NCBI GenBank assembly: GCA_946188345.1 | Contig: CAMHUI010000003.1 | Span: 1 to 64,000, forward strand | DNA: 64,000 nt | From: an uncultured Prevotellaceae bacterium | GTDB taxonomy: Bacteria > Bacteroidota > Bacteroidia > Bacteroidales > Bacteroidaceae | Direction: 5' to 3' | In this document: piece after piece, positions 1 to 64,000 of the stretch | Numbering within the stretch: the first letter of the stretch is position 1 | Layout of the letters: the number at the start of each line of letters is the position of its first letter | Notes under the pieces: generated by a model | Told to the model about the DNA's origin: nothing | Database searches by the model: none | The model's input: the letters and a program-made list of their open reading frames with translations, nothing else | Translations under genes and position numbers: made by a program

Positions 1-52
1 TTTTTTAACTGTTAATCAGGGGGTCGTTGGTTCAAGCCCATCCTGAAGCGCA
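1..52 (+). tRNA. 3' part of a tRNA-Asn-like sequence (GTT in CTGTTAA), truncated by the window start; may be a tRNA 3' fragment rather than an intact gene
   Basis: CTGTTAATCAGGGGGTCGTTGGTTCAAGCCCATCCTGAAGCGCA resembles anticodon loop + variable loop + TTCAAGC T-loop. The bases 5' of the loop (TTTTTTAA) do not pair with TCAGG. Confidence 0.4.
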
Positions 53-86
53 AAGTCCCAGCCGAAAGGTTGGGACTTTTGTTTTT
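53..86 (+). terminator. Rho-independent terminator downstream of the tRNA-like sequence
   Basis: AAAGTCCCAGCC-GAAA-GGTTGGGACTTTTGTTTTT hairpin plus T-run. Confidence 0.8.
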
Positions 87-240
87 CAAGGGTTCTGAGA
101 ATCAAGTATTTGAGGAGTACTAAAAGTCTGTGAGAATGGCAAAAAACTCTTGGAGAGTTGGCGGAAAAGGTCCGGTTTTATTCTAGAACGATGTGTTTCC
201 ATGACAGGTTTCTTCAGGCAAAAATCTTGACTGAAAGATG

Positions 241-269
241 TTGTTTTTCAGAAATAATAGCTATCTTTG
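241..269 (+). promoter_or_regulatory. Bacteroidetes-type promoter for the anSME/sulfatase pair
   Basis: TTG ... TATCTTTG (TAnnTTTG) 34 bp upstream of the ATG at 304. Confidence 0.5.
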
Positions 270-303
270 CAACCAAAACGGTAGATAACTCCATCATTCC
301 GCC

Positions 304-1551
304 ATGAGTACCTATGCTCCATTCGCCCGTCCGCTGTACGTGATGACGAAGCCCGTCGGCAGCCTCTGCAATCTGGCATGCAAGTATTGCTACTATCTCG
401 AGAAAAGCAACATCTACGCCGATGAGCCCCCACGCGAACGCTTCTCGATGAGCGACAGCACGCTCGAGGAGTTCATCCTACAGTATATCGAGGCCCAGAC
501 ACAGCCCAACGTGCTCTTCACCTGGCACGGCGGAGAACCACTCATGCGACCCCTGAGCTTCTACGAACGCATACTGAAACTGCAACGGCAGTATGCCCGC
601 GGACATATCATCGACAACTGCCTGCAGACCAACGGCACCCTGCTCACCGACGAATGGTGCGACTTCTTCCGACGCAACAACTGGCTCATCGGCATCTCCA
701 TCGACGGACCACAGGAGATGCACGACGAATACCGGCGAGCACGAGGAAACCAGCCGTCATTCTACAAGGTGATGCGAGGCATCGAACTGCTGAAGAAGCA
801 TGGCGTGGAATGGAATGCCATGGGCGTGGTGAACGACTTCAATGCCGACTACCCCCTCGACGTCTACCACTTCTACAAAGACATCGGATGCCAGTACATC
901 CAGTTCTCACCCATCATCGAACGCATCCTACACCATGCCGACGGACGACACCTCGCATCCGTCGCCGACGACGCAGAGGGCGAACTCGCAGACTTCTCCG
1001 TCAGCCCCGAACAGTACGGCCGCTTCTGCTGCGACATCTTCGACGAGTGGGTGCGACACGACGTAGGACACATCTTCGTGCAGCTCTTCGACTCCACACT
1101 GGCACGATGGATGGGCGTCGAGCCCGGCGTATGCGCCATGGCAGAGACCTGCGGACATGCAGCCGTCATCGAACACAACGGCGACATCTACTCCTGCGAC
1201 CACTTCGTATTCCCGGAATACCGCCTCGGCAACATCCATACCGACACCATCACCGGCATGATGTACAGCCAACGCCAGAACGACTTCGGGCAAGCTAAAC
1301 GCGACAGCCTGCCCGGCCAGTGCCAACAGTGCGAATGGCGCTTCGCATGCAACGGCGGATGCCCCAAAGACCGCTTCCGCAGCACCAGCAGCGGAGAACA
1401 CGGACTGAACTACCTCTGCGCAGGCTACCGCCGCTTCTTCTCCCACGTAGCCCCCTACATGGACTTCATGAAACACGAACTACAAAACCAACGGCCGCCA
1501 GCCAACATCATGCAGAATATCAACAACATAAAACACCAACAGACACTATGA
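304..1551 (+). CDS. Anaerobic sulfatase-maturating radical SAM enzyme (anSME, SPASM domain)
   Basis: CNLACKYCYY radical SAM CxxxCxxC motif; TWHGGEP; C-terminal Cys clusters (CGHAAVIEHNGDIYSCDHFVFPEYRLGN, CQQCEWRFACNGGCPKDR); adjacent sulfatase. Confidence 0.92.
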   Translation: MSTYAPFARPLYVMTKPVGSLCNLACKYCYYLEKSNIYADEPPRERFSMSDSTLEEFILQYIEAQTQPNVLFTWHGGEPLMRPLSFYERILKLQRQYARGHIIDNCLQTNGTLLTDEWCDFFRRNNWLIGISIDGPQEMHDEYRRARGNQPSFYKVMRGIELLKKHGVEWNAMGVVNDFNADYPLDVYHFYKDIGCQYIQFSPIIERILHHADGRHLASVADDAEGELADFSVSPEQYGRFCCDIFDEWVRHDVGHIFVQLFDSTLARWMGVEPGVCAMAETCGHAAVIEHNGDIYSCDHFVFPEYRLGNIHTDTITGMMYSQRQNDFGQAKRDSLPGQCQQCEWRFACNGGCPKDRFRSTSSGEHGLNYLCAGYRRFFSHVAPYMDFMKHELQNQRPPANIMQNINNIKHQQTL

Positions 1552-4118
1552 GAAAAAAAACATCCAGACAAATCCTACTGTCAGCAACAGCACTGCTGCC
1601 AGCAGCGGCAGCCGCACAAGAGGCCGACCAGCGACCAAACATCATGCTCATCGTTGTCGACGACATGGGATACTCCGACCCTCAGTGCTTCGGAGGAGAA
1701 GTAGAGACACCCAACATCAACGCCATGGCAGAGAACGGCGTGCGATTCACACAGTTCTTCAACTGCGGACGAAGCTGCCCCTCACGAGCATCACTCCTCA
1801 CAGGAATGTACGCACAGCAGGTAGGCATCACTGGCATGGGACTAAGCCTCACAAAGAACTGCGTCACCATTCCCGAAGCACTCCTCGGCGCAGGCTACCA
1901 CACCGCCATGAGCGGAAAATGGCACCTCTCACTCACGCAAGGCATCGGCAACAAGCAGGACCAGATGGCATGGCTCTCACATCAGAACACATTCAACGAC
2001 AGACCATTCGCACCAAAAGACACCTATCCATGCAACAGAGGATTCGAAGAACACTGGGGAACAATATGGGGCGTCGTCAACCACTTCGACCCCTTCTCGC
2101 TCGTACACAACGAAGACGCCATCTACACCGATGCCATACCAGAAGACTTCTACTCCACTGACTTCATCACACAGAAAGCCGTCGACATGATCGGAGACCT
2201 CTCACAAGAACAAGAACCATTCTTCATGTACGTCTCCTACAACGCACCACACTGGCCCCTACACGCCAAACCCGAAGACATCGCCAAATACAAGGGACGC
2301 TACGACCAAGGCTGGGACATCCTGCGACAGCAGCGCTACCAGCGAATGGTAGAAATGGGCATCATCAATCCCGAAGAAACACCCATGTCCGACAACGAGT
2401 CAGGACGAACATGGGAAAACGAACCCGACAAAGCACTCATGGCAGCCAACATGGAAGTCCACGCAGCCATGATCGACTGCGTAGACCAAGGCATCGGACG
2501 CATACTCCAAAAACTCAAGGAAACAGGAGAATACGACAACACCATCATCATCTTCACATCCGACAACGGAGCATCACCCGAAAACTACGAAATAGGCGAC
2601 TTCGACCGACACGACCGAACACGCAACGGACAGATGGTAACACGAAACGCACAAGTGCCAGGATCAGAACTCACCTACAACTACATCGGCAACGGATGGG
2701 CAGGAGCCGTCAACACACCATTCAGATACTGGAAAGCAGAGTCATTCCACGGCGGAACAGCAACACCAACCATCATACAGTGGCCGGCAGGACTCAAAGC
2801 CCAACACGGAAGCATCATCAGCCAACCATGCCACTACATCGACATCATGCCCACATGCCTCGAACTGGCCAACGCCACCTACCCCCAAACCTACAACGGA
2901 AACAACATACAACCCCTGCCAGCAGAAGGACAAAGCCTCATGCCACTCCTCAACGGCGACACATGGCAGGAAGAACGAACCATGTTCTGGGAACACGAGA
3001 AAGGACGAGCCGTACGCGTAGGCGACTGGAAGATGACATCCCTGCGAAACGGAGGATGGCAACTCTTCAACATGCGCAACGACTACTCCGAAACCAACAA
3101 CGTCGCCGCTGAGCACCCCGACAAAGTGCGCGAACTCAAAAACCTATGGAACAACTGGGCACGAAGCGTAGGACTCAACGTCAGCGACGACATACCCGAC
3201 ACCGACAAAGAACTCGTATTCTACTACCCTTTCGACGGGACCCTTGACGAAGGGGCCGAACACGCCTACACGCTCACACCGGCGGCAGCAGGCTACTCCT
3301 TCGCCGAGGGAAAACAAGGACAAGCACTCGCACTCAACGGCAACGCACAATACGTCGACATGAACACCACCGGACTCGTCAACACACAAAACACACAGTA
3401 CACACTCTGCTGCTGGGTCTACGACGAAGAAACAGCCATACCCACATCAGGAAACACACAGGACGGTGCCTACTTCCGTGACGAAGTCATCGTAGCACAG
3501 AAAGACAACGCCGGGACAGGACGCATCACACTCTACGCACGCATCGAGACACCAACCGTAGCAGGCAACACACGATACTACTACGACAACTTCATCGGAG
3601 GCAACCACAACCGCTCCAACGACGGAGCATTCCAGCGCGGACGATGGCAACACGTCGCCGTCGTATGCGACCCCGTAGAACGAAACATCACCTTCTACGT
3701 CGACGGCGAGCGCAACCGAACCGTATCCGCCACCACCTTCGAAGCCTGCACAGGAGGATTCCGCATCGGCGGACACAAAGCCAACAAAGACTATTGGCAC
3801 GGACGCATCGACGAGCTGTACCTCTTCCGAGGCATCCTCACACCCGACGAGATACGACAAGTACGCGACGGCAACTACCTGACCAACATCGAAGCCGTTG
3901 AAAAGGACAACTTCGATATCAGCTACGATGCCAAGACGCGGCAGCTCAGCACCAACGGCAAGGTCAGCCACATCAGTGTCTACACGCCTGCAGGCCAGAC
4001 CGTGGTGAGTAGCGACAGGCAAACCATAGTGTCGCTCGACAGCCTGCCGAAGGGCACCTATCTGGTCACCGCCACCGATCAGCAAGGCCGGCAGGTGTCA
4101 GCAAAGGTGAGGAGGTGA
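1548..4118 (+). CDS. Cys-type sulfatase with C-terminal LamG-like domain and T9SS-type sorting tail
   Basis: RPNIMLIVVDDMGYSD, CPSRASLLTG sulfatase signature; C-terminal concanavalin-like segment and 'ISVYTPAGQTVV...GTYLVTATDQQGRQVSAKVRR' tail. ATG at 1548 overlaps the anSME stop (ATGA); the longer ORF start at 1320 lies inside anSME. Confidence 0.92.
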   Translation: MRKKTSRQILLSATALLPAAAAAQEADQRPNIMLIVVDDMGYSDPQCFGGEVETPNINAMAENGVRFTQFFNCGRSCPSRASLLTGMYAQQVGITGMGLSLTKNCVTIPEALLGAGYHTAMSGKWHLSLTQGIGNKQDQMAWLSHQNTFNDRPFAPKDTYPCNRGFEEHWGTIWGVVNHFDPFSLVHNEDAIYTDAIPEDFYSTDFITQKAVDMIGDLSQEQEPFFMYVSYNAPHWPLHAKPEDIAKYKGRYDQGWDILRQQRYQRMVEMGIINPEETPMSDNESGRTWENEPDKALMAANMEVHAAMIDCVDQGIGRILQKLKETGEYDNTIIIFTSDNGASPENYEIGDFDRHDRTRNGQMVTRNAQVPGSELTYNYIGNGWAGAVNTPFRYWKAESFHGGTATPTIIQWPAGLKAQHGSIISQPCHYIDIMPTCLELANATYPQTYNGNNIQPLPAEGQSLMPLLNGDTWQEERTMFWEHEKGRAVRVGDWKMTSLRNGGWQLFNMRNDYSETNNVAAEHPDKVRELKNLWNNWARSVGLNVSDDIPDTDKELVFYYPFDGTLDEGAEHAYTLTPAAAGYSFAEGKQGQALALNGNAQYVDMNTTGLVNTQNTQYTLCCWVYDEETAIPTSGNTQDGAYFRDEVIVAQKDNAGTGRITLYARIETPTVAGNTRYYYDNFIGGNHNRSNDGAFQRGRWQHVAVVCDPVERNITFYVDGERNRTVSATTFEACTGGFRIGGHKANKDYWHGRIDELYLFRGILTPDEIRQVRDGNYLTNIEAVEKDNFDISYDAKTRQLSTNGKVSHISVYTPAGQTVVSSDRQTIVSLDSLPKGTYLVTATDQQGRQVSAKVRR

Positions 4119-4170
4119 ATGAAAAAACAAAAAGTGAAAAGTTCGGGAACTTAAGAAAAACAGCTAAAAA

Positions 4171-4202
4171 TTTGGTTATTAAGGAAAAAGTTCGTAACTT
4201 TG
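4171..4202 (+). promoter_or_regulatory. Promoter of the rimP-nusA-infB operon
   Basis: TTTG-N20-TAACTTTG. Confidence 0.6.
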
Positions 4203-4215
4203 CACCCGTTCAGTG

Positions 4216-4247
4216 GAATTGAGGGGCCCAAACAGGGCTCCTCATTC
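4216..4247 (+). promoter_or_regulatory. 5' leader hairpin upstream of rimP
   Basis: GAATTGAGGGGCCC-AAACA-GGGCTCCTCATTC stem-loop between promoter and ATG. Confidence 0.45.
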
Positions 4248-4255
4248 TGTTTAAA

Positions 4256-4744
4256 ATGGATGAAATCCAAACTATTATGATTGACAAGAACATCGTAAAA
4301 AAGTATGTAGAAGAGTGGCTCCAGGACAAGGACTACTTTTTGGTAGACATTGAGATTAGTGCAGACAACCGGATTGTTGTCGAGATAGACCATGCCGACG
4401 GCGTGTGGATTGAAGACTGTGTAGAACTGAGCCGCTATATTGAAGACCACCTCGACCGTGAAAAGGAAGACTTTGAGCTGGAGGTAGGTTCTGCTGGACT
4501 GGGCCAGCCCTTCAAGGTGGTGCAGCAATATAAAAACTTCATCGGCAAGGACGTGGAAGTACTCTGCACCGACGGCAAGAAGATGAAAGGCGTGCTCAGC
4601 AGCGTCGACGAACCTATGTTCACCGTCACCGTCGAAGAAAAGGTGAAGGAGGAAGGCAAAAAGCGCCCTGTCATTCAGGCTGTGGAACACACCTTCAATA
4701 TGAACGAGGTGAAGTATTGCAAGTATCTCATCAACTTCAAATAA
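4256..4744 (+). CDS. rimP: Ribosome maturation factor RimP
   Basis: RimP-like N-domain (VVEIDHADGVWIEDCVELSRYIEDHLDREKEDFELEVGSAGLGQPF) directly upstream of nusA. Confidence 0.93.
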   Translation: MDEIQTIMIDKNIVKKYVEEWLQDKDYFLVDIEISADNRIVVEIDHADGVWIEDCVELSRYIEDHLDREKEDFELEVGSAGLGQPFKVVQQYKNFIGKDVEVLCTDGKKMKGVLSSVDEPMFTVTVEEKVKEEGKKRPVIQAVEHTFNMNEVKYCKYLINFK

Positions 4745-4774
4745 GTGAAAAATCAAAATTAAAAAATATAGATA

Positions 4775-6034
4775 ATGGCAACAAAAAAATCAGAAACCAT
4801 GAGCATGATCGATACGTTCCGCGAGTTTAAGGAAACGAAGAACATCGATCGTACTACGTTGGTGAGCGTGCTGGAAGAAAGCTTCCGCAACGTGCTCGCA
4901 AAGATTTATGGCAGCGACGAGAACTTCGATGTCATTGTGAATCCCGACAAGGGCGATTTTGAAATCTATCGTAACCGCATCGTCGTAGCCGACGGTGAGG
5001 TGGCCGACGAGAACAAGCAGATTGCGCTCTCTGAAGCCCAGAAGATTGAGCCCGATTACGAGATTGACGAGGAAGTGTCGGAGAGCGTCGACTTTGCCAA
5101 GTTCGGCCGTCGCGCCATCCTCAACCTGCGTCAGACGCTGGCATCCAAGATTCTCGAACTGGAGCATGACTCGCTGTACAACAAGTACAAGGACAGAGTC
5201 GGACAGATTACCTCCGGAGAGGTCTATCAGGTTTGGAAGCGCGAGGTGTTGCTCATCGACGACGAGGGCAACGAGCTGCTGCTGCCGAAGTCGGAGCAGA
5301 TTCCCAATGACCAGTACCACAAGGGTGAGACACTGCGCGCCGTCATCCTGCGCGTTGACAATGAGAACAACAATCCGAAGATTATTCTCTCGCGCACCAG
5401 CCCCACCTTCCTGGAGCGTCTTCTCGAAGCTGAGGTACCCGAAATCAACGACGGTCTCATCTCCATCAAAAAGATTGCCCGCATGCCGGGTGAGCGCGCC
5501 AAGATTGCTGTCGAGAGCTACGACGACCGCATCGACCCCGTAGGAGCCTGCGTCGGCGTGAAGGGCAGCCGCGTTCACGGCATCGTGCGCGAACTGAACA
5601 ACGAGAACATTGACGTCATCAACTACACCTCCAATGTGAAACTCTTCATCCAGCGCGCCCTCAGCCCAGCCCGCGTCTCCAGCATCAACATCAACGAGGA
5701 GGAGCGCAAGGCAGAGGTATTCCTGCAGCCTGAAGAAGTATCTCTCGCCATCGGTAAGGGCGGACTCAACATCAAGCTCGCCTCCATGCTTACAGAGTAT
5801 ACCATCGACGTCTTCCGCGAAATCGCTGAGAACGAGGATGAGGAAGATATCTACCTCGATGAGTTTGCCGACGAGGTTGACCAGTGGGTCATCGACGCCA
5901 TCAAGGCCATCGGACTTGACACCGCTAAGCAGGTCATCAACGCTCCACGCGAGATGCTGATTGAGCGTGCCGACCTCGAGGAGGAAACCGTCGACCAGCT
6001 GCTTGAGGTTCTCAAGGCAGAATTCGAGCAGTAA
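4775..6034 (+). CDS. nusA: Transcription termination/antitermination protein NusA
   Basis: S1/KH organisation; [48 protein letters not shown]. Confidence 0.96.
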
Positions 6035-6080
6035 GCCGACTATTCAACATTCAAAAGTAAAAAATCAAAAATCATCAAGA

Positions 6081-8894
6081 ATGAGCATCAGATTAAACAA
6101 AGCCATCAGTGAACTTAACATCGGACTCCAGACGGCAGTGGAGTTCCTGACGAAGAAATACGGATTGCCCGAAGACTCCCTCAGCCTGACTTCGAAGATT
6201 GACGACGAGCAGCATCAGTCACTCATTGAAGCCTTCAAGCAGGACAAGGAAGTGCGGTCGCAGGCCGAGAAACTCTTCCCCAAGAAGCCCAAGGAAAAGA
6301 AGCCCCAGGCCGAGCCCAAGGAGACAAGGGCCGAGAGCCTGCTCGGCTCCACGCCCCAACAGAAGTTCAATCCGTTGGGTAAGATAGACTTGGACACCCT
6401 TGGAAAGAAGCCTGCGCCGAAAGAGTCTGCTGCTCCCCAGCCCGAGCCAAAAGCCGAGCCCGAAACAAAGGCCGAGGCTGCTGCCGTCAGCCCCAAGCCC
6501 GAGACAACTGAGAAACCAAAGAAAGCAGAGAAGCCTGAAGCCACCGCTACAGTCGAGAAGAACGAACCTGTTGAGCAACCCGTGGCTGAAGAAAAACCTG
6601 TATCACCGGAGGTTTCTGAAAATTCCGAGCCCACTGAGCCCGCTGAGAGTTCTGAAGTCTTCCAGACCAAAAACGAGAAGAAGCTTCTCGCTACGCCCAA
6701 GGTGAACGTTCTGGGCAAGATAGACCTCGACTCGCTCAACCAGAGCACCCGTCCTAAGAAGAAGTCTAAGGAGGAGCGCCGCAAGGAGCGCGAGGAAAAA
6801 GCCCAGCAGTCGCGCGACGGCAAGAAGAAGCGCGAGCGCATCAACAAGGTGCGCGTCGACATCAATGCCGAGGCCAACCAGCCGCAGGGCAACCCCAACA
6901 AGGGCAGCAACGGTCCGAAAGGCGATGCCGGCGGCAAGAAAGATAAGAAAAAGAAGAATCGCGGACGCAATCAGAAGCCGCTCGAGGTAAACGAAGAGGA
7001 CGTGGCACGTCAGGTCAAGGAGACGTTGGCCCGACTCACCAACAAGCAGACCCAGAACAAGAAGGGTGCCAAATATCGCAAGGAGAAACGCGAAGCCGTT
7101 CAGGAGCGCCTCAACGAAGAGATGGCCGAACAGGCTGCAGAGAGCAAGACGCTGAAACTCACCGAATTCGTCACCGTCAGCGAGTTGGCCACGATGATGA
7201 ACGTCGGCGTCACGCAAGTCATCTCTACGCTTATGTCCGTCGGCATCATGGTCAGCATCAATCAGCGCCTCGACGCCGAGACCATCAACCTCGTAGCAGA
7301 CGAGTTTGGCTTCAAGACCGAATACGTCAGTGCTGAGGTGCAGGAAGCCGTCAGCGAGGAAGCCGACGATGAGAACGACCTCGTTCCGCGCGCACCGATA
7401 GTGACTGTCATGGGACACGTAGACCATGGTAAGACCTCACTTCTCGACTACATCCGCAAGACCAACGTCATCGCCGGTGAGGCCGGCGGCATCACTCAGC
7501 ACATCGGTGCCTACAACGTTAAACTCGAGGACGGCCGACGCATCACCTTCCTCGACACCCCGGGACACGAGGCCTTCACCGCCATGCGAGCCCGTGGAAC
7601 ACAGGTTACCGACATCGCCATCATCATTGTCGCTGCCGACGACTCCGTGATGCCCACCACCAAAGAGGCCATCGCCCACGCACAGGCGGCCAACGTGCCC
7701 ATGGTGTTCGCCATTAATAAGATAGACAAACCCGGAGCCAACCCCGACAAGATACGCGAAGACCTCGCCCAGATGAACCTTCTCGTAGAGGAGTGGGGTG
7801 GAAAATACCAATGTCAGGAAATCTCCGCTAAAAAAGGCCAGGGCGTCAGCGAACTGCTCGAGAAAGTACTCCTCGAAGCCGAGATGCTCGACCTGAAAGC
7901 CAACCCCAACCGCAAGGCCACAGGTAGCATCATCGAGTCCTCGCTTGACAAGGGTCGCGGCTATGTCTCCACGGTGCTCGTCTCCAACGGCACGCTGCGC
8001 GTCGGCGACAACGTCATCGCCGGAACCGCCTGGGGACGCATCAAGGCCATGTTCAACGAGCGCAACCAGCGCATCACCGAAGCCCGTCCAGCCGAACCCG
8101 TCATCATACTTGGACTCAACGGAGCACCCACTGCCGGCGACACCTTCCACGTCCTCGACACCGAGCAGGAAGCACGCGAGATAGCCAACAAGCGCCTCCA
8201 GCTGCAGCGCGAACAGGGGCTGCGCACTCAGAAGCGACTCACCCTCAGCGATATCTCACACCGCATCGCACTCGGATCCTTCAAGGAACTCAACATCATC
8301 GTCAAGGGCGACACCGACGGCTCCATCGAAGCCCTCAGCGACTCCTTCATCAAACTCTCAACCGAGAAAATCAAGGTCAACGTCATCTACAAGGCAGTCG
8401 GACAAATCTCCGAGAGCGATGTCACCCTGGCTGATGCTTCCGACGCACTCATCGTAGGCTTCCAGGTGCGCCCCTCAGGAGCCGCCCGCAAGCTGGCCGA
8501 CAACGAAGGTGTGGAAATCAACACCTACTCCGTCATCTACGATGCCATCGACGACGTGAAGTCGGCCATGGAAGGCATGCTCGACAAGGTGAAGAAGGAA
8601 GTCGTCACCGGACAGGTGGAAGTCCGCCAGGTCTTCAAGATTTCCAAGGTAGGCACCGTAGCCGGAGCCATCGTCACCGAAGGCAAGGTGCACAACAAAG
8701 ACAAGGCCCGCGTCATCCGCGACGGCATCGTCGTCCACACAGCACCCATCGGAGCACTCAAACGCTATAAAGACGACGTCAAGGAGGTTGCCACCGGCTT
8801 CGAGTGCGGTATCTCACTCTCCAACTACAACGACATCCTTGAAGGCGACATCCTCGAGACCTTCACCGAGATAGAAGTACAGCAGACCCTCTAA
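6081..8894 (+). CDS. infB: Translation initiation factor IF-2
   Basis: [25 protein letters not shown]...[34 protein letters not shown]; start at [17 protein letters not shown]. Confidence 0.97.
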
Positions 8895-8902
8895 CCCCCC
8901 CA

Positions 8903-8980
8903 AAAAGTGAAAAGTGAAAAACGAAAAGTAAAATAACCGCATCCCGCGACGACTTTTCATTATTCACTTTTCACTTCCCA
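8903..8980. repeat. Inverted pair of 7-bp-period A-rich/T-rich arrays (AAAAGTG-type / CTTTTCA-type)
   Basis: AAAAGTG AAAAGTG AAAAACG AAAAGTA ... CTTTTCA TTATTCA CTTTTCA CTTCCCA; arms pair 23/25. Confidence 0.75.
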
Positions 8981-9011
8981 GTAGGGGCATCATTCTTAAA
9001 TCACAAACACC

Positions 9012-10166
9012 ATGGTAAACAGATTCATCCTGAACGAAGTATCTTACTTCGGCCCGGGCGCCCGACACGAGCTGCCCGCAGTAGTACAGCGCCTTGGATT
9101 CAAAAAGGCGCTCGTAGTAACCGACAAAGGCCTCATGCAGTTTGGCGTGGCCAAGCAGGTGCTCGACGTCATGGACGGCGCCGGCATCGAGTACGCCATC
9201 TTTGACGACGTGAAGCCCAATCCCACCGTTACCAACGTCAAGCGCGGTATCGAAGCATGTAAAGAGGCTGGTGCCGACTTCATCGTAGCCATCGGCGGAG
9301 GCTCCTCCATGGACACGGCCAAGGGCATCGGCATCGTCGTCAACAACCCCGAATTCTCCGACATCGTATCACTCGAAGGCGTAGCCGACACCAAGAAGAA
9401 GTCGCTCCCCATCATCGCGCTGCCCACCACAGCAGGTACAGCCGCCGAGACCACCATCAACTACGTCATCATCGACGAGACCCGGCAGGCCAAGATGGTA
9501 TGCGTCGATCCCAACGACATCCCCTGTGTGGCCATCGTCGACGCCGAGCTCATGTACTCGCTGCCCAAGTCGCTCACCGCAGCCACGGGTATGGATGCCA
9601 TGACCCACGCTATCGAGGGCCTCATCACCAAGGCAGCCTGGGAGATGAGCGATATGTTCGAACTCAAAGCCATTGAGATGATCTACCGCTACCTGCCCGT
9701 AGCTGTTGAAGACCCACAGAACGCCGACGCCCGCAATGGTATGGCCGTAGCACAATACATCGCCGGCATGGCCTTCTCCAACGTTGGCCTCGGCGTAGAC
9801 CACGGCATGGCCCACCCGCTGAGCGCCCTCTTCGACGTCCCCCACGGCGTAGCCTGCGCCATGTTGCTACCCACCGTCATGCGCTTCAATATGCCCGCAG
9901 CACTCGATAAGTATACCGACATCGCCAAGGCCGTAGGCGTCTGGCGTGACGGCATGACCAAGCAGGAAGCCGCCGATGCAGCATGCAAGGCTATCGAAGA
10001 CCTCAGTGCACGTGTAGGCACCAACAAACGCCTCACCGACCTCGGCATCCAAGAGAGCGACATCCCTGCCCTCGCCGAGCAAGCCTTCCGAGACGTCTGC
10101 ACACCCGGCAACCCCCGCGAAGTCAGCAAAGAACAGATTATAGAACTCTACCATACCATCCTCTAA
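9012..10166 (+). CDS. fucO: Iron-containing alcohol dehydrogenase, lactaldehyde reductase type
   Basis: FIVAIGGGSSMDTAKGIG, LPTTAGTAAETT, GMDAMTHAIEGL, VDHGMAHPLSALFDVPHG. Confidence 0.88.
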   Translation: MVNRFILNEVSYFGPGARHELPAVVQRLGFKKALVVTDKGLMQFGVAKQVLDVMDGAGIEYAIFDDVKPNPTVTNVKRGIEACKEAGADFIVAIGGGSSMDTAKGIGIVVNNPEFSDIVSLEGVADTKKKSLPIIALPTTAGTAAETTINYVIIDETRQAKMVCVDPNDIPCVAIVDAELMYSLPKSLTAATGMDAMTHAIEGLITKAAWEMSDMFELKAIEMIYRYLPVAVEDPQNADARNGMAVAQYIAGMAFSNVGLGVDHGMAHPLSALFDVPHGVACAMLLPTVMRFNMPAALDKYTDIAKAVGVWRDGMTKQEAADAACKAIEDLSARVGTNKRLTDLGIQESDIPALAEQAFRDVCTPGNPREVSKEQIIELYHTIL

Positions 10167-10181
10167 AGGTTGAACACCCAC

Positions 10182-10229
10182 AAAGATTGGCAAGAAGACG
10201 TCGGCAATGCCTTCTTGCCAATCTTTTTT
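10182..10229. terminator. Rho-independent terminator after fucO
   Basis: 16-bp arms AAAGATTGGCAAGAAG / CTTCTTGCCAATCTTT followed by TTT. Confidence 0.9.
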
Positions 10230-10307
10230 ATTACCCGGCACAAAAAAAATGCATCTCCCGTAAAAAAACAAATTGTCAGAATTGTCTTATAAATAACAAT
10301 ACCTTCG

Positions 10308-10385
10308 AGAAGCGAAAAACGAAAAGTGAAAAAACGAAAAGTCCTCGCGGGTTGCATTTTTCACTCTTCATTTTTAACTTTTCAC
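10308..10385. repeat. Second inverted pair of 7-bp-period arrays of the AAAAGTG type
   Basis: AGAAGCG AAAAACG AAAAGTG AAAAAACG AAAAGTC ... TTTTCAC TCTTCAT TTTTAAC TTTTCAC, ending 16 bp before the ATG at 10402. Confidence 0.65.
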
Positions 10386-10401
10386 CTATAAAAGCAATCC
10401 A

Positions 10402-10917
10402 ATGAGAAAACAACGGATATACATGCTTGACAAGAACATCACTGAACGGCTATTCCGCCAGCACTATCACCGCATGCACCGTCTGGCTTGCGGCATGCTG
10501 GGTAGCGACAGCGCTGCCGACGACATCGTGCAAGATATCTTTCTCAGACTCATCGAGGCCGATATCCTGCCGGAAGAAGCCAGGATGGAGTCTTACCTGC
10601 TGACCGCCGTCCACCATCGCTGCCTGAACACCCTGCACCACCTTACTATCAGGCAACGCGTGATGGGACTCTACCCCATCGCCGACGAGCCCGCCATATG
10701 GTCTTCCGACCTGCAGACAGAACGGCTGGAGACCATCCGGAACTGCATAGCCGCCATGGACGAGCCTCACCGCTCTATCCTTCGCTTGCGCTTCGACGAA
10801 GACCTGACCCTCCGTGAAACAGCTGCCCAGCTGCAGATGAACATCAACACCTGCTACAAATACCTGAGGCAGGCCATCGAACACATCAGAAAGAATGTAA
10901 ACCCCAAAAACGAATGA
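10402..10917 (+). CDS. RNA polymerase sigma-70 factor, ECF type
   Basis: LACGMLGSDSAADDIVQDIFLRL (region 2), LRLRFDEDLTLRETAAQLQMNINTCYKYLRQAIEHIRK (region 4). Confidence 0.93.
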   Translation: MRKQRIYMLDKNITERLFRQHYHRMHRLACGMLGSDSAADDIVQDIFLRLIEADILPEEARMESYLLTAVHHRCLNTLHHLTIRQRVMGLYPIADEPAIWSSDLQTERLETIRNCIAAMDEPHRSILRLRFDEDLTLRETAAQLQMNINTCYKYLRQAIEHIRKNVNPKNE

Positions 10918-11564
10918 CAATGGAAATCCCCAATGACAACACGCAACGGCTCCTGGAAATGCTGGAGAACCCTCAGGCATACAACGAACAGGAAATCGGC
11001 GAAATCATCAGCCACGACGAAGCCACCTACCATCTCCTGACCGAGGTAAGGCAGAGCTTTCGTCAGCAAGACTCGACCGACATCGATGCTGCTTGGAAAA
11101 GCTTTTGTAAAAAGAGGGACGAGCGGAGAGCTGCCAGGCAGCCACACCATCGTCAGTTCCGCAAGATGGTCGCCGCCTTCATCTCATTAATATGTATCTC
11201 AGGCATCACATTTGCCGCCATTCAGATTGTTCACCGCCAATCAACCAAGTCGCCAGCCATCCAGCCCGCAGACGTGGTGGAGGCAAAACCCGTAGAGTCA
11301 CAGCCCGATACCCTCACCCTCTCTCCAAAAGAAGGCACGGACAACGACAGCAGGACCTTCGACAATATAGCCTTTGAAATCATGCTGACAGAGATAGCCA
11401 GCCACTACGGCGCAGACGTAGTCTTCGAGAACGAGACTGTCAAGCCGCTGCGCTTCTACTTCGTATGGTATCCCGGGCAACCAATGGAAAAGGTCGTCGA
11501 GACCCTCAACCATTTCGATAGCATTAACATCGTCATCGACAACAATAAGCTGATTGTGAAATGA
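10914..11564 (+). CDS. Membrane-anchored DUF4974/FecR C-terminal-like protein (putative anti-sigma)
   Basis: ATGA overlap with the sigma gene; single TM segment; C-terminal IMLTEIASHYGADVVFENETVKPLRFYF...VETLNHFDSINIVIDNNKLIVK resembles DUF4974. Confidence 0.75.
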   Translation: MTMEIPNDNTQRLLEMLENPQAYNEQEIGEIISHDEATYHLLTEVRQSFRQQDSTDIDAAWKSFCKKRDERRAARQPHHRQFRKMVAAFISLICISGITFAAIQIVHRQSTKSPAIQPADVVEAKPVESQPDTLTLSPKEGTDNDSRTFDNIAFEIMLTEIASHYGADVVFENETVKPLRFYFVWYPGQPMEKVVETLNHFDSINIVIDNNKLIVK

Positions 11565-14221
11565 GACGTATCACCCACCTGCTCCCAATCCTTCTCACCG
11601 CCATTACCCTACCGTCAACAGCCCAGCGCATCACCCGCAGCTACGACAACATATCCATAGCTAAAGCCCTGCGGCAACTCAATGAAGAGACAGACCAATA
11701 CACCATTCATTTCCTCTACGACGAGCTGGAAGACTTCCGCGTGACAACTACCGTAAAAGGCAAGTCCCTACCCGAAGCCGTCAGGCAGATGATTGGTTTC
11801 TACCCCATCCGCATGACCATTGTCACAGACCAGAACTCGGAAGCTCCGGGAAAACAGCGACAGCAGATCATCGTAGAATGTACCCATAAGACCGACATCC
11901 ACCTGACTGGTACCGTCGTCGACGAGCACGGGCTGCCTGTGGCCTATGCCAACATCTCCCTTTTCCTTCCAGCCGACACCACCCTGCTCAGCGGTGGCGT
12001 ATCCAACGAGAGCGGCTACTTCGCCATCCCCTATGAAACACCCATCAGCTCTCAACCCTCAACACTAAACTCTCAGCACTCAACTCTAAACTCTCATGAA
12101 GGCGTGCTGGCCCGCATCTCCTGCATAGGCTATAAGACTATCTGGCGACGATTCCTGCAGCCCGATGCCGGCACCATCCGAATGAGCTCCCATACCTATA
12201 CCATCAACGGCACGGTGGTGCAGGGCGAACGGCCGAAGGTACAGCTCCAAGGCAACTCCCTCATCATGAACGTAGAAGGAACCATCATGGAACGGCTTGG
12301 GACAGCAGAAGACATCCTCTCGCGAGTGCCCACCATCACAAAGAAAAGAGATGGCTATGAAATTTTAGGTAAAGGATCTCCGCTCATCTACGTAAACAAC
12401 CGCAAGCTGACCGAGCTGACCGAGCTGCGCAATATCCCTTCAGACAACATCCGCAACGTCGAAGTGGTTCAGAACCCTGGTGCCCGCTACGATGCCTCAG
12501 TCAATGCCGTCATCATCATCCACACCAAAAGGGCTGCCGGAGAAGGTCTCGGCGTAGAAATGAACTCATGGAGCCGCAAGGGACATGGCGTTGCCAACAA
12601 TGAGCGGGTCAATCTGACTTACCGAAGAGGAAACCTGGAATTATTTGCAAACCTTTTTGGAGCTTACAACAAACGCTTGGAGAAAGGCGAGTTTGAACAA
12701 ACTGTCTATGCAGACACGCTGTGGCAAATAGCCAACAAGCAAAAAGACAACATCTACAATCCATTCCTTGAAGGCCGCTTCGGATTCAACTACCAACTGA
12801 ACGACCAAAACTCTTTTGGCGGGTTCTATCAGAACACCTACGACTACGTGAAGACTTGGAGCAGCAACGACGACATCCTGCAAGCCAACGGCTCCCTGTA
12901 TGACCGTTTGCAGAACAGCAGTGTCAACAGGGCCAAAGGTGCGCCAAAGCATCAGGCAAATATCTACTACACGGGTAAGGTTGGGAAATTCGGCATCGAC
13001 TTCAATGCCGACTATACCTATCGTGATCAGCAGAATCGCAACCGGCAACAAGAACTGAGCGACGCGCATGAAGACCGCAACGAGAACACCTATGCCCATA
13101 CACGCAGCAGGATGGTGGCAGAGAAACTCTTCGTGACGCATCCTATAGGGAAAGGGCAGTTAGAAATAGGAGAGGAATATACCAATACCCGATGGAACAG
13201 CAGTTTCGAAAATGTAGAGGGTTACATCCTTGGCGGCAACAACGAGCAGCATGAGCAGGCCATAGCTCCCTTTGTTGAACTGCGTCAGCAGATGGGCCGC
13301 CTACGGCTGGCTGCCGGTATGCGCTATGAGCATGTGACGTCGGAATACTTTGTCAGCCACATCCGGCGCGACGACCAGTGCCGGAGCTATGATGAATTCT
13401 TTCCTTCGGCATCCTTGTCTGCTTCTGTAAAGAATCTGCAGTTTTCCTTCAGCTATGCCAAACGTACCAAGCGCCCCAGCTACTGGCAGCTGAGCAGCGA
13501 TGTCATCTACGAGAACCGGCTCAACCGACAGACGGGCAATCCCTTCCTGAAACCTGTCAAATACCATAACGTAAGCTCAATGACCATGTGGAGGTGGCTC
13601 TATTTCAATGTCAGCTTCACCCACTGCGTCGACCCCATCCTCTATACGGCAGAAAGTATTCCAGAAGACTCGAAGGTGAATCTTGTAACCTACAGGAACT
13701 ACGACCACGCCGACTGGATCATCATGACGCTGGGAGCTCAAAAGAGCATCAAATTAGGACATGAGGCCTCATGGACACCACAGTACAATGTCTCGCTCAT
13801 GAAGCCCTGGTTAAAGGCGGCGTTCCTGGACGGACAGAAAAGCTTCAACAAGCCCATGCTGTCGCTGCAGTTGGGCAATAGCGTCATGCTCAAGCACGAC
13901 TGGCTGCTGCAAGCCGACTTCAACGTGCATTCTCATGGCTGTACAGGGGCTAATGCCGTATCAGCATGTACCAACCCTTTGCTCACTCTCAGCGTCAGCA
14001 AAGAGTTCTGCAGACAGCGGCTTCATGTCAAGTTAGCTGCTGAAGACGTCTTCAATGGCGGCATCGGACGGTTTACACTTTACAGCAACCGATTCGTGTT
14101 TCGCAAGACCGAGGACAGCGATTCCCGCTGCGTGACGCTCTCCCTGCGCTACCGATTCAATGTCACCCCGTCGAAATATCGCGGTACGGGTGCCGGTAAT
14201 GCAGAAAAGAGCAGGCTATGA
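11561..14221 (+). CDS. Outer-membrane beta-barrel receptor with STN-like and CarboxypepD_reg-like N-terminal domains
   Basis: ATGA overlap with upstream gene; STN-like N-terminus, LTGTVVDEHGLPVAYANISL, plug-like region, barrel ending LSLRYRF. Confidence 0.85.
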   Translation: MRRITHLLPILLTAITLPSTAQRITRSYDNISIAKALRQLNEETDQYTIHFLYDELEDFRVTTTVKGKSLPEAVRQMIGFYPIRMTIVTDQNSEAPGKQRQQIIVECTHKTDIHLTGTVVDEHGLPVAYANISLFLPADTTLLSGGVSNESGYFAIPYETPISSQPSTLNSQHSTLNSHEGVLARISCIGYKTIWRRFLQPDAGTIRMSSHTYTINGTVVQGERPKVQLQGNSLIMNVEGTIMERLGTAEDILSRVPTITKKRDGYEILGKGSPLIYVNNRKLTELTELRNIPSDNIRNVEVVQNPGARYDASVNAVIIIHTKRAAGEGLGVEMNSWSRKGHGVANNERVNLTYRRGNLELFANLFGAYNKRLEKGEFEQTVYADTLWQIANKQKDNIYNPFLEGRFGFNYQLNDQNSFGGFYQNTYDYVKTWSSNDDILQANGSLYDRLQNSSVNRAKGAPKHQANIYYTGKVGKFGIDFNADYTYRDQQNRNRQQELSDAHEDRNENTYAHTRSRMVAEKLFVTHPIGKGQLEIGEEYTNTRWNSSFENVEGYILGGNNEQHEQAIAPFVELRQQMGRLRLAAGMRYEHVTSEYFVSHIRRDDQCRSYDEFFPSASLSASVKNLQFSFSYAKRTKRPSYWQLSSDVIYENRLNRQTGNPFLKPVKYHNVSSMTMWRWLYFNVSFTHCVDPILYTAESIPEDSKVNLVTYRNYDHADWIIMTLGAQKSIKLGHEASWTPQYNVSLMKPWLKAAFLDGQKSFNKPMLSLQLGNSVMLKHDWLLQADFNVHSHGCTGANAVSACTNPLLTLSVSKEFCRQRLHVKLAAEDVFNGGIGRFTLYSNRFVFRKTEDSDSRCVTLSLRYRFNVTPSKYRGTGAGNAEKSRL
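12049..12097. repeat. Intragenic heptamer array, 7 contiguous units
   Basis: CTCTCAA CCCTCAA CACTAAA CTCTCAG CACTCAA CTCTAAA CTCTCAT; encodes SQPSTLNSQHSTLNSH. Confidence 0.9.
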
Positions 14222-14270
14222 ATGTTGATTCCGCCCTTTAAGAGTTGAGAAATGTTGGGAGACAATAAAA

Positions 14271-14362
14271 GAAAGGAGGGCGTTGAGGGGTTGTTGTTTT
14301 TACCTGCTTCATCATTTACTCTAAGTAAAAAACACAAGCCCACAAACGCCCTCCTCTTTTTT
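14271..14362. terminator. Bidirectional long-stem terminator between convergent genes
   Basis: AGGAGGGCGTT..GGG.TTGTTGTTTTTAC / GTAAAAAACACAAGCCC..AACGCCCTCCTCTTTTTT. Confidence 0.75.
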
Positions 14363-14406
14363 CTCTATTGAGTCTGGAAGACCGGGAATCTATCTTTATT
14401 CTATAA

Positions 14407-14441
14407 CTCTCAACTCTAAACTCTCAACTCTAAACTCTCAC
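14407..14441. repeat. Heptamer array, 5 units
   Basis: CTCTCAA CTCTAAA CTCTCAA CTCTAAA CTCTCAC, 6 bp from the stop codon of the GH43 gene. Confidence 0.9.
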
Positions 14442-14447
14442 CATCCA

Positions 14448-17400
14448 CTACTTTCTGATGACTTTCTCGGTGTGGACTCCGGTACGGCTGCGCACTGTGA
14501 CGAGATACATACCCTGCGGCTGGGCGTAGAGGCTGACGGTTGCCTCGCCGGTGGCGCGGCCTTCGGCGACGGGAGTGCCCTGAAGGCTGACTACCTGATA
14601 GCTGAAGGGCTGTCCGAGGGTGTGAGTGATGGTGAGCTGGTCGCTGACGAGGTGTGGCCCGACAACGACTGCTTCGTCTCCTAGGGTATCTGATGTAGTG
14701 GGTTGCTGGATTCCGGTTTTGTATTGCTCTCCGATGAGGGGGCAAGGGCTCTCGACGGTGGGCTTCTGGTCGCGCACGTAGGGCCATCCGTCGCGGTCCC
14801 AGTGTATCTGGGAGAGGTAGGTTTTGCGTCCGCCGTCTACGTTGCTGGCGTCGTAGCCATGATAGAGCATCCACCACTGTCCGGCGTCGTCTTGCACGAA
14901 GTTGGCGTTGTGGCCGGGGGCAATGACTTCTGCTGAGCGATAGAGCAGATTTGAGAAGTTGTTGTTGATGGCCGGGCCACCGGTCTTACTGACGTAGGGT
15001 CCGAATAGTTTCTCTGAGCGTGCCATGACGAGGTGGTAGGATGACTTCTCGCCGTCGCAGCAGCTGCCTGCAGAGCCAATGAGGTAGTAGTAGCCATCGT
15101 GGGGAATGATGTAAGTTCCCTCGGTCAGTGTGCCAGCTATCTTCTGCGGCTTGGCTCCCTCGGCCACGGCCATGCCGTCGTCAGTGAGTTCGATACCATA
15201 GATGCCCCGGAAGGAGCCCCAGAAGAGGTATTTCTTGCCGCCATCCTCGATGGCGAAAGGGTCGATGGAGTTCTGGACGCCAATCTCTCTGGAGATGAAG
15301 AGCTTGGTAGTGTTGCGATAGGGTCCTTGTGCCCTGCTGGCAGTGGCTACACCGATGCCGCAGTCCCACTCGCCGCCCCAGGTGGACATGGAGAAATAGA
15401 GATAGTATTTTCCGTTGAAATACTCCACGTCGGGCGCCCAGATGGCTGCGTCCTTGACGAAGCTGGGTCGGGTGGCGTCGGTGAAGGCTGTGGTGACCCG
15501 GTTCCAGTCGACGAGGTTGGCCGAGCGGTAGACGGGTACATTGTGGATGACTTCTGTTGAGAAGAGGTAGTAGTAGCCGTCGGTGGAGCGTATGACAGTG
15601 GGGTCGGGGCAATCGCGGTTGATGACGGGTCCGCCGTAGGAGCAGCCTTCCGCGTTGGTGGTGGCATCGCTGAGTGTGGGCATGGCGGGGTCGAGGGGCT
15701 GTGCGCTACTGGTCTTGAGGGTGAAGGTCTGAGTGGCGAAGGTGGAGCCTTGCAACCGGGCGTTGACGGCCTGCACACCGCAGGTATAGCTGCCGTTGGG
15801 CAGTGTGAGGGTGACGCGTCTGGCGCCCGCAGCGTTGCCGGGCTGCAGCACCTTGCGCTGACCGTCGCGGGTACCGCCGACGTAGGCGTTGCCGCCGGCC
15901 ACGAGGCGACCGGTCTTCTCGTCACGGACAAAATATTCGTAGGTGACGTTTTTATTGCTTGCTGCTGGGCTTGACCACTCGAAGGTTACTTGGCTGCCGT
16001 TGATGGCTGCGAGACGCAGGCTGGGCTGGGCCGGCCGTTCGGTGGCTGAGGAGGGATTGACTGTCGCCACGAGCGTGTTGGTCAATCCGCTAGTGGCAAA
16101 GAAGGTGTCGTCGTCGGTGCGCCCTATCATAACGTAGTCGGGCGTACCATCGGCGTTCCAGTCGAGAGGCACGGTGCAGCCCTCTGAGTAGCCGGGCAGC
16201 CGATAAGCATTGGTGAAGGTGCCGTCGCCGCGGCCTAGGCTGATGAAGGTGGTCTGGGTGTTCTGGCTGGTTGACCATCCGGCGTTGACGATGTCGTAGA
16301 GGCCGTCGCCGTCCCAGTCGAGGGCGAGGTATTGGGTGGCGGTGGAGTTCTGGTTGCGCATCTCCTCGATGCCTTCATGGCCGAGGTCGGTGAGAAGGTA
16401 GTTGCCCTGTTCGTCGATACGGCCGGCATAGACTCCCCAGCGATAGTTCTGGCGACCGTTGCCGGTCCAACCTGAATAGAAGATGTCGGCGATGCCGTCG
16501 CCCGTGAAGTCGGCAATGGCGATGCCCCCCTCGCTCATGGGCTCAAACACCACGTCGCGGTTCTGATAGATCATCTGTCGGCGGAAGTGGCCGGGATGGG
16601 CGGGGTCGTTGAGGAAGAGGTCGGAGAAGTGGGAAGAGACACCGATGCGCACGCCCATTACGGAGCGATCGTCCGACTGGGCATTGACGAAGAAGTCGGT
16701 GTAGCCGTCGTTGTTGAAGTCGTAGGCCTGCACCTGTCCTTGCTGGAGGTGGAACTCCTTTCCGTCCTGACCATAGTCCTTGACATAGTTGTCGGAGAAG
16801 AATCGCGACACCTCAAAGACGCCATTGCCGCGGTTGAGAAGTACGACGTTGGCCGTAGGATAGCTCTTGGAGTTGGAGCCTTTCTTCTGATAGCCTATGC
16901 CCACGATGTCGGGCAGTCCGTCGTTGTTGAAGTCGGCCACGTCGGCAGAAATGATGACCCGCTCGTCGAAGTCGACAGCGTTGCCGTCGGCATCAACGAA
17001 GGTAAGCACAGCCTGCGAGAAGGTGCCGTCGCCACAGCCCAGGAAGACGCCCTCACGGCTGATATGGTCGAGGAAGGGCTGTCCCTCTGACTCGAAGCCG
17101 GCAGTCTCAAAGGCCACGATGTCCATGAGGCCGTCCTGATTGATGTCGCAGGGTGAGAAGCTGGGGCGGTCGGTGCAGTTGATGTTCAGTCCGGGGTCGA
17201 AATAGGTCTCGCCGTAGAAGTTGTTGATGCTCCACGACTTCGAGGCTTTATTATACTTCATGACGTGGACGGTGCGGTTGCGTTCGTAGTCGCTGGTGCC
17301 AGTCTGGTTGGTGTTGACATTTCCGGAACCTCCGTAGAGGAGTTCGCAGATTCCGTCGCCTGTGAGGTCGACGGCGACGCCTGATGAGAAGGAGGCACCT

Positions 17401-17510
17401 GCCGAAGTCCACTCCTTGGCGTAGTCAAGATTGGTCTGAGCGCTGCTGACGGCCGGAGAAAAAAGGAACGCGGCAAGCAGCAAAAGGGATGAAGAGATAA
17501 TTTGTTTCAT
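14448..17510 (-). CDS. Secreted FG-GAP/VCBS-repeat + GH43-like glycosidase with T9SS-type tail
   Basis: FG-GAP-like repeats (DINQDGLMDIV, DFNNDGLPDIVGIG, DWDGDGLYDIV); GH43-like 'NRDCPDPTVIRSTDGYYYLFST...IWAPDVEYFNGKYYLYFS...IDPFAIEDGGKKYLFWGSF'; C-terminal sorting-like tail. Confidence 0.85.
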   Translation of the reverse strand: MKQIISSSLLLLAAFLFSPAVSSAQTNLDYAKEWTSAGASFSSGVAVDLTGDGICELLYGGSGNVNTNQTGTSDYERNRTVHVMKYNKASKSWSINNFYGETYFDPGLNINCTDRPSFSPCDINQDGLMDIVAFETAGFESEGQPFLDHISREGVFLGCGDGTFSQAVLTFVDADGNAVDFDERVIISADVADFNNDGLPDIVGIGYQKKGSNSKSYPTANVVLLNRGNGVFEVSRFFSDNYVKDYGQDGKEFHLQQGQVQAYDFNNDGYTDFFVNAQSDDRSVMGVRIGVSSHFSDLFLNDPAHPGHFRRQMIYQNRDVVFEPMSEGGIAIADFTGDGIADIFYSGWTGNGRQNYRWGVYAGRIDEQGNYLLTDLGHEGIEEMRNQNSTATQYLALDWDGDGLYDIVNAGWSTSQNTQTTFISLGRGDGTFTNAYRLPGYSEGCTVPLDWNADGTPDYVMIGRTDDDTFFATSGLTNTLVATVNPSSATERPAQPSLRLAAINGSQVTFEWSSPAASNKNVTYEYFVRDEKTGRLVAGGNAYVGGTRDGQRKVLQPGNAAGARRVTLTLPNGSYTCGVQAVNARLQGSTFATQTFTLKTSSAQPLDPAMPTLSDATTNAEGCSYGGPVINRDCPDPTVIRSTDGYYYLFSTEVIHNVPVYRSANLVDWNRVTTAFTDATRPSFVKDAAIWAPDVEYFNGKYYLYFSMSTWGGEWDCGIGVATASRAQGPYRNTTKLFISREIGVQNSIDPFAIEDGGKKYLFWGSFRGIYGIELTDDGMAVAEGAKPQKIAGTLTEGTYIIPHDGYYYLIGSAGSCCDGEKSSYHLVMARSEKLFGPYVSKTGGPAINNNFSNLLYRSAEVIAPGHNANFVQDDAGQWWMLYHGYDASNVDGGRKTYLSQIHWDRDGWPYVRDQKPTVESPCPLIGEQYKTGIQQPTTSDTLGDEAVVVGPHLVSDQLTITHTLGQPFSYQVVSLQGTPVAEGRATGEATVSLYAQPQGMYLVTVRSRTGVHTEKVIRK

Positions 17511-17566
17511 GTTGAGAGTTGAGGGTTTAGGGTTTAGAGTTTAGAGTTTAGGGTTGAGAGTTGGGA
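17511..17566. repeat. Heptamer array, 8 units, filling the sufD-GH43 intergenic space
   Basis: GTTGAGA GTTGAGG GTTTAGG GTTTAGA GTTTAGA GTTTAGG GTTGAGA GTTGGGA. Confidence 0.93.
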
Positions 17567-17568
17567 GT

Positions 17569-18915
17569 TTATCTGCACAGCTTGCAGCCCTTGCAGGTGT
17601 TGAGTTCGCCTCGGAAGCGCTTGTCGACGAGGTAGTGCAGCCGGTCGCGCAGCTGCGGCAGCTGTATCTGGTCGATGACTTCCTTGACGAAGGCCTCCTG
17701 GAGGAGCAGATAGGCTTCCTGCCGGGAGATACCTCGCTGCTGCATGTAGAAGAGGGCGGCATCGTTGAGTTGGCCCACGGTGCTGCCATGGGAGCACTTC
17801 ACGTCGTCAGCATAGATCTCAAGCATTGGCTGGGTATACATGCGTGCCTCATTGCTGACGCAGAGGTTCTGATTGCGCATCTCAGATGCCGTCTGCTGGG
17901 CATCGGGCTCCACCAGCACGCGGCCTGCAAAAGCACCCGTGGCCTGGTTGTTCAGGATGTATTTATAGAGTTCATTGCTCGTGCAGTGGGGAACGGCATG
18001 GGTGATGAGGGTGTTGTTGTCGACGTGCTGCTGCTTGTCGGCGATGACGCAGCCGTTGCAGGTGCACTCGGCCCCCTCGCCGCGCATGACGAGGTTGAGC
18101 TGGTTGCGCGTGGTGCCGTTGTGCAGCGTCAGCACGTTGTGGTGGACGTGGCTGTCGCGCTGCTGCTCGATATAGACATTGCTCACGCGTACATTCTTAT
18201 AATGGGTTTCCTCCAGGGAGTATAGTTCCAGGGAAGCCCCCTGGCCCACAAAGACTTCCATGACTTCGGTGGTAAGGAAGCTGACGTCGTCGGCAGCATG
18301 GTCGCAGAAGAGCATCTTCAGCGAGGCGCCTTCCTCCAGCACGATGAGCACGCGTCGGTTGGCCATGAGGCCTGCCGAGGGCGACTTCAGGATGTTGATG
18401 ACCTGGATGGTCTTCTCTACCTTGACGCCTCGCGGCACATAGACGAAGAGCCCGTCTTGTGCCAGCATCGTGTTCAGCTGGGTCACGCCGTCGGCAGCCT
18501 CACCTGCAAGCCGGTGGTAGAGGCCTTCGGCCTGGTGGACATGCTGTGCCAACGACCCTACCACGACACCCTCGGGCAGCTGCCGATGGTCGGTCTCCTG
18601 ATAGAAGCTGTCGTTGACCATGAAATAGAGTGCTGTCGAGAGATTGGGTACGTCGCATCGGAAGGCCTCATAGGGGTTCACAGGGATGTTCAGGCGCCGC
18701 AGGTTCAGTCCATAGTCTGGCTCGAAGAGCTTGCCGACGTTGGTGTAGCGGTAGCGCTCCACCTTGCGTGTCGGGAATCCCTGCTGGCGGAACTGCTCAA
18801 AGGCGGCATCACGGCAACGGTTCATCACACCGCAAGAATGGTCGCACAGTGTTGCCCGCTCCTGTTCGTAGAGGTCTATGTATTGCTGCTCAGGACTCAA
18901 TTTCTCACTTCTCAT
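17569..18915 (-). CDS. sufD: Fe-S cluster assembly protein SufD
   Basis: SufD-like sequence (ALYFMVNDSFYQETDHRQLPEGVVVGSLAQ; CSHGSTVGQLNDAALFYMQQRGISRQEAYLLLQEAFVKEVI) adjacent to sufC/sufB. Confidence 0.93.
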   Translation of the reverse strand: MRSEKLSPEQQYIDLYEQERATLCDHSCGVMNRCRDAAFEQFRQQGFPTRKVERYRYTNVGKLFEPDYGLNLRRLNIPVNPYEAFRCDVPNLSTALYFMVNDSFYQETDHRQLPEGVVVGSLAQHVHQAEGLYHRLAGEAADGVTQLNTMLAQDGLFVYVPRGVKVEKTIQVINILKSPSAGLMANRRVLIVLEEGASLKMLFCDHAADDVSFLTTEVMEVFVGQGASLELYSLEETHYKNVRVSNVYIEQQRDSHVHHNVLTLHNGTTRNQLNLVMRGEGAECTCNGCVIADKQQHVDNNTLITHAVPHCTSNELYKYILNNQATGAFAGRVLVEPDAQQTASEMRNQNLCVSNEARMYTQPMLEIYADDVKCSHGSTVGQLNDAALFYMQQRGISRQEAYLLLQEAFVKEVIDQIQLPQLRDRLHYLVDKRFRGELNTCKGCKLCR

Positions 18916-18929
18916 TGCTCATTCCTCAT
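18902..18929. repeat. 7-bp-period array spanning the sufC stop / sufD start junction
   Basis: TTCTCAC TTCTCAT TGCTCAT TCCTCAT. Confidence 0.6.
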
Positions 18930-19680
18930 TTAGGGCGTAGCCCTCCTTTATCCAGTCGTAGCCACGCGTCTCAATCTCCTTGGCCAGTTCGGGGCCGGCG
19001 GTCTTGACGATGCGGCCCTGATAGAGCACGTGGACCACGTCGGGACGTATCATGTCGAGCAGTCGCTCGTAGTGCGTAATGACGATAATCGAAGTGTCGG
19101 GTGTATGGAGTTTGTTTACTCCGTCGGCCACGATGCGCATGGCATCGACGTCCAGACCAGAGTCCGTCTCGTCGAGGATAGCCAGCTTAGGTTCGAGCAT
19201 CGCCATCTGAAAAATTTCGTTGCGCTTCTTCTCACCGCCGCTGAAGCCTTCGTTCACCGAACGGCCCGAGAGCTTGGCGTCGAGGTCTACTATCTTCCGT
19301 TTCTCGCGCATCAGCTTCAGAAACTCTGCAGCGTTCAGGGGCTCCAGCCCTTCATACTTACGCTTTTCGTTAACGGCCGCCTTCATGAAGTTCGTCATCG
19401 ACACACCGGGAATCTCCACGGGGTACTGGAACGAGAGGAACAGCCCCTCGTGGGCGCGGTCTTCGGGCTTCATCTCGAGCAGGTTTTTGCCGTTGAACCA
19501 AGCCTCGCCCGCGGTCACTTCGTAGAGCGGGTTACCCGTCAGCACAGCCGAGAGCGTAGACTTGCCGCTGCCGTTAGGACCCATGATGGCGTGCGTCTCA
19601 CCGTCGCGAATGGTGAGGTCTATGCCCTTCAATATCTCTTTGCCTGCAATCGTGGCATGTAAGCCTTTAACTTCTAACAT
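18919..19680 (-). CDS. sufC: Fe-S cluster assembly ATPase SufC
   Basis: HAIMGPNGSGKSTLSAVLTG Walker A; EGFSGGEKKRNEIFQMAMLEPKLAILDETDSGLDVDA. Confidence 0.97.
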   Translation of the reverse strand: MLEVKGLHATIAGKEILKGIDLTIRDGETHAIMGPNGSGKSTLSAVLTGNPLYEVTAGEAWFNGKNLLEMKPEDRAHEGLFLSFQYPVEIPGVSMTNFMKAAVNEKRKYEGLEPLNAAEFLKLMREKRKIVDLDAKLSGRSVNEGFSGGEKKRNEIFQMAMLEPKLAILDETDSGLDVDAMRIVADGVNKLHTPDTSIIVITHYERLLDMIRPDVVHVLYQGRIVKTAGPELAKEIETRGYDWIKEGYALNEE

Positions 19681-19729
19681 TTATCTTTTTCCTTTTTTTA
19701 TTTTCGCATGTGTATAGGAATAGCTTGCC

Positions 19730-21217
19730 TCATCCCACTGTTCCTTCCAGCGAGACGCTGAGCAGCTTCTGAGCCTCAACGGCAAACTCCATGGGCAGTT
19801 TGTTGAGCACGTCCTTGGCATAGCCGTTGACGATGAGCCCCACTGCCTGCTCTGTGGGGATGCCGCGCTGGTTGCAGTAGAACAGCTGGTCCTCGGAGAT
19901 CTTCGACGTCGTTGCCTCGTGCTCGACGATGGCCGACGGATTGTGGATGTCCATGTAGGGGAAGGTATGTGCGCCGCACTTCGAGCCCAGCAGCAGCGAG
20001 TCGCAAGATGAGTAGTTGCGGGCGTTGTCGGCTGTCGATGTGGCTCGCACCAGTCCTCTATAGGAGTTCTGCGAGTGGCCGGCTGATATGCCTTTCGAGA
20101 TGATGGTCGAGCGGGTGTTCCGCCCCATGTGAATCATCTTTGTTCCGGTGTCGGCCTCCTGATAGTTGTTCGTCACGGCCACGGAGTAGAACTCAGCTAC
20201 GCTGTTGTCGCCGCGCAGGATGCATGAGGGATACTTCCACGTGATGGCGCTGCCCGTCTCTACCTGCGTCCATGAGAGCTTCGAGCCCTCGCCACGCAGG
20301 TCGCCGCGCTTCGTCACAAGGTTCAGCACACCGCCGCGGCCCTGCTCGTCGCCCGGGTACCAGTTCTGCACCGTGGAGTATTTTACCTCCGCACGGTTCA
20401 TGACGATGATTTCGACGATGGCCGCATGCAACTGGTTCTCGTCGCGCATCGGGGCCGTGCAGCCCTCCAGATAGCTCACGTAGCTGTCGTCGTCGGCCAC
20501 GATGAGCGTTCGCTCAAACTGTCCCGTATTGCGGGCGTTGATGCGGAAGTACGACGAGAGTTCCATTGGGCAACGCACGCCCTTCGGGATATATACAAAC
20601 GAGCCATCGGAAAAGACCGCCGAGTTCAAGGCGGCATAGAAGTTGTCGCGATAGGGCACCACCGACCCCAGATACTGCCGCACCAGGTCCGGATGCTCCT
20701 TCACGGCCTCGCCGATGGAGCAGAAGATGACACCCTTCTCGCGCAGCTTCTCCTTGAACGTCGTCTTCACCGAGACGGAGTCCATGATGGCGTCGACGGC
20801 AGTGTTGCCGCTCAGCGCCAGCCGCTCCTCCAAGGGAATGCCCAGCTTGTCGAACGTCTTCTCCAGTTCAGGGTCTATGCTCCCGCTTGCGCCCTCCTTG
20901 GATGGGCGTTGGGAGGTAGGGTCGGCATAGTAAGAGATGGCCTGATAGTCGATGGGCGGCAGGTGCACGTGGCCCCACGACGGCTGCTCCATCGTCAGCC
21001 AATGGCGGAAAGCCTGCAGACGGAACTCCAGCAACCACTCCGGCTCTCCCTTCTTCTGAGAGATAAGCCTGACCACGTCCTCGTTCAGTCCGCGCTCAAT
21101 GATGTCGGTATGCACGTCGGTAGTGAAGCCGAACTCATATTTCTGCTCGGCAATCCGGCGTACCAGCTCATTGTCGCTCTGAGGCTCCTGCTGCTTCTTG
21201 TCTTTCCTCTCTGCCAT
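19730..21217 (-). CDS. sufB: Fe-S cluster assembly protein SufB
   Basis: [67 protein letters not shown]. Confidence 0.97.
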
Positions 21218-21238
21218 TCAATAATTCATTTGGAACTG

Positions 21239-21246
21239 CAAAGGTA
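21239..21246 (-). promoter_or_regulatory. Promoter -7 element for the suf operon
   Basis: TACCTTTG on the minus strand 22 bp upstream of sufB ATG. Confidence 0.5.
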
Positions 21247-21426
21247 CGAAAAGTCGGTCGCACAACAAAAAAAATTAGTATTTTTTATAGCGCGACGGGG
21301 TAACTTATCAAAATACATCTTGAATGATTCATGACACGGACTGACACGGTAGGGCTTCGTCATCCGGTTCGTTGTATGGAGCTACGGAGGTGGGAGGTGT
21401 CGAGGTCTTAGCTATGGGCTTAAACG

Positions 21427-21464
21427 AAAAGGGGCCGTCTCACGTGGTGTGAGGCGGCCTCTTG
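21427..21464 (-). terminator. Rho-independent terminator of pnp
   Basis: AAGAGGCCGCCTCAC-ACCAC-GTGAGACGGCCCCTTTT on the minus strand. Confidence 0.75.
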
Positions 21465-21491
21465 CTGTGTATTCAATACAGCGTTGGCTGT

Positions 21492-23828
21492 TTAGAATTC
21501 GATGTCGATTTCGTGGTCGAGGGCATCGCTGAAGTCGCGGGGCTCACGCTCGGCCATGGGGTCGTGCTCTTCAGCACGGTTCTCATGACGCGGCTGGCGG
21601 CGGTCGTCGTTACGACGCTCACGGCGGTCGTTGTTGTTACGCTCGCGACGCTCTCCACGCTCGGGGCGCGGACGGCGCTCACGCTCTACGTAGCCCTCGG
21701 GCTTCGGGATGAGCACGCGGTGGGAGAGCTTGTACTTGCCAGTCTTCGGGTCGATTTCGAGGAGCTTGACGGTGATCTTGTCGCCTTCCTTCAGTCCAGC
21801 TTCCTCAACGGTCTCGAGGCGTTTCCAGTCGATTTCCGAAATGTGGAGCAGTCCGTCCTTTCCGGGTAGGATTTCCACGAAGCAGCCGTAGGGCATGATG
21901 CTGCGCACGGTTCCTTCGTATACCTCGCCGACTTCCGGTACGGCGACGATGGCCTTGATCTTGCGGATGGCGGCATCGATGCATTCCTTGTTGGGTGCCG
22001 ACACCTGTACCTTGCCCACTCCGTCGATTTCGTCGATGGTGATGGTGGTCTGGGTGTCTTCCTGCATCTGCTGGATGATCTTTCCGCCAGGGCCGATGAC
22101 GGCGCCGATGAACTCCTTCGGAATCTCGAACTCGACAATGCGGGGCACATGAGGCTTGAGCTCGGGACGCGGCTCGGCGATGGTGTCGGTGAGGCACTTC
22201 AGGATGTGCTCACGGCCGGCCTTAGCCTGCATGAGGGCTTTCTCGAGGATGTCAAATGAGAGACCGTCGCACTTGATGTCCATCTGCGTAGCAGTCAGAC
22301 CGTCGCGCGTACCAGTTGTCTTGAAGTCCATGTCGCCCAGGTGGTCTTCGTCGCCGAGGATGTCGCTGAGCACTGCATACTTATCTTCTCCGGGGTTCTT
22401 GATGAGTCCCATGGCGATGCCGCTGACGGGCTTCTTCATGGGCACGCCGGCGTCCATCAGGGCGAGGGTTCCGGCGCAGACGGTAGCCATGGAGCTGGAG
22501 CCGTTGGACTCGAGAATCTGGCTGACGAGGCGTACGGTGTAGGGGAAGTCCTCGGGAATCTGTCCCTTGAGTCCGCGCCAGGCAAGATGTCCGTGACCAA
22601 TCTCACGGCGTCCCACGCCGCGCTGGGCCTTGGCCTCGCCGGTGCAGAAGGGCGGGAAGTTGTAGTGGAGGAGGAACTTCATATAGCTCTTGTCGAGCAC
22701 GTCGTCGACGAGTTTCTCATCGAGCTTTGTTCCAAGTGTGCAGGTGGAGAGACTCTGTGTCTCGCCGCGTGTGAAGATGGCGCTTCCGTGAGGCATGGGC
22801 AGGGGCGACACTTCGCACCAGATGGGGCGGATGTCGGTGGTCTTTCGTCCGTCGAGTCGGATGCCTTCGTCGAGGATGCAGCGTCGCATGGCGTCGCGTT
22901 CTACGTCGTGGTAGTAGCGGTCCATCATGGCGTCGTATTCCTCCTTGGAGATTTCGGAGTCTTCGGGAACCTCAGCCAGGAACTTCTCTTTGAAGTCGCT
23001 GAGCAGTTTCTCGAATGCCTCGGTGCGTTCTTGCTTGGGCAGAGCCTGCTTGGTGATGTCGTAGGCGGGCTGATAGAGCTCTTTGTTCATACGTTCGCGC
23101 AGGGCCTCGTCGTTGACCTCGTGGTCGTATTCGCGCTTCACGTCGGTACCGAGTTCCTTGGAGAGTTCAGCCTGGAGTTCGCACATGGGTTTGATGGCGT
23201 CCATGGCGGCTTTGAGTGCGCCGAGAAGGTCTTGTTCGGAAACTTCCTTCATCTCGCCTTCCACCATCATGATGTTCTCAGCCGAAGCACCGACCATGAT
23301 GTCCATATCGGCCTGCTTCATCTGCTCAAAGGTGGGGTTGATGACATATTCGCCATTGACACGAGCTACGCGTACCTCAGAGATGGGGCACTCGAAGGGT
23401 ATGTCTGAGCACTGCAGGGCAGCTGAGGCTGCAAAGCCTGCAAGGGCATCGGGCTGGTCAACGCCATCGGCGCTGAGGAGCATGACATTGACGAAAACTT
23501 CTGCGTGATAGTTGCTGGGGAAGAGGGGACGGAGAACTCGGTCAACCAATCGGCTGGTGAGGATCTCGTTGTCGCTTGCCTTGCCTTCGCGCTTGGTGAA
23601 TCCACCGGGGAAACGACCTGCGGCACTGTACTGCTCGCGATAATCAACTTGCAAAGGCATGAAATCGGTGCCGGGTACGGCGTCCTTTGCGGCACAAACG
23701 GTGGCCAGAAGGACGGTGTTGTTCATACGAAGAACTACGCTGCCGTCGGCTTGCTTGGCCAGTTTTCCTGTTTCAATGGTGATGGTCCTTCCATCAGCCA
23801 ATTGAAGGGTTTTTGTAATTACGTTCAT
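21492..23828 (-). CDS. pnp: Polyribonucleotide nucleotidyltransferase
   Basis: [36 protein letters not shown] '[19 protein letters not shown]'; S1 domain; Arg-rich C-terminal tail. Confidence 0.97.
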
Positions 23829-23920
23829 CTAAAAAATCAAAAAAAATACTTTATTGTTTTATCAACATCTGGTGATATAAATAGCTGCGTCTGTGGGGTG
23901 CGGGCTTTCAAAAAACCGTG

Positions 23921-23928
23921 CAAAGGTA
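23921..23928 (-). promoter_or_regulatory. Promoter -7 element for pnp
   Basis: TACCTTTG on the minus strand. Confidence 0.45.
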
Positions 23929-23992
23929 GCTATTTTATTGATAGAAAACGAATATTCTGGAATTTATTTTCTTTTTTTATGAATAAAAGTAG

Positions 23993-24000
23993 TAACTTTG
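23993..24000 (+). promoter_or_regulatory. Promoter -7 element for the GH27 gene
   Basis: TAACTTTG 35 bp upstream of ATG. Confidence 0.5.
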
Positions 24001-24034
24001 TGGTCAGATACATTAATTTAACACTTAAACCGTC

Positions 24035-26233
24035 ATGAAGAAAAATCTTTTACTATTCACATTCATGGTTATGGGTCTGCTGCAAGTGCAGGCACAGAAG
24101 ATCACTATCAGTGAAGCGCGTTTCCACGTCGGCGACCAGGCTGCATGGAACAGAATGAACTTTGATGACTCTCAGTGGACAATAGTTCCTGTGGGAGAAC
24201 TCTGGACCAATTTCGGTGTGAGCAACCCCAACAACTATGCGTGGTACCGCATGAAGGTCGTCATCCCCAAGAGTCTCGTTGAAAATGCCTTTGACAAGAG
24301 CTTGGTGAAGATTGGCGTAGCCAAGGTCGACGACTGTGACGAGACCTTCGTCAATGGTGTGCTCGTCGGCAAGACTGGTTCGATGCCTCAGGACGACGGC
24401 GGCTACAAGATGGCTTACGACGAGGTGCGCAGCTATGTCGTCGACGGTAAACTCATCAAATGGGACCAGGAGAACATCATTGCCGTGCGTGTCTACAACG
24501 GCAACGACCCTGGGGGTATCTTCGACGGACAGGTAACCGTTGAGCCCGTCATGCTGGCTGATGCCGTCGACATCAAGTTCGCCGAAAAAGAAGCCAACGG
24601 AGAGAAAGTATGCGACATCACCCTCGACTCAAAGGTGGGCTATAAGGGACAGATGAAGGTATCTGTTGTTGACCTCGAGAACAATCAGGAGCTCTACACC
24701 CGGTCACTCAACGTCACCAAGAAGGCCAAGACGATGAGCCTGCCCTACGACCTGCACAAGCAGTTGCGCCTGAAGGCTACCTATACCGACGCCAAGACCG
24801 GTGCCCAGGCCACGGAGTGCTATTCGCCCAAATATATCCTCACGCCGGCAGCACCTGCCACGCCGCGCTACAATGGACCGCAGGTCTATGGAGTCCGCAC
24901 CGGCTCGCCGGTCATCCTCCGCATGGCCTTCTCAGGTGAAAAACCCATGAAATATAGCATCAAGGGCATGCCGGAAGGACTCTCCGTGGACGCCCGGACG
25001 GGTGTCATCTCCGGTGCCGTGAAGAAGGCAGGCAACTACAAGCTGACCTTCGTGGCCGAGAACGCCAAGGGTAAGACAGAGCAGGCCTTCACGTTGCGGG
25101 TAGGCGAGAAGATTGCCCTCACGCCGCCTATGGGATGGAACTCATGGAACTGCTGGGGACTCTCCGTCTCGCAGGAGAAAGTTATCTCCTCGGCCCAGGC
25201 CATCCTCGACAAAGGGCTGGCAGACTATGGCTACAGCTATATCAATGTTGACGATGCCTGGGAAGCCAAAGAGCGTAATGCCGACGGCACCATCGCCACC
25301 AACGAGAAGTTCCCCGACATGAAGGGTCTCGGCGACTGGCTCCACGCCAACGGACTGAAGTTCGGCATCTATTCCTCGCCCGGCGACTATACCTGCGGAC
25401 GCTATCTCGGCAGCATCGACCACGAGGAGCAGGATGCCAAGACCTACAACGAGTGGGGTGTCGACTATCTGAAGTACGACTGGTGTGGCTATGGCCGCGA
25501 GTATGAAAAGCTGGGCGACCACTCGGTGGCAGCCTTTGCGCGGCCTTACATGAAGATGCAGCAGTATCTGCGGCAGCAGCCTCGCGACATCTTCTACTCG
25601 CTCTGCCAGTACGGTATGGCACAGGTGTGGACATGGGGTCACGCCGTCGATGCCAACTCGTGGCGTACCACCGGCGACATCACCGACACCTGGGAGTCGC
25701 TCTACGACATCGGCTTCTGCCGGCAGGTGGGACTTGATCCCTACGCCGCTCCCGGCCACTGGAACGACCCCGACATGCTTATCGTCGGCAAGGTGGGATG
25801 GAGCAACAACCTCCGCGACACCCGGCTCACTCCTGACGAGCAGTATACCCACATCTCGCTCTGGGCCCTACTGGCCTCCAATATGCTCATTGGCTGCGAC
25901 GTGGCCCAGATGGACGACTTCACCGTGGCACTGCTCTGCAACCACGAGGTAAATGCCGTCAACCAGGACGTACTCGGCAAGCAAGCCCGCCAGGCTGTTG
26001 TCAACGGTGACCTGCAGATATGGATTCGTCCGTTGGCCGATGGAACCTATGCCGTAGGTCTCTTCAACCTCGGACTTGACGACCTCACCACCGACCTCGC
26101 CTCCTATCGCGCTGCTCTCGGGCTCAAGGCTCCCATCAAGGGGCTCCGCGACCTCTGGCGGCAGAAAGACCTCAACACCACAGAGTTCCTCATTCCTTCC
26201 CACGGCGTGAAGCTGCTGAAGATAAAACTCTGA
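24035..26233 (+). CDS. Secreted alpha-galactosidase-like glycosidase (GH27) with N-terminal jelly-roll and Ig-like domains
   Basis: LTPPMGWNSWNCWGLSVSQEKV...YINVDDAWEAKERN; YLKYDWCGYG; GHWNDPDMLIVGKVGW. Confidence 0.9.
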   Translation: MKKNLLLFTFMVMGLLQVQAQKITISEARFHVGDQAAWNRMNFDDSQWTIVPVGELWTNFGVSNPNNYAWYRMKVVIPKSLVENAFDKSLVKIGVAKVDDCDETFVNGVLVGKTGSMPQDDGGYKMAYDEVRSYVVDGKLIKWDQENIIAVRVYNGNDPGGIFDGQVTVEPVMLADAVDIKFAEKEANGEKVCDITLDSKVGYKGQMKVSVVDLENNQELYTRSLNVTKKAKTMSLPYDLHKQLRLKATYTDAKTGAQATECYSPKYILTPAAPATPRYNGPQVYGVRTGSPVILRMAFSGEKPMKYSIKGMPEGLSVDARTGVISGAVKKAGNYKLTFVAENAKGKTEQAFTLRVGEKIALTPPMGWNSWNCWGLSVSQEKVISSAQAILDKGLADYGYSYINVDDAWEAKERNADGTIATNEKFPDMKGLGDWLHANGLKFGIYSSPGDYTCGRYLGSIDHEEQDAKTYNEWGVDYLKYDWCGYGREYEKLGDHSVAAFARPYMKMQQYLRQQPRDIFYSLCQYGMAQVWTWGHAVDANSWRTTGDITDTWESLYDIGFCRQVGLDPYAAPGHWNDPDMLIVGKVGWSNNLRDTRLTPDEQYTHISLWALLASNMLIGCDVAQMDDFTVALLCNHEVNAVNQDVLGKQARQAVVNGDLQIWIRPLADGTYAVGLFNLGLDDLTTDLASYRAALGLKAPIKGLRDLWRQKDLNTTEFLIPSHGVKLLKIKL

Positions 26234-26240
26234 ACGACGC

Positions 26241-26301
26241 AAGTTCCCCGGCAATCCTTGCTCTGGGCTAAAGAGTCTGGAGCAGAATGTCGGGGAACTT
26301 T
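26241..26301. terminator. Terminator after the GH27 gene
   Basis: AAGTTCCCCGGCA ... TGTCGGGGAACTTT. Confidence 0.75.
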
Positions 26302-26358
26302 ACCATCATCTTCGTGCACTTTTTTTCTTTTCTTCTTTCATAATTCAGCATTAATTGC

Positions 26359-26366
26359 TACCTTTG
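26359..26366 (+). promoter_or_regulatory. Promoter -7 element for the thioredoxin-like lipoprotein gene
   Basis: TACCTTTG 27 bp upstream of ATG 26394. Confidence 0.45.
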
Positions 26367-26393
26367 CAGCCGAAAGTAAAAAAAGAAGAAGAC

Positions 26394-27572
26394 ATGAAGA
26401 AGATGATAAACTATCTGATGACGATGGCTGCAGCAACGGCTACAGCCATCGTTTTCTCTGCCTGCAGCGGCGGAAAGTATCAAGTCGAGGGAACCATTAC
26501 CGAAGCCGAGGACTCCGTGCTCTATTTCGAGCACATGAGCCTGAGCGGTCCTGTGGTCCTGGCTTCGACCACGTTGAAGTCCGACGGAGCTTTCAGCTTC
26601 AGCCAGCAGGCAGCCGACGCTCCCGAATTCTACCGTCTGCGCATTGCCAACCGCATCATCAACCTTGCCGCCGACTCAGCCGAGACCGTCACCGTGAAGG
26701 CCTCCTATCCCACGATGGGGTCGCAATACACCGTCGAGGGTTCTGACGATTGCGAGAAGATAAAGGAGCTCACCCTCCTGCAGATGCAGCTTCAGAGCCG
26801 CATCCAGTCTATCGTCCGCGACCCGAAGCTGAACCTCGAGGCCGTTGGAAAGGAAGTTGACGCCGTGGTGGCTGAGTATAAAGACAACGTGAAGCGCAAC
26901 TATATCTTCGCCGAGCCGATGAAGGCCTATGCCTACTTCGCCCTCTTCCAGACCGTCTACCTGGGAGGCGGGCAGACGGCCCTCATCTTCAATCCCCGTG
27001 CCAGCGAGGACGACACGAAGGTATATGCCGCCGTGGCCACCTCATGGGATACCTACTACCCTGGCGCCGAGCGAGGCGAGAACCTCCACAACATCGCCAT
27101 CCAGAGCATGAAGGACCAGCGCATCATCCGCAACCGTCAGAACCAGGCCATCGACCTCAGCCAGGTGGATGTGTCGAATACCGTTGACATCGTCCTGCCC
27201 GACAACAAGGGCAAGACCGTACGCCTTTCCGACCTGAAGGGCAAGGTGGTGCTGCTCGACTTCCACATCTTCGGAGCCGATGACTCTACGGAGCGCATCA
27301 TGGCACTGCGAGAGATTTACAACAAGTACCACGGACAAGGCCTGGAAATCTTCCAGGTGGGCTACGATGCCAACGAACACTTCTGGAAGACGCAGACGGC
27401 TGCCCTGCCGTGGACCTGTGTCTACGATGCCGACGGACTCAACAGCCTGAACCTCATGCGCTACAATGTGATGTCGATACCCACTTACTTCCTGCTGAAG
27501 CGCGACAACACCGTCCACATGCGCGACGTACAGATTAAGGATCTCGACAAGGAAATCCGCAGCCTCCTCTGA
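26394..27572 (+). CDS. TlpA/AhpC-type thioredoxin-like lipoprotein (DUF4369-like N-terminus)
   Basis: Lipobox IVFSACSGG; VEGTITEAEDSVLYFEHM; VRLSDLKGKVVLLDFHIFGADDSTERIMALREIYNKYHGQGLEIFQVGYD. The usual CxxC is absent (FHIFGADDS). Confidence 0.75.
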   Translation: MKKMINYLMTMAAATATAIVFSACSGGKYQVEGTITEAEDSVLYFEHMSLSGPVVLASTTLKSDGAFSFSQQAADAPEFYRLRIANRIINLAADSAETVTVKASYPTMGSQYTVEGSDDCEKIKELTLLQMQLQSRIQSIVRDPKLNLEAVGKEVDAVVAEYKDNVKRNYIFAEPMKAYAYFALFQTVYLGGGQTALIFNPRASEDDTKVYAAVATSWDTYYPGAERGENLHNIAIQSMKDQRIIRNRQNQAIDLSQVDVSNTVDIVLPDNKGKTVRLSDLKGKVVLLDFHIFGADDSTERIMALREIYNKYHGQGLEIFQVGYDANEHFWKTQTAALPWTCVYDADGLNSLNLMRYNVMSIPTYFLLKRDNTVHMRDVQIKDLDKEIRSLL

Positions 27573-27594
27573 CGGAGGTCTTTGCTTGAGTCGT

Positions 27595-27680
27595 AAGACA
27601 AGAATAAAGAAAACGCACTGACATGCTGCCTTGGTTTGCTTGGCCCAACAGCATGTCAGTGCGCTTTTTATTCCTGTCTT
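27595..27680. terminator. Bidirectional terminator between convergent genes
   Basis: Arms AAGACAAGAATAAAGAAAACGCACTGACATGCTG and CAGCATGTCAGTGCGCTTTTTATTCCTGTCTT. Confidence 0.9.
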
Positions 27681-27692
27681 TTTGTTTCTTTT

Positions 27693-29312
27693 TCAGAAGC
27701 TTCCCAGCCAGAGGGTGAGGTCGTCGATGAGTTGCTGGTGGTAGCGGAACGTCGTCTGCGAGCCGAATCCGTGGTCGCCGTCGGGATAGATGTGCATGGT
27801 GGCGGGCACGTCGTGGCGGTAGAGTTGCTGATAGTAGTAGATGGCGTTCTCGGGGTTCACGTCGGAGTCGTCGTGGGCAAGGCAGATGAAGGCCCTCGGC
27901 GTGTGCCGTGTCACCTGAACATCGCTACTGTATTTTCCCTCGTCTATCTTCTTGGGCTTGACCTTCTCAAACAGGTTGGCGTAGGTCTCGTCGTCGGTTA
28001 TCTTCGGGTCCATCGAGATGACGGGGTAGAAGAGTATCTGGAAGTCGGGTCTCGCCTCGCCTTCCGACTGGGTGGCGATGGTCGATGCGAGGTGGCCTCC
28101 TGCCGACGAGCCCATGATGCCCACCTGGCGTGGATCTATGTGCCATGCCTTGGCGTTGCGGCGCACCAGTTTCATTGCTTCCTCAGCATCGCTGATGGGT
28201 ACGGCGGGCCGGCCGTGGGGCATGCGATACTTCAGCACGATGGCTGCGATGCCCAGGTCGTTGAAGTATCGGGTCCAGCCGAATCCCTCGTTGTCGATGG
28301 CCAGTCCGGCATAGCCTCCGCCCGGCAGGATGACCACAGCCCTTCCCGTGGCCTTCTCGGGTTGAGGCAGGAAGACGTAGACCTTGGCCGTGTCACGCTT
28401 GTCTGCGCTCTTCACGGCAGGCTTTTTCGGCCATAGCGGCAGTGTCATCTTGCGGCCCTCCTGCTTAGCGTCTATGGCCGGCGCTGCGGGCTTCAGGGTG
28501 GCGAGCCAGCTGCGCAGGTCGGTGAGCATCTGGTAGTGGTAGCGGAAGAAATTGTTGATGCCGTATCCGTGTCCGCCCGAAGGGTAGATGCGGAGCGTTG
28601 CCGGCACGTTGTGCTGCAGCAGCGTCTGGTAGTAGGTGACGCTGTTGGCTGGCGGCACGATGTCGTCGTCATCGCTCAGGAAGATGAAGGCCGGCGGTGT
28701 CTGCCTGGTCACCTGCTGCTCGTTGCTGTAGGTCTTCTCGTCGTCGGCCGTGGCGTTCCTGCCCAGCAGGTTGTCGTGGGAGCCCATGTGGGTGAAGCCG
28801 CGGTCCATGGTAATGACGGGGTAGAACAGTATCTGGAAGTCGGGTTTGGCGTCGCCATGGGCGTGGGTGGCCACGGTGGCAGCCAGATGTCCTCCGGCCG
28901 AGAATCCCATGATGCCCACCTGCCGCGGGTCTATGTGCCAGTCGTCAGCCTGTCGGCGCACCATCCGGATGGTCTCCTCGGCATCGCTGATGGGTACGTC
29001 GCACCGGCCGTGGGGCATGCGGTATTTCAGCACGATGGCGGCGATGCCTTGGGCATTGAAGAACGGAGCCCAGTCGGTTCCCTCGTGTCCCATGGCCAGA
29101 TGCTCGTAGCCTCCACCCGGCAGGATGACCACGGCGCGGCCCGTAGCTATCTGTCTGGCAGGCAGAAAGACGTGCACCCTGGCCGTGTCCTTGGCGTCGA
29201 TGCTCTCTACCAGCGGGCCCTGCTCCCACAACGGCCTCACAAAACTCTCCTGTGCCCGGACCGACAGCGCCAGCAGGGCACAAACCATGACGATGAGAAC
29301 TTTCTTCTTCAT
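27693..29312 (-). CDS. Two-domain alpha/beta-hydrolase (tandem esterase/lipase domains)
   Basis: Two homologous halves, each with RAVVILPGGGY..., GIAAIVLKYRMPHGR..VPISDAEE, and nucleophile elbow GFSAGGH / GSSAGGH. Confidence 0.9.
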   Translation of the reverse strand: MKKKVLIVMVCALLALSVRAQESFVRPLWEQGPLVESIDAKDTARVHVFLPARQIATGRAVVILPGGGYEHLAMGHEGTDWAPFFNAQGIAAIVLKYRMPHGRCDVPISDAEETIRMVRRQADDWHIDPRQVGIMGFSAGGHLAATVATHAHGDAKPDFQILFYPVITMDRGFTHMGSHDNLLGRNATADDEKTYSNEQQVTRQTPPAFIFLSDDDDIVPPANSVTYYQTLLQHNVPATLRIYPSGGHGYGINNFFRYHYQMLTDLRSWLATLKPAAPAIDAKQEGRKMTLPLWPKKPAVKSADKRDTAKVYVFLPQPEKATGRAVVILPGGGYAGLAIDNEGFGWTRYFNDLGIAAIVLKYRMPHGRPAVPISDAEEAMKLVRRNAKAWHIDPRQVGIMGSSAGGHLASTIATQSEGEARPDFQILFYPVISMDPKITDDETYANLFEKVKPKKIDEGKYSSDVQVTRHTPRAFICLAHDDSDVNPENAIYYYQQLYRHDVPATMHIYPDGDHGFGSQTTFRYHQQLIDDLTLWLGSF

Positions 29313-29319
29313 AATGGTG

Positions 29320-29327
29320 CAAAATTA
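29320..29327 (-). promoter_or_regulatory. Promoter -7 element for the two-domain esterase
   Basis: TAATTTTG on the minus strand 8 bp from the ATG. Confidence 0.35.
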
Positions 29328-29339
29328 CAAAAAAAGCCT

Positions 29340-29347
29340 TAACTTTG
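29340..29347 (+). promoter_or_regulatory. Promoter -7 element for the NUDIX gene
   Basis: TAACTTTG 25 bp upstream of ATG 29372. Confidence 0.5.
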
Positions 29348-29371
29348 CAAGCAAATAAAGAAGAAAAGACG

Positions 29372-29890
29372 ATGTCCCATTGGTTAGAACGCTTCCTTTT
29401 TTGTCCCGTCTGCGGCAGCCGTGCCTTTGCCGTTGACAGCGAGAAGAGCCGCCGTTGCGATGCGTGCGGCTTCGAGTTGTTTATGAACGCGAGTGCCAGC
29501 ACCGTTGCCGTCATCACCAACCATAGCGGCCAGATTCTTGTGGTGCGGCGTGCCAAGGAGCCGGCCCGCGGCACTCTTGACCTGCCAGGGGGCTTTGTCG
29601 ACGCGCTGGAGACGGCAGAAGAGGGCGTCTGTCGCGAGGTGCGAGAAGAAACGGGCCTTCATGTTGTCAAGGCCGACTATCTCTTCTCCATCCCCAACGT
29701 CTATGAATACAGCGGCCTGCGCATCCCCACGGAAGACCTCTTCTTCCGCTGTACCGTCAGCGACGACGCCACGCTCCACCCAGCCGACGATGCCGCCGAG
29801 TGCCTGTGGCTGTCGCCAAGTGAGCTACGCCCCGAGGACTTCGGACTCACCTCCATCCGCCAGGGCATCGAGCGGCTCAAGCAGGCATAG
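29372..29890 (+). CDS. NUDIX hydrolase with N-terminal zinc ribbon
   Basis: CPVCGSRAF...RRCDACGFE; NUDIX box GGFVDALETAEEGVCREVREETGL. Confidence 0.9.
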   Translation: MSHWLERFLFCPVCGSRAFAVDSEKSRRCDACGFELFMNASASTVAVITNHSGQILVVRRAKEPARGTLDLPGGFVDALETAEEGVCREVREETGLHVVKADYLFSIPNVYEYSGLRIPTEDLFFRCTVSDDATLHPADDAAECLWLSPSELRPEDFGLTSIRQGIERLKQA

Positions 29891-30391
29891 ACCGAAAACA
29901 AGCCACGTCAGCCATCTGCTTTCTGGCATCAGACCGCATTTGTCAGTTTTTTTTTACCGAAAAATCCTGTCAGGATTTACTGGTGTTCTAGAAAAAGTTT
30001 TCCACTTTTCCGGCCACTTTTTTCAGCCTTCATGGCCAAGCACACAGACTTTTGGTACAAATCGTCAAGACTTTTGTACCGATTCGTTGCATGATATCTT
30101 AGATATCGCACCACGATTTCTTACTTATCGCCATGACTTTTGTACCTAAAGTCTGCACGAAAGCCTACCTTTCGCTGTCCGAAAAGTCGGACTCGTTGGT
30201 CGGTTTGTCGGTGGTTATCAAGGGCGAAAACGCTATCTGTCTCATCCTCAATCCGTTAACTCTAACACCTCAAAACTGCGTTATTTGCGACCGAGGGAAA
30301 ATAATTTCAGAAAGTGGGCCTTCTCTGCGGGGATTTTGGACTCTTTTGTCAAGATAATTCACAACTTTTGGTATCCGGTAAAAAGCGGCCT

Positions 30392-30463
30392 GAACCAAAG
30401 GTCGACGGCCGAAGGGAAACTCAAAGGCCAACAAGAACATAGCCCAGGGCAGCGCCCTGGGTT
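30392..30463 (+). repeat. Truncated copy of the left arm of the MITE-like element at 44423-44674
   Basis: GAACCAAAGGTCGACGGCCGAAGGGAAACTCAAAGGCCAAC...ATAGCCCAGGGCAGCGCCCTGGGTT vs 44445-44516. Confidence 0.8.
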
Positions 30464-30492
30464 GATGATATTGGAGTAGCAGTGAAAAGTGC

Positions 30493-30611
30493 GGCTGCGG
30501 ATTTTAGAAGGTTGGGTCTACGGACTATAAGGACAAAAAAGGACCGACATTATTCCCCAAAGTTCAAAGAGTCCCTCAAGTCCGTAGAAGAGATTTTGAA
30601 AGTCCGCAGCC
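30493..30611. repeat. Long imperfect inverted repeat containing a GGTCTACGGACTATAAGGAC element
   Basis: GGCTGCGGA...GGTCTACGGACT / AAGTCCGTAGAAG...TCCGCAGCC. Confidence 0.7.
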
Positions 30612-30633
30612 CGTAGCTGGTATATACACGGCT

Positions 30634-30738
30634 CGGCGACCCCGTCAGGGTCGATCCAAGGGGTGGGCGCTGGCTTATCCGGGGGTGCTCGCTTCGCTCG
30701 TACCCTCGGTTACTGAGCGGTGACGCCTTCAGCGTCTC
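30634..30738. repeat. Cluster of short GC-rich palindromes (REP-like)
   Basis: CGACCCcgtcaGGGTCG; GCTCGCTTCGCTCG; GACGCcttcaGCGTC within ~105 bp. Confidence 0.6.
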
Positions 30739-30916
30739 ACAACTATTGGCGCATCATCATGTTAACAGATGCGTGTACGAGAAAAATTCATAGAAAAATA
30801 AGGATGCATGGTTTACAAAACACATCCTTGGTTGTCTTTATTAATATACGAATGAAACCTCTATTGTTAAAATTACGGACATGATGAATAAGATTATATT
30901 TTTTTGAACTCATCCC

Positions 30917-30947
30917 TTTGCTGAATGAGAGAAAAGCTGTATCTTTG
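30917..30947 (+). promoter_or_regulatory. Promoter upstream of the frameshifted ORF
   Basis: TTTG-N19-TATCTTTG. Confidence 0.55.
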
Positions 30948-30983
30948 CACTTGGATCATATAAAAACTTAATCTATACATACG

Positions 30984-31302
30984 ATGAAAAAACATTTTTC
31001 CTTTATCCTTTCTGACATTATTTCTTTATGTCACGAATACCTTTGCCCTACTTACAGTAAATGGTGATGGCAGTATTGACATGCTTAGGGATGCATCCTA
31101 CACCGAAATAGCGAATACCGGCTCAAACAAGAGGTTGGTTGCCTTAGGGCCGAATATCTACAGACCAGCAAGCTATACGGGGTTAAGTGTTTCGCTTGAC
31201 ACCCTGCCTCAGGGTTTCAATACAGCCATATATGGCAGTGTGACCTATGTACATTCTACGTCAGCCACGGGAGGCCAGCCTACATTGCAGAAAGTCCTAT
31301 AA
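30984..31302 (+). pseudogene. Frameshifted/truncated secreted protein gene
   Basis: ATG at 30984 begins MKKHFSFI, but the hydrophobic stretch FLTLFLYVTNTFALLTVNGDGSID continues in a different frame and runs to a stop at 31302. Confidence 0.5.
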
Positions 31303-31345
31303 TTGAATTTACAATAGTATCGAACTTAAAAAAAAACAAGCACGT

Positions 31346-32596
31346 ATGTGTAAGATTATTTTTGTTTTATTATTTAGCGTGTGTTCCTTGTTGGAATGCA
31401 GTGCTCAGATGTTGGAGCCGATGGAGTGGAAAGCTTTCTCGGCTAATCAGGCAGAAACGCCCACCCTTGGTGATCGTGCAGTGGCGATAGATGGTGACAC
31501 TTTGTTCGTCGGAACTTCCAACGGAGTGTATTTCTACGACCAGCAGAATGGATGGAAACCCTATGCCTTGCAGGGGGTAAATATCAGACAACTGTTTAAA
31601 AATGAGAACCATATTCTTTTTGAAGCCTTTGATGCAGGGAATACTACGCAGGTCTATTACAGTGCCGACTGGGGAAAGACCTATTCAAAACGTATGCCAG
31701 ATCGAAATGAATACCAGTATTATCTAAACTTGACGCCATATTCTCAATTCCCGGGTAGGTTCTATCTTGGTGGCGCGATTGGACGTAAATATTCGTGGTA
31801 TCGCACGGAAGACTTTGGAGAAACCTGGAATATCTTAGATCCTGTTTTTGAGAATGGGAAGAAGTGGGGAGGGAAGACGATAGGAGTTCCTACTTTTGCA
31901 GTGAGCCCTTCTGACAACGACCACATCTTGGCCATTGGAATTGATGGAACCTGGGACTGTTGCGTTGGTTATCTTTTCTTTAGCGATGACGGTTTCGAAA
32001 CGGTCAGAGACCTCTCGACCGATAGCCATTCCCTTACTAATCCCATTTTTTTGGCTGCCTCATTCTGCCCAGACAACGATAAGATTATGCTGGGAGCTTC
32101 TACACAAGGGATACACCGGTCGGTTGATGGCGGCGAGACATGGGATGTCGTCTTGCAGCACGAGCTGAAATATGAGAAGAGGACCATGTATTGGCACGTC
32201 ATATTTGACAACACACGTCCTGGTGTCGCCTATGCTTTGTCGAAGAGTAAGAATAGCGTATTATTGGCCATCAGCAGGGATTATGGCGAGACATGGACAA
32301 CACTTGTCGATAGCCTCACTGATTTTCAGGGAACATGGTTTCTGCTGACAGACGAATGGCTGTTGCTCCCAAGTTACTGCATGACCACTCCTGAAGCCTG
32401 CAGCAATGAACTCTATCGTATGAACATTGATGCCCTGTTGACGTCAGTATCACATCCTAAGTTTCCTGATTCCGAACAAATCGCCCCTGTTTCCGCCGGA
32501 AGGAAAGGCGTCTACGACCTGCAGGGGCGCCGCGTGATGGACACAGCCCCAAAGGGCACGTATATCGTCAACGGAAAGAAGGGCGAGGTCAGATAA
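31346..32596 (+). CDS. Secreted BNR/Ycf48-like beta-propeller protein with short C-terminal tail
   Basis: Repeated 'SADWGKTYSKR', 'TEDFGETWNIL', 'SVDGGETWDVV', 'SRDYGETWTTL'; C-terminal VYDLQGRRVMDTAPKGTYIVNGKKGEVR. Confidence 0.8.
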   Translation: MCKIIFVLLFSVCSLLECSAQMLEPMEWKAFSANQAETPTLGDRAVAIDGDTLFVGTSNGVYFYDQQNGWKPYALQGVNIRQLFKNENHILFEAFDAGNTTQVYYSADWGKTYSKRMPDRNEYQYYLNLTPYSQFPGRFYLGGAIGRKYSWYRTEDFGETWNILDPVFENGKKWGGKTIGVPTFAVSPSDNDHILAIGIDGTWDCCVGYLFFSDDGFETVRDLSTDSHSLTNPIFLAASFCPDNDKIMLGASTQGIHRSVDGGETWDVVLQHELKYEKRTMYWHVIFDNTRPGVAYALSKSKNSVLLAISRDYGETWTTLVDSLTDFQGTWFLLTDEWLLLPSYCMTTPEACSNELYRMNIDALLTSVSHPKFPDSEQIAPVSAGRKGVYDLQGRRVMDTAPKGTYIVNGKKGEVR

Positions 32597-32608
32597 AAGG
32601 CGTTTCTC

Positions 32609-32682
32609 CTCTATACAGACTCAAGGACTCATGGGACATCGGGAAAGAACCCGTCCTATGGGTCCTTATAGTTCGTAGACCT
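32609..32682 (-). repeat. Second copy of the GGTCTACG(G/A)ACTATAAGGAC hairpin-type element
   Basis: Minus strand: AGGTCTACGAACTATAAGGACCCATAGGACGGGTTCTTTCCCGATGTCCCATGAGTCCTTGAGTCTGTATAGAGG. Confidence 0.65.
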
Positions 32683-32761
32683 ACTGTGGCACCTCCGCTG
32701 TACCAGTCGACGAAGGCATACGTGGAAAAAATGTTATTTGAATGATTGCTGTCTGGTAAAC

Positions 32762-32802
32762 AAAGGCCGGAGGTCTGACAGTGTTTAGACCTCCGGCCTT
32801 TT
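32762..32802. terminator. Bidirectional terminator between convergent genes
   Basis: AAAGGCCGGAGGTCT-gacagtgttt-AGACCTCCGGCCTTTT. Confidence 0.9.
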
Positions 32803-32819
32803 ATGCGGAACCTCTTCTG

Positions 32820-35333
32820 TCAGAATACGGGATAGTAGAGGTTGCTGCGCAGGATGACGTCGGCCTGACCGTCGGAGTAGAGTCCGATGCGTGCAGGTGA
32901 GGTCTCTGCCTTTTTCGATGCGCGGGGCAGCACTACTTCGGCTTTCTTCTCGTTGCCCACGTAGATGGCGACGTTGTCGGCGCGGCGCTCAATGCGCAGC
33001 TGCTGGCAGGCCTCAAACTGGCGGGTAGTCTTCAGCTTATAGACGAGCCGGTGGTGCTGGGTGGGGTCGCGGTTGATGAGTCGCAGGGCCGTGGTCTTGA
33101 CGGCAGGGAAGACGACCTGCTGCCAGGCAGCGGAGCCTTCGTCGCCGGAGACTGGCTGATAGTCGATGGTCTTCCAACGATTGTTGTCGTCGGCATCGAG
33201 GTACTCGAGTGTCATGCGTCCGGCCATGTCGGCGTTATACGACCGCTCGGCCGAAGCTTTCAGTCCGAGGTCGCGGGCATAGGTATCGTTGTCGGCGTCG
33301 AGATGGGGATAGAAGACGGAGGAGACATAGGTGGGGGTATCGAAGCGATACTGCTTCTCAAAGGAGTCGGTATACTTCAGGTCGGGATAGTGGACGGAGG
33401 TATAGGCCAAGGGCATTTCCTGCACGGTGGTCTTTCCCTTGACACACTGCTCGACGACGAGCATCTGCCGCTGGGCATCAATGGTGGTACGGACGTAGTT
33501 CTGGGTATCGACATAGGCGGCATAGACTCCGTAGCGTCCACGGTCGGGCGTGCGGTTGTCGAGGCTGACCGTGAATTCATAGTCGGTGGCAGCGCTGCCC
33601 TTGAAGACATCGCCCTTGGTCAGGGGCAGGCCCTCGGACGTGGGCTGCAGACCCTGCCAACCGCTGAACAGGCGGCCATACTCGTCCCAGCCGTCGTTAT
33701 AGGAGACGTAGACGATGTCGTATCCTGCGGCGGCATCGAGGATGGTCTGCGGCTGGATGTTGGCATTGGCCGACTCATGCACGAGCACATTGTCGCGCCA
33801 GGCCTTCAGCAGCGAGTGGTTCTTCTCGATGCGCCACACCTCAGCAGGTCCGCCGGCCTTAGGCTTGGCAGTGACTTCCAGCAGATAGGCATCGGAGAAG
33901 GTGATGCTGTCGAGCGATGCACCGCAATACTGCGGACGGGCAGGATTGTAGGGCCGGTCGGTGTTATGGCCAGTGATGCCGTCGACGGTCAGGTGGTCGT
34001 TGACGAAGTGAATACGGTCAATATACTGGTCGCGTCGGAAGCCCTGGTTGGCCATGTAGACGAGCCACCACTCCCATCCGTTGGGTCCCCGAACGATGTT
34101 GGGCTGTCCGGGTGTGAGGAGCATGTCGCCGTCGGCCACGGAGTTACCAGTCACATCGTATAGCGCGAGTGCGACAAGTTGTCCAAATCGTCGGTTGCGG
34201 GCCGGCTCGGTGCTGTTGGAACGACGCTGTTGAGCCTCTGGTCGGCTGACGATGAACTGGTTGTGACCCTGCTTCAACCAGCTGGCATCGATGGTCATCA
34301 GCTTATAGTCGGCTGACGGGTTGAGTTCGATGGGATGGCCGTTGAGGGCGAGCTGCAGGCCGCCACGCTGGGCTATCTTCAGGCGGAGCGTTCCGCGGAC
34401 GGGGCGCGTGACGTCGAAGTCGATGGTGTCACGCGACAGGTCGACGGCGTTATATCCCTCTGCCCCATAGCGCACAAGGTCGGTAAAGTCTTCCTCCAGC
34501 TGGTCGGTCTGGGGCTTGACCACGGGATAGGGGTACTTGCCGCCAGGATTGAAGCCCATAGGCGACGTGGCTTCGCAGATGCCGAGGCGGTAGTTGCCGT
34601 ATTCGGCTGCCGTATGGTTGGCGTTATACATCATGTAGTAGCGGCCATGATACTTGATGACGAAGGGTCCCTCGGCCACGCGGTTGTCCATGGTCTCCCA
34701 GGTGCCGGGCTGCGAAGAGAACTGCTGCACGGCATCGCCCGAGAACGAGAAATCGTCGTTCATGGGGCGTGCCCAGATGGTGTTGCCGTCGGTGAACTTC
34801 ACCATGTAGAGATAGTGGCGGCCGTCCTCGTCGCGGAACACCTGCGGGTCGATGCGGTTCTCGAACCACTGGTCGTCGCGGTCTTCATAGAAGGGGCCTT
34901 CGATGTTGGGCGACGTGGCATGGATGATATGGACGATGTGGCGGTCCTTACCCCAGTAGTTAGCCGAATAGAGCAGGTGGAAGAGTCCGCCGCTGTAGAC
35001 GATGTCATCGGAGTGCACCTGGTTATTCTTGGCTCCTGTGCCGCGGTTGTAGTCGGTATCGAAGTCGTAGACATGGATGCGCTGATCCCAGTTGACAAGG
35101 TCGCTGCTGACGAAGAAGTCGCCCATGGTGGCCACTCCTCCGAGATAGTACTTGCCGGCATACTTCAGCACGCCTGCGTCGGCCACGCCGCGCAGCACGG
35201 GATTGGTGTAAGCCGGAGCCTTCACTTCTGTCTGGGCAGCAGCCGTCGGGGCTTTCTGCCGTCGTGACTTGTTGTCTTGGGCTACTGCCGTCGTTCCGAC
35301 GACCAGTGCCAACAGGATTAGCAGTTTTCTCAT
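32820..35333 (-). CDS. Secreted GH43-family-like glycosidase with C-terminal accessory domain(s)
   Basis: YTNPVLRGVADAGVLKYAGKYYLGGVATMGDFFVSSDLVNW...IDPQVFRDEDGRHYLYMVKF...VAEGPFVIKYHGRYYMMYNANH. Confidence 0.85.
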   Translation of the reverse strand: MRKLLILLALVVGTTAVAQDNKSRRQKAPTAAAQTEVKAPAYTNPVLRGVADAGVLKYAGKYYLGGVATMGDFFVSSDLVNWDQRIHVYDFDTDYNRGTGAKNNQVHSDDIVYSGGLFHLLYSANYWGKDRHIVHIIHATSPNIEGPFYEDRDDQWFENRIDPQVFRDEDGRHYLYMVKFTDGNTIWARPMNDDFSFSGDAVQQFSSQPGTWETMDNRVAEGPFVIKYHGRYYMMYNANHTAAEYGNYRLGICEATSPMGFNPGGKYPYPVVKPQTDQLEEDFTDLVRYGAEGYNAVDLSRDTIDFDVTRPVRGTLRLKIAQRGGLQLALNGHPIELNPSADYKLMTIDASWLKQGHNQFIVSRPEAQQRRSNSTEPARNRRFGQLVALALYDVTGNSVADGDMLLTPGQPNIVRGPNGWEWWLVYMANQGFRRDQYIDRIHFVNDHLTVDGITGHNTDRPYNPARPQYCGASLDSITFSDAYLLEVTAKPKAGGPAEVWRIEKNHSLLKAWRDNVLVHESANANIQPQTILDAAAGYDIVYVSYNDGWDEYGRLFSGWQGLQPTSEGLPLTKGDVFKGSAATDYEFTVSLDNRTPDRGRYGVYAAYVDTQNYVRTTIDAQRQMLVVEQCVKGKTTVQEMPLAYTSVHYPDLKYTDSFEKQYRFDTPTYVSSVFYPHLDADNDTYARDLGLKASAERSYNADMAGRMTLEYLDADDNNRWKTIDYQPVSGDEGSAAWQQVVFPAVKTTALRLINRDPTQHHRLVYKLKTTRQFEACQQLRIERRADNVAIYVGNEKKAEVVLPRASKKAETSPARIGLYSDGQADVILRSNLYYPVF

Positions 35334-35359
35334 GTTGTCAGTTTTTTATTGATGAATTC

Positions 35360-36241
35360 TTATTTGTTTATATACTTCCGTCCATTGTGTATGTATATGC
35401 CTTTCTGCAGCTTCGCGGGCGAGGCGGTCTTCCTGCCCTGCAGGTCGTAGAAAGTGCCATCGGCCTTCTGTCTCTCTGTCACCGTCGTGATGGCAGAGGG
35501 CATGCCGTAGGTCTTCTTATACAGCAGCACCCCGTTGCGGGTGAAGCTGTCGAGCGCCATTCCTTTCCCTTCATAAGAACCCATCGACCAGTTCGATATG
35601 ATGCCAAAAGAATAGCCTATGCCCCGTATGACACACCGCCCGTCGTACCAGTCAATAACATCATATTCCTCTCCATCGCCCAGTTGGTCGGTATGCAAGT
35701 CGAAGTCGGCATAGTTAGCCTCTAAGAGGGTACCTAAGAAAGGAATCTTGTTGAAGTCGTAGAACAGTGTTTCTTTTTGATTATCGCTATCATAGACATA
35801 AATTTTTCCATTGTCTTCCCGCAGATAGAGCGTCTTGTCGGCAAGCATGCTTTCAAGTTTTCCGACGCCTTCTATCCATTTTCGCTCCACACATTTGTAT
35901 GTATGTTCCCCCTTTTGCTCCGTCTGATTGGTTACCGTATAACGTATCCGCTCATAGATAGCGTCGTCAAGCAAGGTTCTGTAGAAAAAATCCTCAGATG
36001 TCTTCAGATTGCTGCAATACACCTCATCCCAAGTCGTCCCCACAGGATAGCACTCTCCTATCGACTCATAAGGCGGAACCGCCATAATCTGAGAATTTAC
36101 AGGGAGTGCAGAGGAATCCGCTGCATCAATAATATAACGTATTCCTTTAATCTGTTTAACTACTTGGGTAACTTCATACCCTTGTACCTGCCAGGGCAAG
36201 AGCAATGCCAATAGCACGAAGAAGGTCTTTAAATTTTTCAT
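35360..36241 (-). CDS. Secreted protein of unknown function with DLQGRK-type C-terminal tail
   Basis: N-terminal signal peptide; C-terminal GTFYDLQGRKTASPAKLQKGIYIHNGRKYINK. Confidence 0.7.
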   Translation of the reverse strand: MKNLKTFFVLLALLLPWQVQGYEVTQVVKQIKGIRYIIDAADSSALPVNSQIMAVPPYESIGECYPVGTTWDEVYCSNLKTSEDFFYRTLLDDAIYERIRYTVTNQTEQKGEHTYKCVERKWIEGVGKLESMLADKTLYLREDNGKIYVYDSDNQKETLFYDFNKIPFLGTLLEANYADFDLHTDQLGDGEEYDVIDWYDGRCVIRGIGYSFGIISNWSMGSYEGKGMALDSFTRNGVLLYKKTYGMPSAITTVTERQKADGTFYDLQGRKTASPAKLQKGIYIHNGRKYINK

Positions 36242-36294
36242 AGGACTATTATTTGGTTTAAACTTAAATTGTTTTCAACACATTATTTATAGTA

Positions 36295-36321
36295 GGGTGA
36301 GGGGTTAGGGCTTAGGGTCAA
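36295..36321. repeat. Degenerate heptamer array (3-4 units)
   Basis: GTGAGGG GTTAGGG CTTAGGG TCAACGG. Confidence 0.45.
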
Positions 36322-36350
36322 CGGGTTTGTCGTTGGAATAAATTCCTTCG

Positions 36351-36413
36351 TTTTCTCGCCATGGCAGAGTGTAAGTAAGCTAACTCTGCTCATTTGGCTG
36401 AACGGAAACATTG
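36351..36413 (+). repeat. Dispersed repeat (GCTCTGCTCATCTGGCTTAACG family), copy overlapping the 3' end of the HTCS gene
   Basis: TTCTCGCCATGGCAGAGTGTAAGTAAGCTAACTCTGCTCATTTGGCTGAACGGAAACATTG; compare 50113-50176. Confidence 0.7.
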
Positions 36414-39400
36414 ATATACTCCGTCGGGCTTACTCCCATCTGCTTCTTGAAGGCCTTCGAGAAGTAACTCGGGTCGGAGAAGCCGGTGCGATAGGCTGTC
36501 TCTGAGACATTGTAGCCCTCGCGCAGGAACTGGCAGGCCAGGTAGAGGCGGCGCTTGCGGATATAGTCGCCCATCGACATGCCGGTAAGGCTCTTCATCT
36601 TGGTATGTAGCAGTGAGCGGCTGATGGCCAGCTGGCTGGTGATGTCGGCAATAGCGAAGTCGCTGTCAGCGATATGTTGCTCGATGACTTCGTTGAGCTG
36701 GCGGATGAACGTCTTGTCTATCTCGCTGAGCAGGGTGGTGTGATGAAAGTTGAGAGTTGAGAGTTGAGGGTTGAGAGTTGAGGGTTGAGGGTTGGGGGCT
36801 GAGGGTGAAGAGTTAAGAGTCGAGGGTTGAGAGTTGAGGGCTGACGGAACATCAAGCTCGTCGACGATTTCCTGCTGACGGGTTTGCAACAGTTGCATGA
36901 TGTTGTTCACCTGGAGTTCGAGTATCTGGGGATCGAAGGGCTTGGAGACATAGGCCTCGGCACCGCTCTTATAGCCTATGGCCACATCGTCTTGCTCGCT
37001 CTTGGCCGTGAGCAGGATGACGGGGATATGGGAGGTGTGGACATCGCCCTTCAGCTGCCGGCAGAGTTCTATGCCGTCCATCTCGGGCATCATCACGTCG
37101 CTGACGACCATCTGCACAGCCTCAGTACGGGCTATCTCAAGCGCCTCGCGCCCGTTGCTGGCCGTCAGGACGGTGTACTTAGAGGAGAAATAATTGGACA
37201 GGAAGTCGAGCAGGTCGCGGTTGTCGTCGACGATGAGCAGCGTACCTGGTGTGGGGCTCTGTGTGGTGGGTGTGGAGTGCCGGGTGTTGAACTCGTCGAT
37301 ATCGCTCAGGGTCGACGAGAACTTATATTCACTCAGGGGCACGATGGTCTTGTCTTCATTCAGATAGCTGGCTGTCGGGAATGCTGAGTCGGACACATTG
37401 AGCCACACCGTGAACTTGGCTCCATGGCCTGGCTCACTCTCCACACTGACGCGACCCTTGTGAATCTCGCTGAGACGCTGCACCAGAGAGAGACCGATGC
37501 CCCAGCCACTGTTGTCGGCATTGTAGCCGCGCTTGGTCTGATAGTAGTGGTTGAAGATGCGACCCTGTTCTTCCTTGGCGATGCCGATGCCTGTGTCCTG
37601 AACGGAGAGACAGAGATAGGCTGCATTGGGGGAGGTAGGTGAGGGGGCAGACGTGGACTCGGTGATGCTGCCTTTCACCATGATGCGGCCACCACTGGGG
37701 GTGAACTTCATGGCGTTGGACAGCAGGTTACTGACGATATGCTCAACATAGGAAGGCGAGAACCACACTTCCTCTCCGTTGTCTTCAAACTCCGAGGTCA
37801 GCGTCAGGCCTCGCTCGCCGGCCATCTCGTGGTAGGGATAGAGTATCATCTCGATGAACTGCAGGGGGTTGCCCTTCTGAACGTAGAAGGGGAAGCTGTC
37901 GGTCTCGACTTTGTTGAAGGTGACGAGCTCGTTGATGAGGCTCTCCATCTTGCGTGTGTTCTTGATGGCCATGTCGAGATGGCGGTTGGAACTTTCGTCG
38001 AGTTGCTGACGGGAAATGCTTCTCAGCGGTGCCACGATGAGCGACAGAGGCGTCTTCAGCTCATGGGATATATTAGTAAAGAAGTCGAACTTTGCCTTGT
38101 CGATGGCTTCAATCTTGTCGCGCTCCATGTTGGCCTCACGCACTGCGCTGCGCTCCTTTTCGCGGATGGAGAAGAGCCGATAGGCCACATAGGCCAGTGC
38201 GCACAGCAGAAGCAGATACAGCAGATAGGCGGGTTTGGAACGATAGAAGGGTGGCTGCACCACGATGCGGAGCGCCTTTACCGGACAGTCGTCCCAGCCT
38301 TCGTTGGCATCGTTGGCACGAAGGAACAGCTGATAGGTCCCGGGCGGCAGCTTGTAGCCCGTGAACTTTCGCTCGCTGCCCACATTACGCCAATCCTTGT
38401 CGATGCCGTCGAGGCGCACCTGATACTCGATGCTGGTGGTGTTGCCCGGCATGATGACACCATACTCGATGCTGAACAGCCGCGCCTGGTCGTAGCTCAG
38501 CGTCAGCGACTGGGTCTCGTCAAACTCACCCTTCAACGGCGAACCTTCTACGGAGGCCGTCATCTCCTGATTGTTCACCAGCAGATGCTTCAGATGGACC
38601 GTCAACGGACCTTTCCTGCTCGACAGCGTCAAGGGGTTGAACGAAATCATACCATTCACCGTTCCGAACGTCAGCAGGCTGTCGCTGGTAGCCAGGGCCG
38701 ATGAGAAGTTGAACTGATTGGTGGGCAGACCGCTCTCCGTGGTATAACGCATCAGCGTCTCCGTGTCCATGGAGTACTGATAGAGGCCCTGACTGGTGCT
38801 CACCCAGAGACGACCCTTCACATCGCTGATGATGCTGCACACCGTGATATGCGGCAGGAGCATGTCGCTCTCAATAGACTCAAATGAATCCTTCTCTAAG
38901 TCCATATACTGCAGGCCGCAGTTGTTGGTACCTATCCAGAGACGGTTGCTACCTGGCTGCCGATAAAGGCTGGTGACATAGTTGTCGCGCAGCCCGCCGG
39001 CAGCCTTCTGCCAATAAGTGATGCGGTTGTCGGCTGAGGCAATCCGGTAGAGGCCATATTGGCACATGCCCACCCAGAGGTTATCCTCAGCATCGACAAA
39101 GAGCGTATAGACAAACTGATTGTCGAGCGTATTGTCGCCCAGCATCTTGAACTGGTCCGTCTCCCCATCGTAGTAGTAGAGCCCCTTGGTCGTGGCAAAC
39201 CACAGCCGTCCATTCTGCTGACAGGCAATACTGAAGAAAGAGTTGCTCTTCAGTCCGTTGGTGAAGTTATAGCGTCGAGCAGCCCCGGTGCGGAGGTTAT
39301 AGCGGAAGAGTCCGCTTCGGAAGGTGCCAATCCACATCTCTCCCCGGCTACGGTCGTAGTAGAGGCTGTGGACATTCGTTCCCAGCTGGGGCAGCCTGTC

Positions 39401-40531
39401 GAAGAGCGTCACCGTGCCGGCCTGGCGATTGTAGATGTTCAAACCGCCGTCCTCTGTGGCAATCCAGAACACACCAGGCTCAGTCTCTACCATCTGCCGA
39501 GGCACCTTGCCGTGAATCTGCCCACCTTGCAGGCCTGGCTCCAACCACTGGAACTGCTTGTTGTTGCTCAGCAACACGTCCACTCCACCAAAGTAGGAAC
39601 CTATCCAGATATTATCGTCTACATCGCTGATGATGGAATAGATGGCATTGTCACTCAGGCGATAGGGGTCGTCAAACCGATGGCGCACAATCTCGATGTG
39701 TCCGTCAGGATGGACGATAGTCACGCCCTTCTCCGTTCCCAGCCAGATGCGCTGCTGGGCATCCTCGGCTATGACGCGAACGATGCCGTTGGAGATCATC
39801 GCCGGTGAGAGCACTTCCACCCTGCCGTGGCCGTCCATCGTCATCACACCTTCGCCGTTGCGGCCCAGCCACAAACGCCCCTGAGAGTCGTAGAAGATGG
39901 GCAGGATGTCGTCCGTGCCCGTCAAGAAGTCGGGTTGCAGGATTGCATCAAGCGATGTCACACGCGTGAGGGCAGCATCATAGCAGAACACCGAGCGATT
40001 GGTCGCTACATAGACGTTGTCGGCATCATCGACCGTCATCGATGCAACGAAATAGCCCGATGTAGACTCCTGAGAACGGAAACAGTCGGCCTGCTCGTCA
40101 TATACCCATAGTCCCATGCCGCCGCAAATGATGCGCCCGGAATGTTGCTGCACCACAGAATTGACGATGCCGCCCGTATCGTAGGAACGGAAGTCGTCGG
40201 TTTCAGGCCTGTACCGACAGATGCCACGCTGGGTGCATACCCAGATGCGCCCGTTGCCATCGACAAAGAGCCGTATCACGAAGTTGTGGTTGAGCGAGCA
40301 GCTGTCGGCATCCTCATGGAAATAGCTTCTGATGTCATAGCCGTCGTAGCGGGCCAGACCATTACGGGTGCCCATCCAGATGTTGCCCTTGGCATCCTGT
40401 GCCAAGGCCTCCACCTGCTGATGGGGCAGGCCGTCGCTGCTCGCTATATGCCGAAACCGGTAGTTGACGCTCCAAGAGAGCAGCCAACAACAACACAGCA
40501 ACACTGTCAGACCAAAACGCTTCACGCTCAT
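36380..40531 (-). CDS. Hybrid two-component system regulator (HTCS: propeller sensor, Y_Y_Y, HisKA, HATPase, REC, AraC HTH)
   Basis: Reg_prop-like repeats (GNIWMGTRNGLARYDGY, GRIWVCTQRGICRY); FTNISHELKTPLSLIVAPL; GWGIGLSLVQRLSEIHKG; LLIVDDNRDLLDFL...VSDVMMPEMDGIELC; AraC HTH at C-terminus. Confidence 0.96.
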   Translation of the reverse strand: MSVKRFGLTVLLCCCWLLSWSVNYRFRHIASSDGLPHQQVEALAQDAKGNIWMGTRNGLARYDGYDIRSYFHEDADSCSLNHNFVIRLFVDGNGRIWVCTQRGICRYRPETDDFRSYDTGGIVNSVVQQHSGRIICGGMGLWVYDEQADCFRSQESTSGYFVASMTVDDADNVYVATNRSVFCYDAALTRVTSLDAILQPDFLTGTDDILPIFYDSQGRLWLGRNGEGVMTMDGHGRVEVLSPAMISNGIVRVIAEDAQQRIWLGTEKGVTIVHPDGHIEIVRHRFDDPYRLSDNAIYSIISDVDDNIWIGSYFGGVDVLLSNNKQFQWLEPGLQGGQIHGKVPRQMVETEPGVFWIATEDGGLNIYNRQAGTVTLFDRLPQLGTNVHSLYYDRSRGEMWIGTFRSGLFRYNLRTGAARRYNFTNGLKSNSFFSIACQQNGRLWFATTKGLYYYDGETDQFKMLGDNTLDNQFVYTLFVDAEDNLWVGMCQYGLYRIASADNRITYWQKAAGGLRDNYVTSLYRQPGSNRLWIGTNNCGLQYMDLEKDSFESIESDMLLPHITVCSIISDVKGRLWVSTSQGLYQYSMDTETLMRYTTESGLPTNQFNFSSALATSDSLLTFGTVNGMISFNPLTLSSRKGPLTVHLKHLLVNNQEMTASVEGSPLKGEFDETQSLTLSYDQARLFSIEYGVIMPGNTTSIEYQVRLDGIDKDWRNVGSERKFTGYKLPPGTYQLFLRANDANEGWDDCPVKALRIVVQPPFYRSKPAYLLYLLLLCALAYVAYRLFSIREKERSAVREANMERDKIEAIDKAKFDFFTNISHELKTPLSLIVAPLRSISRQQLDESSNRHLDMAIKNTRKMESLINELVTFNKVETDSFPFYVQKGNPLQFIEMILYPYHEMAGERGLTLTSEFEDNGEEVWFSPSYVEHIVSNLLSNAMKFTPSGGRIMVKGSITESTSAPSPTSPNAAYLCLSVQDTGIGIAKEEQGRIFNHYYQTKRGYNADNSGWGIGLSLVQRLSEIHKGRVSVESEPGHGAKFTVWLNVSDSAFPTASYLNEDKTIVPLSEYKFSSTLSDIDEFNTRHSTPTTQSPTPGTLLIVDDNRDLLDFLSNYFSSKYTVLTASNGREALEIARTEAVQMVVSDVMMPEMDGIELCRQLKGDVHTSHIPVILLTAKSEQDDVAIGYKSGAEAYVSKPFDPQILELQVNNIMQLLQTRQQEIVDELDVPSALNSQPSTLNSSPSAPNPQPSTLNPQLSTLNFHHTTLLSEIDKTFIRQLNEVIEQHIADSDFAIADITSQLAISRSLLHTKMKSLTGMSMGDYIRKRRLYLACQFLREGYNVSETAYRTGFSDPSYFSKAFKKQMGVSPTEYINVSVQPNEQS
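36749..36839. repeat. Intragenic heptamer array, 13 contiguous units (GTTGAGA/GTTGAGG)
   Basis: Encodes SALNSQPSTLNSSPSAPNPQPSTLNPQLSTLN between the REC and AraC HTH parts of the HTCS. Confidence 0.95.
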
Positions 40532-40540
40532 ATCCCTCTA

Positions 40541-40575
40541 CTCTAAACACTAAACCCTAAACTCTAACCTCTAAC
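40541..40575. repeat. Heptamer array, 5 units
   Basis: CTCTAAA CACTAAA CCCTAAA CTCTAAC CTCTAAC, between the HTCS start (40531) and the next gene's stop (40581). Confidence 0.88.
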
Positions 40576-40580
40576 CCCCC

Positions 40581-42422
40581 TCACATTCCCTCTGTTATCT
40601 GCCGCTGGGTGCTCGTTTGCTTGAAGCGGAAGGTGAGCGCCTGCTCCGGCAGAGGCTTATCGGCGAACCAGAACACATGGAACGCACTGAAGCGCTCCAA
40701 CGTGGCAGCGACATCGGTATCACTCGAGGCAGCCCATGACGTACAGAAGATGGGTCTGCCGAAGCGGTAGCAGATGCTGACGAGCCAGCCCGTCTCTGCG
40801 GCCGGCATCTCAGTAGCGAACGAAGTGACATCGCTCAGACTCCATATCTGATACACCAGGTCGGGCGTGCTGCCGCCTTCATACTGCAACCGGTCCCATC
40901 CTGCAGTGCGCCCGTGAATCATGGCCTTCCAGGGGTCGAAGCCTTCCTCAAAGGGTTTCACGCTGACCACTGGTGTCATCGTGAGCGGCTGGTTGGCATA
41001 CTGGTTGCGGGCATAGCGGAACAGAGCACAGACAAGCTGAGAGAGGCGCTTGGTATCATTGACTTTCAGACCCGGACGGTCGTAGAGGTTCCAAGCCTTG
41101 ATGCGCGTGTCGGCATAGTAATGATTGATGACATCGCCCACGTAGCGGCCCAGTTGTTCCACTTCTACAAAGGCTTCATCATCGGTCAGCAGCGTAGGCA
41201 TCACGGTGATGCCCTGTGCGTCGGCCTGGGCAAGCAGTTCTTCCAGTTGTTTGAAGAACCCCTCGGGGTTGCTCTTCCACTGCATGAAGTCTAGTTTCAC
41301 CTTCACGGCATTGCATCCCCGCTCCTCGGGAAGTGCGGGAGTGGCTCCTTTGAGTTCCACACCCGTCAGTGGTCCTGCCACCATCCAGCGCCAGGCACGC
41401 TCGTGGCTCCAGCGCTCGGTAATCTCGAGCCCTGCGTCGACCTGCTCGCCTTCGGCGGCAAAATGATAGTTGCGCAGGAGCTCAATGTCGCGGGCGTCGT
41501 AGAGATCGCCATCACTATAGAGCACGTTGTGGAACATGGGGTCGTAGGGGTCGTAGGTAGAACGATCCCAGCGGGCTTCCCAGTTGCGGTCGTTGATAAA
41601 GAGTCCCCAGATATAGAAGTTCACCTTGTATTTGGCGAAGGCGGCAAAGGTTCTTGCCAGACCTGATCCGTTGGTGCGCGTCAGACATTCTGTGGCCACC
41701 ATCGGGCGGTCGCTGATGGACTTGATGTAGTCGAGGGTCTCGTAGATGTTATGGCTGAAGTTTAGGGCGCAGTCGTAGGAATGGAAGTTGTGGATATCCA
41801 TCATCGCCTCGACCTCTGTAGTACGGCGGAGGGCTTTGTTGTCGGTATTGATGGTGGCCCAGATGATGGACGAGGTGATAGGTTGCGAGACGTTCTCCTC
41901 CCAGCACCAGTGCACCATCTGCTCGATGATGTCAATCTGTTGGTATGTGTCTTCGCGGTCTTCGAAGCGGGGCTCGTTCCAGAGGTCCCAGAAGACGATG
42001 CGCTTCTCCTTGGCAAAGTGGCGTACGACGGTGCGGACACTCTTCTCATAGGCGAGGCTGTCGGCTGCCCGCTCTGGACCGGTCTTGCGATAGTAGTTGC
42101 GCTCGCCGAAGGCGATGACGGGCGACACGGTCATGCCGCATGCGGATGCATCGTCAATCATTTTCTGGATATAGTCGATGCGCTCCTTGTCGGTGGTGCC
42201 TTGTATCCAGAAACGAACACTGTTGAAGCCCAGTTCAACGGCTTTCTTCAAGATGTCGCGATTGGTCTGTCCGGGATAGGCGGGATAGGGTTCGTTGAAT
42301 CCCTTGATGACGCCGACCTGCTCTTGCCACTGCCAGGCCTGCTTCTCGGTCCACTGCTTGCGCTTGGCGAAGCCTGCCGTCACTACCAGCAGCGCTGCCA
42401 TGATACATAAGGTCCTTCTCAT
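40581..42422 (-). CDS. Secreted tandem GH5-like (TIM-barrel) protein
   Basis: First half: GIKGFN..., IVFWDLWNEPRFEDRE, MVATECL; second half: FMQWKSNPEGFFKQLEELLAQADAQGITVMPTLL..., IKAWNLYDRPGLK. Confidence 0.75.
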   Translation of the reverse strand: MRRTLCIMAALLVVTAGFAKRKQWTEKQAWQWQEQVGVIKGFNEPYPAYPGQTNRDILKKAVELGFNSVRFWIQGTTDKERIDYIQKMIDDASACGMTVSPVIAFGERNYYRKTGPERAADSLAYEKSVRTVVRHFAKEKRIVFWDLWNEPRFEDREDTYQQIDIIEQMVHWCWEENVSQPITSSIIWATINTDNKALRRTTEVEAMMDIHNFHSYDCALNFSHNIYETLDYIKSISDRPMVATECLTRTNGSGLARTFAAFAKYKVNFYIWGLFINDRNWEARWDRSTYDPYDPMFHNVLYSDGDLYDARDIELLRNYHFAAEGEQVDAGLEITERWSHERAWRWMVAGPLTGVELKGATPALPEERGCNAVKVKLDFMQWKSNPEGFFKQLEELLAQADAQGITVMPTLLTDDEAFVEVEQLGRYVGDVINHYYADTRIKAWNLYDRPGLKVNDTKRLSQLVCALFRYARNQYANQPLTMTPVVSVKPFEEGFDPWKAMIHGRTAGWDRLQYEGGSTPDLVYQIWSLSDVTSFATEMPAAETGWLVSICYRFGRPIFCTSWAASSDTDVAATLERFSAFHVFWFADKPLPEQALTFRFKQTSTQRQITEGM

Positions 42423-42432
42423 ATCATTCTGC

Positions 42433-42472
42433 TTTTTTACCGTTTTACATTCTTACCTTTTTACCCTTTTGG
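42433..42472. repeat. 8-bp-period short array at a gene junction
   Basis: TTTTTTAC CGTTTTAC ATTCTTAC CTTTTTAC CCTTTTGG. Confidence 0.5.
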
Positions 42473-44292
42473 ATATAAACCTTTCCCTTGACTGGGTTGA
42501 TAACGCGGCGCCCCTGCAGGTCGAAGAGGCTTTGGGCATTGGGTGCCGAGGGCTGTGTGCCGGAATGGGGGGCTTGGATGCCCAGCGCATGGTCTTCAAG
42601 CCGGAAGGTCATATAGGTCCACGACTGTCCGCGCTTCACGTCGGGCATGGTCTCCAGGTAGCTTTTTCCGTCGCGGCGGTCCTGCACCTCGATGGCCATT
42701 CCCATGCGCTGGTCCTGTGGCGGGGCCTCATGGCCGAGGGTCTGCCAGGGTATGGCTGCCTCGATGACGTAGTTTTTCGAGGTGACGTTGACATGCAGGT
42801 CGATGGGTGCTGCCGGCTCAAAGGTGGTCCAGAGATAGTTCTTTCCTTGCTGAAGGAGGTAGGTGCCGTCGGTACGCAGGGTAATGTCGATGACTCCCGG
42901 AGAGGGAAGGGTCTCGCAGAGGTCATGGGGGTCGAGCAGCAGGTGGACTACATCCATGGAAGAACCTTCGTTGACGGGCGTGCGGTCGGCGACGCTGATG
43001 ACGAAGTAGAGGTTCTGCTCATCGTAGCTGAAGTCGGCATAGACGCGCTCACCGATGGTGTTGGTACCCATCATCACCTGATTAGCCAGCTTTGTATGAT
43101 ACTCGTAATTGGTGACGGCGGCATCGAGGGTGGGCGTGCCATAGTAGGCCTTGAACTCTCGAACGGGGTAGCCCTTCACGATGTCGACATGCTTGCTGAC
43201 AGAGCCTTTGGCCCCTACTCCACCCAGGGCCACGACGATGCCGGTGTCGATGACGGCTATGGAGTTCCACTCTATCGACACCTTGCTCTCGACGTTGTCG
43301 GGGAAGGGTTGCGACATTGACTTGAACCCGCGGCCCTCTTCATTGCCCACGTAGACATACATGTTCATGACATCGTAGTTGCCGCTTTCGTAATACGACT
43401 GGCGCGAGAGCACGGTCTCTCCCCAAGGCAGCCTGCACAGATAGGGTGCTCCTCCGCAAGCCCGCGGACACCAGGAATAGTCGATAACCTGGTTGCGGCG
43501 CTCGCTGGTGGCAGGGATGTGGATGCCGTGCCAGTTTTCTTCGATTGACGAGCGCAGCGTGACGGGCACGAAGGTCTCTTCGCCCGGCCAGCGGCTGTCC
43601 TCGATGGTGACCACGATGCTGTCGCCAAGGATGTTGGGCACGGGCATGCCGTCGCGGGCTCCGGGTCGATAGGAAATGGTCTCTACGGGGCTCCACGTGC
43701 GACCCTTGTCGAATGAACGGGTCAGCTGGATGCACTGGTCGTGGTTGTCGCCCGGATAGGGGCTCTCGTCGGAGAAGTAGAGATGGAGCTCTCCCGACGG
43801 CAGCTCAAGGATGGCGGGCTCCCAGCAACCCGTCCCGAAGTCGATGCCGGCCGTATAGACCGTGATGGGCTTGCTCCAAGTCTCACCGTTGTCGGTACTG
43901 ATATTCAGCTGGACGCCATAGTGGCGGTCGTCGCTGTAGGGGGTATTGGTGCCGATGTTGTAGGGCACGATGATAGTCCCGTCGCGCAGCTGCACCACCT
44001 CGGCATCAAACAGATGCTGCATCGAGGGATGGGTGGCAATGACCTGAGGCGTAGACCAGTTGCTGCCCCAGGTGCTGCTGTAGGAGACAACGATGTTGTC
44101 GGAGATATTGGTAACGGCCATCAGACGGCCGTCCTGCAGCTCAATCATGCGGGCATAGAGGGCGTTACTGAACAATGTCTTGCGGCTACCCATGTCCCAG
44201 AACAGCCTGGAACTGGAGTAAGGCTCGTGCCGTGCAGCCTCTAACGAGGCAAAAGTGGCAGCTGCCAGTAGGATAGTAAACAGTCGTTTCAT
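42445..44292 (-). CDS. Asp-box (BNR) propeller glycosidase-like protein + CBM9-like domain (paralogue 1)
   Basis: SSRLFWDMGSRKTLFSNALYARMIELQDGRLMAV; STDNGETWSKP, SFDKGRTWSPV; CWEPAILELPSGELHLYFSDE; CBM9-like RVYADFSYDEQNLYFVISVADR; tail LFDLQGRRVINPVKGKVYIQKGKKVRM. Confidence 0.82.
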   Translation of the reverse strand: MKRLFTILLAAATFASLEAARHEPYSSSRLFWDMGSRKTLFSNALYARMIELQDGRLMAVTNISDNIVVSYSSTWGSNWSTPQVIATHPSMQHLFDAEVVQLRDGTIIVPYNIGTNTPYSDDRHYGVQLNISTDNGETWSKPITVYTAGIDFGTGCWEPAILELPSGELHLYFSDESPYPGDNHDQCIQLTRSFDKGRTWSPVETISYRPGARDGMPVPNILGDSIVVTIEDSRWPGEETFVPVTLRSSIEENWHGIHIPATSERRNQVIDYSWCPRACGGAPYLCRLPWGETVLSRQSYYESGNYDVMNMYVYVGNEEGRGFKSMSQPFPDNVESKVSIEWNSIAVIDTGIVVALGGVGAKGSVSKHVDIVKGYPVREFKAYYGTPTLDAAVTNYEYHTKLANQVMMGTNTIGERVYADFSYDEQNLYFVISVADRTPVNEGSSMDVVHLLLDPHDLCETLPSPGVIDITLRTDGTYLLQQGKNYLWTTFEPAAPIDLHVNVTSKNYVIEAAIPWQTLGHEAPPQDQRMGMAIEVQDRRDGKSYLETMPDVKRGQSWTYMTFRLEDHALGIQAPHSGTQPSAPNAQSLFDLQGRRVINPVKGKVYIQKGKKVRM

Positions 44293-44324
44293 AGCGTTTT
44301 GAAAATGAACGGTAAGCTTTCTCT

Positions 44325-44369
44325 AAGTAAAATCGCCGATTTTGGTCAGTAAAACCGCCGATTTTACTT
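44325..44369. repeat. Near-palindromic pair of AGTAAAA(T/C)CGCCGATTTT repeats upstream of paralogue 1
   Basis: AAGTAAAATCGCCGATTTTGGTCAGTAAAACCGCCGATTTTACTT. Confidence 0.75.
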
Positions 44370-44422
44370 TATGAAGTCTTACCTATCTATTTTTGATTGG
44401 TTAAGGGGAAATGTTATCTTTT

Positions 44423-44674
44423 TCAACTTTCGCAAGTGCGCCCCGAACCAAAGGTCGACGGCCGAAGGGAAAGTCAAGGGGCAACCTGCTTATAGCCCAG
44501 GGCTATGCCCTGGGTTTTGAAATCGTTGTTGGACTGCGCCCTGTAAGGGCAAAAGATTTCGTTCATGTGTTTCTGTTGCCCTTGCAGGGCGTATTCTCTG
44601 CCAACTTCCATACCCAGGGCGTTGCCCTGGGCTGAGTTATCATTGCCCCTTCGGGGCGCACTTGCGAAAGTTGA
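44423..44674. mobile_element. MITE-like non-coding element with 25-bp TIRs and flanking 9-bp duplication
   Basis: TIRs TCAACTTTCGCAAGTGCGCCCCGAA (44423-44447) and its perfect reverse complement (44650-44674); GTTATCTTT at 44413-44421 and 44675-44683; internal CCCAGGG/CCCTGGG and GCCCT/AGGGC palindromes; no transposase ORF. Confidence 0.8.
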
Positions 44675-44675
44675 G

Positions 44676-46589
44676 TTATCTTTCAATATATTTTCGTCCG
44701 TTCTTAATATAGATTTGTCCTGCCGACGGGTTGTCGGCGCGTCGGCCCTGAAGGTCGTAGACGGCGCAGGGCGCTGCAGCCTGGGGGTGCGAGGCTGGCA
44801 GATTCCCGATGGCGAGCAGGTCGGTGTCGAGGAGCCGGAAGGGCATATAGGTCCACGAGGCGTTGCGCTGGCAGTCGGGCATGAGCTCAAGAACTGGCTC
44901 GGTGGTGGCTGCAGCCCTACGGTCGGAGAGCTCGATAGCCGCACGCATCTGCTTGCCTATCGGCGGGAAGTCGAAGCCGAAGTAGCTCCAGGGGATAGCG
45001 CCCTCAACGATGTAGTAGGTGGTGGTCTTCTTCACTACGAGGTGCATGGATGCGGGGGCTTCGGTGTTATTTCTCCAACGCTTGGTGGCATCGCTGCCCT
45101 CCCATACGTCGATGTTGCCGTCAAGACGGAAGAAGAATCGGTACTGCCCTGCTATGGGGGCTACGGAACAGAGGTCCTCGGTGTCGAGCAGGAGGGCTAC
45201 GCCATCTGTATTGGACCCAGAGTTGGGGAACTGGGTACGGTCGGAGACGCGTGAGGTGAAGTAGAGCGAGTCGCGGTCATAGGCAAAGTCTCCGGTGAAG
45301 CGGACGCCCTGCTGCTGCCCCAGGAGAACCTGTGTGGCTGCACGCTTGTAGTAGCCCTCACCGGTGGTCTGCTTGCCATCGAGCGTGATGCCCTCGGCAT
45401 AGGGAGCGAAGAGCTCGCGCACGGCGTAGCCCTTGATCATCTCGATATGGCCGCTGATGCCGCCGATGGCAACCACGGTACCCGTATCGACGACGGCTAA
45501 TGAGTTCCAGAGCACATTATCATTGTCGCCAATCTGGCCGAAGGGCTGCGACATGGCCTTGAAGTCCTTGGCCTGGTCGTTGCCCACATAGACATACATC
45601 TGGTTCTGGCCCGGCCCGTAGTCCGACTGGTGCGACATGATGGTCTCTCCCCATGGCAGCTGACGCAGATAGGGTGCGCCGCCCAACGCGCGGGCACAGA
45701 AGTCGTAGTTGATGCTTCGGTCGCGGTTCGGGCTCGTGGCATTAATCCAGAAACGGTTCCAGTTGTTCACCAACGGACAGCGCACGGTGGTAGGCACGAA
45801 GGAGCCGAAGCCCGACCAGCCGTTGTCCTCGATGGCTACTACGATGGTCTCGCCGTTCAGCAGGATGGGCACGGGCATGCCGTCACGATAGCCGGCGCGG
45901 AAAGAGACCTTGATGGCCTCACTCCATGTCTGTCCGCCATCGAACGAACGGCACATCGAAATCTGCTGCTCGCCGCTGCCGGTGTAGGGACCCTCGTCGG
46001 CAAAGTAGCACTGCAGCTCGCCCGAAGGCAGCTCAAGGAACGAAGGCTCCCAGCAGCCGTCCTGAAAGGTGAACGAGGCATCGTTGATGAAAATCTCATT
46101 GCTCCAGGTCAGGCCCTTGTCGGTAGACCGCTTGCAGCGGATGCCAAACCGGCGGTCTTCCGTATAGGGAGTCGACGGACGGGGGTTGTAGCCCACGATG
46201 ATGGTTCCGTCCTTCAGCTGGATGAGGTCGGGCACGCAGTTGGGCGTGTTGTTCACGTTGTCTACGATACGGATGCCGTCGCCCCACGTCGTACCCTTGT
46301 TAGAGCTGAAGGCAATCTTGATGCCCCCACTCTCGCAGCAGGCCATATAGCGGCCGTCCTGCAACTCTATCATGCGGGCATAGCCGCCACCGCTGAACAC
46401 GGTCTTACGCGTTGCCGTGTCCCAGAAGATGCGAGAACTGTTGTAAGGCTCATGGGCAGCCTCGGCAGCAACACTGCCCAATGCCAAAAGAACGCCTACG
46501 TTAAGCCAAAAGAGCAGAGCCAAACCTGCTGAGCTTAGCCTTGGCAAAGCCAAAGTCGGACGTAGTCCTAATGATGTAAACTTTTTCAT
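44676..46589 (-). CDS. Asp-box (BNR) propeller glycosidase-like protein + CBM9-like domain (paralogue 2)
   Basis: SSRIFWDTATRKTVFSGGGYARMIELQDGRYMACCESGG; STDKGLTWSNE, SFDGGQTWSEA; CWEPSFLELPSGELQCYFADEGPY; tail VYDLQGRRADNPSAGQIYIKNGRKYIER. Confidence 0.82.
   Translation of the reverse strand: MKKFTSLGLRPTLALPRLSSAGLALLFWLNVGVLLALGSVAAEAAHEPYNSSRIFWDTATRKTVFSGGGYARMIELQDGRYMACCESGGIKIAFSSNKGTTWGDGIRIVDNVNNTPNCVPDLIQLKDGTIIVGYNPRPSTPYTEDRRFGIRCKRSTDKGLTWSNEIFINDASFTFQDGCWEPSFLELPSGELQCYFADEGPYTGSGEQQISMCRSFDGGQTWSEAIKVSFRAGYRDGMPVPILLNGETIVVAIEDNGWSGFGSFVPTTVRCPLVNNWNRFWINATSPNRDRSINYDFCARALGGAPYLRQLPWGETIMSHQSDYGPGQNQMYVYVGNDQAKDFKAMSQPFGQIGDNDNVLWNSLAVVDTGTVVAIGGISGHIEMIKGYAVRELFAPYAEGITLDGKQTTGEGYYKRAATQVLLGQQQGVRFTGDFAYDRDSLYFTSRVSDRTQFPNSGSNTDGVALLLDTEDLCSVAPIAGQYRFFFRLDGNIDVWEGSDATKRWRNNTEAPASMHLVVKKTTTYYIVEGAIPWSYFGFDFPPIGKQMRAAIELSDRRAAATTEPVLELMPDCQRNASWTYMPFRLLDTDLLAIGNLPASHPQAAAPCAVYDLQGRRADNPSAGQIYIKNGRKYIER
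46491..46550 (-). repeat. Copy of the GCTCTGCTCATCTGGCTTAACG family inside the signal-peptide coding region of paralogue 2
   Basis: Minus strand GGCTTTGCCAAGGCTAAGCTCAGCAGGTTTGGCTCTGCTCTTTTGGCTTAACGTAGGCGTT vs CCATGGCAAAGCTCAAACAAGTTTGGCTCTGCTCATCTGGCTTAACGAAAACGTT. Confidence 0.65.
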
Positions 46590-46626
46590 ATCGCTATCAG
46601 TTTTTATTATCTATCGTTTTCTTTCG

Positions 46627-46634
46627 CAAATTTA
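46627..46634 (-). promoter_or_regulatory. Promoter -7 element for paralogue 2
   Basis: TAAATTTG on the minus strand 38 bp upstream of the ATG. Confidence 0.4.
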
Positions 46635-46729
46635 CTACAAATAATCGAAAACACCGCAAAGGGTGGGGGAAATCTGAACTTTTTTTTCTTTCCGACGGCT
46701 GTTAACGGGGTAACGGCCTTCGGAGTGAC

Positions 46730-48166
46730 TTATTTCCTGACAATAATGGGGTCGACCCAATCGCTGACGATGGCCTTGCCCTTCTTGCCGAAACACTCGC
46801 AGGGACGTACATGGAATCGCACCCTCCTGTTGGCCGGCAGGTCGGCCTCGCCGAAGACACAGACCGCCTCGCCCTCGTCCTGCTGCTCGCCCAGGAAGAA
46901 CCCGTTGCTGAAGACGCGCTTGGTGCTGACGACCTTGGTATGGTCGACATCCTGCACTTCGGCCTGCACCTCATAGTCGAAGGCCCGCTTACCAGTACGC
47001 TTCTTCAAGACGGTGGGGAAATGAACCACCAGCTGTTTCTGAGCCGTACCGTAGCGGTCCTTGCCGTCGAGACGCGTAATGCAGACCTGGTCACCCTCGG
47101 CAAACTGGGGTGCCTGTGCCTGTCTGCCCCTGTTCTCGAACGAGAGGGGCGCAGCGCCATTGAGCGGAAGGGGGATGATCCAGTTGTCGGCCAAGGGCTG
47201 GTCGTAGACAAACTCATGCTTTTCGAGCGTGATGCAATCGTCGAAGACGGTCATCAGCTGGGCATGCTTGCCGCGGTGCATGTCCGTCATGACGGGCATC
47301 TGCGAAGGAACCTTCTCGCTATTGCCGAAAACCTTGGAGTTCTCGCGACCGCCAAAGGGGATGATGTATTTCATGGAAGCCGTTCCCACACTGGTGAAGG
47401 CTCCCTGCCAGATGGTGCGGTCGTCGGTAAGCGACGTGTGGCTGTGGCCGGAGAAGGCAACGAGGTTGGGATAATGGCTGAACAATTCCGTACTCTTGCC
47501 GTCGTCCTGTCCCCAGGTCCAAGGGGCCGAACACGTGCCTTTGGGATGCATGTGCTGGAAATAGAAGAAGGGCTTGTCGGTTGGGAACTCACGATGGTGT
47601 CTGGCAAAGAATTCCTCCAAGCCAGGGATGCCTTCCCAGTTGACCCAGTGGGCACCGATGAACTTATATCCCTTAACCTCTTTTATATATATAGGCTCCC
47701 ATTTCTCTTTCAGATGTTTCTTCCACACCTCAGCCCGCCGCGGACCGATTTCTTCACGGGTGACTTCTTCTTCGGTCATGTATTTGCGACAATCGCTGTA
47801 GTTCTTTCCTTCAATATCATGGTTGCCATAGACGAAGAGCTTTTCCACGTGGTGGCCGTCGGGAGCCTTGTCCTTGGGGAAGACGGAGTACCAAGTGTCG
47901 GCCAAGGTCTTAATCTGCCGCTCCATGCCCCAGTCGGCCATATCGCCGGCAATAAGCACGGCATCGACTCCCCGGTCACGGAAATAGACAAGGGCCTTCT
48001 CAAGATAGTCATAGGTCTCGGGGGTGGTGATGTGCACATCGCTCATGATGCCCACCTTGAGGCGCGGCTGACCAAGCGTGGCCAGCTTCTTGGCAAAAGC
48101 AGGAAGGTCAAGGCAAAAAGCCCCAGCAAGCATAGCTGTGTTTTGTAAGAAACGTCTTCTGTCCAT
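46730..48166 (-). CDS. Calcineurin-like metallophosphoesterase with Tat-like signal
   Basis: MDRRRFLQNTAMLAGAF; KVGIMSDVHITTPE, LIAGDMADWG, VYGNHDIEG, FSGHSHTSLTDDRT. Confidence 0.88.
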   Translation of the reverse strand: MDRRRFLQNTAMLAGAFCLDLPAFAKKLATLGQPRLKVGIMSDVHITTPETYDYLEKALVYFRDRGVDAVLIAGDMADWGMERQIKTLADTWYSVFPKDKAPDGHHVEKLFVYGNHDIEGKNYSDCRKYMTEEEVTREEIGPRRAEVWKKHLKEKWEPIYIKEVKGYKFIGAHWVNWEGIPGLEEFFARHHREFPTDKPFFYFQHMHPKGTCSAPWTWGQDDGKSTELFSHYPNLVAFSGHSHTSLTDDRTIWQGAFTSVGTASMKYIIPFGGRENSKVFGNSEKVPSQMPVMTDMHRGKHAQLMTVFDDCITLEKHEFVYDQPLADNWIIPLPLNGAAPLSFENRGRQAQAPQFAEGDQVCITRLDGKDRYGTAQKQLVVHFPTVLKKRTGKRAFDYEVQAEVQDVDHTKVVSTKRVFSNGFFLGEQQDEGEAVCVFGEADLPANRRVRFHVRPCECFGKKGKAIVSDWVDPIIVRK

Positions 48167-48172
48167 CGTGCA

Positions 48173-50014
48173 TTATTTTATTAAGAATTTCTTTCCATTC
48201 CGGATATAGATGCCTTTAGATAATGCTGAGTTCGGATTATTGAAAGGCAAATTGACCCGACGGCCCTGAAGGTCGAAGATTACTTGACTTTGAGACTCGT
48301 CAGCAGGCAGGCTGACGCTGGTCGGCTCAGGGTTGGGTTGCAGGTAGAGTTCCATCCAGGTGCACGACTGATTGCGAATGGCATCAACAATGCCCTCGGT
48401 GACAGCAGCAGACCCGTTGTTCTGATTGTCTTGCAACTCAAGATTCAGCCGCATGGTCGAGCCTTCGATGCCGCCTGAGACATCAAGGTCTGCCCAAGGT
48501 ATGGCTGCTTCAACTATATAGTAGGAGTTCTTGTCGACAACGACGGAATGTATTTGCTGTTCATTGTCGGTCATCCACCGCTTCTTAGAGTCATCCCCAT
48601 GTGCAAGCATGACAGAGCCATCGCGGCGTAGGGATATCCAGTGCATACCGGTCAGCGGCGCACGACCACTGCGGTTCTCTACATCGATAAAGAGATTGGC
48701 TGCGTCACCGCTGTTACTGGCAATGGCCTTGACGGTGCGGTCGTTGATGCGGACAAAGACATAAAGCGAGTCGCTGTCGTAGGCGATATCGCCCGCCGTA
48801 CGGACACCCGTGGTTGTGCCTGTCAATATCTGGGTAGCTAAAGGTTGGTAATAACCTTCATTGCGAGTCTGCTTGCCGTCAATTACAGGATGAGAATAAG
48901 GTGCCTGGAGCTTGCTGACCACATAGCCTTTAATCATCTCTATGGCATTGCCCACACCGCCAAGGGCTATCACCTGACCGGTGTCCACGACACAGACGGA
49001 GTTCCACATGACCGTCTGCTGGCTGTCTACATGGAATGGATGCTGAAGCGACTTGAATCCCCGCGCATGCTCATCGCCTAAAGCCACATACATCGACAGC
49101 TTGCCGTCGCGGCCATAGGCCGACTGATAGGACATCACCGTCTCACCCCAAGGCAGCATGCGCAGATAGGGTGCACCGCCTGTTGCATTGGGACAGTAGG
49201 CAAAGTCAAGGGTCTTCTCGCGGTTGGGGCTGTCTTTGTCAACATAATAGTCGTGCCAGTTGACATCGAGCGGGCAGCGAACCGTTGTCGGGAAGAAGTC
49301 GCCAACGCCGGGCCAGCCGTTGTCCTCAATGGTGACAACAATCTCTGACTGGTCTTTCAAGATAATTGGGCATGGCATCCCGTCGCGGTAGCCTTTGCGG
49401 AAACAGACAAATTCAGGCTCCGACCAGGTCTGTCCGCCATCGAACGAACGGCAGACTGAAATGTTCTGCTCGTTACTCGACGTGTAGATACCTTCGTTGG
49501 AGAAATAAAGCTGCAACTCGCCAGAGGGCAGTTCCAGCAGCGACGGTTCCCAACAGCCATCGGAAAAAAGATGTTGGGCGTCGTAGACAAAAATCTCAGG
49601 CCCCCACGTCTCACCATTGTCGGTGGAACGCTTGACACGGATTCCAAACTTGCGGTTTTCTGTATAAGGCTCTTCCGGTCGAGGATTATAGGCTACGACA
49701 ATAGTCCCGTCCTTCAACTGCACAAGGTCGGGAGTGCGCATGCCGATATTGTCGTGGGATGTGGCTATGAGCCTTGCGTCTGACCATACACCTCGCCCCT
49801 CGCTGAAACGCACCTCAATGCCACCATGTTCACAGACGGCCATCAGACGGCCGTCCTGCAACTGCAACATGCGGGCATACCAGCCGGTAGGAAAGACCGT
49901 CTGCCGAGTGGAGGTGTCCCAAAAGATACGGGACCCCCGATAGGGCTCATACTCCACGGCCATGACGGCTCTCGCCATCAGCAGGGTCAGCAATAGGGAA
50001 CAATATCTCTTCAT
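48173..50014 (-). CDS. Asp-box (BNR) propeller glycosidase-like protein + CBM9-like domain (paralogue 3)
   Basis: Start at MKRYCSLLLTLLMARAVMA; GSRIFWDTSTRQTVFPTGWYARMLQLQDGRLMAVCEHGG; STDNGETWGPE, SFDGGQTWSEP; CWEPSLLELPSGELQLYFSNEGIY; tail VIFDLQGRRV...SKGIYIRNGKKFLIK. Confidence 0.82.
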   Translation of the reverse strand: MKRYCSLLLTLLMARAVMAVEYEPYRGSRIFWDTSTRQTVFPTGWYARMLQLQDGRLMAVCEHGGIEVRFSEGRGVWSDARLIATSHDNIGMRTPDLVQLKDGTIVVAYNPRPEEPYTENRKFGIRVKRSTDNGETWGPEIFVYDAQHLFSDGCWEPSLLELPSGELQLYFSNEGIYTSSNEQNISVCRSFDGGQTWSEPEFVCFRKGYRDGMPCPIILKDQSEIVVTIEDNGWPGVGDFFPTTVRCPLDVNWHDYYVDKDSPNREKTLDFAYCPNATGGAPYLRMLPWGETVMSYQSAYGRDGKLSMYVALGDEHARGFKSLQHPFHVDSQQTVMWNSVCVVDTGQVIALGGVGNAIEMIKGYVVSKLQAPYSHPVIDGKQTRNEGYYQPLATQILTGTTTGVRTAGDIAYDSDSLYVFVRINDRTVKAIASNSGDAANLFIDVENRSGRAPLTGMHWISLRRDGSVMLAHGDDSKKRWMTDNEQQIHSVVVDKNSYYIVEAAIPWADLDVSGGIEGSTMRLNLELQDNQNNGSAAVTEGIVDAIRNQSCTWMELYLQPNPEPTSVSLPADESQSQVIFDLQGRRVNLPFNNPNSALSKGIYIRNGKKFLIK

Positions 50015-50112
50015 CTTCTCTTTTTGTTGGATTTCATCCGACCTTTTGACGTTGTCTTCCTCCTTCGCACCTCGGCAAAACAAGCAAGCTTGATTGCTCT
50101 CAGTTTGTCGTC

Positions 50113-50176
50113 GGTTCTCGCCATGGCAAAGCTCAAACAAGTTTGGCTCTGCTCATCTGGCTTAACGAAAACGTTG
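50113..50176 (+). repeat. Dispersed repeat copy (GCTCTGCTCATCTGGCTTAACG family)
   Basis: GGTTCTCGCCATGGCAAAGCTCAAACAAGTTTGGCTCTGCTCATCTGGCTTAACGAAAACGTTGG. Confidence 0.7.
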
Positions 50177-50245
50177 GTTAGGGCATATCCCAGCAGCTCT
50201 GGTTTCCTCTCTTTTGGGGTCTGTCTCTTGACGGTGTTCAAGGGA

Positions 50246-50288
50246 AAGCCCCTCCCGCCCCCCAAACAGTGGGGATTGGGAGGGGCTT
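50246..50288 (-). terminator. G/C-rich hairpin terminator downstream of the SusC/D operon
   Basis: AAGCCCCTCCC ... GGGAGGGGCTT. Confidence 0.65.
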
Positions 50289-50313
50289 GGCTGCAGGATG
50301 CTCACCGCGAGGG

Positions 50314-51330
50314 TTACTCTGCCGGAGCGAAGTAGATGCGCGTGGTGGCCTTCACGGCGGGGTTCTCGGTGCTGGTGCGCACAAGGGTGTATTCCACTCC
50401 CTGCCGTGTCAGGTCGATGGCTGAGCCGGAGGGCTGTTCCACTCCGTCGGCATAGAAGACGGCGTCGGCATCGGCCGTATAGGTGAGGGTGAGGGGTCCG
50501 GCGGTTTCAGGCAGGGCGGAATAGGTGTAGGTCAGCATGTCCTGATAGTAGGCATTGCGAACGAGCGTGAGCGCTGCGTCGCCGGCTTTTACGTTGCTGA
50601 GCTCAGGATAGATGATGCCATACAGCGTGTATTCCCGCTCGGCTCCTGAGGGTGCCACGGCACGTATCTCGTGCTTCTTCGAGAGGTCGAACTTGCTCTT
50701 GTTGTAGTTGTATTCGGCGCCATCGATATAGAGCACGATGTTGTCGGACTCGAGGGTGAAGGCGAGTCGCTGGTTGGTGGGCCTGAGGTTAATCTCCTTG
50801 TTGTTGTTCACCTGCTTGGTAGGAAGGGCGAGCACCCAGTCGTGGTCGTTGATGGCCTCGGCAATGTAGACGTTAGGAGCAATGTTGGCATAGATGCTCT
50901 CAATCTTGGTTGCATTGTCGCTGACGGTTACCTCAAACTCCTTGATGTCAATCTGCTGGTTGTCGCCAAGGTAGGTGTCATAGGTAGAGGCAATGACGGT
51001 GACGGTATAGGTACCGGGTGTGGTATAGGCATAGGTGAATACGCCTTTGTTGAGCACGAAGCCGGTATTGCTCTCTGCACGCTTGGCATACTCATGCATA
51101 TTGTCGCCCGTGAAGACTACCACCTGGTCGGCAACACCTGTGAAGGTGAGTTCCATTGACTCATTGACGTTGAGGTCGGTCTTGGAGACGTTGAAGATGG
51201 CCTGCGGAGTGCGGGCTTCTTCGTTGTCGCTGGTGCAGGAACCGAGGAAGGCTACTGCCATCAGGCAGATGGTGAGTGCGGCCATTGCCGGTTTCATGAC
51301 TCTTTGAATGATATTCATATTTGCTTTCAT
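50314..51330 (-). CDS. SusE/F-position surface lipoprotein (PKD-like)
   Basis: Lipobox VAFLGSCTSDNEE; PKD-like YAYTTPGTYTVTVIAST; located after SusD. Confidence 0.7.
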   Translation of the reverse strand: MKANMNIIQRVMKPAMAALTICLMAVAFLGSCTSDNEEARTPQAIFNVSKTDLNVNESMELTFTGVADQVVVFTGDNMHEYAKRAESNTGFVLNKGVFTYAYTTPGTYTVTVIASTYDTYLGDNQQIDIKEFEVTVSDNATKIESIYANIAPNVYIAEAINDHDWVLALPTKQVNNNKEINLRPTNQRLAFTLESDNIVLYIDGAEYNYNKSKFDLSKKHEIRAVAPSGAEREYTLYGIIYPELSNVKAGDAALTLVRNAYYQDMLTYTYSALPETAGPLTLTYTADADAVFYADGVEQPSGSAIDLTRQGVEYTLVRTSTENPAVKATTRIYFAPAE

Positions 51331-51371
51331 ATCTTTATCAGTCTATAAGTTTTATATTTGCAGACTCCAGT

Positions 51372-51420
51372 CACTAAACTCTAAACTCTAAACTCTAAAC
51401 TTTCAACTCTAAACTCTAAA
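51372..51420. repeat. Heptamer array, 7 units, next to the SusD stop codon
   Basis: CACTAAA CTCTAAA CTCTAAA CTCTAAA CTTTCAA CTCTAAA CTCTAAA. Confidence 0.93.
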
Positions 51421-51422
51421 CT

Positions 51423-53111
51423 TTAGTATCCCGGGTTCTGCTCAACAACGCTGTTGGAGAGGTCGATGGTGTTCTGCGGGATGGGGAACACCTCGTTGAC
51501 TCCCTTGCGGAAGAAACGTCCGCGGTTGTTCGGGCGGCTGGCACCGAAGGTGTGAAGCACCTCGGCGGCACGTCCCTGGCGGACGAGGTCGAAGAAGCGG
51601 TCCCACTCGAAGGCGAACTCCATGCGGCGCTCCTGCCAAATCTGATCACGGATCTGACCATAGCTGCCTGGCTTATAGAGAGCGGTGCTGTTGTTGATGG
51701 TATTGACCTGGGCCTTACACTTGTTGAGCTGGGCGAGGGCTCCCTCACGGTCGCCGCACTCATTCAGGGCCTCGGCATACATCAGCACGACTTCGGGATA
51801 GCGGATGACACGACGGTTGCACTGGTTGTCGCCGTCGTACTTAGGATAGTCCTTCTGAGGGATGTACCACTTCAACGTTACATAGTGGCCTTCGATGTTC
51901 TGCCAGATGATGCCGTCAGGGGTATCCTGCTGGTGGTGGATTATGAACTCCTTCTCTCGACGGACATCACCTGATGTGAAGATGACACCGAGCAGGTCGT
52001 TGGTGCACCACATCTGGTTGCTGTTGAAGAGATAGATACCAGAGCCTTCGTTGGTGTCGCCAGAGGTACCGTCGGCACTCTCATGGAATACAACTTCGAA
52101 GACGGAGCTGCGGCAGAACTCACCATCCTTATACCACTGATAGATATAGGAGTAGCGGTCGCCGTTGTGAAGCAGGTTGCCATAGGTATCACGATATTCC
52201 AGGCTGTAGACGCTGCTCAGCGGGTCAAGGGGCGTGTCGAAGTTCTCATAGGGGTCACCCTCAGCAGCCTCAGCCAGCGGCTTGAACCACAGGCGCTTGC
52301 GCAGGGCTTCCCAGTCTTCGGAGCCATCATACTGGACCATCTGTCCGTAGGTCATGGTCGTACCACCCACGAAGTAGTCACCCATCTCCTTCAACTGCTG
52401 CCACTTCTCAGACTCCACGCCGGGCTTGGCCTGATACATCAGTACTTTCATCAGCAGGGCAACGGCAGCACCCTTGGTTGCCTTACCCTTGTTGTTGCCG
52501 TCGTAGGTGACGGGGAGCATCAGGGCTGCCTCGCGAAGGTCTTTCTCAATATAGGCATAGCACTCTTCGAGGGTGTTGCGCGGAATGATGAGCTCTGCGA
52601 CGGTCTCTGTCTCAGGACGGATGGGCACTCCACCGAAGGTCTTCACCAAGTTGAAGTAGAAGAAGGCACGGAGGAACTTGGCCTGACCGTAGATTTGACG
52701 GACGGCCAGATAGGTGTTGTAGTTGGTGGTGGAAATCTTCACCTTATCCATATTGGCAATCACCTGATTGGCACGGTGGACACCACGATAGTTTACCTGC
52801 CAACGCTGCAGAATCCAAGTATTCGATGTGTCGAACTGGAACTGCACCAGCTGTCCCATCTGCGAGGAGAGACCTTCATCGCCACCAAGCACGTTGTCGG
52901 CCGTTGCTTCGCCGAAACGCCACTCCTGGTCGTTGTAGCTGTCACTCTGCAGAATGTCGTAAGTGGCATTGAGTGCCTCCTGAATTTCTCTCTGTGTCTG
53001 GAAGAAAGTCTCATCAGTGGCATAGCCTTCTATTTCCTTGTCAAGGAAGTCGCTGCAGCTGGTCAGTGCCAAGGCTGCAAGCAAGGAAAAGCCTAAAAAT
53101 ATTTTCTTCAT
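51423..53111 (-). CDS. SusD/RagB family nutrient-binding lipoprotein
   Basis: AALALTSCSDFLDKEIEGYATDETFFQTQREIQEALNATYD; GQAKFLRAFFYFNLVKTFGGVPI; RRMEFAFEWDRFFDLVR. Confidence 0.95.
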   Translation of the reverse strand: MKKIFLGFSLLAALALTSCSDFLDKEIEGYATDETFFQTQREIQEALNATYDILQSDSYNDQEWRFGEATADNVLGGDEGLSSQMGQLVQFQFDTSNTWILQRWQVNYRGVHRANQVIANMDKVKISTTNYNTYLAVRQIYGQAKFLRAFFYFNLVKTFGGVPIRPETETVAELIIPRNTLEECYAYIEKDLREAALMLPVTYDGNNKGKATKGAAVALLMKVLMYQAKPGVESEKWQQLKEMGDYFVGGTTMTYGQMVQYDGSEDWEALRKRLWFKPLAEAAEGDPYENFDTPLDPLSSVYSLEYRDTYGNLLHNGDRYSYIYQWYKDGEFCRSSVFEVVFHESADGTSGDTNEGSGIYLFNSNQMWCTNDLLGVIFTSGDVRREKEFIIHHQQDTPDGIIWQNIEGHYVTLKWYIPQKDYPKYDGDNQCNRRVIRYPEVVLMYAEALNECGDREGALAQLNKCKAQVNTINNSTALYKPGSYGQIRDQIWQERRMEFAFEWDRFFDLVRQGRAAEVLHTFGASRPNNRGRFFRKGVNEVFPIPQNTIDLSNSVVEQNPGY

Positions 53112-53131
53112 ATCTGTATCCTCCTTCTTTA

Positions 53132-56100
53132 TTAGATTCCAAGTTTAACACCAAAAGTGAACGAGCGGGCCTGCGGGTAGTTACCATGGTCTACGCCGAG
53201 GTTGATATTGTTACCCTCAGTGCCTACCACCTTACCTACTTCCGGGTCGAAACCGTTGTAGCCGGTGAAGGTCAACAGATTGTAACCTGTGAGCGACAGT
53301 GCGAGACTCGACACCTTCAGCTTGTCAAGGATGGCCTGCGGGAAGGTATAAGAGAGTCTCATTTCCTTCAGACGGACGTATGAACCGTCGTGCACGAAGA
53401 AGTCGCTGGCACGGAAGTTCTTGTTGTTGCTGTTGCTGCGCAGGTCGGGAACCGTGGCATCGAGGTTCATCGGGAAGAAGTCGCGGTCCATACCCTCAAT
53501 CTGACCTGACCAGTGCTGTTCGCGAAGGTCGGCATAAACGTTGCCGTTGTTGGCGTTGTAGAGCGTATAGTCCATGACGTTGAAAATCTTGTTTCCAGCT
53601 TGTCCCTGGAAGAAGATACTCAGGTCGATATTCTTGTAGCCCACAGCCAGAGGCACACCAAAGACGAACTTGGGGATAGGCGAACCAAGGAAGGTACGGT
53701 CTTCAGCAGTGATGCGACCGTCGCCGTTGAGGTCCTTGAAGCGGAAGTCTCCAGGGAATGTGGTCTGCTCCCAAGAGTTCTTACCAAAGTCATATTGAGC
53801 ACTCTGTGCAACTTCGTCGAAGTTCTGGAAGATGCCGTCTGTTACATAGCCGTAGAACGAGCCGATGGGCTGTCCGACAACAGTCTTCGTGACGGGGTCG
53901 GAGATGTCGAGGCCGACAGCGTTACCCCAGATAGGTTCATTGCCCGTGCCGAGGCTGAGCACCTTGTTCTTAATCCATGAGAGGTTGAAACCTACTTCAT
54001 AATGCCAGTCCTTACCGATGCGGTCCTGCCACTTGGCCTCATATTCCCAACCATAGTTCTTGACAGAACCGGCGTTGGTCATCGGGGCGGAGTTAAGACC
54101 TGCCTCAGAGACGGTCGGTACGCGAATCAACATGTCGGTGGTCTTGCGGTTGAAATATTCAACAGTCAATGACAGACGGTTGTTGAAGAAGGTCAGGTCG
54201 ACACCAACATTGTAGTTCTCACTCTTTTCCCACACGATGTCGGGGTTACCCAGGACGGTTGCCGTGGTACCGGGATAAATGGACTCTTTCAGGCCGATGG
54301 GATAGTTGTAGCCTGTTGAGAGATAGGTGTAGCGTGCGAGCTCGTCGATACGGCTGTTACCCAGCTTACCCCATCCTACACGCAGCTTACCATAGGAGAG
54401 GAAGTCGTTCTGGGTGAGGAAGTTCATGAACTTTTCATTCGTAAAGCGCCATCCGAGGGAGACAGAGGGGAAGAAGCCCCACTTATTGCCTTTGGCAAAC
54501 TTCGATGAGCCGTCGTAACGCATGTTGGCCTGCAGCAGATAGGTCTCGCGGAAGTTATAGTTCAGTCGGCCGATGAGACCGATGGCACTCCACTGAGTGG
54601 GACGTCCGTATACCTTATCACCGGTATAGGCCATATTGAAGTAACGGAAAGCAGACTCGTTGGTAGGTGTACCTTTGCGGCTTCCGTCGATGTAGTCGTA
54701 CTTATAGTTTTCAGCTGTCTGACCGGCAAGCACAGTGACGTGGTGGTCTTTGTTTTCCCACATGAAGGTCAGCAGGTTGTTGATTTCCCACTTGTCGGTG
54801 TTGGTGCGGGTCTGGCTGACGGTGGTCAGCGTTCCAATTCCGAAGTCTTCATCAAGACCCCAGGCCATACTGAAGTTGTTGGCCTGTGCCGTAGCATTGT
54901 AGTAAGAAGCCTTGAACTGGTAGTTCAGATACTTGCAAATCTTTGCATCGAGGCTGAGGTTCATGTCCAGACGCTGGCTCTTGCGGAATGACTGATAGCG
55001 GTCGATGGTGGCAATGGGGTTGTCGGCGTACCAATAGCCCTTGCTGTCGTGAAGATACTCCATCGGGCTGTATTTCAGTGCCTTCTGGAGGATACTTGAT
55101 GAACCTTCGGGCACTCCGTTGCGTCCGTCGCTGGTGAAGGCCATGTTGCCGGTCATCTTCAGCCACTTGGCCAGCTTGGTGGTGACGTTCAGACGGGCGT
55201 TGAAGCGCTCGTAGTCGGAGGTCTTCACGATACCGTTCTCACGATAGTAGCTTGTGGAGGCCATATACTGTGTGCGGTCGCTACCGCCGGAGACGCTCAG
55301 ACCGTGCTGTGTCTTCATACCGGTGCGGGTAATGGCATCCCAGTAGTTGCCGGCAGAGTTGTGGCGGATGGTATCGAGTTCGAACACTTTGCGTTCGTCA
55401 AGATAATAGTCGCCATTGGCATCTTTCGACATGTAAAGCTGTCCGTCGATGGAGTAGCGGTTGTTGGTGCGGTGGATATAGTCTGACATGAGGGCGAAGT
55501 CTTCGGGACCCATCACGTCGATGACTTTCCAAGGATTCGATATACCGACGTAGCCGTCGTAGGTAACCTTGATCTTACCTTCCTTACCACTCTTGGTGGT
55601 GATGGCTACGACACCGTTGGCGGCACGTGAGCCGTAGACGGCGCTGGAGGCTGCATCCTTGAATATTTCTACGTTTTCAATGTCGTTGGGGTTCAGATAG
55701 TCTATGTCGTCGACAATAAATCCGTCGACCACATAGAGGGGGTCAGAGTCGTTGACCGTACCCACACCGCGCAGCTGGATGGTGGTCTTACCGCCAGGGG
55801 CACCGGTGTTCTGAATGATGTTCACACCTGCTGCGCGTCCTTGCAGGGCCTGCAGGGTTGAGGAGACAGGAATGTTGTTGATATCCTTTCCAGATATGGA
55901 TGAAATTGATCCGGTTACGTCGCTCTTTTTCTGGACGCCATAACCGATGACAATGAGTTCGTCAAGCTGTGCCACGTCGGGGGTCATCTCTATGTTGATG
56001 CTGTTGCGGCCTTTGACGGATTCCTCAATGGTCTTGTAGCCCATGTAGGTGAAGACGAGGGTTGCGTCTGACGGTACGCTGATGGCATATTCACCGTCAA

Positions 56101-56281
56101 TGTTAGTTACTGCTCCGGATGACGGGTTGCCTTTTTCCTTGATGGTAAGGCCTATCATCGGTTCTTGTGTTTGTTTGTCTACAACGACACCTTTCACCAT
56201 GACCTTTTGGGCATAGGTGACAGTTGCGAAAAGTGCAAGCAGTAGGAGCGTTGCGAGTCTTTTCTTCTCGTGTTTACGCAT
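53132..56281 (-). CDS. SusC/RagA family TonB-linked outer membrane protein
   Basis: VVDKQTQEPMIGLTIKEKGNPSSGAVTNIDGEYAI; VIGYGVQKKSDVTGSISS; VYGSRAANGVVAITTKSGK; IFFQGQAGNKIF. Confidence 0.97.
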   Translation of the reverse strand: MRKHEKKRLATLLLLALFATVTYAQKVMVKGVVVDKQTQEPMIGLTIKEKGNPSSGAVTNIDGEYAISVPSDATLVFTYMGYKTIEESVKGRNSINIEMTPDVAQLDELIVIGYGVQKKSDVTGSISSISGKDINNIPVSSTLQALQGRAAGVNIIQNTGAPGGKTTIQLRGVGTVNDSDPLYVVDGFIVDDIDYLNPNDIENVEIFKDAASSAVYGSRAANGVVAITTKSGKEGKIKVTYDGYVGISNPWKVIDVMGPEDFALMSDYIHRTNNRYSIDGQLYMSKDANGDYYLDERKVFELDTIRHNSAGNYWDAITRTGMKTQHGLSVSGGSDRTQYMASTSYYRENGIVKTSDYERFNARLNVTTKLAKWLKMTGNMAFTSDGRNGVPEGSSSILQKALKYSPMEYLHDSKGYWYADNPIATIDRYQSFRKSQRLDMNLSLDAKICKYLNYQFKASYYNATAQANNFSMAWGLDEDFGIGTLTTVSQTRTNTDKWEINNLLTFMWENKDHHVTVLAGQTAENYKYDYIDGSRKGTPTNESAFRYFNMAYTGDKVYGRPTQWSAIGLIGRLNYNFRETYLLQANMRYDGSSKFAKGNKWGFFPSVSLGWRFTNEKFMNFLTQNDFLSYGKLRVGWGKLGNSRIDELARYTYLSTGYNYPIGLKESIYPGTTATVLGNPDIVWEKSENYNVGVDLTFFNNRLSLTVEYFNRKTTDMLIRVPTVSEAGLNSAPMTNAGSVKNYGWEYEAKWQDRIGKDWHYEVGFNLSWIKNKVLSLGTGNEPIWGNAVGLDISDPVTKTVVGQPIGSFYGYVTDGIFQNFDEVAQSAQYDFGKNSWEQTTFPGDFRFKDLNGDGRITAEDRTFLGSPIPKFVFGVPLAVGYKNIDLSIFFQGQAGNKIFNVMDYTLYNANNGNVYADLREQHWSGQIEGMDRDFFPMNLDATVPDLRSNSNNKNFRASDFFVHDGSYVRLKEMRLSYTFPQAILDKLKVSSLALSLTGYNLLTFTGYNGFDPEVGKVVGTEGNNINLGVDHGNYPQARSFTFGVKLGI

Positions 56282-56301
56282 AGGATTGTTATTAAAAAGT
56301 G

Positions 56302-56407
56302 AAGCCCCCTCCCAATTTCCCCTGGAGGTGGGACCATTATTATATAATAAATATGTATTGGGAAAAGGCCCCCTCCCTCCCCGGATGGGGAGGTTGGGAG
56401 GGGGCTT
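56302..56407 (-). repeat. G/C-rich inverted repeats (terminator/attenuator-like) between the ELWxxDGT gene and susC
   Basis: AAGCCCCCTCCCAA (56302-56315) and TTGGGAGGGGGCTT (56394-56407), with a nested hairpin followed by CCTTTTCCC on the minus strand. Confidence 0.65.
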
Positions 56408-56418
56408 TATAGAGTGAG

Positions 56419-58254
56419 TTACTTCACGACAGCCTTCTTGCCGTTCACAACGTAGACACCCTTCTGCAGGCCTTCGGCGGTGTTGGCCACCTTCACGCCA
56501 TTGAGGTTGTAGACGCCATTCTCAGCCTTTGCCTCGTGCTCGATAACTGCAACGCCTGTTTCCTGGGGACCGAAATCGGGCTCGATGAGACCCTTGTCGC
56601 TCTCGCCGTCCCAACCTGGCTTAGTATAGGTGTAGACGTAGATTCTCTTGGTCTTGCTGGAAGAGAAAGCAACACCGTTGCCCATGTTACGGATGGTGTG
56701 TACACCGTCACCGTCGGGATCGATGGTGTTCTTGGTAACATAGACGGGCTCTGCATCAGAAGCATCCAGACGATACAGACCGGTTCCGAAGCCACCGGCT
56801 ACCCAGTTCTCCTCGTTCCACCAGTAGAGCGAACCACCGGCTACGACGGGCTCTTTCTGCCAGTTGCTGTGGGTAGAGGGCTGCCAGTTGCCATACTGCG
56901 GGAACACCTTCTCACCGTCGAAGGCCCAGAGCTCACCACCATAGTGGTCTTCACGGGCTGCATCGAATCCATGAGCGGCGCAGTAGAGCAGCAGACCGTC
57001 GAACACAACGTTCGGGTCGGTGTAGGAGTTGTGGTCGACAGAGGGCTCTTCGTCCCAGATGTCATAGAATACATAGTCGTCCTTTTCGCAGTTGGTTCCG
57101 CCGAGCTCATAACCGCCCTTAGGATCGTAGCCACGCCAGAAGACACGTCCCTTATAGGTCTGAACGCCTACGCCGAAGGTACCAGCGTGCAGTCCGAGGC
57201 CATTGTCGCCACGGCCGGGCTTGGTGTCGGCAATCATGTAGGTGTGCTCAGAACCACGTCCATCGACAAGGTCTTCGGTGCAGGCAACGTTGACTTCGTC
57301 AGCTACCTTACCGTCGGTATACCAAGGCTCGCCGCCGTAGTCGGGAGTCCAAGCCTGGAACATACAACCCTTGTTGTCGAAGTTGAAGAGGTTGTCAAGA
57401 CCGGCATTGCGGGTGTAACCCTCTTCATAACCGGGCTGGCCTTCTCCCCAGCGCTCCCAGTTGACGTCCATGACCATGTAGGTTCCTTCAGCGGTACCGT
57501 CGGTTACCCAGAGCTCTTCACCGGTAGACTTGTTGACCTTGTCGGCCTTGAAGAATACACGGCGGCCTACGCGTACGTAGTTGGAGTGGAGGTCGGTGTT
57601 GTCCTGTCCGGGGAACTTCATGTCGGGCTGGTGGGCGATGTAGAAATCCTCATCGTCGCTCTCGGGAACCACGCGCTTGGTGCCTTCAACGGTACCGTCG
57701 GTGATCCAGAGCCACTGCTGGGGAGTCTCAGCATCGAAAGCCTCGCTCTCGTCGTCAGTAGCGGCGAAGATGGCGCGAGTCTCGTCCATTTGGTGGAAAG
57801 CGATAGGATTAGAACCGTGGAGCTGGTTCAGGTCGCCGAGCATGAAGGTTCCTTCTTCTGTGCCGTCGCTGACCCAGGGTTCGTATTCCTCATCCGTGGT
57901 GTAGGCAGCGAAGACTACCTTGTCGTTCAGACGGCCGAGGTTCATAGGAGCGGAGCTACCGCTACCAGGCAGAATATCCTTCACCATGTGGGTACCTTCC
58001 TTGGTTCCGTCGGTTACCCAGAGTTCTTCACCATGCTCATCGTCGATGGCTGCAAAGAATGCCTTGTAGCCCTTTTCCGGAGAACCGGCAACGATGATGT
58101 TCTTGTCCTTGATGTCCTTACGTGAGTTGTTCACGTTGGCGGTGACATTTGCGGGAAGCACGTCGACGAGGACGCCACCTTCCAACTCAGTCTGTGCGTT
58201 TGCACCTACTGCCAATGTTGCCATGGCAGCCAAGAGTAAAAATCTCTTTTTCAT
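56419..58254 (-). CDS. Secreted ELWxxDGT-repeat (propeller-like) protein
   Basis: GEELWVTDGTKEGTHMVKDI, EYEPWVSDGTEEGTFMLGDL, QWLWITDGTVEGTKRVV, GEELWVTDGTAEGTYMVMDV; tail GVYNLNGVKVANTAEGLQKGVYVVNGKKAVVK. Confidence 0.8.
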   Translation of the reverse strand: MKKRFLLLAAMATLAVGANAQTELEGGVLVDVLPANVTANVNNSRKDIKDKNIIVAGSPEKGYKAFFAAIDDEHGEELWVTDGTKEGTHMVKDILPGSGSSAPMNLGRLNDKVVFAAYTTDEEYEPWVSDGTEEGTFMLGDLNQLHGSNPIAFHQMDETRAIFAATDDESEAFDAETPQQWLWITDGTVEGTKRVVPESDDEDFYIAHQPDMKFPGQDNTDLHSNYVRVGRRVFFKADKVNKSTGEELWVTDGTAEGTYMVMDVNWERWGEGQPGYEEGYTRNAGLDNLFNFDNKGCMFQAWTPDYGGEPWYTDGKVADEVNVACTEDLVDGRGSEHTYMIADTKPGRGDNGLGLHAGTFGVGVQTYKGRVFWRGYDPKGGYELGGTNCEKDDYVFYDIWDEEPSVDHNSYTDPNVVFDGLLLYCAAHGFDAAREDHYGGELWAFDGEKVFPQYGNWQPSTHSNWQKEPVVAGGSLYWWNEENWVAGGFGTGLYRLDASDAEPVYVTKNTIDPDGDGVHTIRNMGNGVAFSSSKTKRIYVYTYTKPGWDGESDKGLIEPDFGPQETGVAVIEHEAKAENGVYNLNGVKVANTAEGLQKGVYVVNGKKAVVK

Positions 58255-58439
58255 ACTTTTTGGTTTTGATTGTGGTTAATAAAAAGGTTATTGATCTCTT
58301 TCTTTTCAGGGTTCGTTCACAAAGTAGCCTTTTCAGGCTTGCATCAAGTGCTTTTTATTGCGATACTTCACGCTGACGTTTTATAGATTTGGGGTTAACT
58401 CGCTGCAAAATTGCAATTTATTTTATAAATCGCAAAGGC

Positions 58440-58472
58440 ATTTTTGTGCAATTTTCTTGTATTTTTGTGCAA
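58440..58472 (-). promoter_or_regulatory. 12-bp direct repeats with 21-bp spacing upstream of the ELWxxDGT/susC genes
   Basis: ATTTTTGTGCAA at 58440-58451 and 58461-58472; nearby palindrome AAATTGCAATTT (58408-58419). Confidence 0.4.
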
Positions 58473-58827
58473 AAAGACTAAAAGACACCGAAAAATATTT
58501 CTTTTTTCACATCAACGCATTCTTCAACTCTGACAACTTGTATGAACTCAGGGAGTACTAATCTCTTAACCGCTTTTATCCCGATGAAATGGAAGATTTT
58601 TAAACTTTTTTCTTTCAAATGTCCGTTAGAAACCAGATGCTTTTCAGGCCATCTTTGCATGTTCTCAGATTGATGGTCTTAACTCCTGCGAACGATAACC
58701 CTTATCATCAACGAATGATTATCTTTACTTCATTCTGGGAGCTCCTCTTCCACCTGCGACGACAGACCCAATTCTTAAAAAACATAAAAAAATAAATATA
58801 TAATAAGGTGTACCGAAAAGTTTTCCG

Positions 58828-58835
58828 TACTTTTG
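58828..58835 (+). promoter_or_regulatory. Promoter -7 element for topA
   Basis: TACTTTTG upstream of ATG 58917. Confidence 0.4.
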
Positions 58836-58916
58836 CGCCCCAAATGACGCTATGCTCTCAAAAAGGGTTAAGGCGCACGACTGTTGACAACAATAATAAA
58901 ACGTAAAATAAACATC

Positions 58917-61220
58917 ATGAAGAAAAACTTAGTCATCGTAGAGAGCCCCGCCAAGGCGAAGACCATCGAGCGCTTCCTTGGCAAGGACTACAAGGTGATG
59001 TCCTCTTACGGGCACATACGCGATTTAAAGAAGAAGGAACTGAGCATCAACGAGACCACGATGGTGCCCGAGTACGAGATACCCGACGAGAAACAGAAAC
59101 TGGTGAAGGAGCTTCGCCTGCAAGCCCAGAAGGCCGACAAGGTTTGGCTGGCTTCCGATGAAGACCGCGAGGGAGAAGCCATCTCATGGCACCTGTGCGA
59201 GGTGCTTGGCCTCGACGAGGAGAAAACGTCGCGCATCGTGTTCCACGAAATCACCAAGCCGGCCATCCTGAAGGCTATCGAAAACCCGCGTCATATCGAC
59301 ATGAACCTGGTCAACGCCCAGCAGGCACGCCGCGTGCTCGACCGCCTTGTGGGCTTCAAGCTCTCGCCCGTGCTCTGGCGCAAGATTAAGCCAGCCCTTT
59401 CGGCAGGACGTGTGCAGAGCGTAGCCGTCAGGCTCATCGTTGAGCGCGAACGCGAGATACAGGCCTTCCAGAGCGAGCCCTACTTCCGCATCACGGCCGT
59501 CTTCGAGGCTCCCAACGGAACGTTCCGCGCAGAGCTCGACCAGCGCTTTAAGACCCACGATGAGGCACTGGCCTTCCTCCAGCAGTGCAAGGACGCCACA
59601 TTCAACGTGGGCAACATCACCAAGAAGCCTGTCAAGCGCACACCCGCACCGCCCTTCACCACCTCCACCCTGCAGCAGGAAGCAGCACGTAAGCTGGGCT
59701 TCACCGTGTCGCAGACCATGATGGTGGCTCAGCGACTCTACGAAAGCGGACGCATCACCTACATGCGTACCGACTCTGTCAACCTCTCGTCGCTTGCCAT
59801 CAACAGCAGCAAAGAGGAGATACTCGGCCAGTTCGGCGAGGCCTATAGCCGCCCCCGAAACTTCCAGACCCACTCCAAGGGTGCACAGGAAGCCCACGAA
59901 GCCATTCGACCCACCTATATGAACGCCGTCACCATCGAGGGAACTGCTCAGGAGAGACGCCTCTACGACCTCATCTGGAAGCGCACCATCGCCTCACAGA
60001 TGGCTGATGCAGAACTTGAGAAGACGACCATCGAGATACCCGTCCTGTGTGCCAACGCCGGCAGTCCGGCCGCCGCACCGAAGTTCATAGCTCAGGGCGA
60101 GGTTGTGAAGTTCGACGGATTCTTGAAAGTATACCGCGAATCCACCGACGACGAGACCACCGACAGCCAGGAAGAGTCCATGCTGCCTGCCGTCAAGGAG
60201 GGTGACCTCATCCGCCGACAGGAGATAACAGCCACCGAGCGCTTCACCCAGAGTCCCATACGCTATACAGAAGCTTCACTCGTGAAGAAGCTTGAGGAAC
60301 TCGGCATCGGACGCCCCTCCACCTACGCGCCGACCATCTCTACCATCCAGCAACGCGAATACGTTGTCAAAGGCGACAAGAAGGGCGAAGAGCGCTCTTT
60401 CTCCATCGACACGCTGAAAGACCAGAAGATAGCCTCGAAGACGAAGAAGGAGGTCGTGGGCAACGAGAAAGGAAAGCTGCTGCCTACCGACATCGGCACC
60501 GTGGTCAACGACTTCCTCATGCAGCACTTCCCCGACATCATGGACTACAACTTCACGGCCCGCGTGGAGCAGGAGTTCGACCAGATTGCCGAAGGCAAGG
60601 AAGGCTGGGCAGAGGCCATGTCGTCGTTCAACAAAGACTTCGAACCCACCGTCGACCGTGTCATCAACGAACGCTCAGAGCATAAGGCCGGCGAGCGCAC
60701 CCTCGGCATCGACCCCCAGACCGGCCGCAACGTGACCGTGAAGATTGGCCGCTTCGGCCCCGTGGCACAGATTGGCACTGCCGACGAGAACCAGAAACCC
60801 CGCTTCGCCCAGCTGCCCAGCGACAAGAGCATCGAGACCATCACCCTGGAAGAGGCTCTGGAGCTGTTCCGCCTGCCGCGAACCATCGGACAGTACGAGG
60901 GCGATGATGTCGTCATCGGAACCGGACGCTTCGGCCCCTATGTGCTCCACCAGAAGAAATACGTCTCCCTGCCGAAGGGTTCCGACCCGCTGACCATCAC
61001 CCTCGACGAGGCCGTAGCTCTCATCGACGAGAAGCGCCAGCAGGAGCAGCAGCGCCACCTGAAGACCTTCGACGAAGACCCCAAACTGGAAGTGCTCAAC
61101 GGTCGCTACGGACCCTACCTCGCCTACGACGGCAAGAACTTCCGGCTCACCAAGGCACAGCAGGCCAAGGCACAGGAAATGACCTACGAAGAGTGCATGA
61201 AGATTGTTAAGAAGGCATAA
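58917..61220 (+). CDS. topA: DNA topoisomerase I
   Basis: MKKNLVIVESPAKAKTIERFLGKDYKVMSSYGHIRDL; ASDEDREGEAISWHL; ESGRITYMRTDSVNLS. Confidence 0.97.
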   Translation: MKKNLVIVESPAKAKTIERFLGKDYKVMSSYGHIRDLKKKELSINETTMVPEYEIPDEKQKLVKELRLQAQKADKVWLASDEDREGEAISWHLCEVLGLDEEKTSRIVFHEITKPAILKAIENPRHIDMNLVNAQQARRVLDRLVGFKLSPVLWRKIKPALSAGRVQSVAVRLIVEREREIQAFQSEPYFRITAVFEAPNGTFRAELDQRFKTHDEALAFLQQCKDATFNVGNITKKPVKRTPAPPFTTSTLQQEAARKLGFTVSQTMMVAQRLYESGRITYMRTDSVNLSSLAINSSKEEILGQFGEAYSRPRNFQTHSKGAQEAHEAIRPTYMNAVTIEGTAQERRLYDLIWKRTIASQMADAELEKTTIEIPVLCANAGSPAAAPKFIAQGEVVKFDGFLKVYRESTDDETTDSQEESMLPAVKEGDLIRRQEITATERFTQSPIRYTEASLVKKLEELGIGRPSTYAPTISTIQQREYVVKGDKKGEERSFSIDTLKDQKIASKTKKEVVGNEKGKLLPTDIGTVVNDFLMQHFPDIMDYNFTARVEQEFDQIAEGKEGWAEAMSSFNKDFEPTVDRVINERSEHKAGERTLGIDPQTGRNVTVKIGRFGPVAQIGTADENQKPRFAQLPSDKSIETITLEEALELFRLPRTIGQYEGDDVVIGTGRFGPYVLHQKKYVSLPKGSDPLTITLDEAVALIDEKRQQEQQRHLKTFDEDPKLEVLNGRYGPYLAYDGKNFRLTKAQQAKAQEMTYEECMKIVKKA

Positions 61221-61227
61221 GCGTTTC

Positions 61228-61755
61228 ATGATCCGTATCATCCTACTCGGCTACATGGGTGCCGGCAAGACCACCATCGGCAAAGAACTTGCCAAGGAGC
61301 TCGGCATCGCCTTCTACGACCTCGACTGGTACATCCAGACCCGCCGCAGGAAGAGCGTGAAGGAGATATTCGATGAGTTCGGGGAGGAGGGATTCAGGAA
61401 GATTGAACACAACATGCTCCATGAGGTGGCAGAGTTCGAAGATGTGGTCATCAGCTGCGGTGGAGGCACTCCCTGCTTCTTCGACAACATGGCCTACATG
61501 AACCAGCAGGCTGAGACCATCTATCTGAAAGCCGACCTCGACGTGCTCTACATGCACCTGCAGATGGGCAAGGGCGTCAGGCCGCTGCTGCTCAACAAGA
61601 CTCCCGACGAGGTGAAGGAGTTCATGAGCCGACAGCTGGCCGAACGAGAAGCCTTCTATTCGCAGGCCAAATACACACTCGACGTCAGCCTGATGGATAA
61701 CTTCGAAAAAATAGCCGTCTCTGTGGCCGAAGTGAAAAAACTACTCCAGCTATAA
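61228..61755 (+). CDS. aroK: Shikimate kinase
   Basis: IILLGYMGAGKTTIGKELAKELGIAFYDLDWYIQ; FGEEGFRKIEHNML; VISCGGGTPCF. Confidence 0.92.
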   Translation: MIRIILLGYMGAGKTTIGKELAKELGIAFYDLDWYIQTRRRKSVKEIFDEFGEEGFRKIEHNMLHEVAEFEDVVISCGGGTPCFFDNMAYMNQQAETIYLKADLDVLYMHLQMGKGVRPLLLNKTPDEVKEFMSRQLAEREAFYSQAKYTLDVSLMDNFEKIAVSVAEVKKLLQL

Positions 61756-61779
61756 CCGTAAATTTGCTAATCTGAAAAT

Positions 61780-63672
61780 ATGAAGAAGTGGACTATTGAA
61801 GACTCGAAGGAACTCTACAACCTGAATGGTTGGGGAACCTCCTATTTCGGTGTAAACGAAGAAGGCAACGTCTATGTGACACCCTGCAAGGACGACACCC
61901 AGATAGACCTTCACGAAGTGATGAACGAACTGGCCCTGCGCGATGTGACCACACCCGTACTGCTGCGTTTCACCGATATCCTTGACAACCGCATCGAGAA
62001 GACGGCCTCCTGCTTCAAGAAAGCCGCCGAGGAATACGACTTCAAGGCCGAGAACTTCGTCATCTACCCCATCAAGGTCAACCAGATGCAGCCTGTCGTC
62101 GAGGAAATCATCTCCCACGGCCGCAAATTCAACCTTGGCCTCGAAGCCGGCTCCAAGCCCGAGCTCCACGCCGTCATCGCCGTGCAGTGCCAGAGCGACT
62201 CGCTCATCATCTGCAACGGCTACAAAGACCAGAGCTACATCGAGCTGGCCCTGCTGGCCCAGAAGATGGGCAAGCGCATCTTCATCGTCGTCGAGAAGCT
62301 GAACGAGCTCGAGACCATTGCCCGCGCCGCCAAGAAACTCAACGTGAAACCCCTCCTCGGCATCCGCATCAAGCTGGCCTCGTCAGGCTCAGGCAAATGG
62401 GAGGAGAGCGGCGGCGACGCCTCGAAGTTCGGACTCACATCCTCAGAACTGCTGAAGGCACTGCAGATACTCGACGAGAAAGGCCTGCACGACTCGCTTA
62501 GGCTCATCCACTTCCACATCGGCTCGCAGATAACGAAGATACGCCGCATCCAGACCGCCCTGCGCGAGGCGGCACAGTTCTACGTGCAGCTACACAAGAT
62601 GGGCTACAACGTCGACTTCGTCGACTGCGGCGGCGGACTCGGCGTCGACTACGACGGCACGCGCTCGTCATCATCCGAGAGCTCCGTCAACTATAGCATC
62701 CAAGAATACGTCAACGACTGTATCTACCAGTTTGTCGATGCAGCCAACAAAAACGGCATCCCCCACCCCAACATCATCACCGAGAGCGGCCGTTCGCTGA
62801 CCGCCCACCACTCCGTCCTCGTCATCGACGTGCTCGAAACGGCCACGCTGCCCGAGATGCCCGAAGAGTTTGAGGCCTCAGAAAAAGACCATCAACTCGT
62901 CCGCGACCTCTACGAGATATGGGACAACCTCAACCCCCGAAACATGCTTGAAGACTGGCATGACGCCGAACAGATACGCGAAGAGGCGCTCGACCTGTTC
63001 TCCCACGGCCTCATCGACCTGAAGACACGCGCCGAGATAGAATCGATGTTCTGGAGCGTATGCCGCGAAATCAACACCCTCGCCAAGTCGCTCAAGCATA
63101 TCCCCGAGGAACTGCGCTCGCTGGATAAGCTCCTGGCCGACAAATACTTCTGCAACTTCTCACTCTTCCAGAGCCTGCCCGACTCCTGGGCCATCGACCA
63201 GATATTCCCCATCGCACCCATCCAGCGACTCAACGAGCGGCCTACACGCAACGCAACACTGCAGGACATCACCTGCGACAGCGACGGAAAGATTGCCAAC
63301 TTCGTCACCGGACTGCACATCTCCCACGTACTCCCCGTACACGCCCTCAGACGCAACGAGCCCTACTACCTCGGCGTATTCCTCGTAGGAGCCTATCAGG
63401 AAATCCTCGGCGACATGCACAACCTCTTCGGCGACACCAACGCCGTACACATCTCCGTGAAGGACGGACACTACCACATCGACCAGATCATCGACGGCGA
63501 GACCGTGGAAGAAGTGCTCGACTACGTGCAGTTCAATCCCAAGAAACTCGTCAGGCAGCTGGAAATCTGGGTCATGAAAAGCGTCAAGCAAGGCAAGATC
63601 TCACTCGAAGAGGGCAAGGAGTTCCTTTCCAACTACCGCTCCGGACTCTACGGATACACCTATCTCGAATAG
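61780..63672 (+). CDS. speA: Biosynthetic arginine decarboxylase
   Basis: YPIKVNQMQPVVEEIISHGRKFNLGLEAGSKPEL; FHIGSQITKIRRIQTALREAAQFYVQLHKMGYNVDFVDCGGGLGVDYDGTRS. Confidence 0.95.
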   Translation: MKKWTIEDSKELYNLNGWGTSYFGVNEEGNVYVTPCKDDTQIDLHEVMNELALRDVTTPVLLRFTDILDNRIEKTASCFKKAAEEYDFKAENFVIYPIKVNQMQPVVEEIISHGRKFNLGLEAGSKPELHAVIAVQCQSDSLIICNGYKDQSYIELALLAQKMGKRIFIVVEKLNELETIARAAKKLNVKPLLGIRIKLASSGSGKWEESGGDASKFGLTSSELLKALQILDEKGLHDSLRLIHFHIGSQITKIRRIQTALREAAQFYVQLHKMGYNVDFVDCGGGLGVDYDGTRSSSSESSVNYSIQEYVNDCIYQFVDAANKNGIPHPNIITESGRSLTAHHSVLVIDVLETATLPEMPEEFEASEKDHQLVRDLYEIWDNLNPRNMLEDWHDAEQIREEALDLFSHGLIDLKTRAEIESMFWSVCREINTLAKSLKHIPEELRSLDKLLADKYFCNFSLFQSLPDSWAIDQIFPIAPIQRLNERPTRNATLQDITCDSDGKIANFVTGLHISHVLPVHALRRNEPYYLGVFLVGAYQEILGDMHNLFGDTNAVHISVKDGHYHIDQIIDGETVEEVLDYVQFNPKKLVRQLEIWVMKSVKQGKISLEEGKEFLSNYRSGLYGYTYLE

Positions 63673-63681
63673 CATACAAAA

Positions 63682-63716
63682 CCACTCCCTTACCCTCCCG
63701 AAGGGAGTGGACTTTT
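63682..63716 (+). terminator. Terminator after speA
   Basis: CCACTCCCTT-accctcccg-AAGGGAGTGGACTTTT. Confidence 0.7.
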
Positions 63717-63790
63717 GGCAACCGACAAGTATTACTCTTTAATCCCCACTCCCTTCGGGAGGGGCAAGGGGGCGGGTATCCCAGACCGCT

Positions 63791-64000
63791 ATGCTTCAAC
63801 GTTTCCTACACGACATCCTCCCACTCAAAGACGGCCTCTTCCGTCTGGCTCTGCGCATCACGATGAGCCGCGAAGAAGCCGAGGACATCGTGCAGGAGAC
63901 ACTCATCAAGCTATGGGAGCGGCGCGAACAGTGGGACACCATCGAGTCCCTCGAAGCCTACGCCAACACCCTCTGCCACAACCTCTCGCTCGACCGCCTG
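63791..64000 (+). CDS. ECF-type RNA polymerase sigma factor (5' part, runs off the window)
   Basis: Read from sequence: MLQRFLHDILPLKDGLFRLALRITMSREEAEDIVQETLIKLWERREQWDTIESLEAYANTLCHNLSLDRL (region 2). Confidence 0.85.
   Translation, partial: MLQRFLHDILPLKDGLFRLALRITMSREEAEDIVQETLIKLWERREQWDTIESLEAYANTLCHNLSLDRL

Follow-up and report, generated by a model that had tools for sequence, protein, structure and literature searches.

How does one seven-letter motif come to stand in tandem between, and even within, so many genes of a single gut-type bacterium, and does it serve any purpose there? The question is raised by arrays of the heptanucleotide CYCTMAA in the window, the whole 64-kb stretch of DNA analysed here, which is part of contig C3 of genome G000 (1.96 Mb, 57% complete). 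The original prediction listed six such arrays as uninterrupted members of one family, dispersed across gene junctions of a Bacteroidales-like genome and resembling in form the cyanobacterial STRR repeats. All six are found where it placed them, within a few bases, and the single family, its host and its STRR-like form are borne out. The description as uninterrupted does not hold for 36750-36840, which has one break, nor for 40534-40575, which is degenerate with two perfect units. Dispersal across gene junctions is true of four of the six, which lie in spacers, while the arrays at 12049-12097 and 36750-36840 are intragenic and in frame. The period-7 features of the window are as follows.

8903-8976, unstranded: inverted heptamer pair, AAAAGTG x4.4 at 8903-8933 and ACTTTTC x3.6 at 8952-8976, after ORF 5961-8894 (plus)
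12049-12097, plus strand: intragenic array of 7 units (CTCTCAACCCTCAACACTAAACTCTCAGCACTCAACTCTAAACTCTCAT), in frame in the gene of an outer-membrane barrel protein (ORF 11561-14221, plus), translated SSQPSTLNSQHSTLNSH
14407-14441, plus strand: intergenic array of 5 units with convergent genes on either side; ORF 14448-17510 (minus) has its stop 6 bp away
17512-17567, minus strand: intergenic array of 8 units that takes up the junction between sufD (17569-18915, minus) and a GH43/FG-GAP gene (14448-17510, minus)
18900-18931, plus strand: degenerate period-7 array of TTCTCAY/TGCTCAT/TCCTCAT, which covers the beginning of the sufD ORF (17569-18915, minus) and a few bases before it
36295-36317, plus strand: short degenerate period-7 array of GGGTTAG, 3.3 copies, intergenic
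36750-36840, minus strand: intragenic array interrupted once, one block having 8 units and the other 4, in frame in the gene of a hybrid two-component regulator (ORF 36380-40531, minus)
40534-40575, plus strand: intergenic array of 6 degenerate units between ORF 36380-40531 (minus) and ORF 40581-42422 (minus)
51372-51420, plus strand: intergenic array of 7 units; a SusD-like gene (51423-53111, minus) has its stop 2 bp away

Two of these, the inverted pair AAAAGTG/CACTTTT and the degenerate TTCTCAT array at 18900-18931, were absent from the earlier list, and the pair shows that the 7-bp period is not bound to CYCTMAA. The GGGTTAG array is possibly a decayed relative of the CYCTMAA family. A single inverted partial unit (GAGTTGAGA) lies near 14243, by the array at 14407-14441, and the array of the two-component regulator forms the linker between its receiver (residues 1099-1205) and its AraC-type DNA-binding domain (from residue 1299). 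At 17512-17567 the CTCTCAA strand leads directly into the ATG of the GH43/FG-GAP gene. That gene is downstream of sufD, with the array occupying the junction; upstream of sufD are two ORFs of 253 and 495 aa, sufC- and sufB-like by length (all three genes within 17569-21217).

Chance does not produce such arrays. When a block is defined as at least three head-to-tail units with at most one mismatch per unit and at least two perfect units, in the window and the simulations alike, the window holds seven CYCTMAA blocks against none in 60 order-1 and 60 order-3 Markov simulations; the shuffled control on which the prediction had staked its refutation thus yields no arrays. Further arrays exist elsewhere in the genome, so that its other refuting condition does not hold either: a two-unit pattern search gives about 21 loci in G000, 15 of them on contigs C3 and C8, which make up 8% of the sequence. 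All whole-genome counts rest on pattern searches, for which a reversed-pattern control is not clean, as CTCTCAA reversed is a rotation of itself. In G000, 15/22 arrays are intergenic although only 11.7% of the sequence is non-coding, and 7/22 are in frame within genes, three of these in mfd. In the relative G010 (2.5 Mb, 99% complete) all 24 of 24 are intergenic, and most arrays lie within about 115 kb (C3:1.60-1.715 Mb). Since this genome is assembled in three contigs, the arrays are not an artefact of fragmented assembly. The 1.98-Mb contig C3 of G010 shows several sign changes of GC skew, with a cumulative minimum at about 1.63-1.66 Mb, inside the array cluster. An explanation of the clustering by a replication terminus or origin gave nothing firm: the cluster does span a skew minimum, but the contig has several skew turns.

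What governs the position of an array relative to genes? The prediction had placed the intergenic arrays close to start or stop codons. This is true in the window, but the part concerning stops is confounded, because one strand of the array itself supplies stop codons. On the TTGAGAG or TTTAGAG strand each frame runs into TGA or TAG before 21 bp are passed, and CTCTCAA is stop-free, which explains why CTCTMAA is the coding strand in 70/71 intragenic arrays (from four genomes plus 120 stretches from other taxa, among the matches listed), where the stop-free orientation is translated as a peptide of the LSTLNSQ type. In the other orientation the arrays' own stops end reading frames, and arrays lying next to a stop are therefore partly automatic. 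An orientation rule at stop codons was accordingly dropped: the bias of 71:26 falls to 34:26 (p = 0.37) once abutting arrays are excluded. Counting only arrays 4-80 bp away, stops show a TTGA:CTCT ratio of 34:26 and starts one of 27:31. Because genes were called as longest ORFs, with no trained gene finder, start-codon distances hold only approximately. In part, then, the boundary rule is an artefact, although arrays are strongly enriched between genes.

The arrays within genes allow a closer look. A match to mfd is present in 120/120 genus genomes searched, and the mfd gene on contig C8 of G000 carries three arrays. In aligned Mfd orthologues the arrays fall in length-variable loops. One such loop, before the conserved IVTYPDAL, holds a CTCTCAA array in G000 and G065, CCTCAAM in G008 and CTCCACA in G118, and an unrelated short sequence without an array in most other orthologues. 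Arrays have thus appeared recurrently in one loop, and their presence or absence differs between species in this species-level comparison. From the alignment, the pattern fits recurrent gain at a permissive place, with shared descent possible for species pairs. In wecB on contig C4 the array lies in the segment linking two aligned halves, which has about 36 residues compared with about 13 in E. coli WecB (1f6d). The wecB of G000 (L035:9333-10553) also has a second insert, SLSLGEGWGEA, of about 12 residues relative to the same E. coli protein, which looks like a translated REP-like GGGAG element. As a step of plus or minus 7 within mfd or the regulator gene would break the frame, intragenic arrays could act as phase-variation repeats.

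Across the genus it is the 7-bp period, not the motif, that is constant. Among exact periodic runs of any unit, period 7 leads by far (11 in the array contigs of G000, 24 in the G010 cluster, 22 in G008). Markov controls contain no period-7 runs and other periods reach a few at most in the real sequence; TRF concurs with the period-7 excess. Most 7-bp arrays of G008 are made of other units (AAAATTG, AAGATTG, AAACATT, AACTGTG), and the families AAAATTG and AAGATTG are prominent in this genome only, unit families being particular to the single genome. Between 78 and 88% of units are identical to those of another locus in the same genome, against 3-9% for random intergenic 7-mers, and in four array-rich genomes 81-100% of loci have units free of C on one strand, against 30-46% of intergenic 7-mers. 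In G000 and G008 CYCTMAA varies mainly at positions 2 and 5; in G010 more of the variation falls at positions 1 and 7. Units vary from locus to locus. Inside the arrays they are grouped in higher-order blocks of 14 and 21 bp, and the higher-order pattern is individual to each array.

Other repeats are seen alongside. In G008 a 30-bp dispersed sequence, CGCTCCAACTTGTTGGCTTGCCAGAGCAAG, has about 18 copies in 171 kb (loci L231-L235, L237 and L260, for example L232:8942-8970 and L234:16835-16863). It is often nested in heptamer arrays of various units, with the array resuming across it at YTC^AA, and also occurs in frame within genes, translated PLQLVGLPEQ; it is absent from the 64-kb window. Tandem arrays of 22 bp are the second commonest class in G000 (15 in 417 kb, for example L228:3079-3162), which also contains the dispersed repeats CAGACTTTTGGTACAAAAGTCATGACGA and TTATTGCTGTCCGGTAAAAACGGCCTGAAGGGCCA, nine copies each. 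At L034:6615-6863 an 83-bp unit stands three times in tandem, with a CGCCCCGAAGGGGC hairpin.

We consider it probable that the arrays are heptanucleotide simple sequence repeats shaped by replication slippage, occasional spread between loci and a selection filter. Slippage in steps of 7 nt, and in multiples such as 14 and 21, would create and resize the arrays, and the 14- and 21-bp blocks fit such multi-unit slips. Loops of 7 nt would escape mismatch repair, which deals with loops no larger than about 4 nt. Units would occasionally seed new loci within the same genome through some copying route; such spread fits the excess of shared units among loci of the same genome and the prominence of certain families in G008 only. 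Selection would then purge arrays that break genes, leaving survivors in spacers and flexible protein loops, and within genes almost only in the stop-free orientation. Most copies would have no selected function. Side effects are conceivable: inverted pairs after stops are predicted to form strong hairpins and could terminate transcription, arrays in leaders would give unstructured RNA, and an effect as terminator or leader is plausible from the structure models.

Could the arrays instead be regulatory sites? They might be targets of a heptad-binding protein on mRNA or DNA, as proposed for the TAACTGA repeats of Beggiatoaceae, or selected 3'-end or leader elements. The strong intergenic enrichment in G000 and G010 argues for this, as does the confinement of motif variation mainly to positions 2 and 5 in G000 and G008. 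So do two predicted RNA structures: an inverted array pair at the convergent luxS/OMP junction, with a U-rich tail at its end, has a folding energy of -81 kcal/mol (z -12.9), and the RNA of the array at 17512-17567 is fully unstructured directly before the ATG. Yet the neighbouring genes are varied and have no common theme (sufD, GH43, SusD, luxS, mfd, wecB, tktA-like, dnaJ), orientation is balanced (36:35 at starts, thus no preference, and 26:34 at non-abutting stops), most species of the genus have no arrays, and many arrays lie within coding sequence. We regard it as rather unlikely that the arrays are regulatory sites. A quadruplex function is unlikely too, as a G3+ motif fits only 1/23 arrays in G000, 0/29 in G010 and 0/35 in a third genome.

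Slippage alone does not account for three features: the recurrence of the same CYCTMAA variants in distant families and phyla, units nearly always free of C on one strand, and the clustering on two contigs of G000 and in about 115 kb of G010. A different proposal is that genomes of the order run an active, 7-nt-selective process, which might be inherent in the replisome or be a mode of copying not yet described. It would make C-free/G-free heptamer arrays and carry units already present in a genome to further loci, among them permissive loops in conserved housekeeping proteins, with the arrays hosting other small dispersed repeats. We hold this to be unlikely.

It is quite improbable that a small mobile element of MITE- or REP-like type, of which the arrays would be parts or arms, carries them to new sites. 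Inverted array pairs 70-130 bp apart do exist, and several arrays of G010 (contig C3 at 1.59-1.71 Mb and 1.898 Mb; L041, L042, L045, L046, L050) share a GGACGGGCAA-like boundary before the array, several of them holding inner 9-bp CTAGGAATA repeats; judged by their sequences, these arrays appear to make up the outer arms in a dispersed element of composite build. Many arrays, however, are single and unpaired, units differ by locus and the higher-order pattern is unique to each array. No shared flanking sequence beyond the arrays was found in G000 or G035. In G000 no 10-mer of the 80-bp flanks is common to more than 2/21 arrays, and a carrier element is rejected there; composite flanks are confined to G010.

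Very improbable, in our view, is that fast evolution or a mutator state under relaxed selection is all that sets array-rich lineages apart. Long branches lead to four of five array-rich tips in an Mfd tree, whose sample is biased by the two richest species added by hand, but the RpoB of array-rich genomes is no less similar to a sequence from outside the genus (identity G035 84%, G018, G096 and G121 83%, G000 81%, G010 80%, in a range of 79-85% for full-length matches) and gives the idea no support.

That a reverse transcriptase or telomerase-like enzyme writes the arrays from a short RNA template is hardly credible: the few unit variants, as from a template, and the telomere-like G-rich strand (TTTAGGG, TTGAGGG, TTTAGAG) speak for it, but unrelated heptamers have the same period, many array-free genomes have RVT_1, and at least seven array-rich genomes (G008, 90% complete, G018, G035, 94%, G121, G140, G205 and G404, 98%) have no RVT_1 match, which largely refutes an RVT_1-type maker, a diverged polymerase being conceivable. 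Some units equal the plant telomere unit, which the prediction put down to chance, and this looks coincidental, several array-rich genomes having no detectable RVT_1 reverse transcriptase.

The arrays have published parallels. The CYCTMAA family fits the known kind of heptameric simple sequence repeats, with a different motif: its 7-nt unit extends beyond chance length at many, mostly intergenic loci (15/22). According to Rehm et al. (2015, PMC4692102), Xanthomonas GGGAATC and Nostoc GGGGA(C/T)T repeats occupy well over a hundred loci per genome, about 90% of them intergenic for GGGAATC. These arrays often lie within 50 bp of a stop with the G-bearing strand coding, some as inverted pairs, and vary in length among related species. 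The 7-nt unit, the few variants and the anatomy are shared, whereas those repeats form quadruplexes and have another motif; the CYCTMAA arrays rarely fit a G3+ quadruplex and are often in frame within genes, and relatives carry several heptamer families. Direct repeats of TAACTGA are described by MacGregor (2015, PMC4679880) from Beggiatoaceae, some Cyanobacteria and five Bacteroidetes, with little variation and mostly just upstream of start codons in one orientation. They too are many-locus, mostly intergenic heptamer arrays, patchy over distant phyla and already known in a few Bacteroidetes, but differ in motif and from the balanced orientation of CYCTMAA at starts (36:35). With the cyanobacterial STRR, dispersed heptanucleotide arrays for which PMC4692102 cites Calothrix, the likeness is in form only; the CYCTMAA motif and the Bacteroidales-like host, of another phylum, set the present family apart. 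The survey of Mrazek et al. (2007), as quoted in PMC4679880 and PMC4692102, gives 7 nt as the commonest long unit length in most genomes surveyed and proposes polymerase slippage as the origin of long simple sequence repeats; the quoted parts do not name Bacteroidales among the repeat-rich groups and do not mention in-frame nesting in conserved proteins such as Mfd. Six exact unit strings had no match in the limited collection of literature searched. Three traits are less expected for the known kind: arrays nested in frame in housekeeping genes, genomes that each hold several families of heptamers, and a bias towards C-free units.

How widely is the family spread? Three perfect units in a row occur in 76/200 sampled genomes of the genus and in 12/247 genomes across the order, where several array-bearing genomes from other families hold multi-locus sets of the same CYCTMAA variants. 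Among the matches listed, the named genomes are largely Prevotella and other Bacteroidales of rumen and gut, and Fibrobacterota, Planctomycetota, Verrucomicrobiota, Cyanobacteria and Clostridia also appear. Gene content and the named matches elsewhere suggest that the genus of G000 is Prevotella-like. In the Mfd tree array-rich species are scattered, with 4 changes against a shuffled mean of 4.1 in that hand-supplemented sample.

For annotation these observations carry two warnings: peptides of the LSTLNSQ type in these proteins are translated DNA repeats, and an array beside a stop codon can arise from the repeat's own stops. In many bacteria no long simple repeat is commoner than the heptamer, and the number seven calls for an explanation. 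Here the genus offers a natural experiment, with species that have arrays and species that do not, and with several unrelated heptamers per genome that keep to one period. The arrays within conserved proteins, whose orthologues display the empty state, are part of the same experiment.

Follow-up and report, generated by a model that had tools for sequence, protein, structure and literature searches.

Tandem arrays of a 7-bp unit are dispersed through the genome of an uncultured Prevotellaceae bacterium, and they probably persist inside genes only where they are free of stop codons and preserve the reading frame, so that they yield disordered linkers. One such case is an array in the gene of a sugar-sensing hybrid two-component system (HTCS) regulator, which was found in the window, the whole stretch of 64,000 nucleotides that was analysed (contig CAMHUI010000003.1, positions 1 to 64,000; Table 1). 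A sequence-only reading had treated this locus as special; it is rather one instance of widespread heptamer arrays.

The array was called by Tandem Repeats Finder at 36744-36838 with period 7 (13.6 copies) and at 36744-36844 with period 14. It is therefore real, as had been read from the sequence, but the earlier figures of 13 units at 36749-36846 give way to about 14 units and the bounds in Table 1. On the minus strand the units are CTCTCAA or CCCTCAA together with several degenerate ones, amounting to 13.6-14.4 copies with about 80% match. The 101 bp consist of direct repeats in a single orientation, and no palindromic element of about 150 bp is present. The longest exact period-7 tract measures 21 nt, which is shorter than the exact tracts of 25-39 nt in several intergenic arrays of the same genome.

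The open reading frame of the regulator runs through the array in frame, and the array peptide is SALNSQPSTLNSSPSAPNPQPSTLNPQLSTLN, exactly as first quoted. It forms a linker of about 33 residues rich in S, T, P, N, Q and L with a heptapeptide period. Pfam placed it between the receiver and the AraC-type HTH domain, again in agreement with the first reading. The protein has the domain set of its family, with a Reg_prop/Y_Y_Y sensor, HisKA, HATPase, receiver and AraC HTH in one chain, and the neighbouring genes include GH43, GH5 and SusC/SusD-like genes. An AlphaFold model of residues 1084-1383, computed with 23 homologues, gave pLDDT values mostly above 90 for the receiver and the HTH domain and about 50 for the linker, which had no secondary structure. 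This is suggestive of a disordered linker, low pLDDT being no proof, and it fits the earlier proposal that the 7-nt DNA repeat becomes a linker of heptapeptide period.

Table 1. Heptamer arrays in the window and the domains that flank the array of the HTCS regulator.
Feature	Position	Strand	Remarks
Second in-frame array	12045..12096	+	in outer-membrane beta-barrel gene 11561-14221; peptide SSQPSTLNSQHSTLNSH directly after CarboxypepD_reg domain
Intergenic CTCTMAA-family array	14405..14440	+	Tandem Repeats Finder and own scan
Intergenic CTCTMAA-family array	17511..17571	-	occupies entire gap between two genes
Short GGGTTAG heptamer repeat, 3' of HTCS gene	36295..36317		Tandem Repeats Finder, 3.3 copies
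HTCS regulator, 1383 aa, host of the array	36380..40531	-	Reg_prop, Y_Y_Y, HisKA, HATPase_c, Response_reg, HTH_18
AraC-type HTH, aa 1299-1372, downstream of linker	36416..36637	-	Pfam PF12833, E 2.4e-19
Degenerate heptamer array	36744..36844	-	Tandem Repeats Finder and own scan; absent from 20 orthologues
Receiver domain, aa 1099-1205, upstream of linker	36917..37237	-	Pfam PF00072, E 1.9e-26
CTCTAAA-type heptamer array	40534..40578	+	fills nearly all of the 49-nt gap from GH5-like gene to HTCS start codon
Intergenic CTCTMAA-family array	51374..51422	+	adjoins stop codon of susD-like gene

To collect orthologues, 299 genomes of the same genus were searched at the DNA level and the encoded C-terminal regions were aligned, which left 20 clear orthologues. 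The alignment, which had been proposed with the first reading, showed that in all 20 the repeat segment is missing and the linker is short and conserved, following the pattern EIVxTxExDIxATSLSELDK. The regulator of the window is longer than its orthologues by 32-33 residues, approximately the length of the array. Judged from these alignments, the array is a lineage-specific insertion. In a second search, over 398 genomes of the genus, the best orthologues had about 72-80% DNA identity, and no closer relative was found, nor one with the array in the same gene. Likewise, no close relative with an empty site at this locus was found, and the step that created the array was not seen at base level. 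The nearest related sequences on named contigs were mostly from uncultured Prevotella, Prevotellaceae and other Bacteroidales, which suggests a Prevotella-like source. All genome comparisons used one genome per species.

The dispersal of the arrays was examined in the window and in a larger sample of its genome, 464 kb made up of the window plus 400 kb. The window contains six arrays of the CTCTMAA family and ten dinucleotide shuffles contained none, which excludes chance. An unbiased scan for repeat periods in the 464 kb returned 22 arrays of period 7, compared to 0-2 for each of the periods 4-6 and 8-12, and no period-7 array was obtained from a shuffle of the sample. Period 7 is the sole clearly enriched repeat period in this genome. 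The consensus unit was AACTCTC, AAACTCT, AACCCTC or AAACCCT in 16 of the 22 arrays, with AACTCTC and AAACTCT dominant. The sample contains 19 CTCTMAA arrays.

A wider search for an exact three-unit pattern was positive for 20 of the 121 family genomes, which belong to 9 of 30 genera. Of 297 genomes drawn from across the phylum, 2 had the pattern, and one of these was the genome of the window itself. In such searches the reversed pattern is not an independent control, as CTCTCAA read backwards is a rotation of the same unit. A search for the translated repeat within the genus matched 184 of 299 genomes. This number is an upper bound, since coiled-coil-like proteins whose natural period is LSTLNAQ are matched too. 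These proteins belong to a protein family with an LSTLNAQ coiled-coil-like segment in front of a shared KEEYIG motif (L163, contig C10 of the same genome, 57000-63000; L151, L153, L155, L167 and L168). The segment matches the heptamer at the DNA level in some members, and L163 is without a heptamer array in our scan. Four exact CTCTMAA units were also present in 31 stretches of a viral collection (L186-L216), some of them in long open reading frames. The idea of phage-carried arrays that these suggested was set aside, as host DNA in those contigs is possible.

Several observations concern the placement of the arrays outside genes. We compared the positions of intergenic CTCTMAA arrays to the ends of genes, using the four intergenic CTCTMAA-family arrays of Table 1 and further loci (L229, L233, L234, L236, L244, L246, L251, L252 and L255). 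A gene start or stop lay within 10 nt of 16 of the 18 arrays, where 7.5 were expected, and none of 20000 random placements in the same gaps reached this number. Part of the excess may reflect the simple choice of start codons by the gene caller; 10 of the arrays touch stop-codon ends. On contig C8 of the genome of the window, two heptamer arrays of opposite orientation lie between convergent genes (L233, 2302-2348 and 2373-2418) and could pair as a long hairpin. A short array of AAAAGTG (8903-8933) and one of ACTTTTC (8952-8976), units that are mutually reverse complementary, follow an open reading frame ending at 8894 of the window.

Arrays inside genes show a strong strand bias. Genic and intergenic arrays were separated with a simple home-made codon-score gene caller. 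By this assignment, 7 of the 19 CTCTMAA arrays in the 464-kb sample are inside genes, all 7 in the sense orientation, and in 400 kb of a relative (G072) 15 of 22 arrays are inside genes, 14 sense and 1 antisense. Thus, CTCTCAA is on the sense strand in 21 of the 22 in-gene arrays (binomial p 1e-5). The antisense repeat has stops in every frame, and a sense-strand bias is therefore the expected bias of survivors. Long open frames over TCAATTN arrays in the sister species G085 and G141 look non-genic and were left out of the counts.

A second bias concerns the fifth position of the unit, where an A creates a TAA codon in one phase. In the genome of the window this A occurred in none of 17 units in the stop phase; it was present in 7 of 33 units in the other two phases, where it is harmless, and in 46 of 88 intergenic units of the 464-kb sample (Fisher p 2e-5 for the stop phase against intergenic units and 0.08 against the harmless phases). 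The HTCS array has no CTCTAAA units, which had been noted from the sequence together with their frequency in intergenic arrays. The accompanying statement that all three frames of its sense strand are open was wrong for this array: it would hold for a pure CTCTCAA array, but the degenerate unit CTCTTAA gives TAA in one of the other frames.

The host proteins are varied. The DNA-repair protein Mfd of the genome of the window (L233, 10411-13965) accounts for three of the seven in-gene arrays of the sample; they are in frame, with the first two (aa 54 and 124) close to the N-terminus and the third (aa 1010) separating the helicase domain from the TRCF domain. In relatives, in-frame arrays were found in a MurF-Alr fusion (three arrays, G072), a MetH-like protein (two), a CCA-transferase-like protein and a SpoU-type methylase, and in all these proteins, Mfd included, domains lie on either side of the arrays. 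An alignment of MurF-Alr from ten genomes showed that the arrays are insertions; at the corresponding positions other species have no extra sequence or carry low-complexity inserts of a different kind. The CCA-transferase-like gene of another relative (G173, L147/L166) carries two adjacent repeat inserts, one of ENSELGI and one of LSTLNSQ.

We propose that 7-bp tandem arrays of CTCTMAA and near variants arise or spread in this Prevotella-like genome and in its relatives within the family. The HTCS gene would have gained its array at the junction of receiver and HTH once its lineage had diverged from the sampled species, by expansion in 7-nt steps that was followed by purifying selection. Survival of the array would then have depended on the lack of in-frame stops on the sense strand and on a total length that preserved the frame. 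The outcome would be a disordered tether between the receiver and the HTH domain, lengthened by about 33 residues, probably with a small effect on the function of the regulator. The spread of the arrays may have involved local expansion, copying between arrays or some other activity. A dedicated or element-like process in this Bacteroidales family might write or copy heptamer arrays of one family into many sites, genes included, so that the heptamer satellite would time and again supply essential enzymes and regulators with new disordered linkers in frame. We regard this as rather unlikely. It is compatible with the presence of one heptamer family at unrelated loci, with the restriction to period 7 and with the patchy occurrence across genera, and the same data are also compatible with ordinary slippage that favours 7-nt steps.

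The insertion at an interdomain junction and the unstructured linker in the AlphaFold model would also agree with selection of a longer tether because it alters how the receiver positions the HTH domain. The longer tether could have given the regulator a gain of function. However, arrays also occur in loops of unrelated enzymes, so tolerance alone can account for the site in the HTCS gene, and we consider selection for linker length distinctly improbable.

Even less likely, in our judgement, is a contingency locus, the function suggested in the first reading, at which slipped-strand mispairing would add or remove units and thereby switch the DNA-binding domain on and off or tune the length of the linker. 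Its mechanical premise was borne out in silico: when one or two units were added or removed at the pure end of the array, the protein was truncated at aa 1268-1290, before the HTH domain, and changes by three units held the frame. Between the sister species G085 and G141, whole-unit differences were seen at the two orthologous TCAATTN arrays examined, one clearly intergenic, with a difference of three units (L266/L283) and of one unit (L290/L293); none was found for in-gene CTCTCAA arrays. In H. influenzae, hmw1A is regulated by 7-bp repeats (PMC8262952). Against a switch, the HTCS array is degenerate, with the short exact tract described above. Similar arrays are carried by mfd of the genome of the window and, in relatives, by murF-alr, metH-like and CCA-transferase-like genes, and in such likely essential genes out-of-frame slippage should be costly. 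A switch by gain or loss of units is thus mechanically possible at the HTCS gene but unsupported as a function.

That the repeat was misassembled in a draft genome deserves very little credence: the assembly has 52 contigs and an estimated completeness of 56.65%, but the frame is intact on both sides of the HTCS array, Mfd of the same genome has its three similar in-frame arrays, and similar ones occur in several other genomes. Least credible of all is an old conserved Ser/Pro-rich linker whose amino acids dictate the DNA repeat, since, although low-complexity peptides can impose periodicity on DNA and proteins of the LSTLNAQ period are present in the same genomes, the same heptamers make up intergenic arrays and the lack of the linker in 20 of 20 orthologues refutes it for those sampled.

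Stop-free, frame-preserving survival of dispersed arrays offers a route from non-triplet DNA repeats to protein linkers. As 7 mod 3 equals 1, one heptamer on the sense strand gives the same peptide in every frame, and arrays of the right unit are therefore tolerated wherever their total length keeps the frame. If this is general, Prevotella-like genomes rich in arrays amount to natural experiments on the insertion of disordered segments into essential enzymes, MurF-Alr and Mfd among them. Since array length, stop-phase bias and the choice of loops can be measured over hundreds of genomes, the origin of bacterial 7-nt repeats becomes a testable question. The results also caution against taking every coding repeat as a phase-variation switch.

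Heptanucleotide repeats are known from other bacteria. Direct repeats of TAACTGA were described in Beggiatoaceae, Cyanobacteria and five Bacteroidetes (MacGregor 2015, PMC4679880). They resemble the present arrays in the 7-bp unit, the many dispersed arrays, the patchy phylogenetic distribution and the frequent position near gene starts, but their unit is TAACTGA (complement TCAGTTA) and not TCAACTC or TCAATTN, and they are mostly intergenic, whereas a large share of the arrays studied here is in frame inside conserved genes. Searches of the open-access literature turned up no description of heptamer arrays in Prevotella, which is no proof of novelty. The 7-bp repeat of the hmw1A promoter of Haemophilus influenzae, with 13-24 copies in the tested constructs, tunes transcription (PMC8262952); it shares the tandem 7-bp unit with the HTCS array but lies in a promoter, whereas the HTCS array is coding and degenerate.

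Dispersed repeats in coding sequences have precedents as well. Rickettsia palindromic elements are inserted in frame in unrelated metabolic genes and do not destroy them (reviewed in PMC10969869). The heptamer arrays are likewise in frame within unrelated genes, but the Rickettsia elements are palindromic, about 150 bp long and encode a conserved peptide, whereas the arrays are tandem heptamers of variable length. In archaeal Borgs, tandem repeats in genes encode disordered amino-acid repeats and coexist with intergenic repeats (PMC9879509), and the HTCS array similarly encodes a segment predicted to be disordered. Borgs are extrachromosomal, and the repeats within their genes are described as perfect in amino-acid sequence; the arrays studied here belong to a single degenerate heptamer family that occupies many loci of bacterial genomes. 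Compared to other HTCS proteins of Bacteroidales, the regulator has the same domain order and differs in the 33-residue, repeat-encoded linker between receiver and HTH. In conclusion, what sets the present arrays apart from the known heptanucleotide repeats is the combination of a non-triplet unit, a single family across many loci and a frequent in-frame presence in conserved genes.
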